Source of the DNA: a virus
Direction: 5' to 3' (one strand)
Length of the DNA: 43,085 bases
IMG/VR virus record: IMGVR_UViG_3300031972_001084
Span: 1-43,085 of that record
Part shown: positions 1 through 43,085 of the stretch, in pieces
How the letters are laid out: every line of letters starts with the position of its first letter
How positions within the stretch are numbered: position 1 is the first letter of the stretch
Program-made: the position numbers and the translations under genes
The notes under the pieces: generated by a model
Databases searched by the model: none
The model's input: the letters and a program-made list of their open reading frames with translations, nothing else
What the model was told of the DNA's origin: nothing

Positions 1-1
1 A

Positions 2-232
2 TCGGAGAACAAGCTATTCCGGTCAACCGAAAGCGTGAGCGACTCGGTGTGGGATGGCTTGCTTGCAGAGATACGAGGTATGCAATCCCGCATCGAAGCA
101 GGGCTGAAGCTGGCTGATGAGATGGCAAAGAAATCCGGTGATTGTGTTGGCGGATGGAACGCCAGTTACAGGATGGGATATCAAGATGCAGCTAAACAAC
201 TCCGCAAGGCACTGGGAGGTAAACATGACTGA
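2..232 (+). CDS. Hypothetical cassette protein, 5' partial (paralogue of the gene at 533-874)
   Basis: The reading frame is open to the left window edge, so the gene is probably cut. The first in-frame start inside the window is a GTG at 35. The C-terminal half, from IEAGLKLADEMAKKSGD to ALGGKHD, matches the C-terminal half of the product of 533-874 almost residue for residue, and the two are also close at DNA level (about 90-230 against 730-873). Codon use is more AT-tolerant than in the phage genes after 867. Its last codons (CTG GGA GGT) double as the Shine-Dalgarno of the next gene, which it overlaps by 8 bases. No function is recognised. Confidence 0.6.
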   Translation, partial: SENKLFRSTESVSDSVWDGLLAEIRGMQSRIEAGLKLADEMAKKSGDCVGGWNASYRMGYQDAAKQLRKALGGKHD

Positions 233-533
233 ACGAATGACAGACGAACGGTTGACTAAAGTGTCTGTTGCATGGAAAAACCCAATGACCACACTGGAAA
301 TCGAACTCCTGCAAGCCCTGAAAGCAGAACGTGAACGGGTCGAAGAACTGGAGGCCTCTGCTCAAAGTGGCTATGAAGATGGATGGCATAAGCTACGCAA
401 TGAGCGCAATGAACTCCAGTCCCGCATCGATGAACTGGAATCTGCGCTTCATAAATGCGTAGGTGCTGTTATTCATACAGACAGTGATCGTGCTGTAGCT
501 GAGATTGTCCATAAGGCGCTGGGAGGTGAGTGA
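225..533 (+). CDS. Hypothetical coiled-coil cassette protein
   Basis: Encodes 102 residues. The ATG at 225 is chosen over upstream starts because GGGAGGT lies at 214-220 and the start overlaps the previous stop. Residues about 28-70 are rich in Glu, Leu and Arg (AERERVEELEAS, NERNELQSRIDELES) and predict a coiled coil. The C-terminus (VHKALGGE) repeats the ALGG ending of both neighbours, and the GGGAGG encoded there is the ribosome binding site of the next gene. Small genes of this kind are typical of exchangeable phage accessory cassettes. No function is recognised. Confidence 0.6.
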   Translation: MTERMTDERLTKVSVAWKNPMTTLEIELLQALKAERERVEELEASAQSGYEDGWHKLRNERNELQSRIDELESALHKCVGAVIHTDSDRAVAEIVHKALGGE

Positions 534-874
534 TGAGTGACATTGTTGAACGTTTACTTTCTGCATCACATGACGAACGCTTGTCTGACGGGATGCTGTA
601 CCGCGAAGCAGGTGAAATACTGCAAGCCTGCAAACCCTACCTGAAAGATGGCGAAACACCCGCTGAGTGTATTCAACGTAATCGGTCTGATGTGGGTTCA
701 GTCATGTCATTGCTAGCCAAAGAGAAGTTCCGCATCGAAGCAGTGCTGAGGTTGGCTGATGAGATGGCGAAGAAGTCTGGTGACGGTGGTGGCATGTGGT
801 CACCCAGTTACAGGCTCGGCTATCAGGATGCGAGCAAAAAACTCCGCGAGGCGCTTGGAGGGAAGCATGAGTAA
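533..874 (+). CDS. Hypothetical cassette protein, full-length paralogue of the gene at the left edge
   Basis: Encodes 113 residues starting MSDIVERLL. The ATG at 533 overlaps the preceding TGA (ATGA coupling) and has GGGAGG at 521-526. Residues about 1-65 are unique; residues about 66-113 (FRIEAVLRLADEMAKKSGD to ALGGKHE) duplicate the partial gene at the left edge. The end of this gene marks a visible change: downstream genes have the strongly GC-biased codon use seen in the rest of the window. Function unknown. Confidence 0.65.
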   Translation: MSDIVERLLSASHDERLSDGMLYREAGEILQACKPYLKDGETPAECIQRNRSDVGSVMSLLAKEKFRIEAVLRLADEMAKKSGDGGGMWSPSYRLGYQDASKKLREALGGKHE

Positions 875-1412
875 CCCATCGCAAGGGACGATCGTCGAAC
901 TGACCGCGTTCGACTTGCTCGAGATCGCTCTGTTCGCAGAGCGCCAACACTCCGTCAAGGTCGCGACCGGTGCCGTGTCGAAAAAGTACGACACCACGAA
1001 AAGCGAGTACGAGCTTCACTACGTCGGGGCGATGGCGGAATATGCGGTCGCTCAGTATTTCGGCGTACCAATGGACCGAAGCGTTCACCGGGGCGGAGAC
1101 AACGGGACAGACGTCGTTATCAATGGCTGGCGGTGCGAGATCAAGGCGAACACGTACACCGGGAGAAACTACCAAGCGTTCATCGATGGGATGCACGTTT
1201 TCCGGGCGGACGTCCTGATCTCGGTTCAGATACTCAGCCCGACCAAGGTTCGGCTCGTCGGCTGTATCTCGAGAGTTCATTTTGAGAAGATCGCTCAACC
1301 CACCGACTACGGACACGGCGAACGCCTCTTCGTTCCAGAGAAAGAACTTGCAAGTCTGGACGTCCTTGTAAAAACCGATAGACCCACCAAAGGAGAAGTA
1401 AATGAAGTTTGA
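867..1412 (+). CDS. PD-(D/E)XK-type nuclease-like protein
   Basis: Encodes 181 residues from an ATG at 867 with TTGGAGGGA just upstream. The pattern fits the restriction-endonuclease-like core: Glu58 in a helix (GAMAEYAVAQYFG), Asp82 in GTDVV, then a strand with Glu91 and Lys93 (WRCEIKAN), spaced as in PD-(D/E)XK folds. Such small phage proteins may be recombination, repair or DNA-degrading nucleases; the substrate cannot be told. It is the first gene after the composition change at about 866 and overlaps the next gene by 11 bases. The family assignment rests on motif spacing only. Confidence 0.6.
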   Translation: MSNPSQGTIVELTAFDLLEIALFAERQHSVKVATGAVSKKYDTTKSEYELHYVGAMAEYAVAQYFGVPMDRSVHRGGDNGTDVVINGWRCEIKANTYTGRNYQAFIDGMHVFRADVLISVQILSPTKVRLVGCISRVHFEKIAQPTDYGHGERLFVPEKELASLDVLVKTDRPTKGEVNEV

Positions 1413-1605
1413 TAGAACGCTCGTTGTACGAAACACGCTGACCGATCTCGAAGCCGGGATCGATCATCTTCGGAGTCAGGGATTTGAGATCGACGAAACC
1501 GTTCCTGACACTTATGGGATCACCGTGATCGCGGCATTAAGAGAGATTCGGAATAAACGCGTAACGGTAACGATCCCCATGAGGAGACCAATTCAGGAGG
1601 GATGA
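1402..1605 (+). CDS. Hypothetical protein
   Basis: Encodes 67 residues, starting at an ATG behind AAAGGAGAAGT (1389-1399) inside the 3' end of the nuclease-like gene. The product (MKFDRTLVVRNTLTDLEAG...) mixes predicted strands and one helix, with no transmembrane segment and no known motif. It is co-transcribed with, and probably translationally coupled to, the nuclease-like gene. Confidence 0.55.
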   Translation: MKFDRTLVVRNTLTDLEAGIDHLRSQGFEIDETVPDTYGITVIAALREIRNKRVTVTIPMRRPIQEG

Positions 1606-1799
1606 AATTTTTCGGTGGTCGCCGGCGGGATGTCCTGTCGGTGACTGTCCGAGAACCGAGATCATGTCGGCTGAGAGACGATTCCACGATCGAGATAGTT
1701 ACCTTATCAGGACAGCATAGTTACCGGAACGAGACTAAAAATTTCGAGGGTGGTCAAAATTTGAGCAAATGCTCTCAGACGCCCTCAGATCGATTCTAA
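1602..1799 (+). CDS. Doubtful small ORF
   Basis: Encodes 65 residues. The ATG at 1602 overlaps the previous stop as ATGA and has an excellent AGGAGGG site, which favours translation. The product is Arg/Ser-rich without clear secondary structure, and the last codons overlap the hairpin at 1778-1808. It may be real, or only a decaying reading frame before the terminator. Confidence 0.35.
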   Translation: MKFFGGRRRDVLSVTVREPRSCRLRDDSTIEIVTLSGQHSYRNETKNFEGGQNLSKCSQTPSDRF

Positions 1800-1808
1800 C
1801 GGCGTTTC
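1778..1808 (+). terminator. Hairpin terminator-like element, related to the one at 36225-36254
   Basis: ACGCC (1779-1783) pairs with GGCGT (1801-1805), a 1787-1789/1795-1797 inner stem follows, the loop is TCGAT, and TTT follows the stem. The same sequence, with the same loop and outer ACGC/GCGT stem, occurs inverted at 36221-36262. It would end transcription of the 1-1799 gene group. The U-tract is short, so termination may be partial. Confidence 0.45.
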
Positions 1809-1925
1809 GTGTTTGGGCAAGGTGGTTATACCTCTTTTTCGAGATCTCAAGAACGCTTTAAAAACATATACTTACAAGCGCCCCGGCACGCGGTTTGCAT
1901 AGGGCGAAAAATCAGGGAAAACGGT
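1809..1925 (+). promoter_or_regulatory. AT-rich non-coding leader, possible promoter
   Basis: About 120 bases between the hairpin and the glycosyltransferase start. It holds an AT-rich island (TTTAAAAACATATACTTAC, 1857-1875) with TATACT at 1867-1872 that could be a -10 box; no good -35 box is visible. GAGATCTC at 1841-1848 is a short palindrome. An in-frame upstream GTG at 1809 exists but is not favoured. Confidence 0.25.
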
Positions 1926-2666
1926 ATGAAAGAGAAAATATTCGGGATAACTCGCGTCAGAAATGAGGCGCAAATCATCGCCGATACGATCGAACATTTC
2001 CTCGGATACGTCGGTCGAATTGTGCTGTTCGATGACTACTCGACCGACGAGACGGTGGACATCGCGGCGGCTGTTGGCGGTGATCGAATCACCATCATTC
2101 GAGGAACGGAGTGGCGACCGAATCGGGTCGCGGAAGAAACTCGACACCGCGCTCTCGTCATGGAAAAGGCGAAGCAACTCGGAGCGGAGTGGGCGCTTTG
2201 CTTCGATGCCGACGAGCGATTGGTAGGGAGACTTCCCTCCGTGGTCGGTTCCGAAAGTGGTTTCCGGTTCCGGCTTTTCGATGGGTACATGACGGAGGAT
2301 TTCCGAGCACCATTTCAGGACGGCGTGCTCGATGCGAGGTTGAGAAAATGGGGTCCAGAATTCCGGGACATCCTCATGCTGTTCCGAATCGCCGACGCGG
2401 AATTTCGAGGACTCGATCAGCGCTCGCCCTACCTTGCCGGACGAATGGCGAACGTCCCGGTCTTCGTCAAACATTTCGGAAAATGTATCTCGGTTGAGCA
2501 ATGGGAAGAGACCTGTCGGTATTACGCCGGACACTTCCCTCGACGGTATCGGGAGAAGTGGCTCGACCGGATGGGAAAGGCGATCCATTCGAAATCCGAC
2601 TTCGGTCGCGATCTGTATTCGTGGGACGAATTGATGGAAAGGGGAGCGGCATGGCGACGCATTTGA
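1926..2666 (+). CDS. GT2-family (GT-A fold) glycosyltransferase
   Basis: Encodes 246 residues. The ATG at 1926 puts the first Rossmann strand (IFGITRVRNEA) at the N-terminus, as in GT2 enzymes, with AGGGAAA at 1914-1920 as ribosome binding site. Asp36-Asp37 in DDYSTDET fits the nucleotide-binding motif, and Asp94-Ala-Asp96 in FDADE is the metal-binding DXD. These enzymes move a sugar from a nucleotide-sugar to an acceptor in the cytoplasm. The C-terminal half (about 130-246) is aromatic- and Arg-rich and probably binds the acceptor. It overlaps the methyltransferase gene. Acceptor unknown: virion protein, DNA base or host glycan are all possible. Confidence 0.8.
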   Translation: MKEKIFGITRVRNEAQIIADTIEHFLGYVGRIVLFDDYSTDETVDIAAAVGGDRITIIRGTEWRPNRVAEETRHRALVMEKAKQLGAEWALCFDADERLVGRLPSVVGSESGFRFRLFDGYMTEDFRAPFQDGVLDARLRKWGPEFRDILMLFRIADAEFRGLDQRSPYLAGRMANVPVFVKHFGKCISVEQWEETCRYYAGHFPRRYREKWLDRMGKAIHSKSDFGRDLYSWDELMERGAAWRRI

Positions 2667-3148
2667 ACGGGACGATTTGTCTGAACCGATCGGTTCTCGA
2701 CTTCATGGAGTCCAAGCTCGACGAACAATCACGCGTCCTCGAATTCGGCGGAGGAAACTCTTCGCTCTGGTTCGCGGAGCGGGTCGGTCACTTGGTCGTC
2801 TTCGAGACGGACCCGAAGTGGCGGCGATACATCAAGCGGATTTTGACCAATGCCGACACGGGCGGGTTTCAGATTTTGACGCGGATCGAGCAAGCCGAAA
2901 AGTTGCGCCGGTTCGATCTGGTGTTAGTCGATTGCGATGAACGGATGCGGAAGGAAGCCGCTCGGACAGGTTGGGGGAAACTCGCTCCCGGCGGTTGGCT
3001 GATCTTCGACGACGCTCAACGTGAACGGCACGCTCGCGCCGCTTCATGGTTGGCGAATGTAGCCGGTCGTCCAAGAGTCCTCGGATGGACTGAGGGCGAT
3101 CTGAGAGAGGCTGAAGACCGTGTCGCGCTTGCTTGGAGAAAGCCATGA
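2651..3148 (+). CDS. SAM-dependent class I methyltransferase-like protein
   Basis: Encodes 165 residues from an ATG at 2651 behind GGAAAGGGGAG, overlapping the glycosyltransferase by 16 bases. Motif I is VLEFGGGNSS (residues 29-38), the acidic end of strand 2 is FETD (51-54), followed by DLVLVDCD and a later WLIFDDAQ strand. This is the Rossmann-like core of small-molecule, glycan or protein methyltransferases; no DNA-methyltransferase catalytic motif (NPPY or PCQ) is seen. Coupling to the glycosyltransferase suggests that it methylates the attached sugar or the same acceptor. Confidence 0.7.
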   Translation: MATHLNGTICLNRSVLDFMESKLDEQSRVLEFGGGNSSLWFAERVGHLVVFETDPKWRRYIKRILTNADTGGFQILTRIEQAEKLRRFDLVLVDCDERMRKEAARTGWGKLAPGGWLIFDDAQRERHARAASWLANVAGRPRVLGWTEGDLREAEDRVALAWRKP

Positions 3149-3360
3149 TCGAGCGAATCGTATTTGCCACGGAAGACGTCGGCTCCACACTGACCGAGCT
3201 TGGATACAGCCAGATCGGAGCGAACGCGAGATTTCTCTTCGATAGCCCGATCGTTGTCACGCTCGAGACCGAGATCGACTACGACTCCCGACACGGTGTT
3301 TTCTATCTGGTCCGACACGACCAGTCGCTCGAACTCATGTCCGGGAAGTGGGATCGATAA
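3145..3360 (+). CDS. Hypothetical protein
   Basis: Encodes 71 residues. The ATG at 3145 overlaps the methyltransferase stop (ATGA) and has GGAG at 3135-3138; the TTG at 3133 is less likely. The product looks like a small alpha/beta fold (MIERIVFATEDVGSTL, then several strands). Position at the end of the glycosyl/methyltransferase operon suggests a linked role, but no family is recognised. Confidence 0.55.
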   Translation: MIERIVFATEDVGSTLTELGYSQIGANARFLFDSPIVVTLETEIDYDSRHGVFYLVRHDQSLELMSGKWDR

Positions 3361-3498
3361 CCCTTTTCGCGAATTTTGCGAACCTCCTAAAAAGCTCCCT
3401 ATTTGGTAACAATCGCCGGTCGGTGATAAAGTTCGTATTAGAACTCGCTATTTCAGCGGACGAGGACGACACGAAAGGAAGCCGTCGGTAATGCAACT
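3361..3498 (+). promoter_or_regulatory. Intergenic region with possible promoter before the terminase operon
   Basis: A 138-base gap, the longest before the packaging genes. TTGGTA (3403-3408) and GATAAA (3425-3430) are 16 bases apart and could be a sigma70-like promoter. TTCGC/GCGAA (3366-3382) forms a weak inverted repeat. Nothing else is visible. Confidence 0.25.
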
Positions 3499-3693
3499 AT
3501 GCAAATCGAAAATCGCAAAAACGAGAGGGCAGAAGCTCGACTCGCGAACGCGTTTGTCAGATGCGCCGTTTGCGGTCGGACCCTGCCTGTCGGAATGGTC
3601 CCGCCTTGTGCTCGAGAGCGCGACCCGAGGAAGTGGGGTTATCCCTGCAAGCTCGCCGTCGATGACTCGGGCGTAATTCCGATTCACCATTGA
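3499..3693 (+). CDS. Small putative zinc-ribbon protein
   Basis: Encodes 64 residues. It contains CAVC (about 22-25), then Cys37 and Cys50, a spacing that could bind one zinc ion. An overlapping frame at 3491-3676 has the better-spaced ribosome binding site (AAAGGAAG at 3474-3481), but its product looks random, so this frame is preferred. It lies 4 bases before the small terminase gene. Function unknown. Confidence 0.45.
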   Translation: MQIENRKNERAEARLANAFVRCAVCGRTLPVGMVPPCARERDPRKWGYPCKLAVDDSGVIPIHH

Positions 3694-3697
3694 GACG

Positions 3698-4144
3698 ATG
3701 GCAAAGAAGAAGGTAGGGCGACCGAAGAAACTCCCCGTCACTGACGAGCTACTCGTCGAAGTGCGAGGTCTTGCGTCCCAAGGATTGACCCGGAAACAGA
3801 TCAGCGCCGCGCTCGGAATCTCCGAGGCGCTTCGGTGCCGGATGATGAACAACGAGCCGGAATTCAAGACCGCGATCGAAGAGGGCGAAGCCGCCGGGAT
3901 CGCCCAAGTGACGAACTCGCTCATGGTCGCCGCTCGCTCCGGGAACGTCACCGCTCAAATTTTCTATCTGAAGAATCGTGATCCTGATAACTGGCGCGAT
4001 CGCCGCGAATACGAAGCGACTCACCGACACCTCCAGCCCGAAGTCGAAATCTCGAAAGAGATGAGCGCTCAAGATGCGGCGGACGCATACGCTGACACGC
4101 TGAAGCGGGGAAGAAGTGAAAACGTCGTCCCAATCCGTAAGTAA
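3698..4144 (+). CDS. terS: Terminase small subunit
   Basis: Encodes 148 residues. Residues about 24-50 (EVRGLASQGLTRKQISAALG) form a helix-turn-helix expected to bind the packaging site. The following SLMVAARSGNVTAQIFYLKN and NWRDRREYE pattern is characteristic of terminase small subunits of the terS-HTH type. It recognises phage DNA and feeds it to the large subunit, whose gene overlaps by 29 bases. The basic N-terminus (MAKKKVGRPKK) is also common in this family. Assignment is supported by both sequence and position. Confidence 0.85.
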   Translation: MAKKKVGRPKKLPVTDELLVEVRGLASQGLTRKQISAALGISEALRCRMMNNEPEFKTAIEEGEAAGIAQVTNSLMVAARSGNVTAQIFYLKNRDPDNWRDRREYEATHRHLQPEVEISKEMSAQDAADAYADTLKRGRSENVVPIRK

Positions 4145-5795
4145 GGCGAGGACCGAACTCCGACCTCCCGAAACTACGAACGTATGGCCCGTCGATGTAA
4201 CGGCGATCTATGCGTGGCGGCAACAGCAAGTCCAGCTCATCCGATCCGATCCGAGGCTCGCATACGGAGCGAAGGTCTACTACCGGACCCATCCGGTCCA
4301 GTTCGTGAATCACTGGTGCGACACCTACGACCCACGCCGCGCCGGGAAGGGATCGACCAAGCTCCCGCTCATCCTGTTCCAGCGTCAGGAAGAACTCGTC
4401 GAGTTCCTTCTCGCTTGCGTGACCGAGACCGAGCCGGGACTGATCGAGAAGTCTCGAGACATGGGCGCGACATGGGTCGCCAGCGCCTTCAGCGTTTGGC
4501 TCTGGCTGTTCTGGCCCGGAGTCGCTGTCGGGTGGGGATCGAGAAAAGAACAGCTCGTCGATAAGCTCGGCGATCCTGACAGCATCTTCGAAAAAATACG
4601 GATGCTCATTCACGGACTCCCGGAGTTCTTCCTCCCGGACGGATTCTCGCCAAGCGATCACATGACCTTCATGCGAATTATCAATCCCGCCAACGGCGCG
4701 ACGATCACCGGGGAAGCCGGCGACAATATCGGACGCGGCGGAAGGAAGCTGATCTACTTCAAGGACGAGTCCAGTCATTACGAGCGCCCGGAGAAGATCG
4801 AGGCGGCGCTTTCCGACACCACTCGAGTCCCGATCGATATCTCGTCAGTGAACGGAATCGGGAACGTGTTTCACCGCAAACGGGAGAGCGGCGCGGACTG
4901 GAACGGAGTCGTCATCAAAGGCAAGACTCAAGTCTTCGTCATGGACTGGCGGGATCATCCTGATAAGAACCAATCGTGGTACGATACCCGCAAGGCGAGA
5001 GCGGAGGAGGAAGGTCTCCAACATATCTTCGCCCAAGAGGTCGATCGCAACTACGCCGCTTCTGTTGACGGCGCTTTGATCCAGCAAGAGTGGGTCCAAG
5101 CCGCGATCGATGCTCATCTGAAACTGGAACTTAATGATTCGGGTCCGTGGTCTTCGGCCCTAGACGTTGCGGATAGTGGTTCGGATACGAACGCGCAAAG
5201 CCAGCGACAAGGAATCATCCTTCGGGCGCTGGACGAATGGGGCGCTCGAGACACCGCCCAGACAGCCCGACGCGCTATCGCCAACGTCACCAAACGAGGA
5301 CGTCTCGACTTGCAATACGATTGCATTGGAGTCGGCGCAGGAGTGAAGGGCGAAGTGAACAATCTTCGGGATGAGAACTTGATGCCGAACGGAATCCGAT
5401 TCGTTCCGTGGAACGCTGGCGGAAAGGTGCTCAACCCCAAGAAGCGCGTCATCCCCGGCGACAAGCAAAGCCCACTCAACGAGGAGTTTTACACGAACCT
5501 CAAAGCCCAAGGCTGGTGGGAGCTTCGGAATCGGTTCTACAGGACATGGCGCTCGATCCACGAAGGCGCTCACTACGATCCCGACTCACTGATCTCGATC
5601 GACTCCCGGATCAAGAATCTCCGCAAGCTCGAGAAAGAGCTTTGCCAAGTCACCGCGTCGAAAGGCGCTCGACTCAAACTGGTCATCGACAAGACGCCGG
5701 ACGGGACGAAATCCCCGAACCTCGCCGACGCCGTCATGATGGATTATTGGCCCATGAGAAGCGGGTACGATCTGGCGAAATTCATGGGCGACTAA
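4116..5795 (+). CDS. terL: Terminase large subunit (packaging ATPase and nuclease)
   Basis: Encodes 559 residues from a GTG at 4116 with GGGGA upstream. The ATPase half has a variant Walker A (EKSRDMGATW, 111-120) and Walker B (LIYFKDE, 212-218). The nuclease half has an RNase H-like set of acids: Asp350 and Asp353 (ALDVADSGSD), Asp402 (YDCIGVG) and Asp538 (NLADAV). It pumps DNA into the prohead through the portal and cuts it. Length and motif order are normal for the family. The Walker A form with Arg-Asp-Met-Gly-Ala-Thr rather than GxGKT is common in one large terminase group and does not imply loss of function. Confidence 0.95.
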   Translation: MKTSSQSVSKARTELRPPETTNVWPVDVTAIYAWRQQQVQLIRSDPRLAYGAKVYYRTHPVQFVNHWCDTYDPRRAGKGSTKLPLILFQRQEELVEFLLACVTETEPGLIEKSRDMGATWVASAFSVWLWLFWPGVAVGWGSRKEQLVDKLGDPDSIFEKIRMLIHGLPEFFLPDGFSPSDHMTFMRIINPANGATITGEAGDNIGRGGRKLIYFKDESSHYERPEKIEAALSDTTRVPIDISSVNGIGNVFHRKRESGADWNGVVIKGKTQVFVMDWRDHPDKNQSWYDTRKARAEEEGLQHIFAQEVDRNYAASVDGALIQQEWVQAAIDAHLKLELNDSGPWSSALDVADSGSDTNAQSQRQGIILRALDEWGARDTAQTARRAIANVTKRGRLDLQYDCIGVGAGVKGEVNNLRDENLMPNGIRFVPWNAGGKVLNPKKRVIPGDKQSPLNEEFYTNLKAQGWWELRNRFYRTWRSIHEGAHYDPDSLISIDSRIKNLRKLEKELCQVTASKGARLKLVIDKTPDGTKSPNLADAVMMDYWPMRSGYDLAKFMGD

Positions 5796-5801
5796 CAAAA
5801 A

Positions 5802-5827
5802 TAGACAAATTTGTCTACTAGTTTTTT
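5802..5827 (+). terminator. Perfect 16-base palindrome followed by T6
   Basis: TAGACAAATTTGTCTA (5802-5817) is a perfect palindrome, followed by CTAG and TTTTTT (5822-5827). As RNA it gives a 6-bp stem with an AAUU loop and a U-tract, so it may be a weak intrinsic terminator after terL. As DNA it looks like a dimeric repressor operator, with GATAAT at 5828-5833 resembling a -10 box. Both readings are open. Confidence 0.5.
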
Positions 5828-5854
5828 GATAATATCGGAGCGGATTAAGGACGC

Positions 5855-6280
5855 ATGGAAGAACGGAGAACAAAAATGGAGCAAATTATGGGGGCGCTTC
5901 GATCGGAGAAGTTATCGACAGGGATCGCCGGACTTCTCCTGACCATCGCTGTCGTTGGGTTTACGTGGGCGGACGGCGAACACAAGGCGATCATGGATCA
6001 GATCGTTCCTCGCGACGTCTACGAGCGCGAACAAGAGGAACTCAAGCAACAACTCGCCACGCTGACGACCGCCGTGACCGACTACATCTCGGACGCCAAG
6101 ATTGTCGATGCCAGTCAGCTCGTTCGGGACAAGGAACTCACGTTACAAGTGGCTGTTGCCGCCGGACAGACGGCGGAAAACATCGAGCATATCGAAAACG
6201 AAATCGAACAGGCGAAACGTTACCGGGACTGTCTGATTTCGGAACGCCCAAACTGTAAACACTTGAAGCCGCCGGAATGA
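5855..6280 (+). CDS. Membrane-anchored coiled-coil protein, possible holin or inner-membrane spanin
   Basis: Encodes 141 residues from the ATG at 5855 (AAGGA at 5845-5849); an in-frame ATG at 5876 also has an upstream GGAG. One transmembrane segment lies at about 21-40 (STGIAGLLLTIAVVGFTWA). The rest is a predicted coiled coil (EREQEELKQQLATL; AENIEHIENEIEQAK). The layout fits an i-spanin (one N-terminal anchor, periplasmic helix) or a simple holin. It directly precedes the endolysin gene with ATGA overlap, and a lipoprotein gene follows two genes later, as in lysis cassettes. Confidence 0.55.
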   Translation: MEERRTKMEQIMGALRSEKLSTGIAGLLLTIAVVGFTWADGEHKAIMDQIVPRDVYEREQEELKQQLATLTTAVTDYISDAKIVDASQLVRDKELTLQVAVAAGQTAENIEHIENEIEQAKRYRDCLISERPNCKHLKPPE

Positions 6281-6585
6281 CGCTCGGGGACAAAAGACGA
6301 CGATTCACGGAAGCGAAAGCGCTTCTCATCCAGTACGTTCAATACCGGGGATGGAAAGCGGCGGAGGATTACCTGAAACGGTGTCAGGAATGTCCCGTAG
6401 GAGACCACGACAGCGTCCACAAGCTCGGATTGGCGGTAGACCTGAACCTCTACATTAACGGGGTCTATATCCGCGACGAGAGAGGACATGAAGAGCTTCA
6501 CGATTTCTGGGATTTGCTCGGTGGAGCGCCCCGGATCGACGACGACATGAATCACTATTCTTTCGAACACAACGGCAAATGGTAA
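6277..6585 (+). CDS. M15-family peptidoglycan peptidase (endolysin)
   Basis: Encodes 102 residues. SVHKLGLAVDLN (46-57) matches the M15 zinc motif SxHxxGxAxD, giving His48 and Asp55 as ligands. The C-terminal NHYSFEHNGKW supplies the last ligand (His98) and the likely catalytic Glu97. Enzymes of the D-Ala-D-Ala carboxypeptidase/L-Ala-D-Glu endopeptidase type cut peptide cross-links of the cell wall for lysis. No signal peptide is present, so a holin is needed for release. The single-domain size is normal for phages of Gram-negative hosts. It sits within the lysis cassette. Confidence 0.85.
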   Translation: MTLGDKRRRFTEAKALLIQYVQYRGWKAAEDYLKRCQECPVGDHDSVHKLGLAVDLNLYINGVYIRDERGHEELHDFWDLLGGAPRIDDDMNHYSFEHNGKW

Positions 6586-6597
6586 AGGAAGACCGAC

Positions 6598-6972
6598 ATG
6601 GCTGAGTTCATCGAAATCCCGTCGCTCAATTTCCACGACAGCGGGAAGAAATTCACAATCGAAGAGCGGCTCGTTTACGAGTCCGATCTCTGGCCCGACC
6701 TGATCATCGTCCCGGCTGGATTCGTCACGGACCTCGCAAGCATCCCTCGCATATTCCAATCGCTGATCCCGAAGATCGGGAAGCACGCGCTCCCGGCAAT
6801 TGTCCACGACTACTTGTGTCGGCTGGACGGTTTCGACAGGCGGCTCGCCGACCGGATATTTCTCGAGGCGATGAAGGAGCGCGGAGTGAATCGGATTCGC
6901 CGGCGATTGATGTATTGGGCGGTCGCTCTCCTGACGTTTTTCTTGAGGAAACGAGGAGACGCAAATGAATAG
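6598..6972 (+). CDS. DUF1353 family protein
   Basis: Encodes 124 residues. VPAGFVTDLASIPR (about 39-52) followed by PAIVHDYLCR and ADRIFLEAMKERGV is the signature of DUF1353, a common small phage protein found near lysis or tail genes. The C-terminus (LMYWAVALLTFFLRK) is hydrophobic and may associate with the membrane. The role is not established; the position between endolysin and lipoprotein suggests lysis or superinfection effects at the envelope. Confidence 0.8.
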   Translation: MAEFIEIPSLNFHDSGKKFTIEERLVYESDLWPDLIIVPAGFVTDLASIPRIFQSLIPKIGKHALPAIVHDYLCRLDGFDRRLADRIFLEAMKERGVNRIRRRLMYWAVALLTFFLRKRGDANE

Positions 6973-7261
6973 ATTGATAACGATTCTTGGCTTGGTGCTC
7001 GTTGTTCTTTGCGGTTGCGCCGGCAAGGGCTTGAAGATCGATTACGTCGATCCTTCAGGAAAAAACGTGACCATCTCCACCGACTATCAGGTCGAGAACG
7101 GATTCACGATGGAGCGGGATGGGGAAGGCTACAAGATCGACCTCGGTTCCGCGACGACCAAGGACGCCGAGATGGGCATCATCGCGGAATTGCTTCGCAT
7201 GATGACGGTTTTCATGGCGGCTGGAATTCCTGTAGCGCCGCAAGACGCGAACGGAAATTGA
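6965..7261 (+). CDS. Small lipoprotein, possible outer-membrane spanin
   Basis: Encodes 98 residues. A type II signal peptide is visible: Asn2-Arg3, a hydrophobic core (LITILGLVLVVL) and the lipobox LCGC, with Cys18 as probable lipidation site. The mature part is mostly beta-forming and polar, with a hydrophobic stretch near 75-88. In the lysis cassette of a Gram-negative phage it could be the o-spanin partner of the gene at 5855, or an exclusion lipoprotein. It overlaps the DUF1353 gene by 8 bases. Confidence 0.6.
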   Translation: MNRLITILGLVLVVLCGCAGKGLKIDYVDPSGKNVTISTDYQVENGFTMERDGEGYKIDLGSATTKDAEMGIIAELLRMMTVFMAAGIPVAPQDANGN

Positions 7262-7297
7262 AACTACTTTTTTTAACATTCCCCGGAGGAATATTTC

Positions 7298-7750
7298 ATG
7301 GCTACATTCACGAAGATCAACGACTTTGTCGAGCACGTTGCCGAGGGTGTTCATAACCTCGGTTCCGACCAACTCGCGGTCGCTCTGTCCAACACCGCTC
7401 CCGGTTCCGAAACGTCGGACCCGACGGCTGACGGCAACGGCGCAATCGCCAACGTGACTCAGATCGCATACACCAATCTCTCGACCCGGAATATCACGAC
7501 GAGCGCGTCCAGTCAGACCGCCGGCGTTTACTCGCTGTCACTGACTGACCTGACCCTGTCAGCGTCCGGCGGCGCGGTTGCGACGTTCCGTTACATCTAC
7601 ATTTACAACGACGCCGCGACGACACCAGTAGACGCGCTGATCGGGCTGTACGATTACGGCTCGGCGCTGACTCTGGCGGACGGCGAATCGCTGACCATCG
7701 ACTTCGGAGCGAACGGCGCTGGCGCTGGCAATCTGTTGACGATCACGTAA
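7298..7750 (+). CDS. Virion structural protein (beta-rich, decoration or tail-associated)
   Basis: Encodes 150 residues with a strong CCGGAGGA site. The start (MATFTKINDFVEHVAEGVHNL) and the Ser/Thr/Ala-rich beta body ending in DFGANGAGAGNLLTIT match a widespread group of small phage structural proteins lying next to fibre genes. It has no signal peptide or catalytic motif. Strong translation signals and a hairpin directly after the gene suggest that it is made in quantity. The exact position in the virion cannot be told. Confidence 0.6.
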   Translation: MATFTKINDFVEHVAEGVHNLGSDQLAVALSNTAPGSETSDPTADGNGAIANVTQIAYTNLSTRNITTSASSQTAGVYSLSLTDLTLSASGGAVATFRYIYIYNDAATTPVDALIGLYDYGSALTLADGESLTIDFGANGAGAGNLLTIT

Positions 7751-7765
7751 GAACGATTCGGGCTT

Positions 7766-7789
7766 GGCTCCCTCCGGGGAGCCGGCTTT
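7766..7789 (+). terminator. GC-rich hairpin after the structural gene
   Basis: GGCTCCC (7766-7772) and GGGAGCC (7777-7783) form a perfect 7-bp stem with a TCCG tetraloop, followed by GGCTTTC. The U-run is short, so it may act as a partial terminator or as a 3' end stabiliser separating expression of the two flanking genes. Confidence 0.5.
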
Positions 7790-7808
7790 CGCTCGGCAGG
7801 AGTAGACG

Positions 7809-9947
7809 ATGGCATGGAGTAGACTGGATTTTGATGCCTTTACAGGTTTCGAGTGTGGCGGCTCGTTTACATCCCTAGTCAACGTTTCGACCTCGGGGAC
7901 GGTCGCGTATGAAAACGGTCCAGCGCGAAGCGGTCAATTTTCTTTATCGTTAGCGGCTGGTTCGTCGATTACGTTTAACGCACTGGGGCAATTAGCGTCT
8001 GATCCGTGTTTTCACCAAGTCTCGGTTTTACTTAACAACGCTTCGGCTCATTTGGAGATCAAAGTAGGAGCGTCTGACGATACGAGCACGAACTATGTTC
8101 TCAGTATCAAGCCGACCGAAATCGAGTTTTCAGACGCGGACGGAACGCAGTTGTTCATCGATAGCACTGTGAACCTATCCATAAATAAGTGGCATGACGT
8201 TTTCGTTTGGATTGAAAGTTATCTGACGAACGAAGCGTGGGAAGTGTGGATCGATCGGGAGTTGGTAGATAGCGGTACTGGCGCGAATTTTGACGTCGAT
8301 GGGTTTAACGGAAGGGACTTGATCCTTGAGTCGGTGACGGGGGGCGCGACGCTATATGTGGATAATTGGGTTTCTCACCAAAACGACGATTTCCCAACCT
8401 CTTCAGAAGAGCGGTGGATTAAAAAGCCACACATAGAAAGATGGGGTTCTGACACGGTTGGAGCGACGGCTGATTGGTCGGACGCGACTTCGCAATCGAG
8501 CGCATTGGATACGGGCAATTTTGGTAACTGGTCAGCGCGACCAATAGACGCAAACGAAGGAGGGTTTCAATCACAAACCGCCCTCAATTATCTCGGTCTG
8601 GTTTGCGATACATCGAGCGGCGGTTCACTACTACAAGAATATGTCGAAGTTGACGCAACGTGGTCGCCGGGACAAGGCGTTTTTAGTTCAGACGGGGCGC
8701 GGTTTATTTACTGCAATAGCGATAATGAGTCGATCTCTCAAGTGTCGCTGTCTACTGCTTACGATTTAGAAACTCGGGGGAGTGTTACTAGCTGGAATCC
8801 AACGCAGACCGGGGCAACGATTCGAGGGTTCTGTTTTGGTGATGACGGAAGCAAGCTATACATTCGAGCAAACGACGGGACGGAAACGGTTTATCAATAT
8901 AGCTGTTCGTCTGCGTACGATATTTCAACCACTCCGACATATGACAACAAATCGAAATCCGGTTTCGATGCCGGAACGTCGGCGGTCGATCAGGGGTTCA
9001 AGCCGCTTTTCAACGCTGACGGAACAGCGCTGTTTCTAAATGATAGCGCTGGAATCCATAAATACTCTGTCAGTACCGCGTGGGATATATCGACGGCTGG
9101 AACAACATCGACACAAACGCTGGACACGACACCGGACGCCGACGGTTTTGATTTCTATCGGAACGGGAATCTTCTGGTCGTTGTTCAAGATGGCGGTCTT
9201 ATTCGAGGCTATCATTGCGCCGACGGCGCTTATGACATTGGAACGAATTGTACGGCTCCCGGCGAAGCGCAAACATACGCCGACGAAAACTTCCAGTGGT
9301 GCTCAATACGCGGAAGCCGTTTACTGGCTGGTGATCCAAGCGCGAATCGAATCGGGCTGTATCAAATACCGGTGTCTCCTTTCGCGCCAGATTCCGAGCC
9401 GATCTGTAGCGGAGGACCGAACGGAAATCCGTGGTGTGACGGCGACGGCTCAACACCACCGGCGCGGCTAATAATTAACGCCTTAATTCACAAAGGAACC
9501 GTGACTACAGGGACCTTCCAAATCGTGTTAGGGAAGTGGGACGGCTCAACGTCTCCTACCGTACAGGGCGCGTCAATCGGGACCAACTATTCCGCTGGTC
9601 AGGCGCTATATCCTTTGGGTCTTGTCGATAGGACCGAATACGCGGCGTACGGAATCAAGACGGTAGACGGCTCCGCTGATGTATTACATGAAGCGGTAGC
9701 GCTCATGGCGTTGATGGATTTGCCAACGGTTCCAGAATACGAACTTGAGGGCTATCGATGGCGCGATGACGACGGCTCCGAGTCCGGTGCAACGTGGCAC
9801 GAAACCCAAGACACCGACACGACTCAACCTGCCGAAACGAATGTACGCCTTAGAACATTAATCGACGTCACGAACGATCCAGAGTCGAATCAGGTGACGC
9901 TCCAATATCGCAAGGTCGGCGAAACAGAATGGAACACAATCGAATGA
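7809..9947 (+). CDS. Tail fibre/adhesin with LamG-like and propeller-repeat domains
   Basis: Encodes 712 residues. Residues about 1-195 resemble a concanavalin/LamG-like sandwich (WHDVFVWIES, WEVWIDRELVDSGTG, TLYVDNW). Residues about 270-510 hold at least four blade-like repeats of about 50 residues, each with a variant of STAYDIST (TAYDLETRG, SAYDISTTP, TAWDISTAG, GAYDIGTNC) after an F-DG-KLYI-type strand, as in beta-propeller phage proteins. The C-terminal LRTLIDVTNDPESNQ...LQYRKVG block is a common phage fibre ending. Composition is more AT-rich than in the head genes, as expected for an exchangeable host-range gene. Confidence 0.75.
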   Translation: MAWSRLDFDAFTGFECGGSFTSLVNVSTSGTVAYENGPARSGQFSLSLAAGSSITFNALGQLASDPCFHQVSVLLNNASAHLEIKVGASDDTSTNYVLSIKPTEIEFSDADGTQLFIDSTVNLSINKWHDVFVWIESYLTNEAWEVWIDRELVDSGTGANFDVDGFNGRDLILESVTGGATLYVDNWVSHQNDDFPTSSEERWIKKPHIERWGSDTVGATADWSDATSQSSALDTGNFGNWSARPIDANEGGFQSQTALNYLGLVCDTSSGGSLLQEYVEVDATWSPGQGVFSSDGARFIYCNSDNESISQVSLSTAYDLETRGSVTSWNPTQTGATIRGFCFGDDGSKLYIRANDGTETVYQYSCSSAYDISTTPTYDNKSKSGFDAGTSAVDQGFKPLFNADGTALFLNDSAGIHKYSVSTAWDISTAGTTSTQTLDTTPDADGFDFYRNGNLLVVVQDGGLIRGYHCADGAYDIGTNCTAPGEAQTYADENFQWCSIRGSRLLAGDPSANRIGLYQIPVSPFAPDSEPICSGGPNGNPWCDGDGSTPPARLIINALIHKGTVTTGTFQIVLGKWDGSTSPTVQGASIGTNYSAGQALYPLGLVDRTEYAAYGIKTVDGSADVLHEAVALMALMDLPTVPEYELEGYRWRDDDGSESGATWHETQDTDTTQPAETNVRLRTLIDVTNDPESNQVTLQYRKVGETEWNTIE

Positions 9948-10225
9948 CGATAGGTTGCATGGGAACCGCCCCGGATCATTGCTGTTACCTCGGCGAAGGC
10001 GGCGTCTGTCCGTACGTCGAAGAGAGGACTGTTCCGGGTCGTCGTTGGGCTTGCGGCTTGATGCGTAAGCTCGGAGATTGGAACCTCGTCATGGCGACGC
10101 CAGAGTACCGGGAGAACGTCGCGCCGTGGCTCGAGCCGCTCGGGATCAATTGTCGCGATTGGCCCCAAGATCATCCGGGCGCTCGATGCTCGACTTGCGG
10201 TTGGGGGATAAACGATGGCGATTGA
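9944..10225 (+). CDS. Small Cys-rich putative zinc-binding phage protein
   Basis: Encodes 93 residues; the ATG at 9944 overlaps the previous TGA (an in-frame ATG at 9929 would add five residues). It has eight cysteines in C...CC...C, C, C and C-C groups (DHCCYLGEGGVCPYVEE, RRWACGL, GARCSTCGWG). The CxYLGEGGxCPYxEExTxxGRRWxCGL pattern is shared by small phage proteins encoded beside tail-fibre genes. It may bind metal and help fibre assembly, but the role is not known. Confidence 0.6.
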   Translation: MTIGCMGTAPDHCCYLGEGGVCPYVEERTVPGRRWACGLMRKLGDWNLVMATPEYRENVAPWLEPLGINCRDWPQDHPGARCSTCGWGINDGD

Positions 10226-13200
10226 AAAACTTGTCCCTAATGCCAACGCGAATCCGGCGACCGTTCTCGCGGATAACGACTATACCGATCTGAACGAAAC
10301 CGTCGCGCTGTTCGACAGCGTTTTCAATACCACGCTGACAGACGAAGAGACCGGGACAGCGACTTGGACATTGCTCGATATTTCGACGGCTCCCGCGTCG
10401 ATTACATCGATGACGTTCCGCGCTCGCGGCGGCTTTCAAAATTGGTCGAATGATACGACCGAATACACGCTTTCGCTGTCGGTCGGTGGTGACACGTTTA
10501 GTCTCGTTTGGGACGCGGAGACTGACGGCAACGGACAGTCCACGAAAACGGTCGATTTAAGTACCGGCACAAACTATCCCTATACCGAAGCGCAAATCAA
10601 CGCGGCGACGGTAACGCTTGACCAAACGAATTGGGTCAGAGTCAAGGGCGCGGATGGTTCCTCGTTCCAGATCGACGCTTTCGAAATGGAGGTCGATTTC
10701 GCCGCCGCTTACGAGATGGACGCCGATCCCGGCGCGTTCACGCTGACCGGGATCGCCAACGCAATCGCGAAGGACGCTCGATTTACGCTGGCGGCTTCGT
10801 CGAACATCGCGGCGAGTGGAGAGAACACGACCGCGCAATTGACCGCGCCAACGGGCAAAACAACGGCTCAATTTGGCGGCGGTCGAATACAGGACGACGA
10901 GAATCCGACGGACGCGGTTGATATCGGAGCCGACGAGTACCGAGAGGATGAATGGTGTATCGAGGCGACGACGAAGGCGATCGCCGGTTCGCAATACGAG
11001 TTCCGAGTTCTCGTTGATGGCGAGGAATTAGACACCTATACCGTCACGCCGAAGTGGACGATCGAGGCGGCTGGCGCGAACGAATTGGACGCTTCGCCGG
11101 GAGCGTTCACGCTTTCTGGTCAAGATGCCGACTTCGACCATTTCTTCCATCTCCATCCCGACGCCGGGGCGTTCGTTGTCAGCGGTGTCGATGCGGACAT
11201 TCACCTCGCTTTCTTCATGGAAGCCGAGGCGGGTTCGTTTGTACTAGCTGGAACAGATGCCGACTTTGCTGTCATTCGACACCTTGAAGCCGAAGCCGGG
11301 AGCTTTGCGGTTGCTGGACAGGACGCCGAATTCCAACGCGGACACGTGGTCGCCGCTGAAGCTGGTTCGTTTGCGCTCACTGGTGTCGATGTAGCGTTCG
11401 CGCTTGGCGTAGCGATGGAAGCCGAAGCCGGGACGTTTGCCGTTGCCGGTCAGGACAACGCGTTCCAGCGTGGCTACGTTGCCGATCTGGAAGCGGGATC
11501 GTTCACGCTGGCGGGGATCGACGCGGACCTGAATCGAGGACTCGTTGTTCCGGCGGAATCCGGCTCGTTCGTGCTCGCTGGAATCGATGCCGCGCTAGGT
11601 CGTGGGTTGACAGTTGAACTCGACGCCGGATCGTTTGTTCTGGCAGGACAGGACGCCGAATTCCAGCGCGGATACGTGGTCGCCGCTGAAGCCGGTTCGT
11701 TTGCGCTGGCGGGGCAAGACGCCGACCTCGACTACACAATCCATTTCGACGCCGAAGCCGGTTCGTTCTTACTCACCGGGATCGACGCGACGCTCGACTA
11801 TCAACAGGGCTTCCCGGCTGAAGCGGGGTCGTTCGTATTAACCGGACAGGACGTCGCCTTCGACCTTGGCTTCGCACTCGATCTGGAAGCCGGTTCGTTT
11901 ACGCTGGCAGGACAAGACACGGACCTTCTCCGGGCGCTCCTTTTCAGCGCCGAAGCCGGTTCATTCACTCTCTCCGGTCAAGACGCCGAACTCGATGCTC
12001 AACGAGCGCTCGAGGCGGAGTCTGGATCGTTCGTTTTAAGCGGCACCGACGCCGCGCTTGATCGCTCTCTCATACTCCAAGCCGAAGCGCAGACCTACGT
12101 CCTTGCAGGGCAGGACGCAAACCTCGCGACTACGGATGTATTTCCGGCTGAAGTGGGGGCGTTCTCGCTGGATGGTGTCGGTGTCGCCTTTGCACTCTCC
12201 CGCGTATTCCAAGCCGAGACAGGTTCGTTCGTATTAGCAGGACAGGACGCGGACTTCCTCCGGGGCTATCACTTCGACGCCGATCCCCAGACGTTTGTCG
12301 TCACCGGGATCGATGCCAATTTCCTCACGGCGGGAGCGTTCCAAGCTGAGACAGGAACGTTCGCGCTTGCTGGTCAAAACATTGAACTCGTCCGCTCGCT
12401 AATCCTAGAAGCCGAGGCGCAGTCATTCACGCTATCAGGGCTAGACGCCGGCTTAAACGTCACCGACGTATTCCCCGGCGAGACGGGCGCGTTCAATGTA
12501 ACCGGGGTCGCCGCCGAGCTTCAGTATCAGCGGCAACTCGGAGTCGATCCGGGCGCGTTCATTCTGGCGGGGGTCGCCGCCGATCTGGACAAGGGATATC
12601 ACGTAGACCTCGAGGCGGGATCGTTCGCTCTGACAGGCGTCACCGCCGAGCTGGATGCGAGCTTCTATCTCGCCGCCGAGACGGGCGTCTTCAACCTCAC
12701 CGGGATCGATGCGAACCTTCAGGCTGAAGGGGCGCTCATGGCGGAGACCGGGGCGTTCGTTCTGGCTGGAACAGACGCCGACCTGATCCGCGATCTGATT
12801 GTCGAGCTGGATGCGGGATCGTTCCTCCTGACAGGCGAGAACGCGGACCTCGATCGAACCGATCTGTTCCCGGCGAATACGGGCGTCTTCACGGTCGCCG
12901 GACAGGACGCCGCGTTCCAGTACGCTCGCCAGTTCAGCGCCGAAGTGGGGTCGTTCATCCTCGCCGGTGCCGACGCCGACTACCTTCGCGGCTATCACCT
13001 TGACGCCGACCCGGAATCGTTCGCGGTATCCGGGATCGACGCCGCCTTCCAGCTCGGGAAAGTCCTCGAAGCCGACGCCGGTTCGTTCGTGCTTGCCGGG
13101 ACGGATGCGGACTTCCTCGGAGCGTGGCAACTCGACGCCGAAGCTGGCGCGTTTGTCCTCACTGGCGAGGACGCGAATCTGGCAACGCTTGGGAACTTCC

Positions 13201-14171
13201 CGGCGAATACTGGACCGTTCGTTCTGTCCGGGATCGACGCGGCGTTTGCGCTTGACCAGATCGTCGAGTTCGATGCCGGCTCCTTCGTGCTGGCGGGAGC
13301 CGAGGCGGACCTGAAGCGCGGCTATCATCTCGACCTCGAGACCGGGGCGTTCAACCTGACAGGACAGGTCGCCGAATTGACGCGATCCTTGGTGCTGGAA
13401 GCCGAGTCTCGGGGCTTTACCGTTGCTGGCGAGGACGCTGACCTTCTCGCGAGCCGTAACATAGCCCTAGAAGCCGCTCAGTTCGACGTAGACGGCGTTT
13501 CTGTCGATCTGAAGGCAACGTATCAAGTCAGCGCGGAGTCGGCGGCTTTCGCGGTTTCAGGAGAGGACGCCAACCTCAATACGACGGGCGCTTTCCCGGC
13601 ACAAACGGCGTCCTTCTCTGTTGCTGGCGAAGATGCCGCGCTCAAGCGCCAGCGTCGTCTCGATTGCGTTGCCGGCGCGTTCACATTTGCCGGCGAAGAT
13701 GCGGACCTCTCCAAGACGTTCACGCTCGGCGCTGAGACCGGCGATTTCGATCTCGCTGGCGAGGATGCGGCGTTCGATCGGGCGCTCGAAGCGGCACTCG
13801 AAGCCGGGGCGTTTACGGTCCAAGGACAGGACGCCGGACTGACGGCTGACCGGTCCATCGAGGCAGAATCGGGAAGTTTTGACGTCGTCGGCGAAGATTC
13901 TGAATTCGTCTTCGGCTTCGTTCTCGATGCCGAGACCGGCGCGTTCATTCTGGACGGCGAAAACGCCGAACTCCTTGGCGCGTATAGGCTTCCGGGAGAA
14001 GAGGGTGGTTTCGTACTAACCGGAACCGAAGCGAATTTCATATACTCCGAAATCATTCTCGGTGAAGACCGTGTCCCGGTACACAAGATTCGATTGGCAG
14101 AAAAGGATATCATTCGGTTGAGGGACGTTGTAACGGTCAGACTCGAGCAACAAATCAGGACGATTAAATAA
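10215..14171 (+). CDS. Giant tandem-repeat fibre-like protein (45 x 22 residues)
   Basis: Encodes 1318 residues. Residues about 1-165 are a beta-rich head. About 215-290 contain a domain with IQDDENPTDAVDIGADEY and YEFRVLVDGEELDTYTVTP, seen in other phage structural proteins. Residues 292-1281 are 45 exact-length 22-residue repeats (consensus AEAGSFxLAGxDAxLxRxxxL). A short C-terminal tail ends in VRLEQQIRTIK. There is no signal peptide or enzyme motif. The periodic short strands suggest a long beta-solenoid or stacked-strand shaft, so a virion fibre or spike is likely. It overlaps its neighbour genes. The function is inferred from architecture and position. Confidence 0.75.
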   Translation: MAIEKLVPNANANPATVLADNDYTDLNETVALFDSVFNTTLTDEETGTATWTLLDISTAPASITSMTFRARGGFQNWSNDTTEYTLSLSVGGDTFSLVWDAETDGNGQSTKTVDLSTGTNYPYTEAQINAATVTLDQTNWVRVKGADGSSFQIDAFEMEVDFAAAYEMDADPGAFTLTGIANAIAKDARFTLAASSNIAASGENTTAQLTAPTGKTTAQFGGGRIQDDENPTDAVDIGADEYREDEWCIEATTKAIAGSQYEFRVLVDGEELDTYTVTPKWTIEAAGANELDASPGAFTLSGQDADFDHFFHLHPDAGAFVVSGVDADIHLAFFMEAEAGSFVLAGTDADFAVIRHLEAEAGSFAVAGQDAEFQRGHVVAAEAGSFALTGVDVAFALGVAMEAEAGTFAVAGQDNAFQRGYVADLEAGSFTLAGIDADLNRGLVVPAESGSFVLAGIDAALGRGLTVELDAGSFVLAGQDAEFQRGYVVAAEAGSFALAGQDADLDYTIHFDAEAGSFLLTGIDATLDYQQGFPAEAGSFVLTGQDVAFDLGFALDLEAGSFTLAGQDTDLLRALLFSAEAGSFTLSGQDAELDAQRALEAESGSFVLSGTDAALDRSLILQAEAQTYVLAGQDANLATTDVFPAEVGAFSLDGVGVAFALSRVFQAETGSFVLAGQDADFLRGYHFDADPQTFVVTGIDANFLTAGAFQAETGTFALAGQNIELVRSLILEAEAQSFTLSGLDAGLNVTDVFPGETGAFNVTGVAAELQYQRQLGVDPGAFILAGVAADLDKGYHVDLEAGSFALTGVTAELDASFYLAAETGVFNLTGIDANLQAEGALMAETGAFVLAGTDADLIRDLIVELDAGSFLLTGENADLDRTDLFPANTGVFTVAGQDAAFQYARQFSAEVGSFILAGADADYLRGYHLDADPESFAVSGIDAAFQLGKVLEADAGSFVLAGTDADFLGAWQLDAEAGAFVLTGEDANLATLGNFPANTGPFVLSGIDAAFALDQIVEFDAGSFVLAGAEADLKRGYHLDLETGAFNLTGQVAELTRSLVLEAESRGFTVAGEDADLLASRNIALEAAQFDVDGVSVDLKATYQVSAESAAFAVSGEDANLNTTGAFPAQTASFSVAGEDAALKRQRRLDCVAGAFTFAGEDADLSKTFTLGAETGDFDLAGEDAAFDRALEAALEAGAFTVQGQDAGLTADRSIEAESGSFDVVGEDSEFVFGFVLDAETGAFILDGENAELLGAYRLPGEEGGFVLTGTEANFIYSEIILGEDRVPVHKIRLAEKDIIRLRDVVTVRLEQQIRTIK
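11088..14057 (+). repeat. Array of 45 in-frame 66-bp units
   Basis: Each unit encodes 22 residues with Gly5, Phe7, Gly11 and Asp13 as the best-kept positions (D/E-A-E-A-G-S-F-x-L-x-G-x-D-A-x-L). No unit has an insertion or deletion: 45 x 66 = 2970 bases, exactly the span given. Units ending in Phe before a Pro-start unit recur every 5 or 6 units (11, 16, 21, 27, 32, 38; also 44), showing a longer period laid over the basic one. A lone related motif (DADPGAFTLTG) lies upstream at about 10719. Confidence 0.9.
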
Positions 14172-14503
14172 TGGCGACAATCATTCGAAAACGCGGTGAT
14201 ACGTATCCGTACAAAATCCAGATCGTTGAGAAGATTTCTTGCGACCCGATCGACGTCACCGGCTTCTCTTTCCTCCTGACCGTGGACCCTTCCGCCGCCC
14301 CGGTAGATGACACCAATAATCTCTTCCAGATTTCCGGCGTCATCATCGACAGCGTGAACGGGATCGTCGGCTTCTCACCGAACGAGACTCAGGCGGACAA
14401 CGTGGGGAACTATTACTACGATATCCAGATGACCGACGCCGACCTTGCCAAGCGCACGATCGACGACGGGAAGTTCGTACTAAAACAGGACATCACGAAA
14501 TGA
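14171..14503 (+). CDS. BppU-like N-terminal-domain virion protein
   Basis: Encodes 110 residues. The pattern RGDTYPYKIQI, then GFSFLLTVDP, GIVGFSPNETQADNVGNYYYDI and GKFVLKQDITK matches the Ig-like domain found at the N-terminus of baseplate upper proteins and in many stand-alone phage proteins. It probably links fibre proteins to the particle. The ATG at 14171 overlaps the stop of the repeat-protein gene, so the two are translated together. Confidence 0.65.
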   Translation: MATIIRKRGDTYPYKIQIVEKISCDPIDVTGFSFLLTVDPSAAPVDDTNNLFQISGVIIDSVNGIVGFSPNETQADNVGNYYYDIQMTDADLAKRTIDDGKFVLKQDITK

Positions 14504-14784
14504 TCGATCGCCGTCACGTATCGATCCGGGGGTCGTTCAGCTATGCGAGGGCGCGGGTTCTCTGGGAGAACGGCATCCTCCGAATTTACGGTCCCGGCGG
14601 GATCATGCTGGAAGTTCAATCACAAATCCCGGTCAAGAAGGTCGGGTATCTCCGGGCGTGGGATATCGCGACGGCAAAGGGGACCATTGTCGCGAGAGGG
14701 AAATGTATGACTTGCGGCGGTCGCAAGTGGTGGAAAATTACCTCGATGCCGAAAGATAAACTTTGGAATCTGTCATGGACATAA
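14500..14784 (+). CDS. Hypothetical protein with a CxxC motif
   Basis: Encodes 94 residues and starts inside the previous stop (ATGA). The product is basic and beta-rich, with a CMTCGG pair near residue 69 that might bind metal in a dimer. It sits between a fibre-attachment protein and the portal gene, which it overlaps by 10 bases. No family is recognised. Confidence 0.5.
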   Translation: MIDRRHVSIRGSFSYARARVLWENGILRIYGPGGIMLEVQSQIPVKKVGYLRAWDIATAKGTIVARGKCMTCGGRKWWKITSMPKDKLWNLSWT

Positions 14785-16127
14785 ATTCGAAATTTGCCAG
14801 CGTCACCGACTCCTTCAAAAACCTCGTCGCCAATCTTGGTACGAGTCGGGACAAACAGTCCGCCGGCGAGTATTACCTGACCACGCTGACCGACGACGTT
14901 CTCTCGACGATCTACCGGACGTCGTGGATGGGGCGGAAGACCGTAGACATTCCGGCGAACGACGCGACCCGGAAGTGGCGCGAATGGAACGCCGAGGGCG
15001 ACCAGATCGAGAAGATCGAGAAGGAAGAGAAGCGGCACAAGCTCCAACAGAAGGTCCGCAAGGCGCTTCAGTTGGCGCGGTTGTTCGGCGGCTCGGCGAT
15101 CTACTTCTCCGTGAACGGCGACGACCCGGAAGAAGAGCTTGATCTCAACAGCGTCAAGGCGGGGAGTCTCGACTTCGTCACGGTCCTCGACAAGACGGTC
15201 CTGACGACGGGCGATCTGGATCAAGACCCAATGTCGGAATACTACGGTCGACCTACTTATTACGAAGTCTCGAGCGGGGAGGGGCTGGTACAACGAATCC
15301 ATCCCTCTCGAGTCGCGATCTTCATGGGAAACGAGCCGCTGACGGACAGCGCCTTGAGCGTGGTCGATCACGGATGGGGCGACAGCGTTCTCCAGTCTGC
15401 CTACGAAGCCGTTCGCAATGCCGACGCGGTCGCGTCCAATACCGCGTCCTTGGTCTACGAGGCGAAGGTCGATGTTCTACAGATTCCCGACCTCGCCGAG
15501 ATCATGGCGAATCCGAGGAGCCGCCAACTCCTCGAAGAGCGGGTCATCTTGAGCGCAACACTGAAGGGGAACAATGGCGTTTATATCATCGACGGCGATG
15601 AGGACTATCAACAAAAGACGTACTCATTCGGAGGACTTCCCGAGATCGGATATCAAGCGCTTCAGGCGGTGTCCGGCGCGGCGGATATTCCGTTGACGCG
15701 CTTCTTGGGTCAGTCCCCGGCGGGTCTGTCCAGTACCGGCGAGTCGGACCTTCGGAACTACTACGACTCTGTCAACAGTATGCAAGTCTTGGTCGTCACG
15801 CCGACGCTTGAAAATCTGGACGAAGTTTTGATCCGATCCGCGCTTGGAGATCGCCCCGACGAGATCAACTACGAGTGGTCGGCGCTCTGGCAAATGACGG
15901 ACGAACAGAAGTCGAATATCAGCAAGACGGTTGCCGAGACGATCAAGGCGCTCGCCGACTCGGGATTGTTCTACGAAGAAGACCTCGCGAACGCGGCGGA
16001 GAACGTCATCGTCAAACACTCGATCCTCCCGTCGTTCGAGATCACTCAAGCGCCGGAAGAGGAAGAACCCGAACCAGTAGCCCCGGCAATTGTCGCGCCG
16101 GTCGAACCGCCGAAGGAGGATGAATGA
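14775..16127 (+). CDS. Portal protein (DUF1073/HI1409 type)
   Basis: Encodes 450 residues from ATG 14775; an upstream TTG at 14763 is less likely. ARLFGGSAIYFSVNG, the HPSRV segment, and PLTRFLGQSPAGLSSTGESDLRNYYDSV are hallmarks of DUF1073 portals. Twelve copies form the ring at the capsid vertex through which terminase packs DNA and to which the tail attaches. The C-terminal tail (about 420-450) is acidic and Pro-rich. Some relatives carry an Acb1 anti-CBASS phosphodiesterase domain at the C-terminus; its paired His-x-Thr motifs are absent here. Confidence 0.9.
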   Translation: MDINSKFASVTDSFKNLVANLGTSRDKQSAGEYYLTTLTDDVLSTIYRTSWMGRKTVDIPANDATRKWREWNAEGDQIEKIEKEEKRHKLQQKVRKALQLARLFGGSAIYFSVNGDDPEEELDLNSVKAGSLDFVTVLDKTVLTTGDLDQDPMSEYYGRPTYYEVSSGEGLVQRIHPSRVAIFMGNEPLTDSALSVVDHGWGDSVLQSAYEAVRNADAVASNTASLVYEAKVDVLQIPDLAEIMANPRSRQLLEERVILSATLKGNNGVYIIDGDEDYQQKTYSFGGLPEIGYQALQAVSGAADIPLTRFLGQSPAGLSSTGESDLRNYYDSVNSMQVLVVTPTLENLDEVLIRSALGDRPDEINYEWSALWQMTDEQKSNISKTVAETIKALADSGLFYEEDLANAAENVIVKHSILPSFEITQAPEEEEPEPVAPAIVAPVEPPKEDE

Positions 16128-17221
16128 TGATGCTTTTCGACACAATTGACGCGAGCGGCGCTCGGCTGACGAAGGACGGATATCTCGTCGCGGAAGCTCG
16201 GGTCGCTCGAACCGGAATCCAGCTCTACAGCGCCGGCGAACTCGGCATGGATGGCGACGAGAATTCGATCGTCCGGGTGTACCGACCACCGGAAGAAGTT
16301 TTCGCCGCCGACGCGATGGCGTCCTATGCTCACCGACCGGTCACGGTCAACCATCCCGGCGAGATGGTGGACGCTGAAAATTGGGACGAATACGCCAAAG
16401 GTCAAACCGGCGACGAGGTGCTTCGCGACGGCGAATACGTCCGCGTTCCCTTGATGCTCATGGACAAGAAAGCGATCGACCAATGGAGCGCCGGGAAGCG
16501 CGAGCTTTCGATGGGTTATACGATGGACTTAATGATTTCCGACGGCGAAACGCCGAACGGCGAAAAGTACGACGCAGTACAAACGAATTTGCGAATGAAT
16601 CACCTTGCGCTTGTTCCCCGCGCTCGGGGCGGTTCTAACTTACGATTGGGGGACACAATACCGGAGGACTCAAGTATGAGTGACCAAAAGCTGACCACGA
16701 TTACCGTGGACGGGCTTTCTGTCGAAACCACGGACGCCGGTGCTCAAGCAATTTCCAAGCTCACTTCGGAATTGTCTGACGCACGCAAGGTGAACGAGGA
16801 CGCGCAGACCGCCCAAGACGAAGCGCTTGCTCTCAAGGACAAAGAACTCGCGCAGAAAGACGCCGAGATCGAAGACCTCAAGGGCAAGATTTTGAGCGAC
16901 GAAGACCTCGACAAGATGGTCAACGATCGCGCTGATCTGATCGCAACCGCGAAGGCAATTTCTGACAAGGAATACGCTGGCTTGAGTGCCGACGATATTC
17001 GTCAGACCGCCGTCGCCGCTGTACTCGGTCAGGACGCCGTCGAAGGCAAGTCGAAGGAATACATCGCGGCACGTTTCGAAATCCTGTCAGAAGATTCTAA
17101 CGAGGACGGAGTTCGCAAAGTTCTCAAGGACGGAGCAACGACGCCAAAATCCACCGCTGAAGACGCTCACTCCAAGATGGAAAGCGACCTTCGCAACGCA
17201 TGGAAGGGAGGGAGTGAATAA
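16124..17221 (+). CDS. DUF2213 prohead protease fused to scaffold
   Basis: Encodes 365 residues behind AAGGAGGA (16113-16120). Residues about 1-180 are the DUF2213 protease region (RVYRPPEEVF, HRPVTVNHP, LSMGYTMDL, MNHLALVPRARGG), with His85 or His167 and Ser136 as candidate catalytic residues. Residues about 185-365 are acidic, rich in Lys/Asp/Glu, and form a long coiled coil (ALALKDKELAQKDAEIEDLKG), as in scaffolds. The protein would guide capsid assembly, then digest the scaffold. A second start inside the gene yields the scaffold alone (see 16676). It precedes the cement and capsid genes, the normal order. Confidence 0.85.
   Translation: MMMLFDTIDASGARLTKDGYLVAEARVARTGIQLYSAGELGMDGDENSIVRVYRPPEEVFAADAMASYAHRPVTVNHPGEMVDAENWDEYAKGQTGDEVLRDGEYVRVPLMLMDKKAIDQWSAGKRELSMGYTMDLMISDGETPNGEKYDAVQTNLRMNHLALVPRARGGSNLRLGDTIPEDSSMSDQKLTTITVDGLSVETTDAGAQAISKLTSELSDARKVNEDAQTAQDEALALKDKELAQKDAEIEDLKGKILSDEDLDKMVNDRADLIATAKAISDKEYAGLSADDIRQTAVAAVLGQDAVEGKSKEYIAARFEILSEDSNEDGVRKVLKDGATTPKSTAEDAHSKMESDLRNAWKGGSE
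16676..17221 (+). CDS. Nested in-frame scaffold protein
   Basis: An internal ATG at 16676, in frame with the protease gene, has a strong GGAGG (16663-16667) eight bases upstream. Translation here gives 181 residues (MSDQKLTTITVDG...) made only of the coiled-coil scaffold. Lambda C/Nu3 and other phages make scaffold in this way, which provides excess scaffold over protease. The break between protease and scaffold coincides with this start. Confidence 0.7.
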   Translation: MSDQKLTTITVDGLSVETTDAGAQAISKLTSELSDARKVNEDAQTAQDEALALKDKELAQKDAEIEDLKGKILSDEDLDKMVNDRADLIATAKAISDKEYAGLSADDIRQTAVAAVLGQDAVEGKSKEYIAARFEILSEDSNEDGVRKVLKDGATTPKSTAEDAHSKMESDLRNAWKGGSE

Positions 17222-17655
17222 TGCCTACTGTCCAATCTACCTACGCTGACAACATCGACGCCGGTTACGCTGGCGCGATCGTCAATACCGAACCTCGGAC
17301 CCTGATCTCGCGCACCGTCGAAGACGCCGCCGGGATCGCCTTCGGTCTCGCAGTAATGCAAGGCACCGAAGACAAAGGTTGCGTCGTAAGCGATGGCTCC
17401 GAAGTGCTCGGCGTCACCGTTCGCGATCAGTCCGTGGACCCATCAACTCCCGACAAGTTCGCCGAGAATGAAGAAGCTCGGATCATGACGAAAGGCGTGG
17501 TCTGGGTTGCCAATTCTGGCGGCGTCGCCGCTGGCGATGTTGTTCACTCACTGGCGTCCGGCGCTCTGTCCAATACGGGCGGAACGGTCGTTGCCGGTGC
17601 TCGTTGGGATACCACCGCGAGCGATGGTGAACTCGCTCAACTGCGTCTCGCATAA
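17221..17655 (+). CDS. Structural cement/capsid decoration protein
   Basis: Encodes 144 residues; the start overlaps the scaffold stop. TYADNIDAGYAGAIVNTEPRT followed by VEDAAGIAFGLAVMQGTEDKGC and the Gly/Ala-rich beta body match the phage cement protein family found directly before DUF2184 capsid genes. It probably trims the outer capsid surface at local three-fold axes and stabilises the expanded head. Position and sequence agree. Confidence 0.75.
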   Translation: MPTVQSTYADNIDAGYAGAIVNTEPRTLISRTVEDAAGIAFGLAVMQGTEDKGCVVSDGSEVLGVTVRDQSVDPSTPDKFAENEEARIMTKGVVWVANSGGVAAGDVVHSLASGALSNTGGTVVAGARWDTTASDGELAQLRLA

Positions 17656-17666
17656 GGAGGAAGTAA

Positions 17667-18587
17667 ATGAAAACTTTCGACGCTCAGGCGGCAATGGGAT
17701 TTGTCACTTCCCAGACCGCGCATATCGAGGCTTCCGTTTACCAAATGCGGTACGCCGACATTCAATATCCCTCACTGATCCCGGTCGAGACGGCGGCGAA
17801 TCCGTTCGTCAAAACCGTCACCTACTACTCCAGCGATAAAGCCGGTGTAGCTGGCTGGATCAATGGCAACTCCGACGACATCCCAATGGCTGACGTCGAG
17901 ATGAGCCAGTTCGAATCCCCGGTCTTCACGGCGGGTATCGGCTACGGCTACGGGTGGGAAGAAATCAACCAAGCTCAGATGCTCGGAATGGGGCTGTCCG
18001 CTGACAAAGCGAACGCCGCAAAACGCGCCGCTGAAGAGATGGTTGATCGCATCGCTCTCGAAGGCGACGCCACGAAAGGAATGGAAGGTCTGTTCGATCA
18101 TTCAGCCGTCACCGCGAACGCGGCGACGACGGGCGATTGGCAGGGAGCCGCCACTCCTGACCAGATCATCGCGGACGTCAATGACGCAATCGGCGGCGTA
18201 GCAATCGCCACGAATAACGTCACGATGGCGGACACGCTGATTCTTCCTTACTCGAAGTTCAACTTCATCGCTTCGACCCGCGTCACGGATACCTCCATGA
18301 CGATCCTCGAGTTCATTCGTCAGAACAACATTTACACCGCAACGATGGGCGCTCCGCTGACCATCCGGGCGGCTCGTAAGTTGGACGACGCCGGTGTCTC
18401 GGCGACGGCTCGCATGATCGCCTATCGGAAGAATCCAGAAGTCCTCAAGTTGTGGATGCCCATGACTCATCGCTTCCTCCCTGTCTACCAGACGGGTCCG
18501 TTGCGTTGGGACGTTCCGGGCGTGATGCGCCTCGGTGGACTGGATGTTCGGTTGCCGAAAGAGATCACCTACGTAGATGGGATTTAA
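17667..18587 (+). CDS. Major capsid protein (DUF2184 type, HK97 fold)
   Basis: Encodes 306 residues with AAGGAGGAAGT upstream. The pattern QMRYADIQYPSLIPVETAANP near the N-terminus, GYGYGWEEINQAQMLG (about 92-107), then TLILPYSKFNFIAST and RMIAYRKNPEVLKLWMPM, is that of DUF2184 capsid proteins. It builds the icosahedral shell with the aid of the scaffold encoded two genes upstream. The size lies in the usual range, and there is no separate N-terminal scaffold domain, consistent with a separate scaffold gene. Confidence 0.9.
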   Translation: MKTFDAQAAMGFVTSQTAHIEASVYQMRYADIQYPSLIPVETAANPFVKTVTYYSSDKAGVAGWINGNSDDIPMADVEMSQFESPVFTAGIGYGYGWEEINQAQMLGMGLSADKANAAKRAAEEMVDRIALEGDATKGMEGLFDHSAVTANAATTGDWQGAATPDQIIADVNDAIGGVAIATNNVTMADTLILPYSKFNFIASTRVTDTSMTILEFIRQNNIYTATMGAPLTIRAARKLDDAGVSATARMIAYRKNPEVLKLWMPMTHRFLPVYQTGPLRWDVPGVMRLGGLDVRLPKEITYVDGI

Positions 18588-18609
18588 GTCCTAACACGGA
18601 GGAAATGAA

Positions 18610-19023
18610 ATGAAAGTAATCATCAATAACGGACGGCGGCGGCTTGGGGTTCCGAGCCGCCCCGCTCTGATTCTAAATCCAAAGGAAAGCGCTCCGATCA
18701 CGGACGTCCAGATCGAGCAATTGTTGGCGCAAAGAACGGCGTCTCGTTGGTTAGAGTCCGGGGTCTTAGAGATCAAGGACAGCGCCGAGGCTGAAGCGCC
18801 GGCAATGGTGAAGGTCGCGGAACGTCCAAAGGTCGTCAGGAAGTACAAGGACCGGGACGAGCGGAAGCCGGAAGAGTTACCGGACGGCGTGACAGGTGAA
18901 GGAGTCGAAACTCACCATCTCGGCGGCGGCTGGTATTGCGTCTTTGTCAATGGCTTCCGCGTCACGGATAGCAACGTCCGAAAGGACGCGGCGGAAACCA
19001 TAGCGAGCGAGTATGAAAAATGA
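18610..19023 (+). CDS. Hypothetical head-region protein
   Basis: Encodes 137 residues, with AGGAGGAAAT upstream. Residues about 1-60 look like a small head domain; the middle is charged (about 60-95); the C-terminus has a compact motif (HHLGGGWYCVFVNGFRVTD) ending in a helix. The GGGWY...VNG module also appears in other phage proteins encoded after the capsid gene. It may be a capsid fibre or head-tail joining accessory; no firm assignment is possible. Confidence 0.5.
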   Translation: MKVIINNGRRRLGVPSRPALILNPKESAPITDVQIEQLLAQRTASRWLESGVLEIKDSAEAEAPAMVKVAERPKVVRKYKDRDERKPEELPDGVTGEGVETHHLGGGWYCVFVNGFRVTDSNVRKDAAETIASEYEK

Positions 19024-19562
19024 GCTTGATTCTCGAAGACGGAACTTGCGTTCCAACGGCGAACGCTTTTGTCGCACGTGCTGACCTGATCGCATACGCG
19101 GCGGATTATTATCCGGGGACCAGTGTCCCGGATGACACCACGACGGACGCCGCGATCATGCGAGCGAGCTTGTGGCTTTCCACGTATCCCGAATGGGACG
19201 GTTCGCTGGCTTGCGGACGCGGCAATCAAGGACTCGCATGGCCCCGGTCAGGCGTCACCGATTGCAACGGCGACGCGGTCGCGGACGACGAAGTTCCGTT
19301 CGAGGTAGAACAAGCGACATACATCGCCGCGCTCGCGGAAATCGAGACGCCCGGATTGCTGACGCCGACGATCACGACCGGCAAGCAAACCAAGCGCGAA
19401 AAGGTGGACGTCATCGAGGTCGAATACATGACGCCCTCGGATCGATCGGAAGAAGAAACGGTCGAGTCTTTGCGTCCGGTTTTGACGGCGGTCGGAGACC
19501 TGATCAAGTGTCTCGCGACTGTTCCAAGTGGAACGGTTGTTCCTCATCCGTGGGTCGCATGA
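19020..19562 (+). CDS. Head-tail connector, DnaT-like (gp6-type adaptor) protein
   Basis: Encodes 180 residues and overlaps the previous stop (ATGA). SLILEDGTCVPTANAFVARA, then ASLWLSTYPEWDG and GLAWPRSGVTDCNG, is the signature of the phage DnaT-like family, usually encoded right after the capsid gene and thought to be the head-completion adaptor that docks under the portal. It has no link to primosome function despite the family name. Confidence 0.75.
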   Translation: MSLILEDGTCVPTANAFVARADLIAYAADYYPGTSVPDDTTTDAAIMRASLWLSTYPEWDGSLACGRGNQGLAWPRSGVTDCNGDAVADDEVPFEVEQATYIAALAEIETPGLLTPTITTGKQTKREKVDVIEVEYMTPSDRSEEETVESLRPVLTAVGDLIKCLATVPSGTVVPHPWVA

Positions 19563-19563
19563 G

Positions 19564-19932
19564 ATGGCTTTCGATTACACCAGTCTCGAGACGGGGACCG
19601 TCCAACGGTTGATCGTCGAATTCGGGACCGAGGGAGTCATCATGATCCCCGGCGAATCGATCGGCGAGCCGTACGAGTCGAAGCTCGACAACGACACCGA
19701 GATTCCGGTCAAGCTGGTCCGAACGTCTTTCAAACGTGCCGACAACAACGGGACATTGGTCGAAGAGAATGACCAGATGTTTCTAGTTAGTACGGAAGGC
19801 GTTTCGTGCTCCAACGACCCGAAACTTGCTGACCGATTGTTCGTCGATGACGTCGAGCTTCAGGTCGTTCGGGTGGACCCGTTGAGACCGGGACCGGTGA
19901 CAATGCTTTGGAAGGTACACGTAAGAAAATGA
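19564..19932 (+). CDS. Head-closure/joining protein candidate
   Basis: Encodes 122 residues; the ATG at 19564 is one base after the preceding stop. The product is beta-rich (TVQRLIVEFGTEGVIMIPGE, KLADRLFVDDVELQVVRVDP) and ends in a strand typical of head-closure or stopper proteins. Position between adaptor and MuF genes fits a head-tail joining role. It is not recognised by motif. Confidence 0.55.
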   Translation: MAFDYTSLETGTVQRLIVEFGTEGVIMIPGESIGEPYESKLDNDTEIPVKLVRTSFKRADNNGTLVEENDQMFLVSTEGVSCSNDPKLADRLFVDDVELQVVRVDPLRPGPVTMLWKVHVRK

Positions 19933-20177
19933 ATGACAAAACTAACCAATTTGATCCTGTAAAAATCGACGACGTCGATCACGTTCCTTTGATGGTTCGA
20001 AACATCGAAGGCGAGGGCGTTCTGTTCACCGCTGACGGCAAGATGATCGGACACCAGATCGCTCACATGGGCCACTATTACTACATGGGTCACGGACCCG
20101 ATCGAGTGAAGATGTATCGAGCGACGTTCCGGGTGGACTCCATGAAGTCGGACGTTCCGAGAAATGGCGATAACTAG
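19929..20177 (+). CDS. Hypothetical small protein
   Basis: Encodes 82 residues; ATG 19929 overlaps the previous stop. It is His- and Tyr-rich in the middle (MIGHQIAHMGHYYYMGHG), with no transmembrane segment. It overlaps the MuF gene by 14 bases. The role is unknown; a structural or assembly role is suggested only by position. Confidence 0.5.
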   Translation: MNDKTNQFDPVKIDDVDHVPLMVRNIEGEGVLFTADGKMIGHQIAHMGHYYYMGHGPDRVKMYRATFRVDSMKSDVPRNGDN

Positions 20178-22395
20178 AGCGGAAATGATGCGTCGCTTGG
20201 GCCGATTCGAGAAATCGGTTCAAGAGGCGTTCCTTGCCGCTGTACGAAACGCCACAAGCCGAGCACAACTCGATCGACTCGCGGCGGCGATATTGTCCGG
20301 GGTAGAACAGGAGGTAATGCTCGCCGCCGGACTCCGCGAAGGGATGTATTCCCCGCTCACCGAATCGCTCCGGGGCGCGTACGTCGAGAACGGGAAACTT
20401 GTTCTGGCGGCGTCGGTTCCGAAGCGCCTCGGACTCGAGTTCGACATCAACAATCCTCGGGCTGAGAGCTGGCTTCGTTACAAGTCGGCGGAACTGGTCT
20501 CTGGACGGCTTCAGCCGCAACAGGTGGAGGCGATCCGGGTCATGCTGACCTCTGGCATGGCTAAGGGAAAAAATCCCCGTAGCGTCGCTCTGGATATCGT
20601 CGGGCGAATGTCGAAAGTTACTCGCCGGCGCGAGGGCGGCGTGCTCGGATTAACCGGACAGCAAGCGTGGTTTATCGACAACATGGCGGACGATCTCGCG
20701 AACCTGAATCATGAGCGCTACCTCGGGCGAAAACTCCGCGACAAACGCTTCGACAAGATGGTCGCGAAATCGATGGAGAGCGGGAAACCGCTGTCGGCAA
20801 AACAGCGCCAGAAGATCGTCGATCGATACTCCGACCGGATGCTCAAACACCGGGGCGACACGATCGCCAGAACGGAGGCGCTTCACGCCATGAACGAGGC
20901 GGGAGACGAGGCGATGCGACAGGTCATCGATTCCGGCGCGGCCCCCAAGGAAGCGATCGTCAAAATCTGGCGTCATAGTTATAGTAAGAACGAACGTCCC
21001 GGACACGTGGCGCTCAACGACGAGCGCCGATTGCTCGACGGATACTTCAAGAATCCCTACACCGACGCCTTCCTGAAATATCCCGGCGATCCCGGCGGCG
21101 GTCCCGGCGAGGTCGTAAATTGCCGGTGCTACATCGAACACGAAGTAGACTTCAGTCTAGCCGCGAAAGCGAAGGGCGGACAGCCGGGAACACCGACACC
21201 GCTCCCGGAAATTAAGCCGCCGAAACCGAAGCCGAAGCCGAAACCGAAGCCGAAGCCGAAACCGAAGCCGAAACCGAAGCCGAAGCCGAAGAAGAAGGTC
21301 GCGCCGCCCTTGCCGCCAGCTCCGAAGCCGTCAGCGCCGACCACGTTGAACGGTCCCGGCGCACCGGTCAGGCGCGAAGCGTGGTTCGAGGAATGGCGCA
21401 AAGCTGGATCGTTCGAAACAGAACGGCTTTCCGGTTTGTCGATGCGGCTCGATGATCCGATATTCATTCAGAAAAGAAAAAACAAGGGAGCGTTTCAGCG
21501 CGGCAATGGGTTGAGCATGGGAAACCACGAATCGAGTACCCGTTCCGGTCGCGCTGTCATGCGTCACGAATGGGGGCATTTTCTGGACTGGTCGCTTGGG
21601 CAAAAGCTCCGGGACACAAATCATTTTCTACACAAGAAATTGACCTCGATCGTCGGCGCGGAACTACGGACGCCGGACGGGTACGCCTCGGGATACAGCA
21701 AGGCGGTTTCCGCAATGCAAGCGGACGCGAAAGCGTTGAATCAAATGATTCGCCCGATCTGGAAAGAGATTTTCCCAGATAAAGGAGCGCGTGTTTTTAC
21801 TTCAAACCGCCTCGAGTGGGCTTGGACTCAAAAGGGCGTCAGACTTCAGCGCGGAAAGTACGGGACGCCAGAATTGGAAGCGGACATTAAGGCGGCGAAA
21901 GCGACGCTCCAAAAAGACAACAGTCTGATCGGAAGAGTTTGGCGGGAGATACAAAGCGATCGCAACAAGAGCGGGTCAAGGCTGGACAGCACCGATACGC
22001 TTCTCTTCGCGGAAGCGGCGAAGAAAGGCGACTTCTCTATTTTGTTGCATGAGAAAGGAAAATATCTTCGGGCTGTTATGGACGACAATACGAGTGATGC
22101 TATCCGGGACGGTAATCATATATGGGCGGCTTTCAGCGATACGATCGGATCAATGACAAAAAACAATGTCGCCGGGGCGAGTTGGGGGTGGGGTCATCCT
22201 ACTAGGTACTATAAAGGGGCTTATGGCGTTTCAAATCAGGCGACAGAAATATTCGCAAACTTGACAGAACTCGAAGCGGCTCTCCGGGGGAATCCGTTGC
22301 TGAAGGAGATTCTCGAAACATTTGTGCCGAATATTAAGTCGTACTATGACGAACTTTTGGACGTCCTTAATAAATCGCTAGGAACAGGAGGGTAA
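20164..22395 (+). CDS. MuF head protein fused to a C-terminal HEXXH metallopeptidase-like domain
   Basis: Encodes 743 residues. Residues about 1-330 are a phage head morphogenesis (SPP1 gp7/Mu F) domain, with RHSYSKNERPGHVALND and the closing NCRCYIE (Cys320, Cys322). Residues 354-375 are eleven Lys-Pro pairs, then a Pro-rich stretch. The C-terminal domain (about 400-743) has HEWGH (His468-His472), a zincin zinc motif; Glu695 in QATEIFANL is a possible third ligand. MuF proteins enter the capsid in a few copies, and C-terminal toxin or enzyme domains on MuF are known in temperate phages. The C-terminal part is less GC-rich than the MuF part, suggesting later acquisition. A host target is not evident. 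Confidence 0.8.
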   Translation: MAITRAEMMRRLGRFEKSVQEAFLAAVRNATSRAQLDRLAAAILSGVEQEVMLAAGLREGMYSPLTESLRGAYVENGKLVLAASVPKRLGLEFDINNPRAESWLRYKSAELVSGRLQPQQVEAIRVMLTSGMAKGKNPRSVALDIVGRMSKVTRRREGGVLGLTGQQAWFIDNMADDLANLNHERYLGRKLRDKRFDKMVAKSMESGKPLSAKQRQKIVDRYSDRMLKHRGDTIARTEALHAMNEAGDEAMRQVIDSGAAPKEAIVKIWRHSYSKNERPGHVALNDERRLLDGYFKNPYTDAFLKYPGDPGGGPGEVVNCRCYIEHEVDFSLAAKAKGGQPGTPTPLPEIKPPKPKPKPKPKPKPKPKPKPKPKPKKKVAPPLPPAPKPSAPTTLNGPGAPVRREAWFEEWRKAGSFETERLSGLSMRLDDPIFIQKRKNKGAFQRGNGLSMGNHESSTRSGRAVMRHEWGHFLDWSLGQKLRDTNHFLHKKLTSIVGAELRTPDGYASGYSKAVSAMQADAKALNQMIRPIWKEIFPDKGARVFTSNRLEWAWTQKGVRLQRGKYGTPELEADIKAAKATLQKDNSLIGRVWREIQSDRNKSGSRLDSTDTLLFAEAAKKGDFSILLHEKGKYLRAVMDDNTSDAIRDGNHIWAAFSDTIGSMTKNNVAGASWGWGHPTRYYKGAYGVSNQATEIFANLTELEAALRGNPLLKEILETFVPNIKSYYDELLDVLNKSLGTGG
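21223..21288 (+). repeat. Hexanucleotide tract encoding (Lys-Pro)11
   Basis: Eleven copies of (AAA/AAG)CCG lie in frame between the MuF and metallopeptidase parts. Slippage would change linker length by whole Lys-Pro pairs without shifting the frame. A Lys-Pro linker is stiff and extended, so it could hold the enzyme domain away from the portal region. Confidence 0.85.
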
Positions 22396-22396
22396 G

Positions 22397-22600
22397 GTGC
22401 TTTCAGCAAAAGGAATCGACGCTTACGTGGAGTTCACGAACAGGACCGACGCCATGATCGCGACGGTGGTCATGACGGAAGAAGAGATTGTCAAACTGGA
22501 AAAAATGCTTCTCGAGTGGGACGCGGACAAGAGCATGGAGAACGAGCAAAAAATTCTGGAGGAGTTCGACCCTGATATTCCGCCGGGGGCTAAATTGTAG
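22397..22600 (+). CDS. Small acidic protein, candidate immunity/inhibitor for the MuF peptidase
   Basis: Encodes 67 residues from a GTG at 22397; the strong AGGAGGG (22386-22392) lies inside the end of the MuF-peptidase gene, only one base separates stop and start, and the two must be co-translated. The product is strongly acidic (VVMTEEEIVKLEKMLLEWDAD) with one main helix and no membrane segment. Small acidic genes directly after polymorphic toxins are often immunity genes. It could equally be a small tail or head accessory protein; the immunity role is inference from position and charge. Confidence 0.5.
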   Translation: MLSAKGIDAYVEFTNRTDAMIATVVMTEEEIVKLEKMLLEWDADKSMENEQKILEEFDPDIPPGAKL

Positions 22601-23043
22601 TGGCACGCTTCGATCGACAAGTCGCGGACTTCGCCCGGAAGGTTGAGGCGAACTTCATCGCGATCGCTCAAGAGTCGGTCCAAGAGACCGTCCGTCTCGC
22701 TCAACGAGTCGAGGAACAAGGCGGCTCGATGCGAGTGGACACCGGCTTTCTCCGCGCCAGTATTCAGGCGTCACTCCGGGGGATGCCGAACGGTCCTAGC
22801 CAGAACGAAGGCGCTCACGGTGGGAAGCGGAAATACACCGGCGGTCAACAGGTCGCCGGCGAGCCAGTTTTCGTGACGCTGTTGAAATGGAATCCGCACC
22901 ACGACCAAGCGCTTCACGTGGGCTGGACCGCGAACTATGCTCGCGTTCGAGAAGCGAAGGACGGCTTCCTGCAAACCGCCGTCCAGCTCTGGGACCAGAC
23001 GGTCTACGTATCGACCCGGAAGGTGAGGAATCGTCTTGGATGA
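22600..23043 (+). CDS. HK97 gp10-like tail completion protein
   Basis: Encodes 147 residues from a GTG overlapping the previous TAG. Helical N-terminus, then MRVDTGFLRASIQAS and, near the end, GWTANYARVREAKDGFLQTAVQLW, the pattern of HK97-gp10/minor capsid protein 2 families in which the tail-joining protein is built from a helix and a small beta domain. It helps join the tail tube to the closed head. Position between MuF and tail genes fits. Confidence 0.8.
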   Translation: MARFDRQVADFARKVEANFIAIAQESVQETVRLAQRVEEQGGSMRVDTGFLRASIQASLRGMPNGPSQNEGAHGGKRKYTGGQQVAGEPVFVTLLKWNPHHDQALHVGWTANYARVREAKDGFLQTAVQLWDQTVYVSTRKVRNRLG

Positions 23044-23620
23044 ATGGCACCTCATCATCGCGTCAGGTCCGTCGCTCACTCGAGCGGATTGTGACGCGCT
23101 CCGTGGGATCGGCTCGGCGACCGCTGTCAATTGCGCCGTCTTCTTCGCGCCGTGGGTTAGCCGGTGCTTTGCCGCCGACGCGGTCTGGTGGAGGTACTAC
23201 GGACCAAAGATCGATTGGTTCCAAGGCGAACGAGTTTCTAGAACTCACCGAGGCGACGGCGTGATTAAGTGGCGCGGACATGACTGGCAACGAACCGGCG
23301 GTAACAGTGGTCACATGGCGATTCAGTATGCCGTCGATCAGGGCGCGACAAGGATCGCGCTTCTCGGCTTTGACCAGAAGGTCGTCGAGAAGAGGAAACA
23401 CTTCCACGCCGACCATCCCCGGATGACCGGGACGGGGAAGCGAACCAACATGGCGAACGCCGGCGGGATTGCGGCGTGGCCCCGGATGATGACAAAGACC
23501 TCATTAGAACTGAAAGAGCGAGGGATCGAGGTCGTCAACCTGTCGCGAGTCACGGCGCTCCGGTGCTTCCCTCGGATGAGCGTCGCTAAATTCTTGGAGG
23601 TATACGGTAATGCCAATTAA
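23036..23620 (+). CDS. DUF115/MptE-like phage protein
   Basis: Encodes 194 residues; TTG at 23036 is used, with GAGG at 23025-23028. An initial ASGPSLTRADCDAL, then TAVNCAVFFAPW, CFAADAVWWRYYG, GGNSGHMAIQYAVDQGATRIALLGFDQ and HADHP, is the pattern of a Rossmann-like phage family resembling DUF115/6-hydroxymethylpterin pyrophosphokinase-like proteins, some of which transfer sugar-like groups. With three glycosyltransferases in the window it may act on nucleotide-sugars or glycans, but no activity is proven. Confidence 0.6.
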   Translation: MDEWHLIIASGPSLTRADCDALRGIGSATAVNCAVFFAPWVSRCFAADAVWWRYYGPKIDWFQGERVSRTHRGDGVIKWRGHDWQRTGGNSGHMAIQYAVDQGATRIALLGFDQKVVEKRKHFHADHPRMTGTGKRTNMANAGGIAAWPRMMTKTSLELKERGIEVVNLSRVTALRCFPRMSVAKFLEVYGNAN

Positions 23621-24113
23621 CTTACAGGTGGTCAATGTCGGTTCTAGTGAGAACGACGGAACCGGCGACAAAGGTCGCGTCGCTTTCACCAAGGTCAACG
23701 AGAACAGCGAGGTAATAGTCGCGGCGCTCGAGGATGCGGAGCGGAAAGCGTACGTGGTCCCGATCACGGCGAACGACGCGGTCGTTCAGATCGGCGACTT
23801 TGAATCGTGGCGTATGCCGTACGCGTTCGTACTAACCGAGGTCCGGGCTTCGTTGGAAATCGAAGACTCTGGCGGAGACGTCTCGATCGATATCACCGAG
23901 GAAGGATATTCGATCTTCCAGTCCGGCGAATTGCTCGTCGTGCCGGCGGGTTCGGATACGAGCGTCGGGTACTCGCCACAACCGACCGTCGAGTACGTTT
24001 TGATCGAAGACAACAACCGGATCAGGATCGAGGTCGAAGATGTTCCGTCGGGTGGAACGGCGGCGGGTCTCAAGGTTTACCTGATCGGATACGTGATCTG
24101 GACAACGTTCTAA
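23610..24113 (+). CDS. Tail/fibre-associated structural protein
   Basis: Encodes 167 residues with TTGGAGG upstream, overlapping the previous gene by 11 bases. The start (INLQVVNVGSSENDGTGDKGRVAFTKVNENS) is a frequent N-terminal motif of phage fibre proteins. The remainder is a beta domain (IDITEEGYSIFQSGELLVVPAG). It may form the attachment base of a fibre whose receptor part is the next gene. Confidence 0.6.
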   Translation: MPINLQVVNVGSSENDGTGDKGRVAFTKVNENSEVIVAALEDAERKAYVVPITANDAVVQIGDFESWRMPYAFVLTEVRASLEIEDSGGDVSIDITEEGYSIFQSGELLVVPAGSDTSVGYSPQPTVEYVLIEDNNRIRIEVEDVPSGGTAAGLKVYLIGYVIWTTF

Positions 24114-24128
24114 CAAGAAGGAGCTGAA

Positions 24129-24995
24129 ATGACTCAATTCATTGCCAAGAAGTTTGGTTCCGGTTTTGATGGGTTTCACATGAAAATTTATGTAACAACC
24201 GGCGATTCGGACACGGAAATTCCGTTCGGATTTTCTGCGACGAGTGTTGATTGCGTTATTGATTGGGGCGACGGATCAACTGAATCTGTAACGGGCGACA
24301 AGTCAGGGGATGAGGTCGCTCATACCTACACCGAAAAGGATCGAGAATATGACATAAAAATTACCGGGACTATTCAAGAATTAGATTATGCAAATCCGAC
24401 AGCCAGCTCTCGAAATCAACTCAGGGAGGTTTTGCAATGGGGATCGTGCGGCTGGCTTGGACTTGGCGTTTCTTTTTATCGATGCGCGAATCTAACCGAG
24501 GTGAACGCGACCGACGGCTACAATTTAGAAAATTGCAATTATTTCGGTTATATGTTTTACCGCTGTAATTCATTGTTATCGGTCAATCTGTCAGGCTGGA
24601 TAACAACGAATTCAACTGATTTCCGAGTCATGTTCTATCAGTGTTACAACCTGACCGATATAGACGTCAGTGACTTCGATATGTCAAACGCGGAAAAAAT
24701 CTTCGCGATGTTTTATGAGTGCGACTCTCCGGCTGATTCTTATCAGTTAAACGTGACCGGAATGGATCAGTGGAACGTAGCGAACGTGGACGATGCGGTG
24801 AATCTGTTTTTCGGCGCTCATTTAGACGACACGGAATACGACAAAATTCTTGTCGCATGGGCCGCGCAAGCACCTAATCTTCAGTCGAACGTAACGGCTA
24901 CATTTGGTTCCGCGAAATATACCGAGTCCACCGCGAGAGGTGTTCTGACTGGCTCGCCTTACAACTGGTCGATCGCTGACGGTGGTCCAGCGTGA
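24129..24995 (+). CDS. PKD-like plus BspA/DUF285-type repeat adhesin
   Basis: Encodes 288 residues. Residues about 30-75 resemble a PKD/Ig-like domain (VDCVIDWGDGSTES, then HTYTEKDREYDIKITG). Residues about 100-225 hold degenerate BspA-type leucine-rich repeats of the DUF285 surface protein family (YMFYRCNSLLSVNLSGW; VMFYQCYNLTDIDVSDFDM; AMFYECDS). Such repeats mostly occur on bacterial surface proteins and bind ligands; here it is probably a receptor-binding virion protein. The gene is clearly more AT-rich than its neighbours, with AAT, TTA and ATA codons rare elsewhere in the window, suggesting recent transfer. No signal peptide. Confidence 0.7.
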   Translation: MTQFIAKKFGSGFDGFHMKIYVTTGDSDTEIPFGFSATSVDCVIDWGDGSTESVTGDKSGDEVAHTYTEKDREYDIKITGTIQELDYANPTASSRNQLREVLQWGSCGWLGLGVSFYRCANLTEVNATDGYNLENCNYFGYMFYRCNSLLSVNLSGWITTNSTDFRVMFYQCYNLTDIDVSDFDMSNAEKIFAMFYECDSPADSYQLNVTGMDQWNVANVDDAVNLFFGAHLDDTEYDKILVAWAAQAPNLQSNVTATFGSAKYTESTARGVLTGSPYNWSIADGGPA

Positions 24996-25783
24996 GAATC
25001 CTGCTTGCCGCCAAACACGCTCCAGAAGGACGCCGACCGATCGGCGGGGTTCAGAGCTGGTGTCGTACTATCGCGAACGAACTTCGCTCTCGCGGTCACG
25101 AAGCGATCACGTGGGGACCGGAACAGCCAGCGCCTCTCGGTGGTTTCGATTTCGGGATCGTCGCGAATGTCGGCGACACCGCTCGCGCTTTTGAGTGGTG
25201 CAAAAAGGCGCTCGTCGTTTCTCATGGAATCATCCCGGCGGAGCGTCCGCGCCCCGGTCTGACAACGGTCTTCACTTCGGAAGAAATCCGGGACCATTGG
25301 GGCGTCGAGGGCGAGATCATTCGCCAGCCGATCGACCTCGATTTTTGGTCGCCGAAAGTGGCTTTTCCGATTTACCTGACGCGCTTCAGTTATCGCGGCG
25401 GGATGGGGTACGTAAAACCGTTGGCGAGGCGTTTGAATTTAACTTATCAGCACGTTCGAAACCTGCCCGACTCAAAGGTCATCGAAATCCTTCACCAATC
25501 GAAAGTTGTACTCGCTACAGGACGCGCCGCGCTCGAGGCGATGGCGTGCGACGCGCCGGTCGTGATTGTCGATCACCGAGCCGCTTATCAAGGTCCGCTC
25601 ATGGACCCGGACATTCCCGGCGCGATGACCCGGAACTACAGCGGTCGAGGCGGGATTGTGCCGACGCCGGACAATCTCAAGGAAGCGATCGATCAGGCGG
25701 TACGTTCTGGCGGTCTCAGATCGCACGTGGCGGCGTTTCACGACGCCGGCGACATAACGGATCAACTCTTGGAGTATTCATGA
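24992..25783 (+). CDS. GT-B fold glycosyltransferase (GT4-like)
   Basis: Encodes 263 residues from a GTG overlapping the previous stop. The N-terminal MRILLAAKHAPEGRRP...GGVQSWCRTIANELRSRGHE is the first Rossmann domain of GT4-like enzymes, and the second domain carries VVLATGRAALEAMACDAPVVI, the usual donor-site helix (E-A-x-A-C/G-x-P). The protein is shorter than cellular GT4 enzymes but both halves are present. It is coupled to the GT2 gene after it. Cytoplasmic; acceptor unknown, with virion protein glycosylation a reasonable idea given its position inside the tail operon. Confidence 0.75.
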   Translation: MRILLAAKHAPEGRRPIGGVQSWCRTIANELRSRGHEAITWGPEQPAPLGGFDFGIVANVGDTARAFEWCKKALVVSHGIIPAERPRPGLTTVFTSEEIRDHWGVEGEIIRQPIDLDFWSPKVAFPIYLTRFSYRGGMGYVKPLARRLNLTYQHVRNLPDSKVIEILHQSKVVLATGRAALEAMACDAPVVIVDHRAAYQGPLMDPDIPGAMTRNYSGRGGIVPTPDNLKEAIDQAVRSGGLRSHVAAFHDAGDITDQLLEYS

Positions 25784-26481
25784 ACCTCGTCGCTCTCACG
25801 CCGACCGGCTGTCGCCCCGAGGGACTGGCGCTCTTGGGCGAATATCTGAACGCGCAGACCTACACCGGGGAGCTGGACTGGATCGTTGTCGATGACTGCG
25901 ACCCGGAGTCCCGGCTTCCGACCATGCGGGAAGGAATCCACGTGACCCAGATTCGACCAGCTTGGCGCTGGCGTCCCGGCGACAACACTCAAGCGCGATC
26001 CTTGCTGGCGGGACTGGAGTATGTCCGCCCCGATTCCACGCTGTTCGTGTTAGAAGATGACGACGTCTATTTGCCGAAATATCTCGAGACCATGCTGGCG
26101 GCAATCGAGGACGCGGAGCTGGTTGGCGAAAGAGTTTCGCGGTACTACAACGTCGCGTCCCGGAGCTGGCGGGTCTTGCGTGGCGTACACCATGCGTCGA
26201 TGGCTTCGACTGTTTCACGTGGAACGGCTTTGCAGTTGTTCGAACAAGTAGTATCAGACGGGCGAAAAACGATGCTCGATGTTACACTCTGGAAAAGATT
26301 CGACGGTAAGAAGCGCCTTCTCGATGAGGCGAACGTCGTCGGGATCAAAGGACTTCCGGGACGACCCGGAATCGGTGTCGGGCATAGGAGGAACTTCGGC
26401 ACGCCGGACAAGGTCGGCACGTTGCGAACTTGGATCGGTGATTATGCTTCGAACTACGACATCTTCAGGGAGGCGGCATGA
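25780..26481 (+). CDS. GT-A fold glycosyltransferase (GT2-like)
   Basis: Encodes 233 residues. The ATG at 25780 overlaps the previous stop (ATGA) and TTGGAG lies upstream. MNLVALTPTGCRPEGLALLGEYL opens the fold; WIVVDDCDP (about 34-42) is the donor-binding Asp pair, and VLEDDDVYLP (about 89-98) is the metal-binding DXD. The C-terminal region (RLLDEANVVGIKGLPGRPGIG) is shared with phage GT2-like proteins. Together with the gene before it, it may build a disaccharide on one acceptor. Confidence 0.75.
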   Translation: MNLVALTPTGCRPEGLALLGEYLNAQTYTGELDWIVVDDCDPESRLPTMREGIHVTQIRPAWRWRPGDNTQARSLLAGLEYVRPDSTLFVLEDDDVYLPKYLETMLAAIEDAELVGERVSRYYNVASRSWRVLRGVHHASMASTVSRGTALQLFEQVVSDGRKTMLDVTLWKRFDGKKRLLDEANVVGIKGLPGRPGIGVGHRRNFGTPDKVGTLRTWIGDYASNYDIFREAA

Positions 26482-26879
26482 GCACAACGGACATCATGAG
26501 AGCGGCGTTTGATCGACTTGAATCGTTCACGTTCGTCCCGCCGCCGAAAATTCTTTGGCCCGGAATCCAGAGCGATCCGCCAGCAAGCGGAATCTGGCTC
26601 GAGCCGAAACTCTTTCCCAATGAGCCGTCCGATATTGCGTGGGATGATGACGGCTGTCTCGACACTCGAGGGTTCTTCCGAATCCTCGTCTATTTCCGTC
26701 CGGGCATGGGGCAAGTCGAGCCGTCAGAAATGGCGGACTTGCTGATCGAACTGTTTCCGAAAGGTTTGGAATTGGGACCGGTTCGCGTCTCAAAGAGACC
26801 GTGGCAATCGCCACTCGTCACCGAGGACGCTTCGAAATTATTCATCCCCGTTACGGTCCCGTACATGGGACTAACATGA
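26478..26879 (+). CDS. Tail terminator protein (DUF4128-like)
   Basis: Encodes 133 residues and overlaps the previous stop. Residues 1-40 (MSTTDIMRAAFDRLESF...) form a helix, and residues about 65-133 a beta sheet with GFFRILVYFRPGMGQVEPSEMADLLIELFP, as in DUF4128/lambda U-type proteins that cap the finished tail tube. The position, after the tail completion gene and before the tail tube gene, is the classical one. Confidence 0.7.
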   Translation: MSTTDIMRAAFDRLESFTFVPPPKILWPGIQSDPPASGIWLEPKLFPNEPSDIAWDDDGCLDTRGFFRILVYFRPGMGQVEPSEMADLLIELFPKGLELGPVRVSKRPWQSPLVTEDASKLFIPVTVPYMGLT

Positions 26880-26902
26880 CATGAACCGATTCCCCGAAAA
26901 TG

Positions 26903-26922
26903 GGTTACGCGTAAACCTTTTT
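26903..26922 (+). terminator. Weak hairpin with T5, leader of the tail tube gene
   Basis: GGTT (26903-26906) pairs with AACC (26914-26917) around ACGCGTA and is followed by TTTTT (26918-26922). TTACGCGTAA (26905-26914) is also a perfect DNA palindrome. It could partly end the upstream transcript or shape the leader of the strongly expressed tail tube gene, whose AGGAGGA site lies at 26929-26935. Confidence 0.35.
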
Positions 26923-26942
26923 ACAGTTAGGAGGATTTAAAA

Positions 26943-27407
26943 ATGGCATCTTGTGGAGCCACAAACTTCGGCGGTCAATTCTTCATCGCCGACAGCGCGT
27001 CAAACGACGATCTCACTTTGTCCGAGTTCGAAGGATTGACATTCGTAGAGATTCCGAATCTCGTTACCTGCGACCCGACCGGCGTCACTCAAAACATCGT
27101 GACCGATTCCACGTGGGATCGCCCCGTTGTTTGTAAGGGCAAAGGCGAAGCAAACGCCGGCGACCCGAACATCGAATTTCAGGACTCGCCAAGCGCGGGA
27201 ATGGATTTGATGAACGCCGCCGCCGCTTACGACAATACGAACAACTACGCCTTCAAGTTCGTATGGGCGGATGGTTCGGAAGAGTACAATCGCGGACTGG
27301 TTTCAGGACCGCAACGGACCAAGGGCGGAAACGAAGATTTCAAGCACGTTATCTTCACGCTCGGACTCCAACAGCCGCCGGAGGTGGTTGAAGCCCCGTC
27401 AGTCTAA
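26943..27407 (+). CDS. Major tail tube protein
   Basis: Encodes 154 residues with a strong ribosome binding site. The MASCGATNFGGQFFIADSA opening and the pattern of a small beta-barrel protein, directly before the frameshifted chaperone and tape-measure genes, mark it as the tail tube subunit. The sequence GEANAGDPNIEFQDSPSAGMDLMNAAA with VSGPQRTKGGNEDFKHVIFTLGL is typical of tube proteins of this phage group. Hexamers stack on the tape measure to form the tube. It is bracketed by hairpins, in line with high independent expression. Confidence 0.8.
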   Translation: MASCGATNFGGQFFIADSASNDDLTLSEFEGLTFVEIPNLVTCDPTGVTQNIVTDSTWDRPVVCKGKGEANAGDPNIEFQDSPSAGMDLMNAAAAYDNTNNYAFKFVWADGSEEYNRGLVSGPQRTKGGNEDFKHVIFTLGLQQPPEVVEAPSV

Positions 27408-27461
27408 CTCTCCTACTGACGGGAAACCGGACTCCCGACGCCCCGGCTACGTCGGGAGTCC
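27395..27461 (+). terminator. Two tandem hairpins at the end of the tail tube gene
   Basis: Hairpin 1: CCCGTCAGT (27395-27403) pairs with ACTGACGGG (27415-27423), a perfect 9 bp that includes the stop codon in its loop. Hairpin 2: GGACTCCCGACG (27429-27440) pairs with CGTCGGGAGTCC (27450-27461), a perfect 12 bp. Neither has a U-tract. They probably act as 3' stabilisers or partial terminators, giving more tube mRNA than chaperone/tape-measure mRNA. Confidence 0.7.
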
Positions 27462-27482
27462 ATCTCAACAAAGGAAAATGAA

Positions 27483-27911
27483 ATGAATTTAAAAGACATC
27501 AAAAAATCCGTAAAAACGGTTAATCGCGAAGTTGAGTTCAAGCCTATCGGAGACCCGACCGGCTGGTTCTTTGAGCTTCGCCATGAGTCATCTCGAGAGG
27601 TTCAGGAAGTCATGCGGAGATTCCAAGCGAAGGTCCGCAACCTGACGCTCAAACGTAAGACGAGTCAGTACGAAGACCTCGTCGCCCAGAACGAAAACAG
27701 TTTGCGGATCGCGCACGTTGCCGGTTGGCGATGGGCGGAAGGCGACGACGAGAAAAAGGGTCGTCCGCCATTCTCGAACCGGGAACTCAAAAACCTGTTG
27801 ACCGACCGAAGTGACGAGGACGCCGAGACGCTTGGCTTCCTCCTGAAAAACTTCATCGATGACGAAGTCGGGAGTCTCCAAGATTTTTTGGAGAGATCGG
27901 GCAACAACTAG
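27483..27911 (+). CDS. Tail assembly chaperone, short form (lambda gpG equivalent)
   Basis: Encodes 142 residues, starting MNLKDIKKSVKTVNREVEF with AAAGGAAA upstream. It is charged and helical, ending in DDEVGSLQDFLERSGNN. Located between tail tube and tape measure genes, where siphophages encode the chaperone that coats the tape measure during tail assembly. A slippery heptamer lies seven codons before its stop (27884-27890), so a fraction of ribosomes should shift into the next frame and make the long form. Confidence 0.85.
   Translation: MNLKDIKKSVKTVNREVEFKPIGDPTGWFFELRHESSREVQEVMRRFQAKVRNLTLKRKTSQYEDLVAQNENSLRIAHVAGWRWAEGDDEKKGRPPFSNRELKNLLTDRSDEDAETLGFLLKNFIDDEVGSLQDFLERSGNN
27884..27890 (+). 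promoter_or_regulatory. Programmed -1 ribosomal frameshift site (T TTT TTG)
   Basis: In the chaperone frame the codons read GAT TTT TTG, giving the canonical X XXY YYZ heptamer T TTT TTG. After a -1 slip the frame stays open through GGA GAG ATC GGG CAA CAA CTA and continues into 27920-28303 without a stop. This reproduces the G/GT arrangement of lambda-like tails. Confidence 0.85.
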
Positions 27912-27919
27912 GAGACGGA

Positions 27920-28303
27920 TTGGCGTGGCACGCTCGTTACGAACTGGAATGGGGACACAAGGTCGCATCCCGCGAGGGTCCGGTCGAAGTCACCAGAAAG
28001 GTCTACAACGAACAAGCCGGCGTCGAGACGCCTCGACAACCTTCCATCCCCGAATGTGCCGCGCACGTTTGGGGCTGGTGGTTTGAGCTTAATGCTCGCC
28101 GGGGACCGGGATTCGATAGTCTCGCCCCGATCTCGTACAGCGAAATCAAAAACTGGATTTTGCTGACCGGGAAGCTCGTCACATACGAGGAAATCGCGTG
28201 GCTTGTGGCGATGGATAATGCTTGGCTCCTTGCCATTGCGGAAGAGCGCCGAGCACGTTCGGAACGCGAAAAGGAAGAGGCGGAAATCAGGAAAGGGAGA
28301 TAG
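27920..28303 (+). CDS. Tail assembly chaperone extension (T domain), made by -1 frameshift
   Basis: The frame is open from the slippery site at 27884-27890. The coordinates given begin at the first possible independent start, a TTG at 27920 behind AGGAG, but expression as a 27483-28303 fusion is more likely. PISYSEIKNWILLTG, then YEEIAWLVAMDNAWLLAIAEE, is typical of the T-type domain that recruits tube protein to the tape measure. The C-terminus is highly charged (RARSEREKEEAEIRKGR). It is followed by the tape-measure gene after three bases. Confidence 0.85.
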   Translation: MAWHARYELEWGHKVASREGPVEVTRKVYNEQAGVETPRQPSIPECAAHVWGWWFELNARRGPGFDSLAPISYSEIKNWILLTGKLVTYEEIAWLVAMDNAWLLAIAEERRARSEREKEEAEIRKGR

Positions 28304-28306
28304 AGA

Positions 28307-31300
28307 ATGTCGGTCGATATTGCTGAACTAGGGTTACGAGTTCGAAGTGACGGAGTAGTCGTCGCGACGGAGCGCTTGCGGAAACTGAAAGACCAAGCGA
28401 GACAGTCCGCGACAGCAACCGACAAGCTCACTCGCGCCGCTGAGAAGTCCGCCAAGGCGATGCAAAAAGTGGGGCGGAATCTGACGATGTACGTCACCGC
28501 CCCGATCACCGCTTTCGGTCTCGCTTCGGTCAAGGCGGGCAGTAATTTCGACGACGCGATGACGGCTTCGATGGCGATCATGGGCGACCTGTCCGACACG
28601 ATGAAAAAGGACATGGTCGCCGCCGCTCGGAAGATGGGCAAAGAGTCCACGTTCAGCGCCAAGCAAGCCGCCGAATCGTACTACTTCCTCGCGTCCGCTG
28701 GACTGGATGCCGCCGCCTCGATTGCCGCCTTGCCGAAGGTCGCCGCGTTTGCTCAAGCCGGGACGTTCGACATGGCAAAAGCGACGGACATTTTGACCGA
28801 CGCTCAATCCGCTCTCGGGCTAGTGGTAAAAGATACCGTCAAGAACACCGAGAACATGGTCGCTCTATCGGATGTTCTAGTTAAAGCGAACACGATCGCC
28901 AACGCTTCGGTCCAGCAATTCGGCGAAGCGCTGACCAACAAGGCGGCGTCTGCGATGAAGCTCTTGAACATCGAGGTCGAGACCGGTGTCGCGGTTCTGG
29001 CGGCGTGGGCGGACCAAGGCGTCAAGAGCATGGAAGCCGGCGAGAAATTCAACATCGTCACTCGCGACCTCCAAACCGCCTTCAGGAACAACGCGAAGGA
29101 GTTCGAGAAATTCAATATCGCCGTTTTTGAGAACGGCGCGATCCGCAACATGGCGGACATCATTGGCGACATCGAGCGAGCGTTGAAACCTATGTCGGTC
29201 GAGCTTCAGGGAAACACGCTGAAGATGCTCGGTTTCCAAGATCGATCCGTGATCGCGATCAAGTCCTTGATAGGACTGTCCGAGAAAATTCGCGGCTATG
29301 AAAAAGACCTCCGCAAAGCCGGCGGCATTACCCAAGAAGTCGCCGACAAACAGATGGAGTCTTTCAAGAATCAGGTCGCGAAAGCGAAGAAAGAAATCGC
29401 CGACCTCGGGATCGAGATCGGAGCGATGCTCGCTCCCCATATCATTAGTCTTTCGGAAGACGTTGGCGAACTGGTCCGGGCGTTCCGAGCGCTGGACGAA
29501 GAGACGCAAAAACAAATCCTCAAGTGGACCGCGCTGGCGGCGCTGTTGGGTCCGGCTTTGCTGGTGCTTGGCATGATGGCGAAGGCGGTCGCTTTTCTGG
29601 CGGCGGCTTTCACGGCGCACCTTCTCCCGGTGCTCGTCACGCTGGCGCGTTTAATGTCTCCGCACTTGGCAATTATCGGCGGCTTTACATGGTTGATCGA
29701 TAAGCTCGGGAACGACTACGTAGAATCAATCGAAAAGGCGACCGCGAGTACGGTGAAGTTCACCGGGAGCTTGCGAACAATGCGCGACGCGCTGACGATG
29801 GAAAGCGACATAATCGCGATCGGAGACAACCTCGATCCGCTGTTCACGGAACTCGAAGGACGGCTCGGAGCGATCGCGGAATTGAACCGTCTTCGGGGCG
29901 ATCCGAATACACCGGCGGCGGAGCGGAGTCTCGCCATTGCGATGCTCGAAAAGGAACAACAGACCGTCGCCGATCTGAGAGCTGAGATCGACAGTTTGAT
30001 TCGTCTACGGGACCGGGACACCGAAGCGCTCTCGGCGCTCACGCTGGCGCTTCAAGAGGAGCAAGCCGCGCTCGAAAATACCGGAGAAGCCGCCGGCGAT
30101 TTAGGGGAAACAATCGCGACGGTAGCGGCGGACGGAATGGGCGACGAAGCGTTCCAAGCGTTCCTTCAAACGATGGCGGATATTGAAGCCGAGGTCATGC
30201 CGGCGGCGGCGGCGATGAAAGAACTCGGGGCGGTTCGGAAGATGCTCGACCGAGCGTTCGCCAGCGGCAAAATAGACGCGAAAGTTTTCGAACAACTGAA
30301 CAACCTTCTCGACCTCCGGGGCGCGATGCTGAACATGAAAGAATTCAGCGTGGCGACCCAATCGGCGCTCGACGAATCGATCGCCTATATCGAAGGATTG
30401 GAAGCGCTGGAATCGCAAGTCGAAGCAATTGAAAACCGGCTCGATCCCGCCGGGGAAGCGCTCCGTCAATTCGCCGAAATGCAAGAGCTTGTCAACGAGG
30501 CTTTCGAGAAGGGAGCGATCGATCCTGAACGGTACGAAGCCGTCACCAAGGCGATCGAAAAAGCGGCGAACGCGACCGGCTTTTTGAGCGATGCCATGAT
30601 CGACGGAATCAACCAATGGATCGTCGCCGCGAGAGACATGGCGGGGATGTTCGATCAGGACTCCCAAGAGGCGAAAGACCTACATAGAATGATAACGCTG
30701 TTGAACGTGGTCATGGGTATCAACGCGGTTATCAAACAGCTCCAAGGCGGCGACGTTTACTCGGCGATTCCGAGAGCGATCGCGGTCGCTTCGATGATCG
30801 CTTCGATGGGCGTCGCGACCGGGGCGAGTGGTGCCGCGTCGCAATCAATCAGCGAGCGCCGACAGGAGGAACAGGGAGCCGGTTCGGTGCTCGGCGATGC
30901 GATGGAGAAGACCGAGTCGATCCTCAACGCGACCGAGATCACGGCGAACGCGACAAGCGAACTCGTCGGGATCAATCGCGGGATGTTGCACGCGCTCCAA
31001 GCGATGCAAGCCGGGATCGCCGGGGCGACGAATTCGATCGCTCGCGGAGCGGGTTTTGATCCCACCATGCCCAACACCGACTTCGACGGAGCGGCGTGGG
31101 CGCTCGGTGGTGCCGGGGCGATTGCCGGGGCGGTATTCGGCGGCGCGATGGGCGGCATTATGTTCGGCAAGATCGGCTTGTTGATCGCGGGTCCATTGGG
31201 CGCGTTGATCGGCGGCGCTCTCGGTTGGGCGCTCGGGAAATTGCTCGGCGGTTCGTCCAAGGTGATCGACGAAGGTGTGGCGATTTTGGGCGGCAATCTT

Positions 31301-33493
31301 CAGGACGCAATCAACGGCGAACTCGTCCAAGCGTTCGCGACGATCAAGTTCAAGAAGTGGCGGTGGGGAAGCACCAGACGCCGGGACGTTTACGCGCCGC
31401 TCGAGGACGAAGCGAGCCGACAAATCGGACTCGTCTTTCAGGCGATCGGCGACACGGTCTATCAGGGGGCGCTCGCCCTCGGAATGAGCGCCGAAGAAAT
31501 CGAAGCGGCGATGGCGACATTCGAGATCGCGGCGACCAATATTTCCTTCGAAGGATTGACCGCCGAGGAACAGCAAAAAGAACTCGAAGCGGTGTTCGGG
31601 AAAATCTTCGACGACCTCGCCGCTCACGTGATCCCGTACCTCGCAGAATTCCAGCAAGTCGGCGAAGGATTGGGCGAGACGTTGGTTCGTGTTGCAACTT
31701 CCGTCCAAGTCTTCCAAGAGGCGGTCAAGGCGCTCGGATTCGCGGCGGACGTCAGCGATCCGAAGGCGTTCGCTGAGATGGCGGTCGGGCTGGTCGAGCT
31801 GACCGGCGGCGTCGAAAACTTTATCGCTCAATTCTCGACCTTCTTCGACACCTTCGCGAGCGATGAACAGAAGCTCGACTTCGTGACGAGCCAGCTCTCG
31901 AGAGCGTTCGAAAGTGTCGGTCTGGTGATCCCGGAAACGCGGGACGGAATGATCGATCTCATGCACTCGCTCGATGCCAGCACCGAAGCCGGTCGCGCTC
32001 AGATCGCGATGCTCTTGGAGCTTACCGGGGTCGCTGACGAATACTATTCGCTCGTCGAGTCCGAGGAAGAGAAACGCCTCGCCGCGATCCGCGAAGCCGA
32101 GGAAGCGGCGCGGGAGTGGGCGGAGTACATGGAATCGCAACGGGCGGTCTTGGATGCGTTCACCGGCGTCGCCAAGAACAGCGCTCTCGCACAACTGGAA
32201 CAGGACTTCGACGACGCGATGAAAGCGGCGAAGGCACTCGGCGCGAGCCAGCGCGAATACGCGATGATCGTCCGGGCGTTCAATGTGCAACTAACTAGAA
32301 TGATCGCCGAGATGAAACTCAGCGTGATCTCACTGGCGGAACAGCTCTTCGGTTCCGACGGTGCCGGCGGTGCAATCGAGGACGGTTTCGAAGCGACCCG
32401 GACGGTCGCCAATGCGGTCTTCGAAGACTGGCAACGGGCGCTCGAGGACATCTACGAATTCACGCAAAGCATTTTGCTCGACGAGGGCTTGACCACGCTG
32501 ACGCCGAGGGAGCAACTCGCCGAAGCTCAATCGCAATTCGACCGCACACTTTCCGCCGCGCTTGGCGGGGATGTTGAAGCCGCCGCCGCTCTCCCGGATG
32601 CCGCGAAAGCGTTACTCGAGGAAGCGCGTTTCATGTACGCCAGCGGCGCGGAGTACACGAAGATTTTCGAGTCGGTCTTGCGCTCACTGGACCGCGTCAA
32701 AATGCCAAGCGGAATCGAGGCGACGATCGCGGTCGAGAACGAGAGGGCGAACTACGAACTCCAAGGCGAGATCATTGGGAACTCGATCGCTGACGAACTC
32801 GAGAAGTTCCTGTTGGCGTGGGAACTTGCCGAAGGGCTTCGGCATCTCGCGGAGACCACCGGTTCGTCCGTGTTAGAACTTGCTGACGAATTAGGAATAC
32901 CGCTCGAAGGATTGATCGAAGCGATGGGCGTGGACTTGGAGAACTTCGGCGACAAGACCGCAATCGAACTCAAGGCGATCGCTGACGTCCTCGGGATCGG
33001 GTTCATGGAATTGATCGACAAGCTCGGGATCGGTTTCGATCTGGTCCTCAAGTACGCCGACATCAATCTCGACCAACCGTGGAAGATTGTTCAAAGAGAA
33101 CTCATCGCTTTCGCCGAGACGTTCGGAATTTCGCTCAAGACCTTGATGATGGAACTCGGAATTAAGCATCCCGGAAACTTCAAAACACCAAGGGAAAAAG
33201 ACAAGTATTACGACACCTACAAGAAGGGGTTTGCGACCGGCGGCTACGTGGGGCAGACGGGGATGCACCAACTCCACGCCGGGGAGTTCGTCATCAACCG
33301 ATCGGCGAACAATGTCAGCCCCGCTCCGACGAACGAATTGACGCAAGACGAACTCGCTCAAATCCGTCTCGTCCTGACCGATATTCGGGACCAACAGCGC
33401 CGCTATCAGGAAGCCGACCTCGAGTCCTCCCGCCAGATGGAATCGAGCTTGAAGCAACAGGCGGAGCAACAACGAAGGATCGCCAATGGCTGA
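28307..33493 (+). CDS. Tail tape-measure protein
   Basis: Encodes 1728 residues behind GAAAGGGAGA. The N-terminal region (about 55-330: GRNLTMYVTAPITAFGLAS, FSAKQAAESYYFLASAGLD) is the conserved phage tail tape-measure domain. Hydrophobic segments at about 405-450 (WTALAALLGPALLVLGMM) and 925-975 (GAIAGAVFGGAMGGIMFGK) may insert in the host membrane at DNA entry. The rest is helical and coiled. The C-terminus has ATGGYVGQTGMHQLHAGEFVIN, a common tape-measure ending. At about 0.15 nm per residue the tail would be near 260 nm if the whole protein is extended. No lysozyme or peptidase motif was seen. Confidence 0.95.
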   Translation: MSVDIAELGLRVRSDGVVVATERLRKLKDQARQSATATDKLTRAAEKSAKAMQKVGRNLTMYVTAPITAFGLASVKAGSNFDDAMTASMAIMGDLSDTMKKDMVAAARKMGKESTFSAKQAAESYYFLASAGLDAAASIAALPKVAAFAQAGTFDMAKATDILTDAQSALGLVVKDTVKNTENMVALSDVLVKANTIANASVQQFGEALTNKAASAMKLLNIEVETGVAVLAAWADQGVKSMEAGEKFNIVTRDLQTAFRNNAKEFEKFNIAVFENGAIRNMADIIGDIERALKPMSVELQGNTLKMLGFQDRSVIAIKSLIGLSEKIRGYEKDLRKAGGITQEVADKQMESFKNQVAKAKKEIADLGIEIGAMLAPHIISLSEDVGELVRAFRALDEETQKQILKWTALAALLGPALLVLGMMAKAVAFLAAAFTAHLLPVLVTLARLMSPHLAIIGGFTWLIDKLGNDYVESIEKATASTVKFTGSLRTMRDALTMESDIIAIGDNLDPLFTELEGRLGAIAELNRLRGDPNTPAAERSLAIAMLEKEQQTVADLRAEIDSLIRLRDRDTEALSALTLALQEEQAALENTGEAAGDLGETIATVAADGMGDEAFQAFLQTMADIEAEVMPAAAAMKELGAVRKMLDRAFASGKIDAKVFEQLNNLLDLRGAMLNMKEFSVATQSALDESIAYIEGLEALESQVEAIENRLDPAGEALRQFAEMQELVNEAFEKGAIDPERYEAVTKAIEKAANATGFLSDAMIDGINQWIVAARDMAGMFDQDSQEAKDLHRMITLLNVVMGINAVIKQLQGGDVYSAIPRAIAVASMIASMGVATGASGAASQSISERRQEEQGAGSVLGDAMEKTESILNATEITANATSELVGINRGMLHALQAMQAGIAGATNSIARGAGFDPTMPNTDFDGAAWALGGAGAIAGAVFGGAMGGIMFGKIGLLIAGPLGALIGGALGWALGKLLGGSSKVIDEGVAILGGNLQDAINGELVQAFATIKFKKWRWGSTRRRDVYAPLEDEASRQIGLVFQAIGDTVYQGALALGMSAEEIEAAMATFEIAATNISFEGLTAEEQQKELEAVFGKIFDDLAAHVIPYLAEFQQVGEGLGETLVRVATSVQVFQEAVKALGFAADVSDPKAFAEMAVGLVELTGGVENFIAQFSTFFDTFASDEQKLDFVTSQLSRAFESVGLVIPETRDGMIDLMHSLDASTEAGRAQIAMLLELTGVADEYYSLVESEEEKRLAAIREAEEAAREWAEYMESQRAVLDAFTGVAKNSALAQLEQDFDDAMKAAKALGASQREYAMIVRAFNVQLTRMIAEMKLSVISLAEQLFGSDGAGGAIEDGFEATRTVANAVFEDWQRALEDIYEFTQSILLDEGLTTLTPREQLAEAQSQFDRTLSAALGGDVEAAAALPDAAKALLEEARFMYASGAEYTKIFESVLRSLDRVKMPSGIEATIAVENERANYELQGEIIGNSIADELEKFLLAWELAEGLRHLAETTGSSVLELADELGIPLEGLIEAMGVDLENFGDKTAIELKAIADVLGIGFMELIDKLGIGFDLVLKYADINLDQPWKIVQRELIAFAETFGISLKTLMMELGIKHPGNFKTPREKDKYYDTYKKGFATGGYVGQTGMHQLHAGEFVINRSANNVSPAPTNELTQDELAQIRLVLTDIRDQQRRYQEADLESSRQMESSLKQQAEQQRRIANG

Positions 33494-35129
33494 CCGCTAT
33501 TCCAGCGAGATCGTCGCGGTCGTGACAGCGCTTGAGTGGGATTCTCAGCCCGTTTCTACCGTACTCCGAGTGGCACTATTCGGCGGGATGTATTATCGCC
33601 CGGACGACCCTTCAGCGCCGCCCACGCACTATCGAGGGAACATCAAGTCGGACATCCTGTTCAAGAAACAGATCGGGATCGAATTCTGGAAGGACGAGAG
33701 CGCGATCGACTTCGGATATCTCGACCTCGCCCTCGAGGATCAGGCGGACGAACTCATCGACTTCGGGCGACAGGTCATGGTCGCGAGAGTCGAGTTCTTC
33801 CGGGTCAATCTTTCCAATCCGGCGGCGGACCAATTGGAGCCGCTCGCGATCGCCCGGACGTCGGATATCGGCTTCGACAACGAGTTCACTTTGCGGCTTC
33901 GTCTCGAGTCGATTCTCCAAGACGGATTCGACGCCGCGATCAACGAGAGATTCTACGGCTACGAATACCCGCAACTCACCGGGAAGCCGTACCCGATCGC
34001 GTGGGGATTGATTACCGATCCCTACCAAGTTCTCCCGGCGCTCGAGGTCGATGGAACGACGTTGCTGTATCACATAACCGACCTCGAGATCGATTCGTTC
34101 GAGACCTTCGTCTACGATCGCGGAATCCCGTTGAGCGAGCCGGGAGAGTTCAACGCGACGACCTACGGTTTCACCTTGAACCAGAATCCAGACGGACGGA
34201 TCACCGCCGGTCGGGTTCTGTTGAACGACCCGGAGGAAACCGGACAGCACCTTCACGGATTGTTCCGATTCGTACGATTGGGAATGACCCGCGCTGGAAT
34301 CTGGAACTACGCGGTCCAGAGCGAAGTCACTCAGCTCGAAACGGATATCGGATTCGGTGAGCTGTTCCCGCAATTCTTCACCGATAAAACGGTCTCGCTC
34401 GAGGACTTCCTGAAAAAGATCCTCTCGGGCGTGACGGGGTGGTACTACGTAGACGAATTGACCAATGTTCACTTTGGACGGATGACCGATCCGGCGGACG
34501 CTTCGATCCTGTACGCGTTCAACGATTCGAACATGGTCGGGCGGATCAAGGTTGAGGACGACAAAGCGCCCGGACTGACGACGAGGTTGAGCTACGCATA
34601 CAGCCCCGGCGCGTACGACGAAGACGAGATCGCCGGCGGCGTCTACGGGTACGATCGCGTCGATCTGGTCAACGAAGAATTGGTGGTCTCGTCGGACGGG
34701 TATTTCAGGACGCTCGGATGGACAGCGGACTCGGGCGCGTTCACCGCCGACAGCGGCGTCATAACCGCCGACGGATTCCTGTCCGAAGAGTTCGTCGAGC
34801 CGACCGATCAAACGTACTGGTCTAAGGTCGAGGTCCGGGTTCCGATCGATCTCCCGATCGCGTATTCCGAATCGCCGAGTTCGTTCGATCTTGCCGAGGG
34901 CGAAGTGACGCGATGGTGGTCCGAGCTGTACTACAAGCGCCGGCGGTTCTACACGTTCAACGTCAAGCTCAACGACGAGCAATTCAATTTGCTTCTTCCG
35001 CAACTCGGGGACTTTTGTTCGCTTCAGTCCGATCGGTTCAAGCTCATCAACGAGCCGATCCAGTTATTCATCCGGCGGCTCGAATTTAACTTCTCGAAAA
35101 ACATTCTCACGATCGAGGGATGGGGATAA
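33486..35129 (+). CDS. Tail-tip/hub protein candidate
   Basis: Encodes 547 residues, overlapping the tape-measure gene by 8 bases. The body is beta-rich with many aromatic and acidic residues (FYGYEYPQLTGKPYPIAWGL; LLPQLGDFCSLQSDRF). The order tape measure then large beta-rich protein is where distal-tail/hub proteins lie. The PYPIAWG and LGDFCSL segments resemble those of hub-like tail proteins, but no family can be named with certainty. Confidence 0.6.
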   Translation: MADRYSSEIVAVVTALEWDSQPVSTVLRVALFGGMYYRPDDPSAPPTHYRGNIKSDILFKKQIGIEFWKDESAIDFGYLDLALEDQADELIDFGRQVMVARVEFFRVNLSNPAADQLEPLAIARTSDIGFDNEFTLRLRLESILQDGFDAAINERFYGYEYPQLTGKPYPIAWGLITDPYQVLPALEVDGTTLLYHITDLEIDSFETFVYDRGIPLSEPGEFNATTYGFTLNQNPDGRITAGRVLLNDPEETGQHLHGLFRFVRLGMTRAGIWNYAVQSEVTQLETDIGFGELFPQFFTDKTVSLEDFLKKILSGVTGWYYVDELTNVHFGRMTDPADASILYAFNDSNMVGRIKVEDDKAPGLTTRLSYAYSPGAYDEDEIAGGVYGYDRVDLVNEELVVSSDGYFRTLGWTADSGAFTADSGVITADGFLSEEFVEPTDQTYWSKVEVRVPIDLPIAYSESPSSFDLAEGEVTRWWSELYYKRRRFYTFNVKLNDEQFNLLLPQLGDFCSLQSDRFKLINEPIQLFIRRLEFNFSKNILTIEGWG

Positions 35130-35131
35130 AA

Positions 35132-36157
35132 ATGGCGACTCAAAATTCCGTTATCAGTTACGCGCCGCAACCGTATTTCGAAGACGGCACCGCGACCATT
35201 GTCGCCAACACCAACGTCTCGTCGATCGAAAACACTCCGGGCATTTTCGACCCGGACCTGTCGAACTTCTCGACCGTGGTTCCGACCTCGAGCGCGGCGT
35301 CGTTCAAAGCGAAGATCGACTTCGCCAAACAGAGCGCTCACTTGACCGGCGCGGACCTGACGCTCGGCTTCATTGGTTGCTCGCTCCTGACCTACGAAGA
35401 CAGCGGCGGTCTCCCCGATCTGGCGACGGAATTTTCCGAGAGTATCGATTGCCGAATGTCGGCGAACATCTCCGCCGTGACCGACGAGCTGGTGAGCTAC
35501 GCGCACAACTCGCAAGACACCATCCACTCGTTCGATCGCGAACCACTTCCGAGCGTGATCTCGGGCGGTCGCGCCAACCTGATCTTCACCGGTCTCGGCA
35601 AGTCGAACTCAGGGTCCACCGGGACGGTGTACGTGACCGTCGAGCGGACGGCGGCAAACGTCGCGGCACGACCTCACGCTCGATTCCAGATCGGGCATTT
35701 GTTCATAGGCGTCGATGTTCCGATCACGATCGACCCGCGATCCTTTTCGTGGACGATGGTCGTCGAGAATGAGCGCTTCTTCGCGAGGGACTTCGGCGCG
35801 ATCAATTCGGACGGAACTCTGGTCAAGCGATCCACCGGGGAGATCACCAAGATCGGTCAGGAACTTCTCACCGGCTCGACCGTCTCGGGCGTCTCTCCGA
35901 TCGTGGCGAGCGTGACGCCAAACCTGTTCGATCTCATCAAGGTCAATACGTCCTACCCGCTCCTCCTGAATCCATTCCCGAGAGCGCAAGTGACCGAGGC
36001 GTCGCTGACGGTTGAAGAGGCGAACTTCACGACCCGCCAAAACTTCTTCTCGATCTACGGATTCTTCAGCGATCCGCTCGAGGTTCAGACTGACGAATAC
36101 CGGGACGGACTCGAGTCGCAGTATCGCGCCAGATTCCGTTTTCAAGAGACTCGCTAA
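35132..36157 (+). CDS. Tail structural protein, last gene of the late operon
   Basis: Encodes 341 residues. The ATG at 35132 follows the previous stop by two bases and has GGGGA upstream; an in-frame ATG at 35120 is possible. The product is beta-rich, Ser/Thr-rich, lacks Lys clusters and has no signal peptide or catalytic motif. It probably forms part of the tail tip. It ends at the convergence with the leftward operon. No family is recognised. Confidence 0.6.
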   Translation: MATQNSVISYAPQPYFEDGTATIVANTNVSSIENTPGIFDPDLSNFSTVVPTSSAASFKAKIDFAKQSAHLTGADLTLGFIGCSLLTYEDSGGLPDLATEFSESIDCRMSANISAVTDELVSYAHNSQDTIHSFDREPLPSVISGGRANLIFTGLGKSNSGSTGTVYVTVERTAANVAARPHARFQIGHLFIGVDVPITIDPRSFSWTMVVENERFFARDFGAINSDGTLVKRSTGEITKIGQELLTGSTVSGVSPIVASVTPNLFDLIKVNTSYPLLLNPFPRAQVTEASLTVEEANFTTRQNFFSIYGFFSDPLEVQTDEYRDGLESQYRARFRFQETR

Positions 36158-36224
36158 AAATCCACCAGTTCGCTCCTACGCTCACAAAAAAGGGCGGGGA
36201 ATACGATCGGACCAGTCCCTACCT

Positions 36225-36254
36225 AAAACGCGCTCAGAATCGATCTGAGAGCGT
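36225..36254 (-). terminator. Second terminator of the leftward operon
   Basis: Read leftward: ACGC, one T x C mismatch, CTCAGA, loop TCGAT, TCTGAG, GCGT, then TTTTAGG. This is the same element as at 1778-1808, there in the + direction (about 30 of 37 bases match). It would catch transcripts passing the stronger terminator at 36285-36315. On the + strand the hairpin also forms but lacks a T-tract, so any stop of the late operon would be weak. Confidence 0.6.
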
Positions 36255-36284
36255 CTCAGCGGTATCGAGGGCTTTTCACAAAGC

Positions 36285-36315
36285 AAAAAAAAACGCCCCG
36301 GCGCGATGCCGGGGC
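36285..36315 (-). terminator. Strong intrinsic terminator of the leftward operon
   Basis: Read leftward, GCCCCGGC and GCCGGGGC form a perfect 8-bp stem with a five-base loop, followed by G and nine Ts (the A-run 36285-36293 on the + strand). It lies 20 bases after the stop of the last leftward gene. Confidence 0.9.
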
Positions 36316-36334
36316 AAATGGGGGTTTCGTTGGA

Positions 36335-36547
36335 CTACCGGGAACGCTTCCGCGTCATGGCGAGAAAGAGACGCCATGTCGGGACTTTCATGAGATACGC
36401 CCCGGCTTCGTAATACTGCCACGCTCTCGTTGTCAGACCAACAACTTCGGCGGCTTGTGCTTGAGTGAGTTTTGCGTCCGTCCGGGCGGCGAGGACTTCT
36501 TCCGCTGACGGTTGCGTCGTGACGGTCATGGGATGGCGTTTTCTCAT
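36335..36547 (-). CDS. Small helix-turn-helix (XRE-like) protein
   Basis: Encodes 70 residues. The start at 36547 (MRKRHPMTVTTQP) overlaps the previous stop and has GGAGGA upstream. Residues about 18-50 (LAARTDAKLTQAQAAEVVGLTTRAWQYYEAG) form an XRE/Cro-type helix-turn-helix, followed by a short helix (RLFLAMTRKRSR). It probably binds DNA as a dimer and may control phage operons. It is the last gene of the leftward operon, so it is not an obvious lysogeny repressor. Confidence 0.7.
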   Translation of the reverse strand: MRKRHPMTVTTQPSAEEVLAARTDAKLTQAQAAEVVGLTTRAWQYYEAGAYLMKVPTWRLFLAMTRKRSR

Positions 36548-37074
36548 GCTCCCATCCTCCGCTCGGCTTCGTACTCCATCCGGGCGGCGTACGCGTCGTC
36601 GATCCACTCTTGCCGCTCCTTCGCCAGTAGCGGAGCGCGGCGTTCCAGTTTCTCGACGTCCAGAGCGAGAACCTTCCCGGTCCCGGCGCAATCTGGACAG
36701 GCGCGATCGTAGCCGCCGCCGAAGTAACTTTCCTGTTCTTCAGGATCGAACGCTTCGTCGAACTCGCTCGCCGTGAACGCGACGCCTTCGAGACCGTCGA
36801 TCAGACAAGTCCCTTCGCCGCGACAGCGATCGCAAATCTCCCACGCGAAATAGTGGCGCGGCAGGAGTGACTCCATCTCCTTCGGCGGAAGCTCCGCCGG
36901 GAAGTGCTTGGTCCCGTCGTCGGCTTCAACGTGGAGCAAGTTTCGCTCATCGTCATCGCGTTCGATCTCCGCCAGATACTTCTCGGCGCATTGATCGAAA
37001 TCGCCGTAATACAACTCGGTCTCTCGGATCGAGATGATCGTGCTCGGGTCAGTCCTCTTCAGCGTGTATTTCAT
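36544..37074 (-). CDS. DnaJ-type zinc-finger-like protein
   Basis: Encodes 176 residues, with GGAGAAAG before the start. Two CxxCxGxG-like pairs (CDRCRGEGTC and CPDCAGTGKV), about 45 residues apart, form a DnaJ central-type zinc module; no J domain is present. The N-terminus is beta/alpha, and the C-terminus (about 140-176) is a charged helix. Such proteins are frequent in phage early operons and may act as protein-binding adaptors. The 36547 gene starts inside its stop. Confidence 0.65.
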   Translation of the reverse strand: MKYTLKRTDPSTIISIRETELYYGDFDQCAEKYLAEIERDDDERNLLHVEADDGTKHFPAELPPKEMESLLPRHYFAWEICDRCRGEGTCLIDGLEGVAFTASEFDEAFDPEEQESYFGGGYDRACPDCAGTGKVLALDVEKLERRAPLLAKERQEWIDDAYAARMEYEAERRMGA

Positions 37075-37201
37075 TTTCTTTCTCCTGTTGTTCGTGTTCG
37101 AAGTAATCGGGGTCGTTCAGTTTGCCGCGCTTCTCAACTTCGGCGACGCGCTGTCGCTCGAGTTCGTTCGCGGATCGGGGATCGAGATCGAAGTCAATCA
37201 T
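37049..37201 (-). CDS. Acidic 50-residue microprotein
   Basis: Begins ATG at 37201, overlapping the TGA of the preceding gene (ATGA), with GGGAGGGA upstream at the right distance, and ends at 37049 inside the start of the zinc-finger gene. The product (MIDFDLDPRSANELERQRVAE...) is a charged helix. Start/stop coupling to both neighbours supports real translation although it is short. Confidence 0.65.
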   Translation of the reverse strand: MIDFDLDPRSANELERQRVAEVEKRGKLNDPDYFEHEQQEKENEIHAEED

Positions 37202-37443
37202 CTACGTCCCTCCCAGACTTGAATCGCGGCGTCGTAGTCTCGGGCGATCACGTAGCGATCCAGACGGGACGCCAGAGCGCACTCAAACGAATTGTGAGAG
37301 CGTTTCAGCGCCTCGAGATACTGAGCGACTTGGAACGTGAAGACACGCTCTCTCTGGTGATCTGAGAGCTTCTTGGCGATCTGTAGTGAATCGAGCGTAT
37401 TCCCGATTCGATCGCGTGCCGTGTTGGTCTTGATTCTGGTCAT
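37198..37443 (-). CDS. Hypothetical helical protein
   Basis: Encodes 81 residues. The start at 37443 (MTRIKTNTARDRIGN) overlaps the previous TGA and has AAGGAGA upstream; longer in-frame extensions are shadow. The product is basic and mostly helical (LSDHQRERVFTFQVAQYLEAL). A DNA segment here (about 37270-37310) partly resembles the hairpin element at 36225-36254, perhaps by chance. Function unknown. Confidence 0.6.
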   Translation of the reverse strand: MTRIKTNTARDRIGNTLDSLQIAKKLSDHQRERVFTFQVAQYLEALKRSHNSFECALASRLDRYVIARDYDAAIQVWEGRR

Positions 37444-37637
37444 GATCCGTCTCCTTCGAGTGAGCGTTTCACTTCGGCGATGGTCGGGAAGATATCGCCC
37501 CGGATTTTCGCCCCGGTTGATTTCGGTTGATAGAAAAAGCCCGAGGCGTCTTGAGCCGGCTTGATCGATCCGATCCACTTCCGATCGAGGTAAACGTCGA
37601 TCCGGGACGAGCGGTTTCTCCTGTAGCTGATTGTCAT
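37440..37637 (-). CDS. Hypothetical protein
   Basis: Encodes 65 residues starting MTISYRRNRSSRIDVYLDRK, with AAGGGGA upstream. It predicts a small beta sheet followed by one helix (IFPTIAEVKRSLEG). The layout resembles small DNA- or RNA-binding folds, but no family is recognised. It overlaps both neighbours by 4 bases. Confidence 0.6.
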   Translation of the reverse strand: MTISYRRNRSSRIDVYLDRKWIGSIKPAQDASGFFYQPKSTGAKIRGDIFPTIAEVKRSLEGDGS

Positions 37638-37822
37638 GATTCATCCCCTTCCGTTTCCATCTCGGCGAGGATTGTTCCGGCGCGGTTACGCTGACCGAAT
37701 TGTTCGAGACCGTGAGCGATGCCGCGAGCGATCTCCTGTTCGTCTTCATTGCCGCAAGCTAGGGTTAAGGCGTATTGAAATCCGGCGGCTAAAACGAGGC
37801 GTTGGCTTGGACTTAATTTCAT
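37634..37822 (-). CDS. Hypothetical helical protein
   Basis: Encodes 62 residues (MKLSPSQRLVLAAGFQYAL...), using the standard GGAGAAATGAA cassette of this operon before its start at 37822. Two helices are predicted, the first hydrophobic on one face. Function unknown. Confidence 0.6.
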   Translation of the reverse strand: MKLSPSQRLVLAAGFQYALTLACGNEDEQEIARGIAHGLEQFGQRNRAGTILAEMETEGDES

Positions 37823-37832
37823 TTCATTTCTC

Positions 37833-38246
37833 CTATTCGTCATCCCAGTGACGCGAGTCTTGGTTTTCGAACGACCCGCGCCGCGTTTCCAGAACGACGA
37901 AATACTTCGTCGGTCCATCCGTCTCGCGAAGGAAGTCTTCGTGGTCGAGGTTCCTGTTCTCGCACCACTCGATTTCCTCGAGACAATTCCGGCCCCAATC
38001 TTGGCGAGCCGTTTCCGAGAGCTTCTTGGCGAGCTTCTCGATGTCCGCCTTGGCGTTCACGGCGTCTTCCTCGAAGGCGTATTGCTGGCTCGCTTCGAGG
38101 ACCGTGTCGCGTCCCCACCAGCCGCCCTCTTCAGGACCGCCGAAGTTATAGAACGAGACCGAGGCGTACAGGGACAAGAAGATTCCTTGCGGCTCCTTGG
38201 CTTCTTTACAGATTGCGTCGAACGCGCTGGCAATGTTTCCGCTCAT
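37833..38246 (-). CDS. Hypothetical acidic protein
   Basis: Encodes 137 residues. The start at 38246 (MSGNIASAFDAICKEA) has GGGAGAGAAA upstream and overlaps the previous stop. The sequence is acidic, with aromatic patches (SFYNFGGPEEGGWWGRD) and a long central helix (AKADIEKLAKKLSETARQDW). Soluble; no known motif. Confidence 0.6.
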   Translation of the reverse strand: MSGNIASAFDAICKEAKEPQGIFLSLYASVSFYNFGGPEEGGWWGRDTVLEASQQYAFEEDAVNAKADIEKLAKKLSETARQDWGRNCLEEIEWCENRNLDHEDFLRETDGPTKYFVVLETRRGSFENQDSRHWDDE

Positions 38247-38662
38247 GAGTTTCTCTCCCGGTTGTCGATGACTGATTGATTGGCGTGAGCGCCGGTGTTC
38301 CCGTTCGAATCGATCTCTCGCGTGAATACCGATTGCGAGAATTCGACGAAGGTTCGATCTGGAACAATGTCCCGACTGTTGTCGAGGTAGTCGTCCCACC
38401 ACCGAATCCCGAAGGACAGCCGAGGGACGGCGAACTTCGGGACGTCCTCGGCGGCGATCCAGAACAGCGCGTCGTTGCGACCGCCAGTTCCGGGAACCGG
38501 CTCGCCGCTCTTCAGGTCAGGGAGTGTCTCGAACTCGCCGGCGTATTCCCCGGTCACTCCAAATTCTTCCGTCAGCCAGTTCTCGAATTCCGCGATGTTC
38601 TCGGGTCCGATTATGGTTCCGGTCCAGACGCACAATTGAGCGTTCGTATGATTCAATTTCAT
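38243..38662 (-). CDS. Hypothetical acidic alpha/beta protein
   Basis: Encodes 139 residues with the GGAGAAACGAA cassette before ATG 38662. The start of the protein (NAQLCVWTGTIIGPENIAEFENWLTEEFG) suggests a ferredoxin-like or other small alpha/beta fold; the middle has SGEPVPGTGGRNDALFWI, which looks conserved. Low pI; might mimic DNA or bind host proteins, but that is speculation. Confidence 0.6.
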   Translation of the reverse strand: MKLNHTNAQLCVWTGTIIGPENIAEFENWLTEEFGVTGEYAGEFETLPDLKSGEPVPGTGGRNDALFWIAAEDVPKFAVPRLSFGIRWWDDYLDNSRDIVPDRTFVEFSQSVFTREIDSNGNTGAHANQSVIDNRERNS

Positions 38663-38898
38663 TTCGTTTCTCCGTGGTTCGTTTCAAGGTTGATTCCGGC
38701 GGCTTTCAAACGCCGTTCGATCTCGGTGCAATCCCAACAGACCGGCGCGAGTAATCCCATCTCGGCGCGGTCGGCTTCGAGCTTGCGTTGCTCGCCTCGC
38801 AACGTGGCGAAGCGCTTCAGGGAAAACGCGTTCGCCCAGCGTAGGTGACGGAGCTGACCGAGGGTGAGGTGCTTGTGCCATTTGGCGGTTCGTTTCAT
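38659..38898 (-). CDS. Hypothetical basic protein
   Basis: Encodes 79 residues (MKRTAKWHKHLTLGQLRHLRW...). The N-terminal half is basic and helical; CWDC at about 55-58 could bind metal. It overlaps the next start. The basic charge suggests nucleic-acid binding. No family recognised. Confidence 0.55.
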   Translation of the reverse strand: MKRTAKWHKHLTLGQLRHLRWANAFSLKRFATLRGEQRKLEADRAEMGLLAPVCWDCTEIERRLKAAGINLETNHGETK

Positions 38899-38912
38899 GT
38901 CATTTCTCCTAG

Positions 38913-39335
38913 TTAGAACGGAAGGTGTTTGTCTTCTTCGCGCTGGCGTTCCAGAGCTTCCTCTCGGGCGTCGCGTTCACGTTGCCAGCGTTCGGCTTTG
39001 GATACCGGCTCGCGTTCACCGAACAGGGTTCCCCAAGGGAGATTCGAATCGACGTTCTCGCCGTCGCAGAACTCCCAAGCGTCGAGCGCGTTCATCATGT
39101 AATTACGAACGCCTACGAGGATCGTGAAGATCGCCTCGCGCTTGCTCTTGATGTAACAGCAACCGGTATGCACGTTCCAAAACGCCATAGATGAATTGCC
39201 GTCGTCACCGTAGAACACGGCGGTCTCGTATCGAAGGTGTTCGACCTTGACGTTGTCCATGCCCTCGGCAACTACAAAACGCTCCCGGCGGAGCGCGTCC
39301 CATGCTTCGTATGTTGTGTCAGTTGGTAATCTCAT
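38913..39335 (-). CDS. Hypothetical protein, preceded by hairpin element copy 1
   Basis: Encodes 140 residues. Start at ATG 39335 (MRLPTDTTYEAWDAL), with the GGAGAAACGAA cassette; upstream extension runs into the hairpin element and is not coding. The central part (FYGDDGNSSMAFWNVHTGCCYIKSKREAIF) is unusual for its aromatic and Cys content; the C-terminus is a charged helix (ERWQRERDAREEALERQREE). Function unknown. Confidence 0.6.
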   Translation of the reverse strand: MRLPTDTTYEAWDALRRERFVVAEGMDNVKVEHLRYETAVFYGDDGNSSMAFWNVHTGCCYIKSKREAIFTILVGVRNYMMNALDAWEFCDGENVDSNLPWGTLFGEREPVSKAERWQRERDAREEALERQREEDKHLPF

Positions 39336-39350
39336 TTCGTTTCTCCTTGG

Positions 39351-39436
39351 TTCGTTGGTTTCAGTTTCGAGCCACGTGAGGCGCTCGCTAGTGGGTCCGA
39401 CAGACTTCGCCGGACCCACTCACTAGCGTCTAACTT
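39351..39436 (-). repeat. Structured intergenic element, copy 1
   Basis: Read on the + strand, conserved GAGGCGCTCGCTA is followed by a stem of AGTGGGTCCG (39390-39399) with CGGACCCACT (39411-39420), then CACTAGCGTCTAACTT. An alternative 8-bp stem CGCTAGTG/CACTAGCG (39386-39393 with 39421-39428) competes. It lies between a stop and the leader of the next leftward gene. See copies 2 and 3. Confidence 0.85.
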
Positions 39437-39743
39437 AAAAGTCCATAAACCCTCGGTCATCGATCATTCGAGCATATTCCGGCGGCGGACTAGGACAACC
39501 GCAATCCTCGGTCGAGCGGCAAGGTTCGATCGCGTTCAGCCGGGAGATGATTTCCTTGGCGTACGCTTCGTGGATACAGTGAATTTCTTCCGACGGATTC
39601 CAGTATCCGGGGCGGAGGTAAATCCAGTACGACCAAGGACTATCGGGATCGCACTCGTCGTGCTCGATCCAGTGTTCCTCGATCAGATCGGGATGGGCTT
39701 CGATCCAGCGTTCGACCGTCTTGAGTTTTCGATTCGATTTCAT
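39435..39743 (-). CDS. Hypothetical protein
   Basis: Encodes 102 residues with the GGAGAAACGAA cassette. Rich in Trp, Glu and His (ERWIEAHPDLIEEHWIEHDE), with a late CGCPSPPPEY segment and Cys at about 80-90 that could bind zinc. The stop touches the hairpin element. No family recognised. Confidence 0.55.
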   Translation of the reverse strand: MKSNRKLKTVERWIEAHPDLIEEHWIEHDECDPDSPWSYWIYLRPGYWNPSEEIHCIHEAYAKEIISRLNAIEPCRSTEDCGCPSPPPEYARMIDDRGFMDF

Positions 39744-39753
39744 TTCGTTTCTC

Positions 39754-39969
39754 CTATGACCATTGGTCCGTCTCGAGGTAGTTGTACCCGGAGCGATGCG
39801 TGAGCGTCAGCCCCGTCTCCTGATCGGGATCGTCGATCTCGTATTCGATCTTCCAGATCAGGTCGGTCTTGACTACTTGAACGTTGCCGACAAATCCGGC
39901 GAAGCGAACTTCCGCCATGATCGGACCTTTCGCTTTTCGGATGACCTTCAATAGTTCGTCGCGTTTCAT
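39754..39969 (-). CDS. Hypothetical small beta protein
   Basis: Encodes 71 residues (MKRDELLKVIRKAKGPIMAEV...), AGGAGAG upstream. An alternative frame (39740-39985) covers the same area but lacks a ribosome binding site and looks random. The product predicts one helix, then four strands. It overlaps the next gene's end by 4 bases. Confidence 0.55.
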   Translation of the reverse strand: MKRDELLKVIRKAKGPIMAEVRFAGFVGNVQVVKTDLIWKIEYEIDDPDQETGLTLTHRSGYNYLETDQWS

Positions 39970-40466
39970 TTCCGCTCTCCTTCAAAATTGCTCGGTTCCT
40001 GACAGGCGTGACGGAGGTCTTCGCGACCTTCGCGGGGATCGTCTTCGTCGGCGTCGAGCTGGCGGTACTGGAGGATCAGCTCGCCGTGGTGATTGCGGAA
40101 GACCCAACCGAGAAGGAAGCAATCTTCGAACAGCGTGTAGTCGGACATTGATCCCCGGACGCCCTTCTCAGCCGGGATGACATACAGCTCGGTTCCACCG
40201 GCTTCGTCGCCGTAGCCGCCGGCGTAGGTCTTCACGTTTTTCGGGTCGCCGTAGAGAACCAGCTCGGGGCGATCGCCGTGGCGCTTCCAAGCCGCCTCGC
40301 AGGAGTGGATACCGGTCTGGAAGCGGAGCTTCCGATTCAGAGCGTCGGCTTCCCATCCCAACCAATAGGGCTTGTATGCGTACTCGAGAACGTGGGCGGT
40401 CAGAGTCTCGCCGAGACCGTTGATCGTGACGGCTGAAGTTCTGCGAATTTTGTAGATGTATTCCAT
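39966..40466 (-). CDS. Hypothetical protein, preceded by hairpin element copy 2
   Basis: Encodes 166 residues. Start ATG 40466 with GGAGAAAAT upstream. Alternating strands with Tyr and Gly (KIRRTSAVTINGLGETLTA; YGDPKNVKTYAGGYGDEAGG), and an acidic Gln/Asp segment (RQLDADEDDPREGRED) near the end. No known family. Confidence 0.6.
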   Translation of the reverse strand: MEYIYKIRRTSAVTINGLGETLTAHVLEYAYKPYWLGWEADALNRKLRFQTGIHSCEAAWKRHGDRPELVLYGDPKNVKTYAGGYGDEAGGTELYVIPAEKGVRGSMSDYTLFEDCFLLGWVFRNHHGELILQYRQLDADEDDPREGREDLRHACQEPSNFEGERK

Positions 40467-40479
40467 GATTTTCTCCTAG

Positions 40480-40567
40480 TTCGTTTCGGTTCAATTTCGA
40501 GTCGCGTGAGGCGCTCGCTACGAGGTCCGAATCCCCTGACCCGGACCTCGTCACTAGCGTCTAACTT
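40480..40567 (-). repeat. Structured intergenic element, copy 2
   Basis: GAGGCGCTCGCTA, then a stem of ACGAGGTCCG (40520-40529) with CGGACCTCGT (40542-40551), then CACTAGCGTCTAACTT, all read on the + strand. Compared with copy 1, three stem pairs changed on both sides with pairing kept. The TAG stop of the gene at 40561 is part of the element. Confidence 0.85.
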
Positions 40568-40986
40568 GTCTCCGAGGATATGTCCCGGAAATTGGTCAGC
40601 GTATGCCGACCGACCCACTTCGGAACGACGTTCTCGAGAAGTTCGTGCCGGACGCGGCGGTGGTATTTCTTGCCGCTCGCCAGTTGCTCGGCGCGTTTCG
40701 TTTCGTAGTTACCGCGCCACGCTTCCGCGATCTGGTCGGTGGGCATGAAATCGAAATGCCGGGGCGTGACCGTCGGGTACGAAACGACGAGCGTTCCGAC
40801 GTTGTTTCCGTGGCGGTCGATGACGTCAGCCCATACCGGGAACCAGTGAGTGTCGGCGGGGATGGCGTCGCAAAAAGCGTTCAGTTCGTTGTAGCCGTTA
40901 CGGTTCATTTCTTTCTCCTTTTGGATTTGATTGATTCGTTGGTTGTGCTTTCTCAATGCTTCGGCTTTGTTCGTGAATGAGTTCAT
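40561..40986 (-). CDS. Hypothetical protein with two in-frame starts
   Basis: Encodes 141 residues from ATG 40986 (GGAGAACGAA) or 115 residues from ATG 40908 (AAGGAGAAAGAA). Both starts have the ribosome binding cassette of this operon, so two products may be made. The N-terminal 26 residues form a basic helix (NKAEALRKHNQRINQIQKEK). The body is alpha/beta (HWFPVWADVIDRHGNNVGTLVVSY), and the C-terminus is basic. Function unknown. Confidence 0.6.
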   Translation of the reverse strand: MNSFTNKAEALRKHNQRINQIQKEKEMNRNGYNELNAFCDAIPADTHWFPVWADVIDRHGNNVGTLVVSYPTVTPRHFDFMPTDQIAEAWRGNYETKRAEQLASGKKYHRRVRHELLENVVPKWVGRHTLTNFRDISSETS

Positions 40987-40995
40987 TTCGTTCTC

Positions 40996-41280
40996 CTATT
41001 TCCAGTTACCGAGGACGATCGCCCCGGATGCCGTCTTGTGGACCGGCTCGTCGTCTTGCTCTTCATCGCGCTTGGCGATCATGGCGTCGATGTTGCCGAA
41101 GACATGATCCAGCCAGTGTTCGCGAGTGGCTTGGTTGAGGTAGCAAATGTAGATCGATTCGACTTCGTATCCGTCGATCCCGGCGAAGTAGAAATACCCT
41201 TCGCCCCGGACCAGCTCGATATCCAGTTTCGGATACCGAGCGGCGATGGCGGCGTTCAAGTTTTTGATCGTTGCTTTCAT
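40996..41280 (-). CDS. Hypothetical phage protein (small alpha/beta)
   Basis: Encodes 94 residues with GGAGCACGAA before the start. IKNLNAAIAARYPKLDIELVR, then GYFYFAGIDGYEVESIYI, and LNQATREHWLDHVFG, is a compact pattern seen in phage hypothetical proteins. No function is assigned. It ends 10 bases before the next start. Confidence 0.6.
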   Translation of the reverse strand: MKATIKNLNAAIAARYPKLDIELVRGEGYFYFAGIDGYEVESIYICYLNQATREHWLDHVFGNIDAMIAKRDEEQDDEPVHKTASGAIVLGNWK

Positions 41281-41289
41281 TTCGTGCTC

Positions 41290-41793
41290 CTACTTGAAGT
41301 TGATTCCTGACCAATGACGCTTTCCCTTGTAGCCACAACGCTTGTAGACGTCGGGATAGGAGTGAGCGTCGAGTCGTCCGCGAGCACCGACGTAAACGTG
41401 CCAGCTCTGCCAATCGAGAGCGCGGAGAAGATTCCCTTCGTCCAGATTGACCATGTCAACTTCGACGCTGACCCAGAAGCCGTAGTCGTAGCCGGTCGGT
41501 TCGACTTCGAACTTCACGATTTGTTGACCGTATTTCTCGCGACTGGTGTCGCTGATATCCCGCTCGATGAAGGAGCGAAGATGATCGATCGCGGCTTGTT
41601 GCGACCGGTTCGGTTTTGTGTGCGCTTCGTAGTTGCGCTTCTGGACGCGCTTGGCTTCCCAACGTCCGCAATTGTTACAGCGCCAACCGGAGACGAAATC
41701 TCCGTCGTCGTTCCAATCGGGATCGGCTGACCAGAAGGTTTTGACTTGGCAATATTCGCCGTTGCAAAAATGTTCGCGTTGATTGTTTCTCAT
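41290..41793 (-). CDS. Hypothetical Cys-rich protein, preceded by hairpin element copy 3
   Basis: Encodes 167 residues with GGAGCACGAC upstream. The N-terminus has CNGEYC (about 10-15) and CNNCGRW (about 39-45), a probable zinc ribbon. The rest is alpha/beta (TSREKYGQQIVKFEVEPTGYDYG) with many aromatic residues. Possibly binds nucleic acid or protein; no family is recognised. Confidence 0.6.
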   Translation of the reverse strand: MRNNQREHFCNGEYCQVKTFWSADPDWNDDGDFVSGWRCNNCGRWEAKRVQKRNYEAHTKPNRSQQAAIDHLRSFIERDISDTSREKYGQQIVKFEVEPTGYDYGFWVSVEVDMVNLDEGNLLRALDWQSWHVYVGARGRLDAHSYPDVYKRCGYKGKRHWSGINFK

Positions 41794-41805
41794 GTCGTGC
41801 TCCTT

Positions 41806-41887
41806 TTCGTTTCGTTTCAGTATCGAGCGAGGCGCTCGCTATTGGGACCGGCTAACCGCTCCGGTCCCAATCACTAGCGTCTAACTT
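41806..41887 (-). repeat. Structured intergenic element, copy 3
   Basis: GAGGCGCTCGCT, then an 11-bp stem ATTGGGACCGG (41841-41851) with CCGGTCCCAAT (41861-41871), then CACTAGCGTCTAACTT, read on the + strand. Here a second hairpin, CGAGCG/CGCTCG (41824-41829 with 41833-41838), is perfect. The TAG stop of the gene at 41881 falls within the element. Confidence 0.85.
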
Positions 41888-42549
41888 TTCGGCGTGTAGT
41901 ACATATTGAAGCCGCCCCAACGATCCCGGCGAACCGAGATGTTCGTGGCTCCCTGCTCTTCCAGTTCCTTCCGGCGCTGGCTGACGGCGACTCGCTGTTC
42001 GCGCAACGTTCCATCGTAGAAGGACTCTTTCTTCCGTTGCGGCTTGCTGTCGTCTTCGCGAGGTTGAAGCGGCTGACCGTGAATCTTGTCAGCGAGCTTT
42101 ACCATCGCGTCGGCGTGGTTCCGAGCGCTCTTGGCTTGTGAGAGACACCGGTACTGTTCGGCTTGGCACTCATGCGCCCAAGTGACACCGTAACGGCGAA
42201 GCTCGGCGTTCTTGGGGCTTTCAAATTCGTCCCGAGTCATCGTGACCATTTTGTAAACGGCGCGGCGTCCGCGATATCCGTCTCGAATCTTGATCGTGCA
42301 AGTTTCCAGCCGGTCAGGATCGGCGCAATCTTCGGCGCGGCGTTCCTGTTCGTCGGCGTATTCGCGAAGGCTGACGATCACGTTATCGGTCAGTTCGCGG
42401 GACTCTTCGAGAGGGGCGTGATTGGCACCGGTGCAAACACCGTTGAAGTATCCCCAATCGACCGTGTAGCCATGCTTGCTCAAGCGACCATTCGGAAGCG
42501 CTTGTTGACGACCACAGATTTGGCAATGTCCGTTGTGAGTTGCTTTCAT
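41881..42549 (-). CDS. Phage zinc-finger protein of unknown role
   Basis: Encodes 222 residues. HCQICGRQQALPNGRLSKHGYTV followed by GYFNGVCTGANHAPLEESR (residues about 8-50) is a well-kept zinc-binding N-terminus (two Cys, then Cys/His) in phage hypothetical proteins. The middle is helical, and the C-terminus (RRDRWGGFNMYYTPKS) is basic. It may bind DNA or RNA. GGAGAACAAC lies before its start. It is the first large gene of the leftward operon. Confidence 0.65.
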   Translation of the reverse strand: MKATHNGHCQICGRQQALPNGRLSKHGYTVDWGYFNGVCTGANHAPLEESRELTDNVIVSLREYADEQERRAEDCADPDRLETCTIKIRDGYRGRRAVYKMVTMTRDEFESPKNAELRRYGVTWAHECQAEQYRCLSQAKSARNHADAMVKLADKIHGQPLQPREDDSKPQRKKESFYDGTLREQRVAVSQRRKELEEQGATNISVRRDRWGGFNMYYTPKS

Positions 42550-42575
42550 GTTGTTCTCCTAGTTTTCGTTTCGGT

Positions 42576-42662
42576 TCAGATGTTGGCGACGATCATGTTG
42601 AAGTAGCTGGCGTAGCGATAAGCCGCGACGCTGGCGAGAATTGCGTAGTTGAAAAGTTTCAT
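42576..42662 (-). CDS. Small membrane-type microprotein (28 residues)
   Basis: Starts ATG 42662 with CGGAGTCGAAC upstream and ends 42576. The product begins MKLFNYAILASVAAYRY and is hydrophobic and aromatic, long enough for one short membrane helix. It is the first recognisable gene of the leftward operon, 26 bases before the next. A leader peptide or small membrane toxin are both possible; little else can be said. Confidence 0.45.
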   Translation of the reverse strand: MKLFNYAILASVAAYRYASYFNMIVANI

Positions 42663-43085
42663 GTTCGACTCCGGTTCATTTTGGCTTGTCATCTTCAGGA
42701 CGGGGAGAGCCACTCCGCCGCCGACGCGTTCGCGTTTCGACGTTGCCGCCGCCGGTCCCGCTCTTGCGATCCCGACGGCGGTGGTTGACCTATTTGTTGG
42801 AGGAGTAGCCCGAAGCCTGTTCTCGTATCGCCATTCTCGAAAGGTTCCTTCACTTTCCTTGCCCGGTCTCGGGAAGCGGTGCGATCCGCGAGCCAGCATT
42901 TCGCTGGCGTGCCGCCAGCGTATTCCCCACGAAGGACTTTCGTCTAGCGAAACAGGGATGAACGGTAGTGATTACCCGACGAACGGTATATTTAGTCCCG
43001 CGAGGGTAACGAAAAAATAGTCCCATATCCGAGACGATTCCGGGCGGGTTTCTGAGAGGAAATTCTTTCGTGCGTATATATGGAG
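42663..43085 (-). promoter_or_regulatory. Non-coding, structured leader of the leftward operon
   Basis: No convincing gene is present in these 423 bases. The segment 42892-42919 has GCCAGC, GCTGGCG and CGCCAGC, so the middle part can pair with either side (mutually exclusive hairpins). Around 42970-43027 there are repeated AGTCCC and TTACCC/GGGTAA motifs and AT-rich runs that may hold the promoter (read leftward: GGGACTAAATATACC). A 14-codon ORF at about 42790-42835 was seen but not accepted. Confidence 0.4.

Follow-up and report, generated by a model that had tools for sequence, protein, structure and literature searches.

The window, a 43,085 nt stretch of DNA from an uncultivated tailed phage, covering positions 1 to 43,085 of the virus record IMGVR_UViG_3300031972_001084, contains a gene with a long array of 22-residue repeats, and this raises the question of what structure such an array adopts and what it does for the phage. 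The gene (10215..14171 on the plus strand, as are all the features listed here with coordinates; ORF call) encodes a protein of 1318 residues, for which no trustworthy full-length match was found in Pfam, PHROG or PDB. Starting at the N terminus there is a region of 168 residues (10215..10718) with pLDDT mostly <50 in the AF2 model, followed by an orphan repeat unit (10719..10784; alignment A1, with the unit motif at 10731). The chain then passes into a conserved inserted domain (10785..11087), named here the RIQDDEN domain, before it enters the array proper (11088..14057). It terminates in a non-repeat tail of 37 residues (14058..14168) that on reading the sequence is unrelated to the units. 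The orphan unit, separated from the array by the inserted domain of ∼100 residues, had been overlooked in an earlier sequence-only reading of this DNA.

Reading in frame from 11088 gives 45 units of exactly 22 residues (66 bases) each, with 14057 as the last base, so that the claim of strict phasing without an indel in the sequence-only reading is fully borne out. G11 is present in 45/45 units, position 9 is L, V or F in 45/45 and position 7 is F in 44/45 with a single Y. G5 and A14 are each found in 37/45 and D13 in 34/45 (36/45 counting E). Conservation had been claimed for Gly5, Phe7, Gly11 and Asp13; of these the aspartate is a feature of this array rather than of the family (D in 28% of 623 units from other arrays). 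Charged residues are absent from positions 2, 7, 9, 11, 14, 16 and 22 in all 45 units.

The identity of the array with itself at an offset of 22 is 39%, compared with 9.3% (sd 0.9%) in shuffles, and a three-unit DNA pattern finds 26 matches in the window and none in 100 shuffles. Between units the identity is 39% at the amino acid level and 50% at the nucleotide level. With this divergence the units are old, so it is selection on the protein that maintains the phase. Tandem Repeats Finder did not detect the array region because the units have only 50% of their bases in common. Units next to each other show no greater similarity than units far apart (lag 1, P = 0.84), and recent tandem growth is thus not claimed; the value at lag 3 (P = 0.0008) is one of 24 lags tested. 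By eye, proline starts the units following units 11, 16, 21, 27, 32 and 38, which may hint at larger blocks, although the signal at lags 5 and 6 is weak (P = 0.14 and 0.02).

The search for related arrays in other phages that had been proposed with that reading was performed using a 22-residue DNA pattern, and the repeat (termed the F/Y type) recurs in no fewer than 119 other viral stretches, most often close to a phrog_644 gene. Judging by their record numbers, loci L074, L099, L131 and L138 may be isolate genomes. A back-translated search of viral contigs with the array itself returned no relative, because its sequence has diverged too far to be caught by exact patterns, and there was no match in 72,556 plasmid records. 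Among the relatives 626/714 spacings are 22 and the units range from 18 to 25 residues. Since the relatives carry indels, the window array with no deviation in 44 spacings is stricter than usual (P = 0.003, assuming independent spacings). At the seven uncharged positions charge occurs in 0–1.1% of the 623 units, which derive from 116 other arrays; four of these positions were not search criteria, and these too are ≤1.1% charged. Across 58 five-unit arrays (alignment A7 comprises 54/57 array slices plus four slices from the window) the best shared family accounts for 3/58 in Pfam, 1/58 in NCBIfam and 1/58 in PHROG. Judged by these searches, the repeat family is common in phages and without a name in Pfam, NCBIfam and PHROGs, with no convincing PDB match. 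One PDB entry matched by profile, 6xi3 (a large adhesion protein; E = 7.6e-7), was discarded because its aligned pieces have i-Evalues of 0.6–13 and disagree in phase. A literature search on 22-residue repeats or beta-solenoids with phage tails found nothing on this repeat family.

The AF2 model of the array is a right-handed beta-helix, with one unit per coil, strands every 22 residues and pLDDT 75–92. Both regular coils of ∼20–25 residues in register and stacked nonpolar inward positions, the features expected of a parallel beta-helix, are found. The coil would be three-sided, with inward-facing pairs 7/9, 14/16 and 22/2, and with Gly5 and Gly11 at its turns. AF2 over-predicts solenoids, but the periodic exclusion of charge at the seven positions agrees with the model and is independent of it. 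A right-handed parallel beta-helix with one 22-residue unit per coil is therefore the supported prediction. The sequence-only reading had deduced a solenoid from the strict phase; a solenoid with one unit per rung is upheld by the model and the charge periodicity, yet the argument from phase was too strong, because relatives accept units of 18–25 residues.

Foldseek found no match to the model in the PDB at E ≤ 0.001 (best 0.73); in BFVD it matched uncharacterised proteins of uncultured Caudovirales phages (A0A6J7WAX7, E = 3.7e-5; A0A6J5NBU5, E = 6.2e-4). The rows of the VIA structure comparison cover protein residues 286–511, so that the lack of a fold match for the first 168 residues and for the RIQDDEN domain says nothing about these parts. 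Among the best matches is the secretion domain of HMW1 (2odl; Z = 18.8, rmsd 2.4, 214 residues), and with EtpA (8cpk, Z = 17.7) and HxuA (4i84, Z = 16.6) the two-partner-secretion adhesins superimpose over 204–214 residues with rmsd 2.4–2.8. Their sequence identity is just 11–19%, and the window protein differs in being encoded by a phage gene, in having no Pfam match and in its strictly regular 22-residue coil. Agrobacterium phage 7-7-1 has a long tail fibre, gp015 (9rkv; residues 210–424 aligned), that matches with Z = 13.1 over 196 residues at 11% identity. This is a phage fibre with a beta-helical middle domain, as predicted here; PMC12796354 places that domain at residues 177–453, which enclose the aligned part, and there the fibre is described as trimeric with a C-terminal jelly roll; it is absent from the sequence matches of the repeat profiles. 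The phage tailspikes CBA120 TSP3 (Z = 15.7), LKA1 gp49 and HK620 have the parallel beta-helix fold class in common with the model (Z about 13–16). Unlike those tailspikes the window protein has short repeated coils of constant length and no match to an enzyme family, and no lyase or hydrolase domain of a polysaccharide-depolymerising tailspike was found in it with Pfam or PHROG. The period of 22 does not fit a collagen-like phage fibre, whose G-X-Y triplets repeat every three residues.

The array is probably a beta-helical rod, most likely a shaft within a fibre or spike of the virion, and a long rigid shaft is the best reading. The rise of a beta-helix is about 0.48 nm per coil, so that 45 coils would span roughly 21 nm. 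On this rod the RIQDDEN domain, inserted after the first coil, would be a side or end module, and the rod may carry or space putative receptor-contacting parts. Through its nearly uncharged first face (positions 6, 8 and 10) it probably touches a second chain or the phrog_644 partner. The non-significant Foldseek values against the PDB, the AF2 bias, the less confident model of a related protein with another array type (array pLDDT about 50–78) and the position of the gene beside lysis and portal genes are points that count against this reading.

A connection to the virion comes from EBPR siphovirus 2, whose gp72 carries the window repeat (tblastn, 3e-15). In gp72 the repeat and a phrog_8917 domain (1.2e-97) form a fusion, whose gene is downstream of one resembling a tape measure, and the window's own phrog_8917 gene (4.3e-8) follows its tape measure. 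The two systems also resemble each other in having a phrog_644 protein (gp76 in EBPR siphovirus 2) nearby; gp72 differs in its less regular array and in the fusion, and no RIQDDEN match was found in that record. We infer a location in the virion, in the tail rather than the head, and likewise the oligomeric state, the function and a role at the receptor.

The repeat gene had been placed among fibre genes. Plausible fibre-module neighbours are indeed present in g7298 and g7809, neither with a Pfam family match, but the repeat gene itself has a lysis-like cluster on one side and the portal gene on the other, and some 13 kb separate it from the genes for the major tail protein and the tape measure. 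It could encode a capsid (head) fibre or decoration that aids adhesion to the host or to surfaces. The gene is just 5′ of the portal gene, and portal, major head and lysis proteins are the families most often matched among 105 array-neighbour ORFs (scanned out of 208 kept); the surroundings in the relatives resemble those in the window. PMC12796354 mentions phages 7-7-1 and PhiCbK as having long capsid fibres. A head fibre nevertheless seems unlikely: where a gene lies reveals little about where its product sits in the virion, and in EBPR siphovirus 2 the fusion partner of the repeat belongs to a family that is encoded after the tape measure.

Less probable is a protein outside the virion, a secreted or surface adhesin of the infected cell with a beta-helix like that of the two-partner-secretion adhesins, whose secretion domains are among the best structural matches. 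Against this, neither Pfam nor phmmer against the PDB found a two-partner-secretion domain signature in the window protein, inspection by eye shows no obvious signal peptide at its N terminus, the gene is within a same-strand structural block, and the EBPR siphovirus 2 repeat forms a fusion with a putative tail protein. It is equally improbable that the model is an artefact and that the array is instead a beta fibre of several intertwined chains, or a linker that is extended and in part disordered. Intertwined trimers are common among phage fibres, and the PDB matches by Foldseek are not significant. According to PMC11795689, AF2 gives confident yet false beta-solenoids for perfect repeats, and for four Pfam families with diverged repeats all four methods agreed. 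The units of the window array are diverged rather than perfect, and the kept aromatic, glycine and aliphatic positions and the exclusion of charge at seven are unlike a linker. A solenoid whose flat Ser/Thr/Ala face (6/8/10) binds ice, crystalline polysaccharide or S-layer is highly improbable: in the 623 units the face is about 2% charged, with T at 62% of position 10 and 37% of position 8 and S/T at 64% of position 6, but in the window it is mostly S, V and A, and the T-x-T face of ice-binding proteins is absent (T in 4/45 units at 6, 9/45 at 8 and 11/45 at 10).

If the array is a fibre shaft, a widespread phage repeat family that has no name in the libraries searched would acquire a fold and a consensus, together with a partner gene and a role in adsorption that can be tested. 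It would also supply natural beta-solenoids of great regularity, on which the AF2 solenoid bias could be examined in real proteins.

The RIQDDEN domain is found in 34 IMG/VR loci and one genome contig, and in 0/50,697 phage records; in alignment A3, which omits L017, L018, L028, L031 and L044, its domain-only rows are 40–62% identical. The array types beside it have no detectable sequence relation, yet their period is almost always 20–24 residues, and it appears that one array can be replaced by another, unrelated array with almost the same unit length. Tentatively, this may be a modular shaft system of uncultivated phages in which geometry and not sequence is conserved. The RIQDDEN domain would be inserted in arrays of at least five types without detectable sequence relation, all with a rung of 20–24 residues. 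Whole arrays would be swapped and would grow by rungs, making the length of the fibre and its surface chemistry variable, and the rung geometry, the RIQDDEN domain and, in the F/Y type, the phrog_644 partner would stay constant. If so, unrelated arrays of near-equal period around one domain would be natural matched shafts, from which what a shaft must conserve (length, rise, stiffness) could be distinguished from what is free.

The C-terminal EGYRWRDDDGSE module of the 712-residue product of g7809 (7809..9947) accompanies the RIQDDEN domain, with a tblastn match in 30 of the 34 IMG/VR loci. Of the 120 array loci that were fetched, 70 have a homologue of the phrog_644 partner gene g7298 (7298..7750), in every case on the same strand as the array; the assignment was obtained for 37/38 homologues scanned, and alignment A5 contains 37 of the 70 plus that of the window. 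Pam1_09 of Pseudanabaena phage Pam1 is a phrog_644 protein as well. An apparent phrog_644/array overlap in L088, L098 and L102 is not a fusion, since their array ORFs show no phrog_644 domain. Within the cassette a 98-residue ORF (9929..10225) has a homologue in L016 only, and the gene at 14171..14503 encodes a 110-residue phrog_1084 protein (PHROG E = 1.6e-15), whose likeness to BppU_N (Pfam E = 0.043) is below the cut-off; a Peptidase_M15_4 match (E = 0.0067) was set aside likewise. The region behaves as a cassette: in a comparison of loci that omits the near-duplicates L017 and L028, L045, whose TerL is 72% and whose portal protein is 64% identical, carries the genes on either side but lacks 7298–14503.

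The repeat protein is encoded by an ORF at 10215–14171 (+ strand, 1318 residues). From the N terminus it comprises a region with no assigned fold (10215–10718), an orphan repeat unit (10719–10784), a conserved domain of ~100 residues (10785–11087), an array of 45 in-frame units (11088–14057) and, directly after this, a C-terminal tail of 37 residues. We name the conserved domain RIQDDEN from its best-kept residue string. The phased array proposed in the sequence-only reading is real and strictly regular, each unit having exactly 22 residues. Gly11 is present in 45/45 units and Phe7 in 44/45 (Tyr once), while positions 9, 16 and 22 are each hydrophobic in 45/45. Gly5 and Ala14 are less strict (37/45 each); Asp13, also listed as kept, fares less well, occurring in 34/45 units here and as D in only 28% of units among the matches listed in related arrays. 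Residue identity at offset 22 is 39%, compared with 9.3% in shuffles. Tandem Repeats Finder run on the window missed the array at 11088–14057. The mean base identity between units is 50%, residues shared by two units match at the third codon base only 42% of the time, and adjacent units show no extra likeness over distant ones (lag 1 p = 0.84), which argues that the array is old and maintained by selection on the protein. The same divergence speaks against recent slippage as its origin. Acidic residues occupy positions 3 (40/45) and 13 (36/45), with a pI of 4.05; these like-charge columns may need cations.

Relatives were sought in IMG/VR with a DNA pattern spanning three in-phase units, which is matched by at least 120 stretches. 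Among the matches listed, 119 resolve into ORFs, 116 of them distinct, though with a few near-duplicates; the unit spacing is 22 in 626 of 714 cases (remainder 18–25), and the longest counted run is 24 units, so that the 45 of the window is the longest seen. No Pfam, NCBIfam or PHROG family is common to 58 five-unit arrays, the best model matching 3/58, and 5 of 50,697 named phage records match the window protein via its array. This repeat, with Phe or Tyr at position 7 (F/Y repeat), appears to be a widespread unnamed family.

The window array is very likely a beta-solenoid. In an AF2 model built with a 41-row alignment the array has pLDDT values of 75–92 (10-residue blocks), and is predicted to form beta-helix strands, not disorder, in keeping with the solenoid first proposed. 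Each unit has one strand at positions 6–16 and one at 19–2, most clearly so in the first four; residues 1–185 of the protein are mostly below 50. With VIA-align 2, model residues 286–511 superpose on right-handed beta-helices, best on the HMW1 secretion domain (Z 18.8, rmsd 2.4, 214 residues), then EtpA (Z 17.7), CBA120 TSP3 (Z 15.7) and the phage 7-7-1 tail fibre (Z 13.1). Plain Foldseek found nothing significant in the PDB (best E 0.73), and two matches at E ≤ 0.001 among viral models, both uncharacterised proteins. AF2 favours solenoids when given perfect repeats, as reported in PMC11795689 (abstract and section 3.2.8), so model-free evidence was sought. Positions 2, 7, 9, 11, 14, 16 and 22 carry no charge in any of the 45 units, and are 0 to 1.1% charged in 623 units of 116 other arrays among the matches listed, the search pattern having included positions 5, 7, 9 and 11, with 2, 14, 16 and 22 outside it. 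Such columns would be predicted if the coil has three sides, with 7/9, 14/16 and 22/2 as the pairs facing inward, the inward and outward assignment being read from sequence rather than coordinates. In the same 623 units the outward positions 6, 8 and 10 of the first strand are only ~2% charged, basic residues are frequent at 17, 18, 20 and 21, and positions 3 and 13 hold either an acidic or an uncharged residue. The uncharged face (6, 8, 10) would run along the entire rod, suggesting a contact surface.

The beta-helix fold class is already known; new here are the repeat family, a partner gene and an apparent swapping of unrelated arrays at near-fixed period. The partner, g7298 (named, as other window genes, by its start), has a homologue at 70 of 120 array loci, always on the array strand (70/70), lying upstream within ~5 kb in 60, downstream in 7 and overlapping the called ORF in 3, all among the matches listed. 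It occurs in 19/22 of these loci having 3 kb on each side, and in 0/22 control loci, which were portal-selected and not random contigs. Of the g7298 family members scanned, 37/38 were assigned to phrog_644. At loci with the RIQDDEN domain it accompanies 3/3 F/Y arrays vs 1/31 with other or no arrays (Fisher 0.0007, the loci not all being independent). The Pseudanabaena phage Pam1 homologue, adjoining the needle-head gene, is the unassigned Pam1_09. The gene directly after it, Pam1_10 (8272–9003 of that locus), starts by eye with two short, diverged repeat-like stretches, followed by a coiled-coil-like stretch.

The RIQDDEN domain was found at 34 IMG/VR loci. With near-duplicates L017 and L028 excluded and the genome contig L044 included, 21 proteins have at least 150 residues after the domain, and in 18 of these the period is 20–24 or double (exceptions L004, L039 and L044); eleven others have little or nothing beyond it. 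In five proteins equal-period arrays flank the domain on both sides, so it is an insertion within an array, as in the window. By hhalign, its sensitivity limited by small alignments, the F/Y family matched four other array types with a probability ≤0.1%, and two comparisons among the other types gave ≤0.14%, while the positive control of other F/Y arrays gave 99.6%; on these small alignments the array types beside the domain appear completely different in sequence. A model of a 24-residue type (array pLDDT ~50–78) gave weaker matches to the same fold class (HxuA Z 10.3, FHA Z 8.8). Unrelated arrays are apparently exchanged at a nearly fixed period. A EGYRWRDDDGSE module of ~65–70 residues, which lies at 9750–9947 and forms the C terminus of the 712-residue neighbour g7809, accompanies the domain at 30/34 loci, is rare beside the F/Y repeat (2/120 loci among the matches listed), and in some relatives lies with the domain within one protein. 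On L044, a Candidatus Kaiserbacteria MAG contig, a 2690-residue ORF (3508–11580) bears the domain; either this copy is cellular or phage DNA was binned with the MAG.

The repeat protein gene sits in a run of same-strand genes leading from TerL (4116) through a small protein weakly matching M15 peptidases (6277), a DUF1353 protein (6598), g6965, g7298, g7809 and g9929 to the repeat protein, and then a phrog_1084 protein (14171) and the portal (14763). Contig L045, whose TerL is 72% and whose portal is 64% identical, has the flanking genes g6965 and g14500, lacks a counterpart of g7298 to 14503 and carries one different 209-residue ORF at the site, so the repeat protein belongs to a replaceable cassette.

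EBPR siphovirus 2 encodes a fusion of the F/Y repeat with a phrog_8917 domain (E 1.2e-97), in a gene downstream of a tape-measure-like gene, and in the window the gene after the tape measure is itself a phrog_8917 member (E 4.3e-8); through this fusion the repeat would be tied, indirectly, to the tail. Against tail placement, the commonest matched families of array neighbours, among the matches listed, are portal, head and lysis proteins. The array is probably a virion shaft, in line with the long rigid spike or shaft that the sequence-only reading called likely, but the setting among fibre genes given there is correct only in part, the gene being located between lysis-like genes and the portal. 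The record JF412297.1 is titled EBPR siphovirus 2 (48,954 bases), unlike a table in PMC3097231 that assigns JF412297 to ESV1 and JF412298 to ESV2. Elsewhere in the window, a BspA/DUF285-type leucine-rich repeat protein (24129–24995, Pfam E 1.7e-11) is encoded upstream of the major tail gene, and a GCCGAA tandem (21219–21291) covers a Lys-Pro run within a head-morphogenesis (Mu F-like) protein.

Follow-up and report, generated by a model that had tools for sequence, protein, structure and literature searches.

A repeated intercistronic hairpin with compensating stem changes in a phage small-gene operon, a candidate RNA processing or insulation element

Why should an otherwise tightly packed phage operon open at three of its junctions to admit the same hairpin? 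We addressed this question in a phage from an environmental metagenome (IMG/VR record IMGVR_UViG_3300031972_001084), whose whole stretch of 43,085 nt is the window analyzed here. A run of small genes, with the minus strand as its coding strand, extends from 42.5 down to 36.3 kb and ends in a canonical terminator with a U-tract (36316-36294). At three junctions, the gap between genes measures 99, 94, and 87 nt and is filled from stop codon to start codon by a hairpin element and a leader; the remaining gaps measure -7 to 14 nt, save for a single 123-nt gap near the far end. The elements, numbered here by ascending coordinate, divide the operon into four parts: the first gene alone, two tightly packed three-gene blocks, and the remainder. 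Upstream of copy 3 lies the minus-strand gene 41881-42549, which encodes a 222-aa protein of PHROG 17208 (unknown function). Copies 3 and 2 enclose 41290-41793, 40996-41280, and 40561-40986 (block 40561-41793, minus strand; gaps of 9 and 9 nt), and copies 2 and 1 enclose 39966-40466, 39740-39969, and 39435-39743 (block 39435-40466, minus strand; 4-nt overlaps). Copy 1 is followed by 38913-39335, 38659-38898, and 38243-38662 (38243-39335, minus strand; a 14-nt gap and a 4-nt overlap), and farther along by a small operon gene of PHROG 24642 (37833-38246).

The element reads, on the sense strand, as a 5′ arm, GTTAGACGCTAGTGA, a perfect stem, a free loop whose sequence is not conserved among copies, and a 3′ arm, TAGCGAGCGCCTCAC. 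Both arms are 15 nt long; the first is invariant across the three copies, and the second is nearly so, with one base differing in copy 3. Copy 1 (39376-39436, minus strand; covariance model score 88 bits) consists of AAGTTAGACGCTAGTGA, a 17-nt sequence that is the same in all three copies, a 10-bp stem that starts with GTGGGTCCG, a loop, and TAGCGAGCGCCTCAC. Copy 2 (40506-40567, minus strand; 82 bits) has the same arms around a 10-bp stem that starts with CGAGGTCCG, and copy 3 (41827-41887, minus strand; 86 bits) has these arms save for the one base and an 11-bp stem that starts with TTGGGACCG. The stems pair as GTGGGTCCG/CGGACCCAC, CGAGGTCCG/CGGACCTCG, and TTGGGACCG/CGGTCCCAA, each with one or two more pairs, and all are perfect. 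The copies, their identical blocks, the stem lengths, and the placement between genes had been described in a first-pass annotation and were confirmed on the sequence; its bounds located the right three sites but started too early, so that part of the leader was included.

All three copies lie in one orientation, exactly between the stop codon and the ribosome-binding site. The annotation had the stop codon built into the element, which holds for copies 2 and 3, where the element supplies the last Ser codon and the TAG stop of the upstream gene (ORFs 40561-40986 and 41881-42549, respectively); copy 1 shares only its first two A with the upstream TAA. By sequence, the start of the element carries stop codons in two frames. 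Behind each copy follows a leader of 33-40 nt (CTCGAAAcTGAAACgAAcGAAc) that is A-rich, has little structure, and leads into AGGAG and ATG. On the minus strand, these leaders span 40 nt behind copy 1 (39336-39375; ribosome-binding site AAGGAGAAACGAA) to the ATG at 39335, 39 nt behind copy 2 (40467-40505) to the ATG at 40466, and 33 nt behind copy 3 (41794-41826) to the ATG at 41793. The first gene of the operon is preceded by this type of leader but lacks the hairpin, and a scan of the window with the 17-mer gave no copy in front of it. Translational bypassing of the T4 gene 60 type was dropped as an explanation, as each element is followed by a ribosome-binding site and start codon of its own.

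The 17-mer was found at these three sites of the window and at no other even when 3 mismatches were tolerated, and none of 100 dinucleotide-shuffled versions of the whole stretch gave three copies with up to 3 mismatches allowed. Folded as sense RNA, every copy was more stable than all 200 of its dinucleotide shuffles (z of -4.0 to -4.9), and the 61-nt segments at these sites rank with the most stable of both the operon and the genome. When 20 pairs were scored across the copies, 15 were invariant, 4 had changed on both sides, 1 had changed on one side to U-G, and none was broken. The covariation score was matched in 5 of 500 column shuffles in which the 3′ letters were shuffled, a coarse estimate of chance, since a test of three sequences can attain little better. 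Sliding the partner by 1-3 columns reduced pairing from 100% to 28-42% and left zero two-sided changes. When copy 1 was set against copy 2 and against copy 3, the altered positions coincided exactly in both stem arms each time, for which a uniform model gives chances of about 4e-4 and 3e-3. Selection for structure on the stem is the simple reading of these pairing-preserving changes, and the comparison of the copies supports it, as the first-pass annotation had argued from the two-sided changes; the free sequence of the inner stem also fits a structural role. Template switching can change both arms of a palindrome at once without RNA selection, and template-switch correction of quasi-palindromes is the one nonselective alternative for two-sided changes. 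It is disfavored here because the arm mismatches persist.

We next considered how the element would fold. The two 15-nt arms form an in-register imperfect inverted repeat, with 11 of its 15 positions able to pair as sense RNA and identical mismatches in every copy. In outline, this in-register arm duplex belongs to the minimum-energy fold of the sense RNA for all three copies, with the outermost 2-bp step present in copies 1 and 3 only. Pairing of the flanks as CGCTA/TAGCG, proposed earlier, is possible but is not the sole register, and only copy 3, folded as DNA, had the out-of-register fold as its minimum. Folding energy clearly favored neither strand. The base that differs in the 3′ arm of copy 3 is a change of A to G: the sense RNA still pairs there, as U-G, but the position would be a mismatch if the opposite strand folded. 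The leader is largely unpaired in the predicted fold.

We propose, with about even confidence, that the hairpin acts as RNA between the cistrons of a polycistronic and probably early message, in processing, 3′-end protection, or insulation; that the genes are transcribed as a single message, that the RNA and not the DNA is the active form, and that the function is one of processing or insulation are what we infer. This reading is favored because the stem pairs change two-sidedly and none break, because, in an operon packed elsewhere, the element is placed exactly at three junctions and always in one orientation, and because the folds beat their shuffles and rank among the most stable of the operon. 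It is favored further by the A-to-G change that pairs only in sense RNA, by a leader that stays largely open, and by the U-tract of the operon's true terminator, which the elements lack. In the minus-strand transcript, the hairpin would begin at the upstream stop codon and fold into an invariant, imperfect outer duplex and a perfect inner stem whose sequence is free, about 25 pairs in all. A host RNase, possibly of the RNase III type, might cut the double-stranded region; alternatively, the hairpin might block 3′ exonucleases behind each stop codon. Either way, the one- and three-gene segments would become separate, stabilized mRNAs with exposed ribosome-binding sites, and the hairpin would insulate the next leader and ribosome-binding site so that they stay open.

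The predicted 15-position duplex and the 10-11 bp stem together reach the length of double-stranded RNA between cistrons that RNase III requires, about two helical turns. Between the early genes of T7-type phages, RNase III sites are hairpins that carry internal loops or mismatches and precede the following ribosome-binding site, a layout that the element shares. Those sites are not known to recur as copies with invariant arms, as the element does, and cleavage of the element is a prediction. The arms are frozen, mismatches included, to a degree that RNase III processing would not demand. This points to a factor that binds RNA or DNA with sequence specificity, and suggests that a protein or RNase may read the lower duplex, the least explained part of the element, by its sequence.

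Mainly because the arms are frozen, we also kept an alternative that we consider unlikely, in which the invariant 15-bp arms form an inverted-repeat DNA site for a phage regulator, an operator or roadblock inside the operon whose spacer is palindromic by origin or through template-switch correction. Template switching could alter both arms of the stem together without RNA-level selection, but if such repair were frequent, it should have mended the arm mismatches too. The single orientation relative to transcription and the location in gene gaps recall the stoperators of cluster A phages, which have these properties and are proposed transcription roadblocks (PMC3029335). A second parallel is provided by the ESAS of cluster K mycobacteriophages, which likewise are spaced imperfect inverted repeats, of 17 bp as against 15 bp in the element, and occupy wide gaps ahead of the translation starts of nonstructural genes, and whose inverted repeats upstream of starts were judged by the authors more likely to be DNA sites (PMC3203893). 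The element is not itself an ESAS: its 15-bp arms enclose a paired inner stem, whereas the 4-13 bp ESAS spacer is not described as one and the variation of the ESAS repeats does not support RNA pairing (PMC3203893); the SAS consensus GGGATAGGAGCCC is absent, and the starts are preceded by AGGAGAAACGAAATG-like sequences. A DNA site would have no need for perfect pairing of a 10-11 bp spacer with copy-specific sequence, and the lack of a copy before the first gene counts against it, as it does against a promoter or operator of the operon.

The hairpins are stable, GC rich, and situated directly behind stop codons, as would be expected of a terminator or attenuator that lacks a U-tract and is passed under antitermination or grades expression along the operon. 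We regard this as improbable. No copy was among the terminator-like sites listed for the window (0 of 3), in agreement with the first-pass statement that a U-tract is missing, and each stem is followed by TAGCGAGCG rather than a T run, while the operon's own terminator is canonical; an intrinsic terminator was rejected on this basis. Nor did a search for sigma-70-type promoters give any promoter-like site in 36100-43085 at which transcription could restart.

A sister phage gave a second view of such gaps. Contigs L008 and L014 (as L049/L050), which represent one sister phage or two near-identical ones, share the terminase at 75%, and their only early protein recognized as common to the operon is that of 41290-41793, at 50%. 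In front of this homologue, the sister contigs have a short gap and no element. Other gaps of the sister operon hold four copies of a distinct, promoter-like repeat, TTTCTTTTTG...GGCATAAT, followed by a similar A-rich leader, and one of these copies is preceded by a U-tract terminator. At L050 9544-9615, one gene upstream of the homologous gene, a canonical terminator is followed by the promoter-like repeat, which lends something to the terminator or attenuator reading; the absence of the sister's promoter-like motif from the window counts against it. Because gaps are filled differently in the two lineages, it is doubtful that any particular gene needs the element. To judge from these sequences, the wider gaps of the small-gene operon in this phage group look like control points, occupied by terminator- and promoter-like signals in the sister lineage and by a hairpin in the other.

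Repeats that flank three-gene blocks could also be mobile or recombining, either as a cassette that spreads between genes or as homology for swapping blocks, in the manner of PeSLs or attC sites, and the one recognized shared early gene does have other neighbors and no element in the sister phage. Stops in two frames, with which the element begins, would suit such a cassette. We rate this as the least probable of the explanations weighed, and the recombination joint for gene cassettes suggested by the first-pass annotation has lost ground. Like an integron attC site, the element is an imperfect hairpin behind a stop codon with conserved end 7-mers and a free inner stem, but its sense strand reads 5′ GTTAGAC ... 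GCCTCAC 3′ and the other strand 5′ GTGAGGC ... GTCTAAC 3′, the reverse of the RYYYAAC...GTTRRRY order on both, and attC was rejected. No tyrosine recombinase (IntI; PF00589) was matched in the record, which is possibly a fragment. The search of the phage record likewise gave no Y1 (TnpA-REP) transposase (PF01797), and a REP/RAYT element was rejected on that basis. Exact repeats of only 13-17 nt and differing stems lower the homology available for exchange, and no other genome searched carried a copy. The PeSLs (promoter early stem-loops) of T4-type phages resemble the element as short repeated stem-loop cassettes amid small early genes, where they mediate gene shuffling, as summarized in PMC4503421. 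PeSLs combine an early promoter with a stem-loop terminator; the element has no recognizable signal of either kind, with neither sigma-70-type promoter-like sites in its surroundings nor T runs behind its stems, and this identity was rejected as well. A tRNA, which the annotation had dismissed, was rejected after a negative tRNA search.

We then asked where else the element occurs. Pattern scans of IMG/VR gave 0 matches to the full element and 0 to half-sites with a gap; the 15-mer GTTAGACGCTAGTGA alone gave 32, none of which had the partner hairpin arm on inspection. A scan of GTDB genomes yielded one match (Stutzerimonas) that lacks the extended stem and is at chance level, the pattern being loose enough to expect it. 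The element had no blastn match in INPHARED and no Rfam family at gathering scores, where the only matches were at chance level and outside the elements (E up to 5). The covariance model built from the element (R1) recovered the three copies and no others in all loci tested. Virion genes of the phage have relatives in Aminobacter phage Erebus and Stenotrophomonas phage CUB19, and the model had no match in the genome parts examined of these two phages and of Xanthomonas phage XcP1. Protein searches of IMG/VR gave no relatives for 41881-42549, 39966-40466, and 38913-39335, and only the sister contigs for 41290-41793; near-identical records may be omitted from such searches, and the source record may be incomplete. 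The absence of further copies from related phages, which the annotation had named as a ground for refutation, was thus seen in part, in IMG/VR, INPHARED, and GTDB and in the sister phage. Relatives whose stems lose pairing, the other such ground, were not seen among the collections, where the one early-operon relative is itself without the element. With only one such relative, missing copies mean that the element is lineage specific, not that it is not real. The RNA-hairpin reading is nonetheless weakened by resting on three copies in one genome with no homologue and by a sister phage that does without, and of the readings considered, an RNA element for regulation or processing remains the best, with the function itself conjectural.

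The PHROG 24642 gene led to a comparison with two unrelated groups of actinophages, the Wildcatvirus mycobacteriophages and the Ronaldovirus Gordonia phages, in which its relatives lie within or next to a series of small genes with gaps of mostly 74-119 nt. Folding was significant (z below -2) in 18 of 19 gaps tested, and about ten gene gaps per group hold structured hairpins. In Ronaldo, ten gaps have long near-perfect stems of differing sequence, usually accompanied by a small second hairpin and followed by AGAGAGAGGAAAGA-ATG. Four to five gaps of MaryV share a three-way junction whose helices change two-sidedly and whose loops are nearly fixed. One orthologous gap of MaryV and EniyanLRS reads GCTATGCGAG/CTCGCATAGC in the former and TCCATACGGG/CCCGTATGGA in the latter, with several two-sided changes and pairing kept; between Ronaldo and Guey18 (7657/3660), both arms differ and the fold is kept in outline, not at every pair. 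As in the operon studied here, the hairpins of these phages fill consecutive gaps, begin at the stop codon or immediately after it, combine free stem sequence with retained pairing, and are followed by a short leader and a ribosome-binding site. They differ in occupying nearly every gap, as opposed to every third gene here, and the MaryV types differ in their three-way junctions and second hairpins. Model R1 did not match the actinophage gaps, which have no sequence similarity to the element, so the likeness is one of plan without common sequence, and we do not claim homology. The same layout in two groups, with co-varying stems in one gap, adds to the case for the RNA hairpin. We found no published description of these intercistronic hairpins in the literature searched.

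From these comparisons of sequence, a cassette design appears to recur in which a stop codon is followed by a hairpin whose free stem sequence changes in a compensating way, an open leader, and a ribosome-binding site. We tentatively suggest, with confidence well short of even, that structured RNA cassettes between cistrons, alike in plan but not in sequence, punctuate the small-gene operons of unrelated tailed phages and form an undescribed recurrent class that would make genes or blocks exchangeable, separately processed units. Were this so, the three copies described here would be the first seen in this phage lineage. How long runs of tiny, often exchangeable phage genes are individually expressed from one message is poorly understood, and structured gaps with compensating stems offer a testable candidate for a punctuation mark at the RNA level. 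Since the same layout occurs in two isolated, cultured phage groups, with Mycobacterium smegmatis and Gordonia terrae as hosts, a test of the idea need not involve the uncultured phage.

Small genes of two Wildcatvirus mycobacteriophages, MaryV (L054, MaryV 60669-76413; positions 2603-6839) and EniyanLRS (L057; 1247-5482), are separated in about 10 places by gaps of 88-119 nt that contain structured RNA-like elements. A three-way junction, with stems altered on both sides and loops that are almost invariant (ACTTCRAACGT), is common to 4-5 of these gaps, together with a second hairpin ahead of the ribosome-binding site; an Rfam search of the elements gave no credible match. Among the Ronaldovirus phages, small genes of Gordonia phage Ronaldo (L055, 6158-10262), and also of Guey18 (L056), are spaced by ten gaps that measure 74-88 nt. 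Each gap folds into one long stem, the sequence of which differs from gap to gap, and most of these gaps add a small GGTY...RACC hairpin and AGAGAGAGGAAAGA ahead of the ATG.

The small-gene operon of the sister phage carries a promoter-like motif, TTTCTTTTTG..GGCATAAT, repeated at 8313, 8987, 9587 and 11585 of its contig L050, with one copy directly behind a U-tract terminator (9544-9565). This motif was not found in the window. Upstream of the leftward operon of the window, a direct repeat of GGGACTA adjoins AT-rich stretches at 42960-43035, a candidate promoter/operator region for that operon.

The composition of the initial 0.9 kb of the window (1-870) looks unlike the remainder, and a 141-nt segment is present there twice (88-228 and 730-870, 79%); this stretch may have been acquired recently or result from a join in the assembly. 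Many 66-nt (22-aa) repeats make up part of a 1318-aa ORF at 10215-14171, and homologous repeats occur in L007. Finally, the rightward virion-gene block is bracketed by a 34-nt sequence, one member per end in inverted orientation (1774-1807 and 36226-36259, 85%), which is itself a dyad centred on AATCGAT, and the two members are possibly an operator pair.
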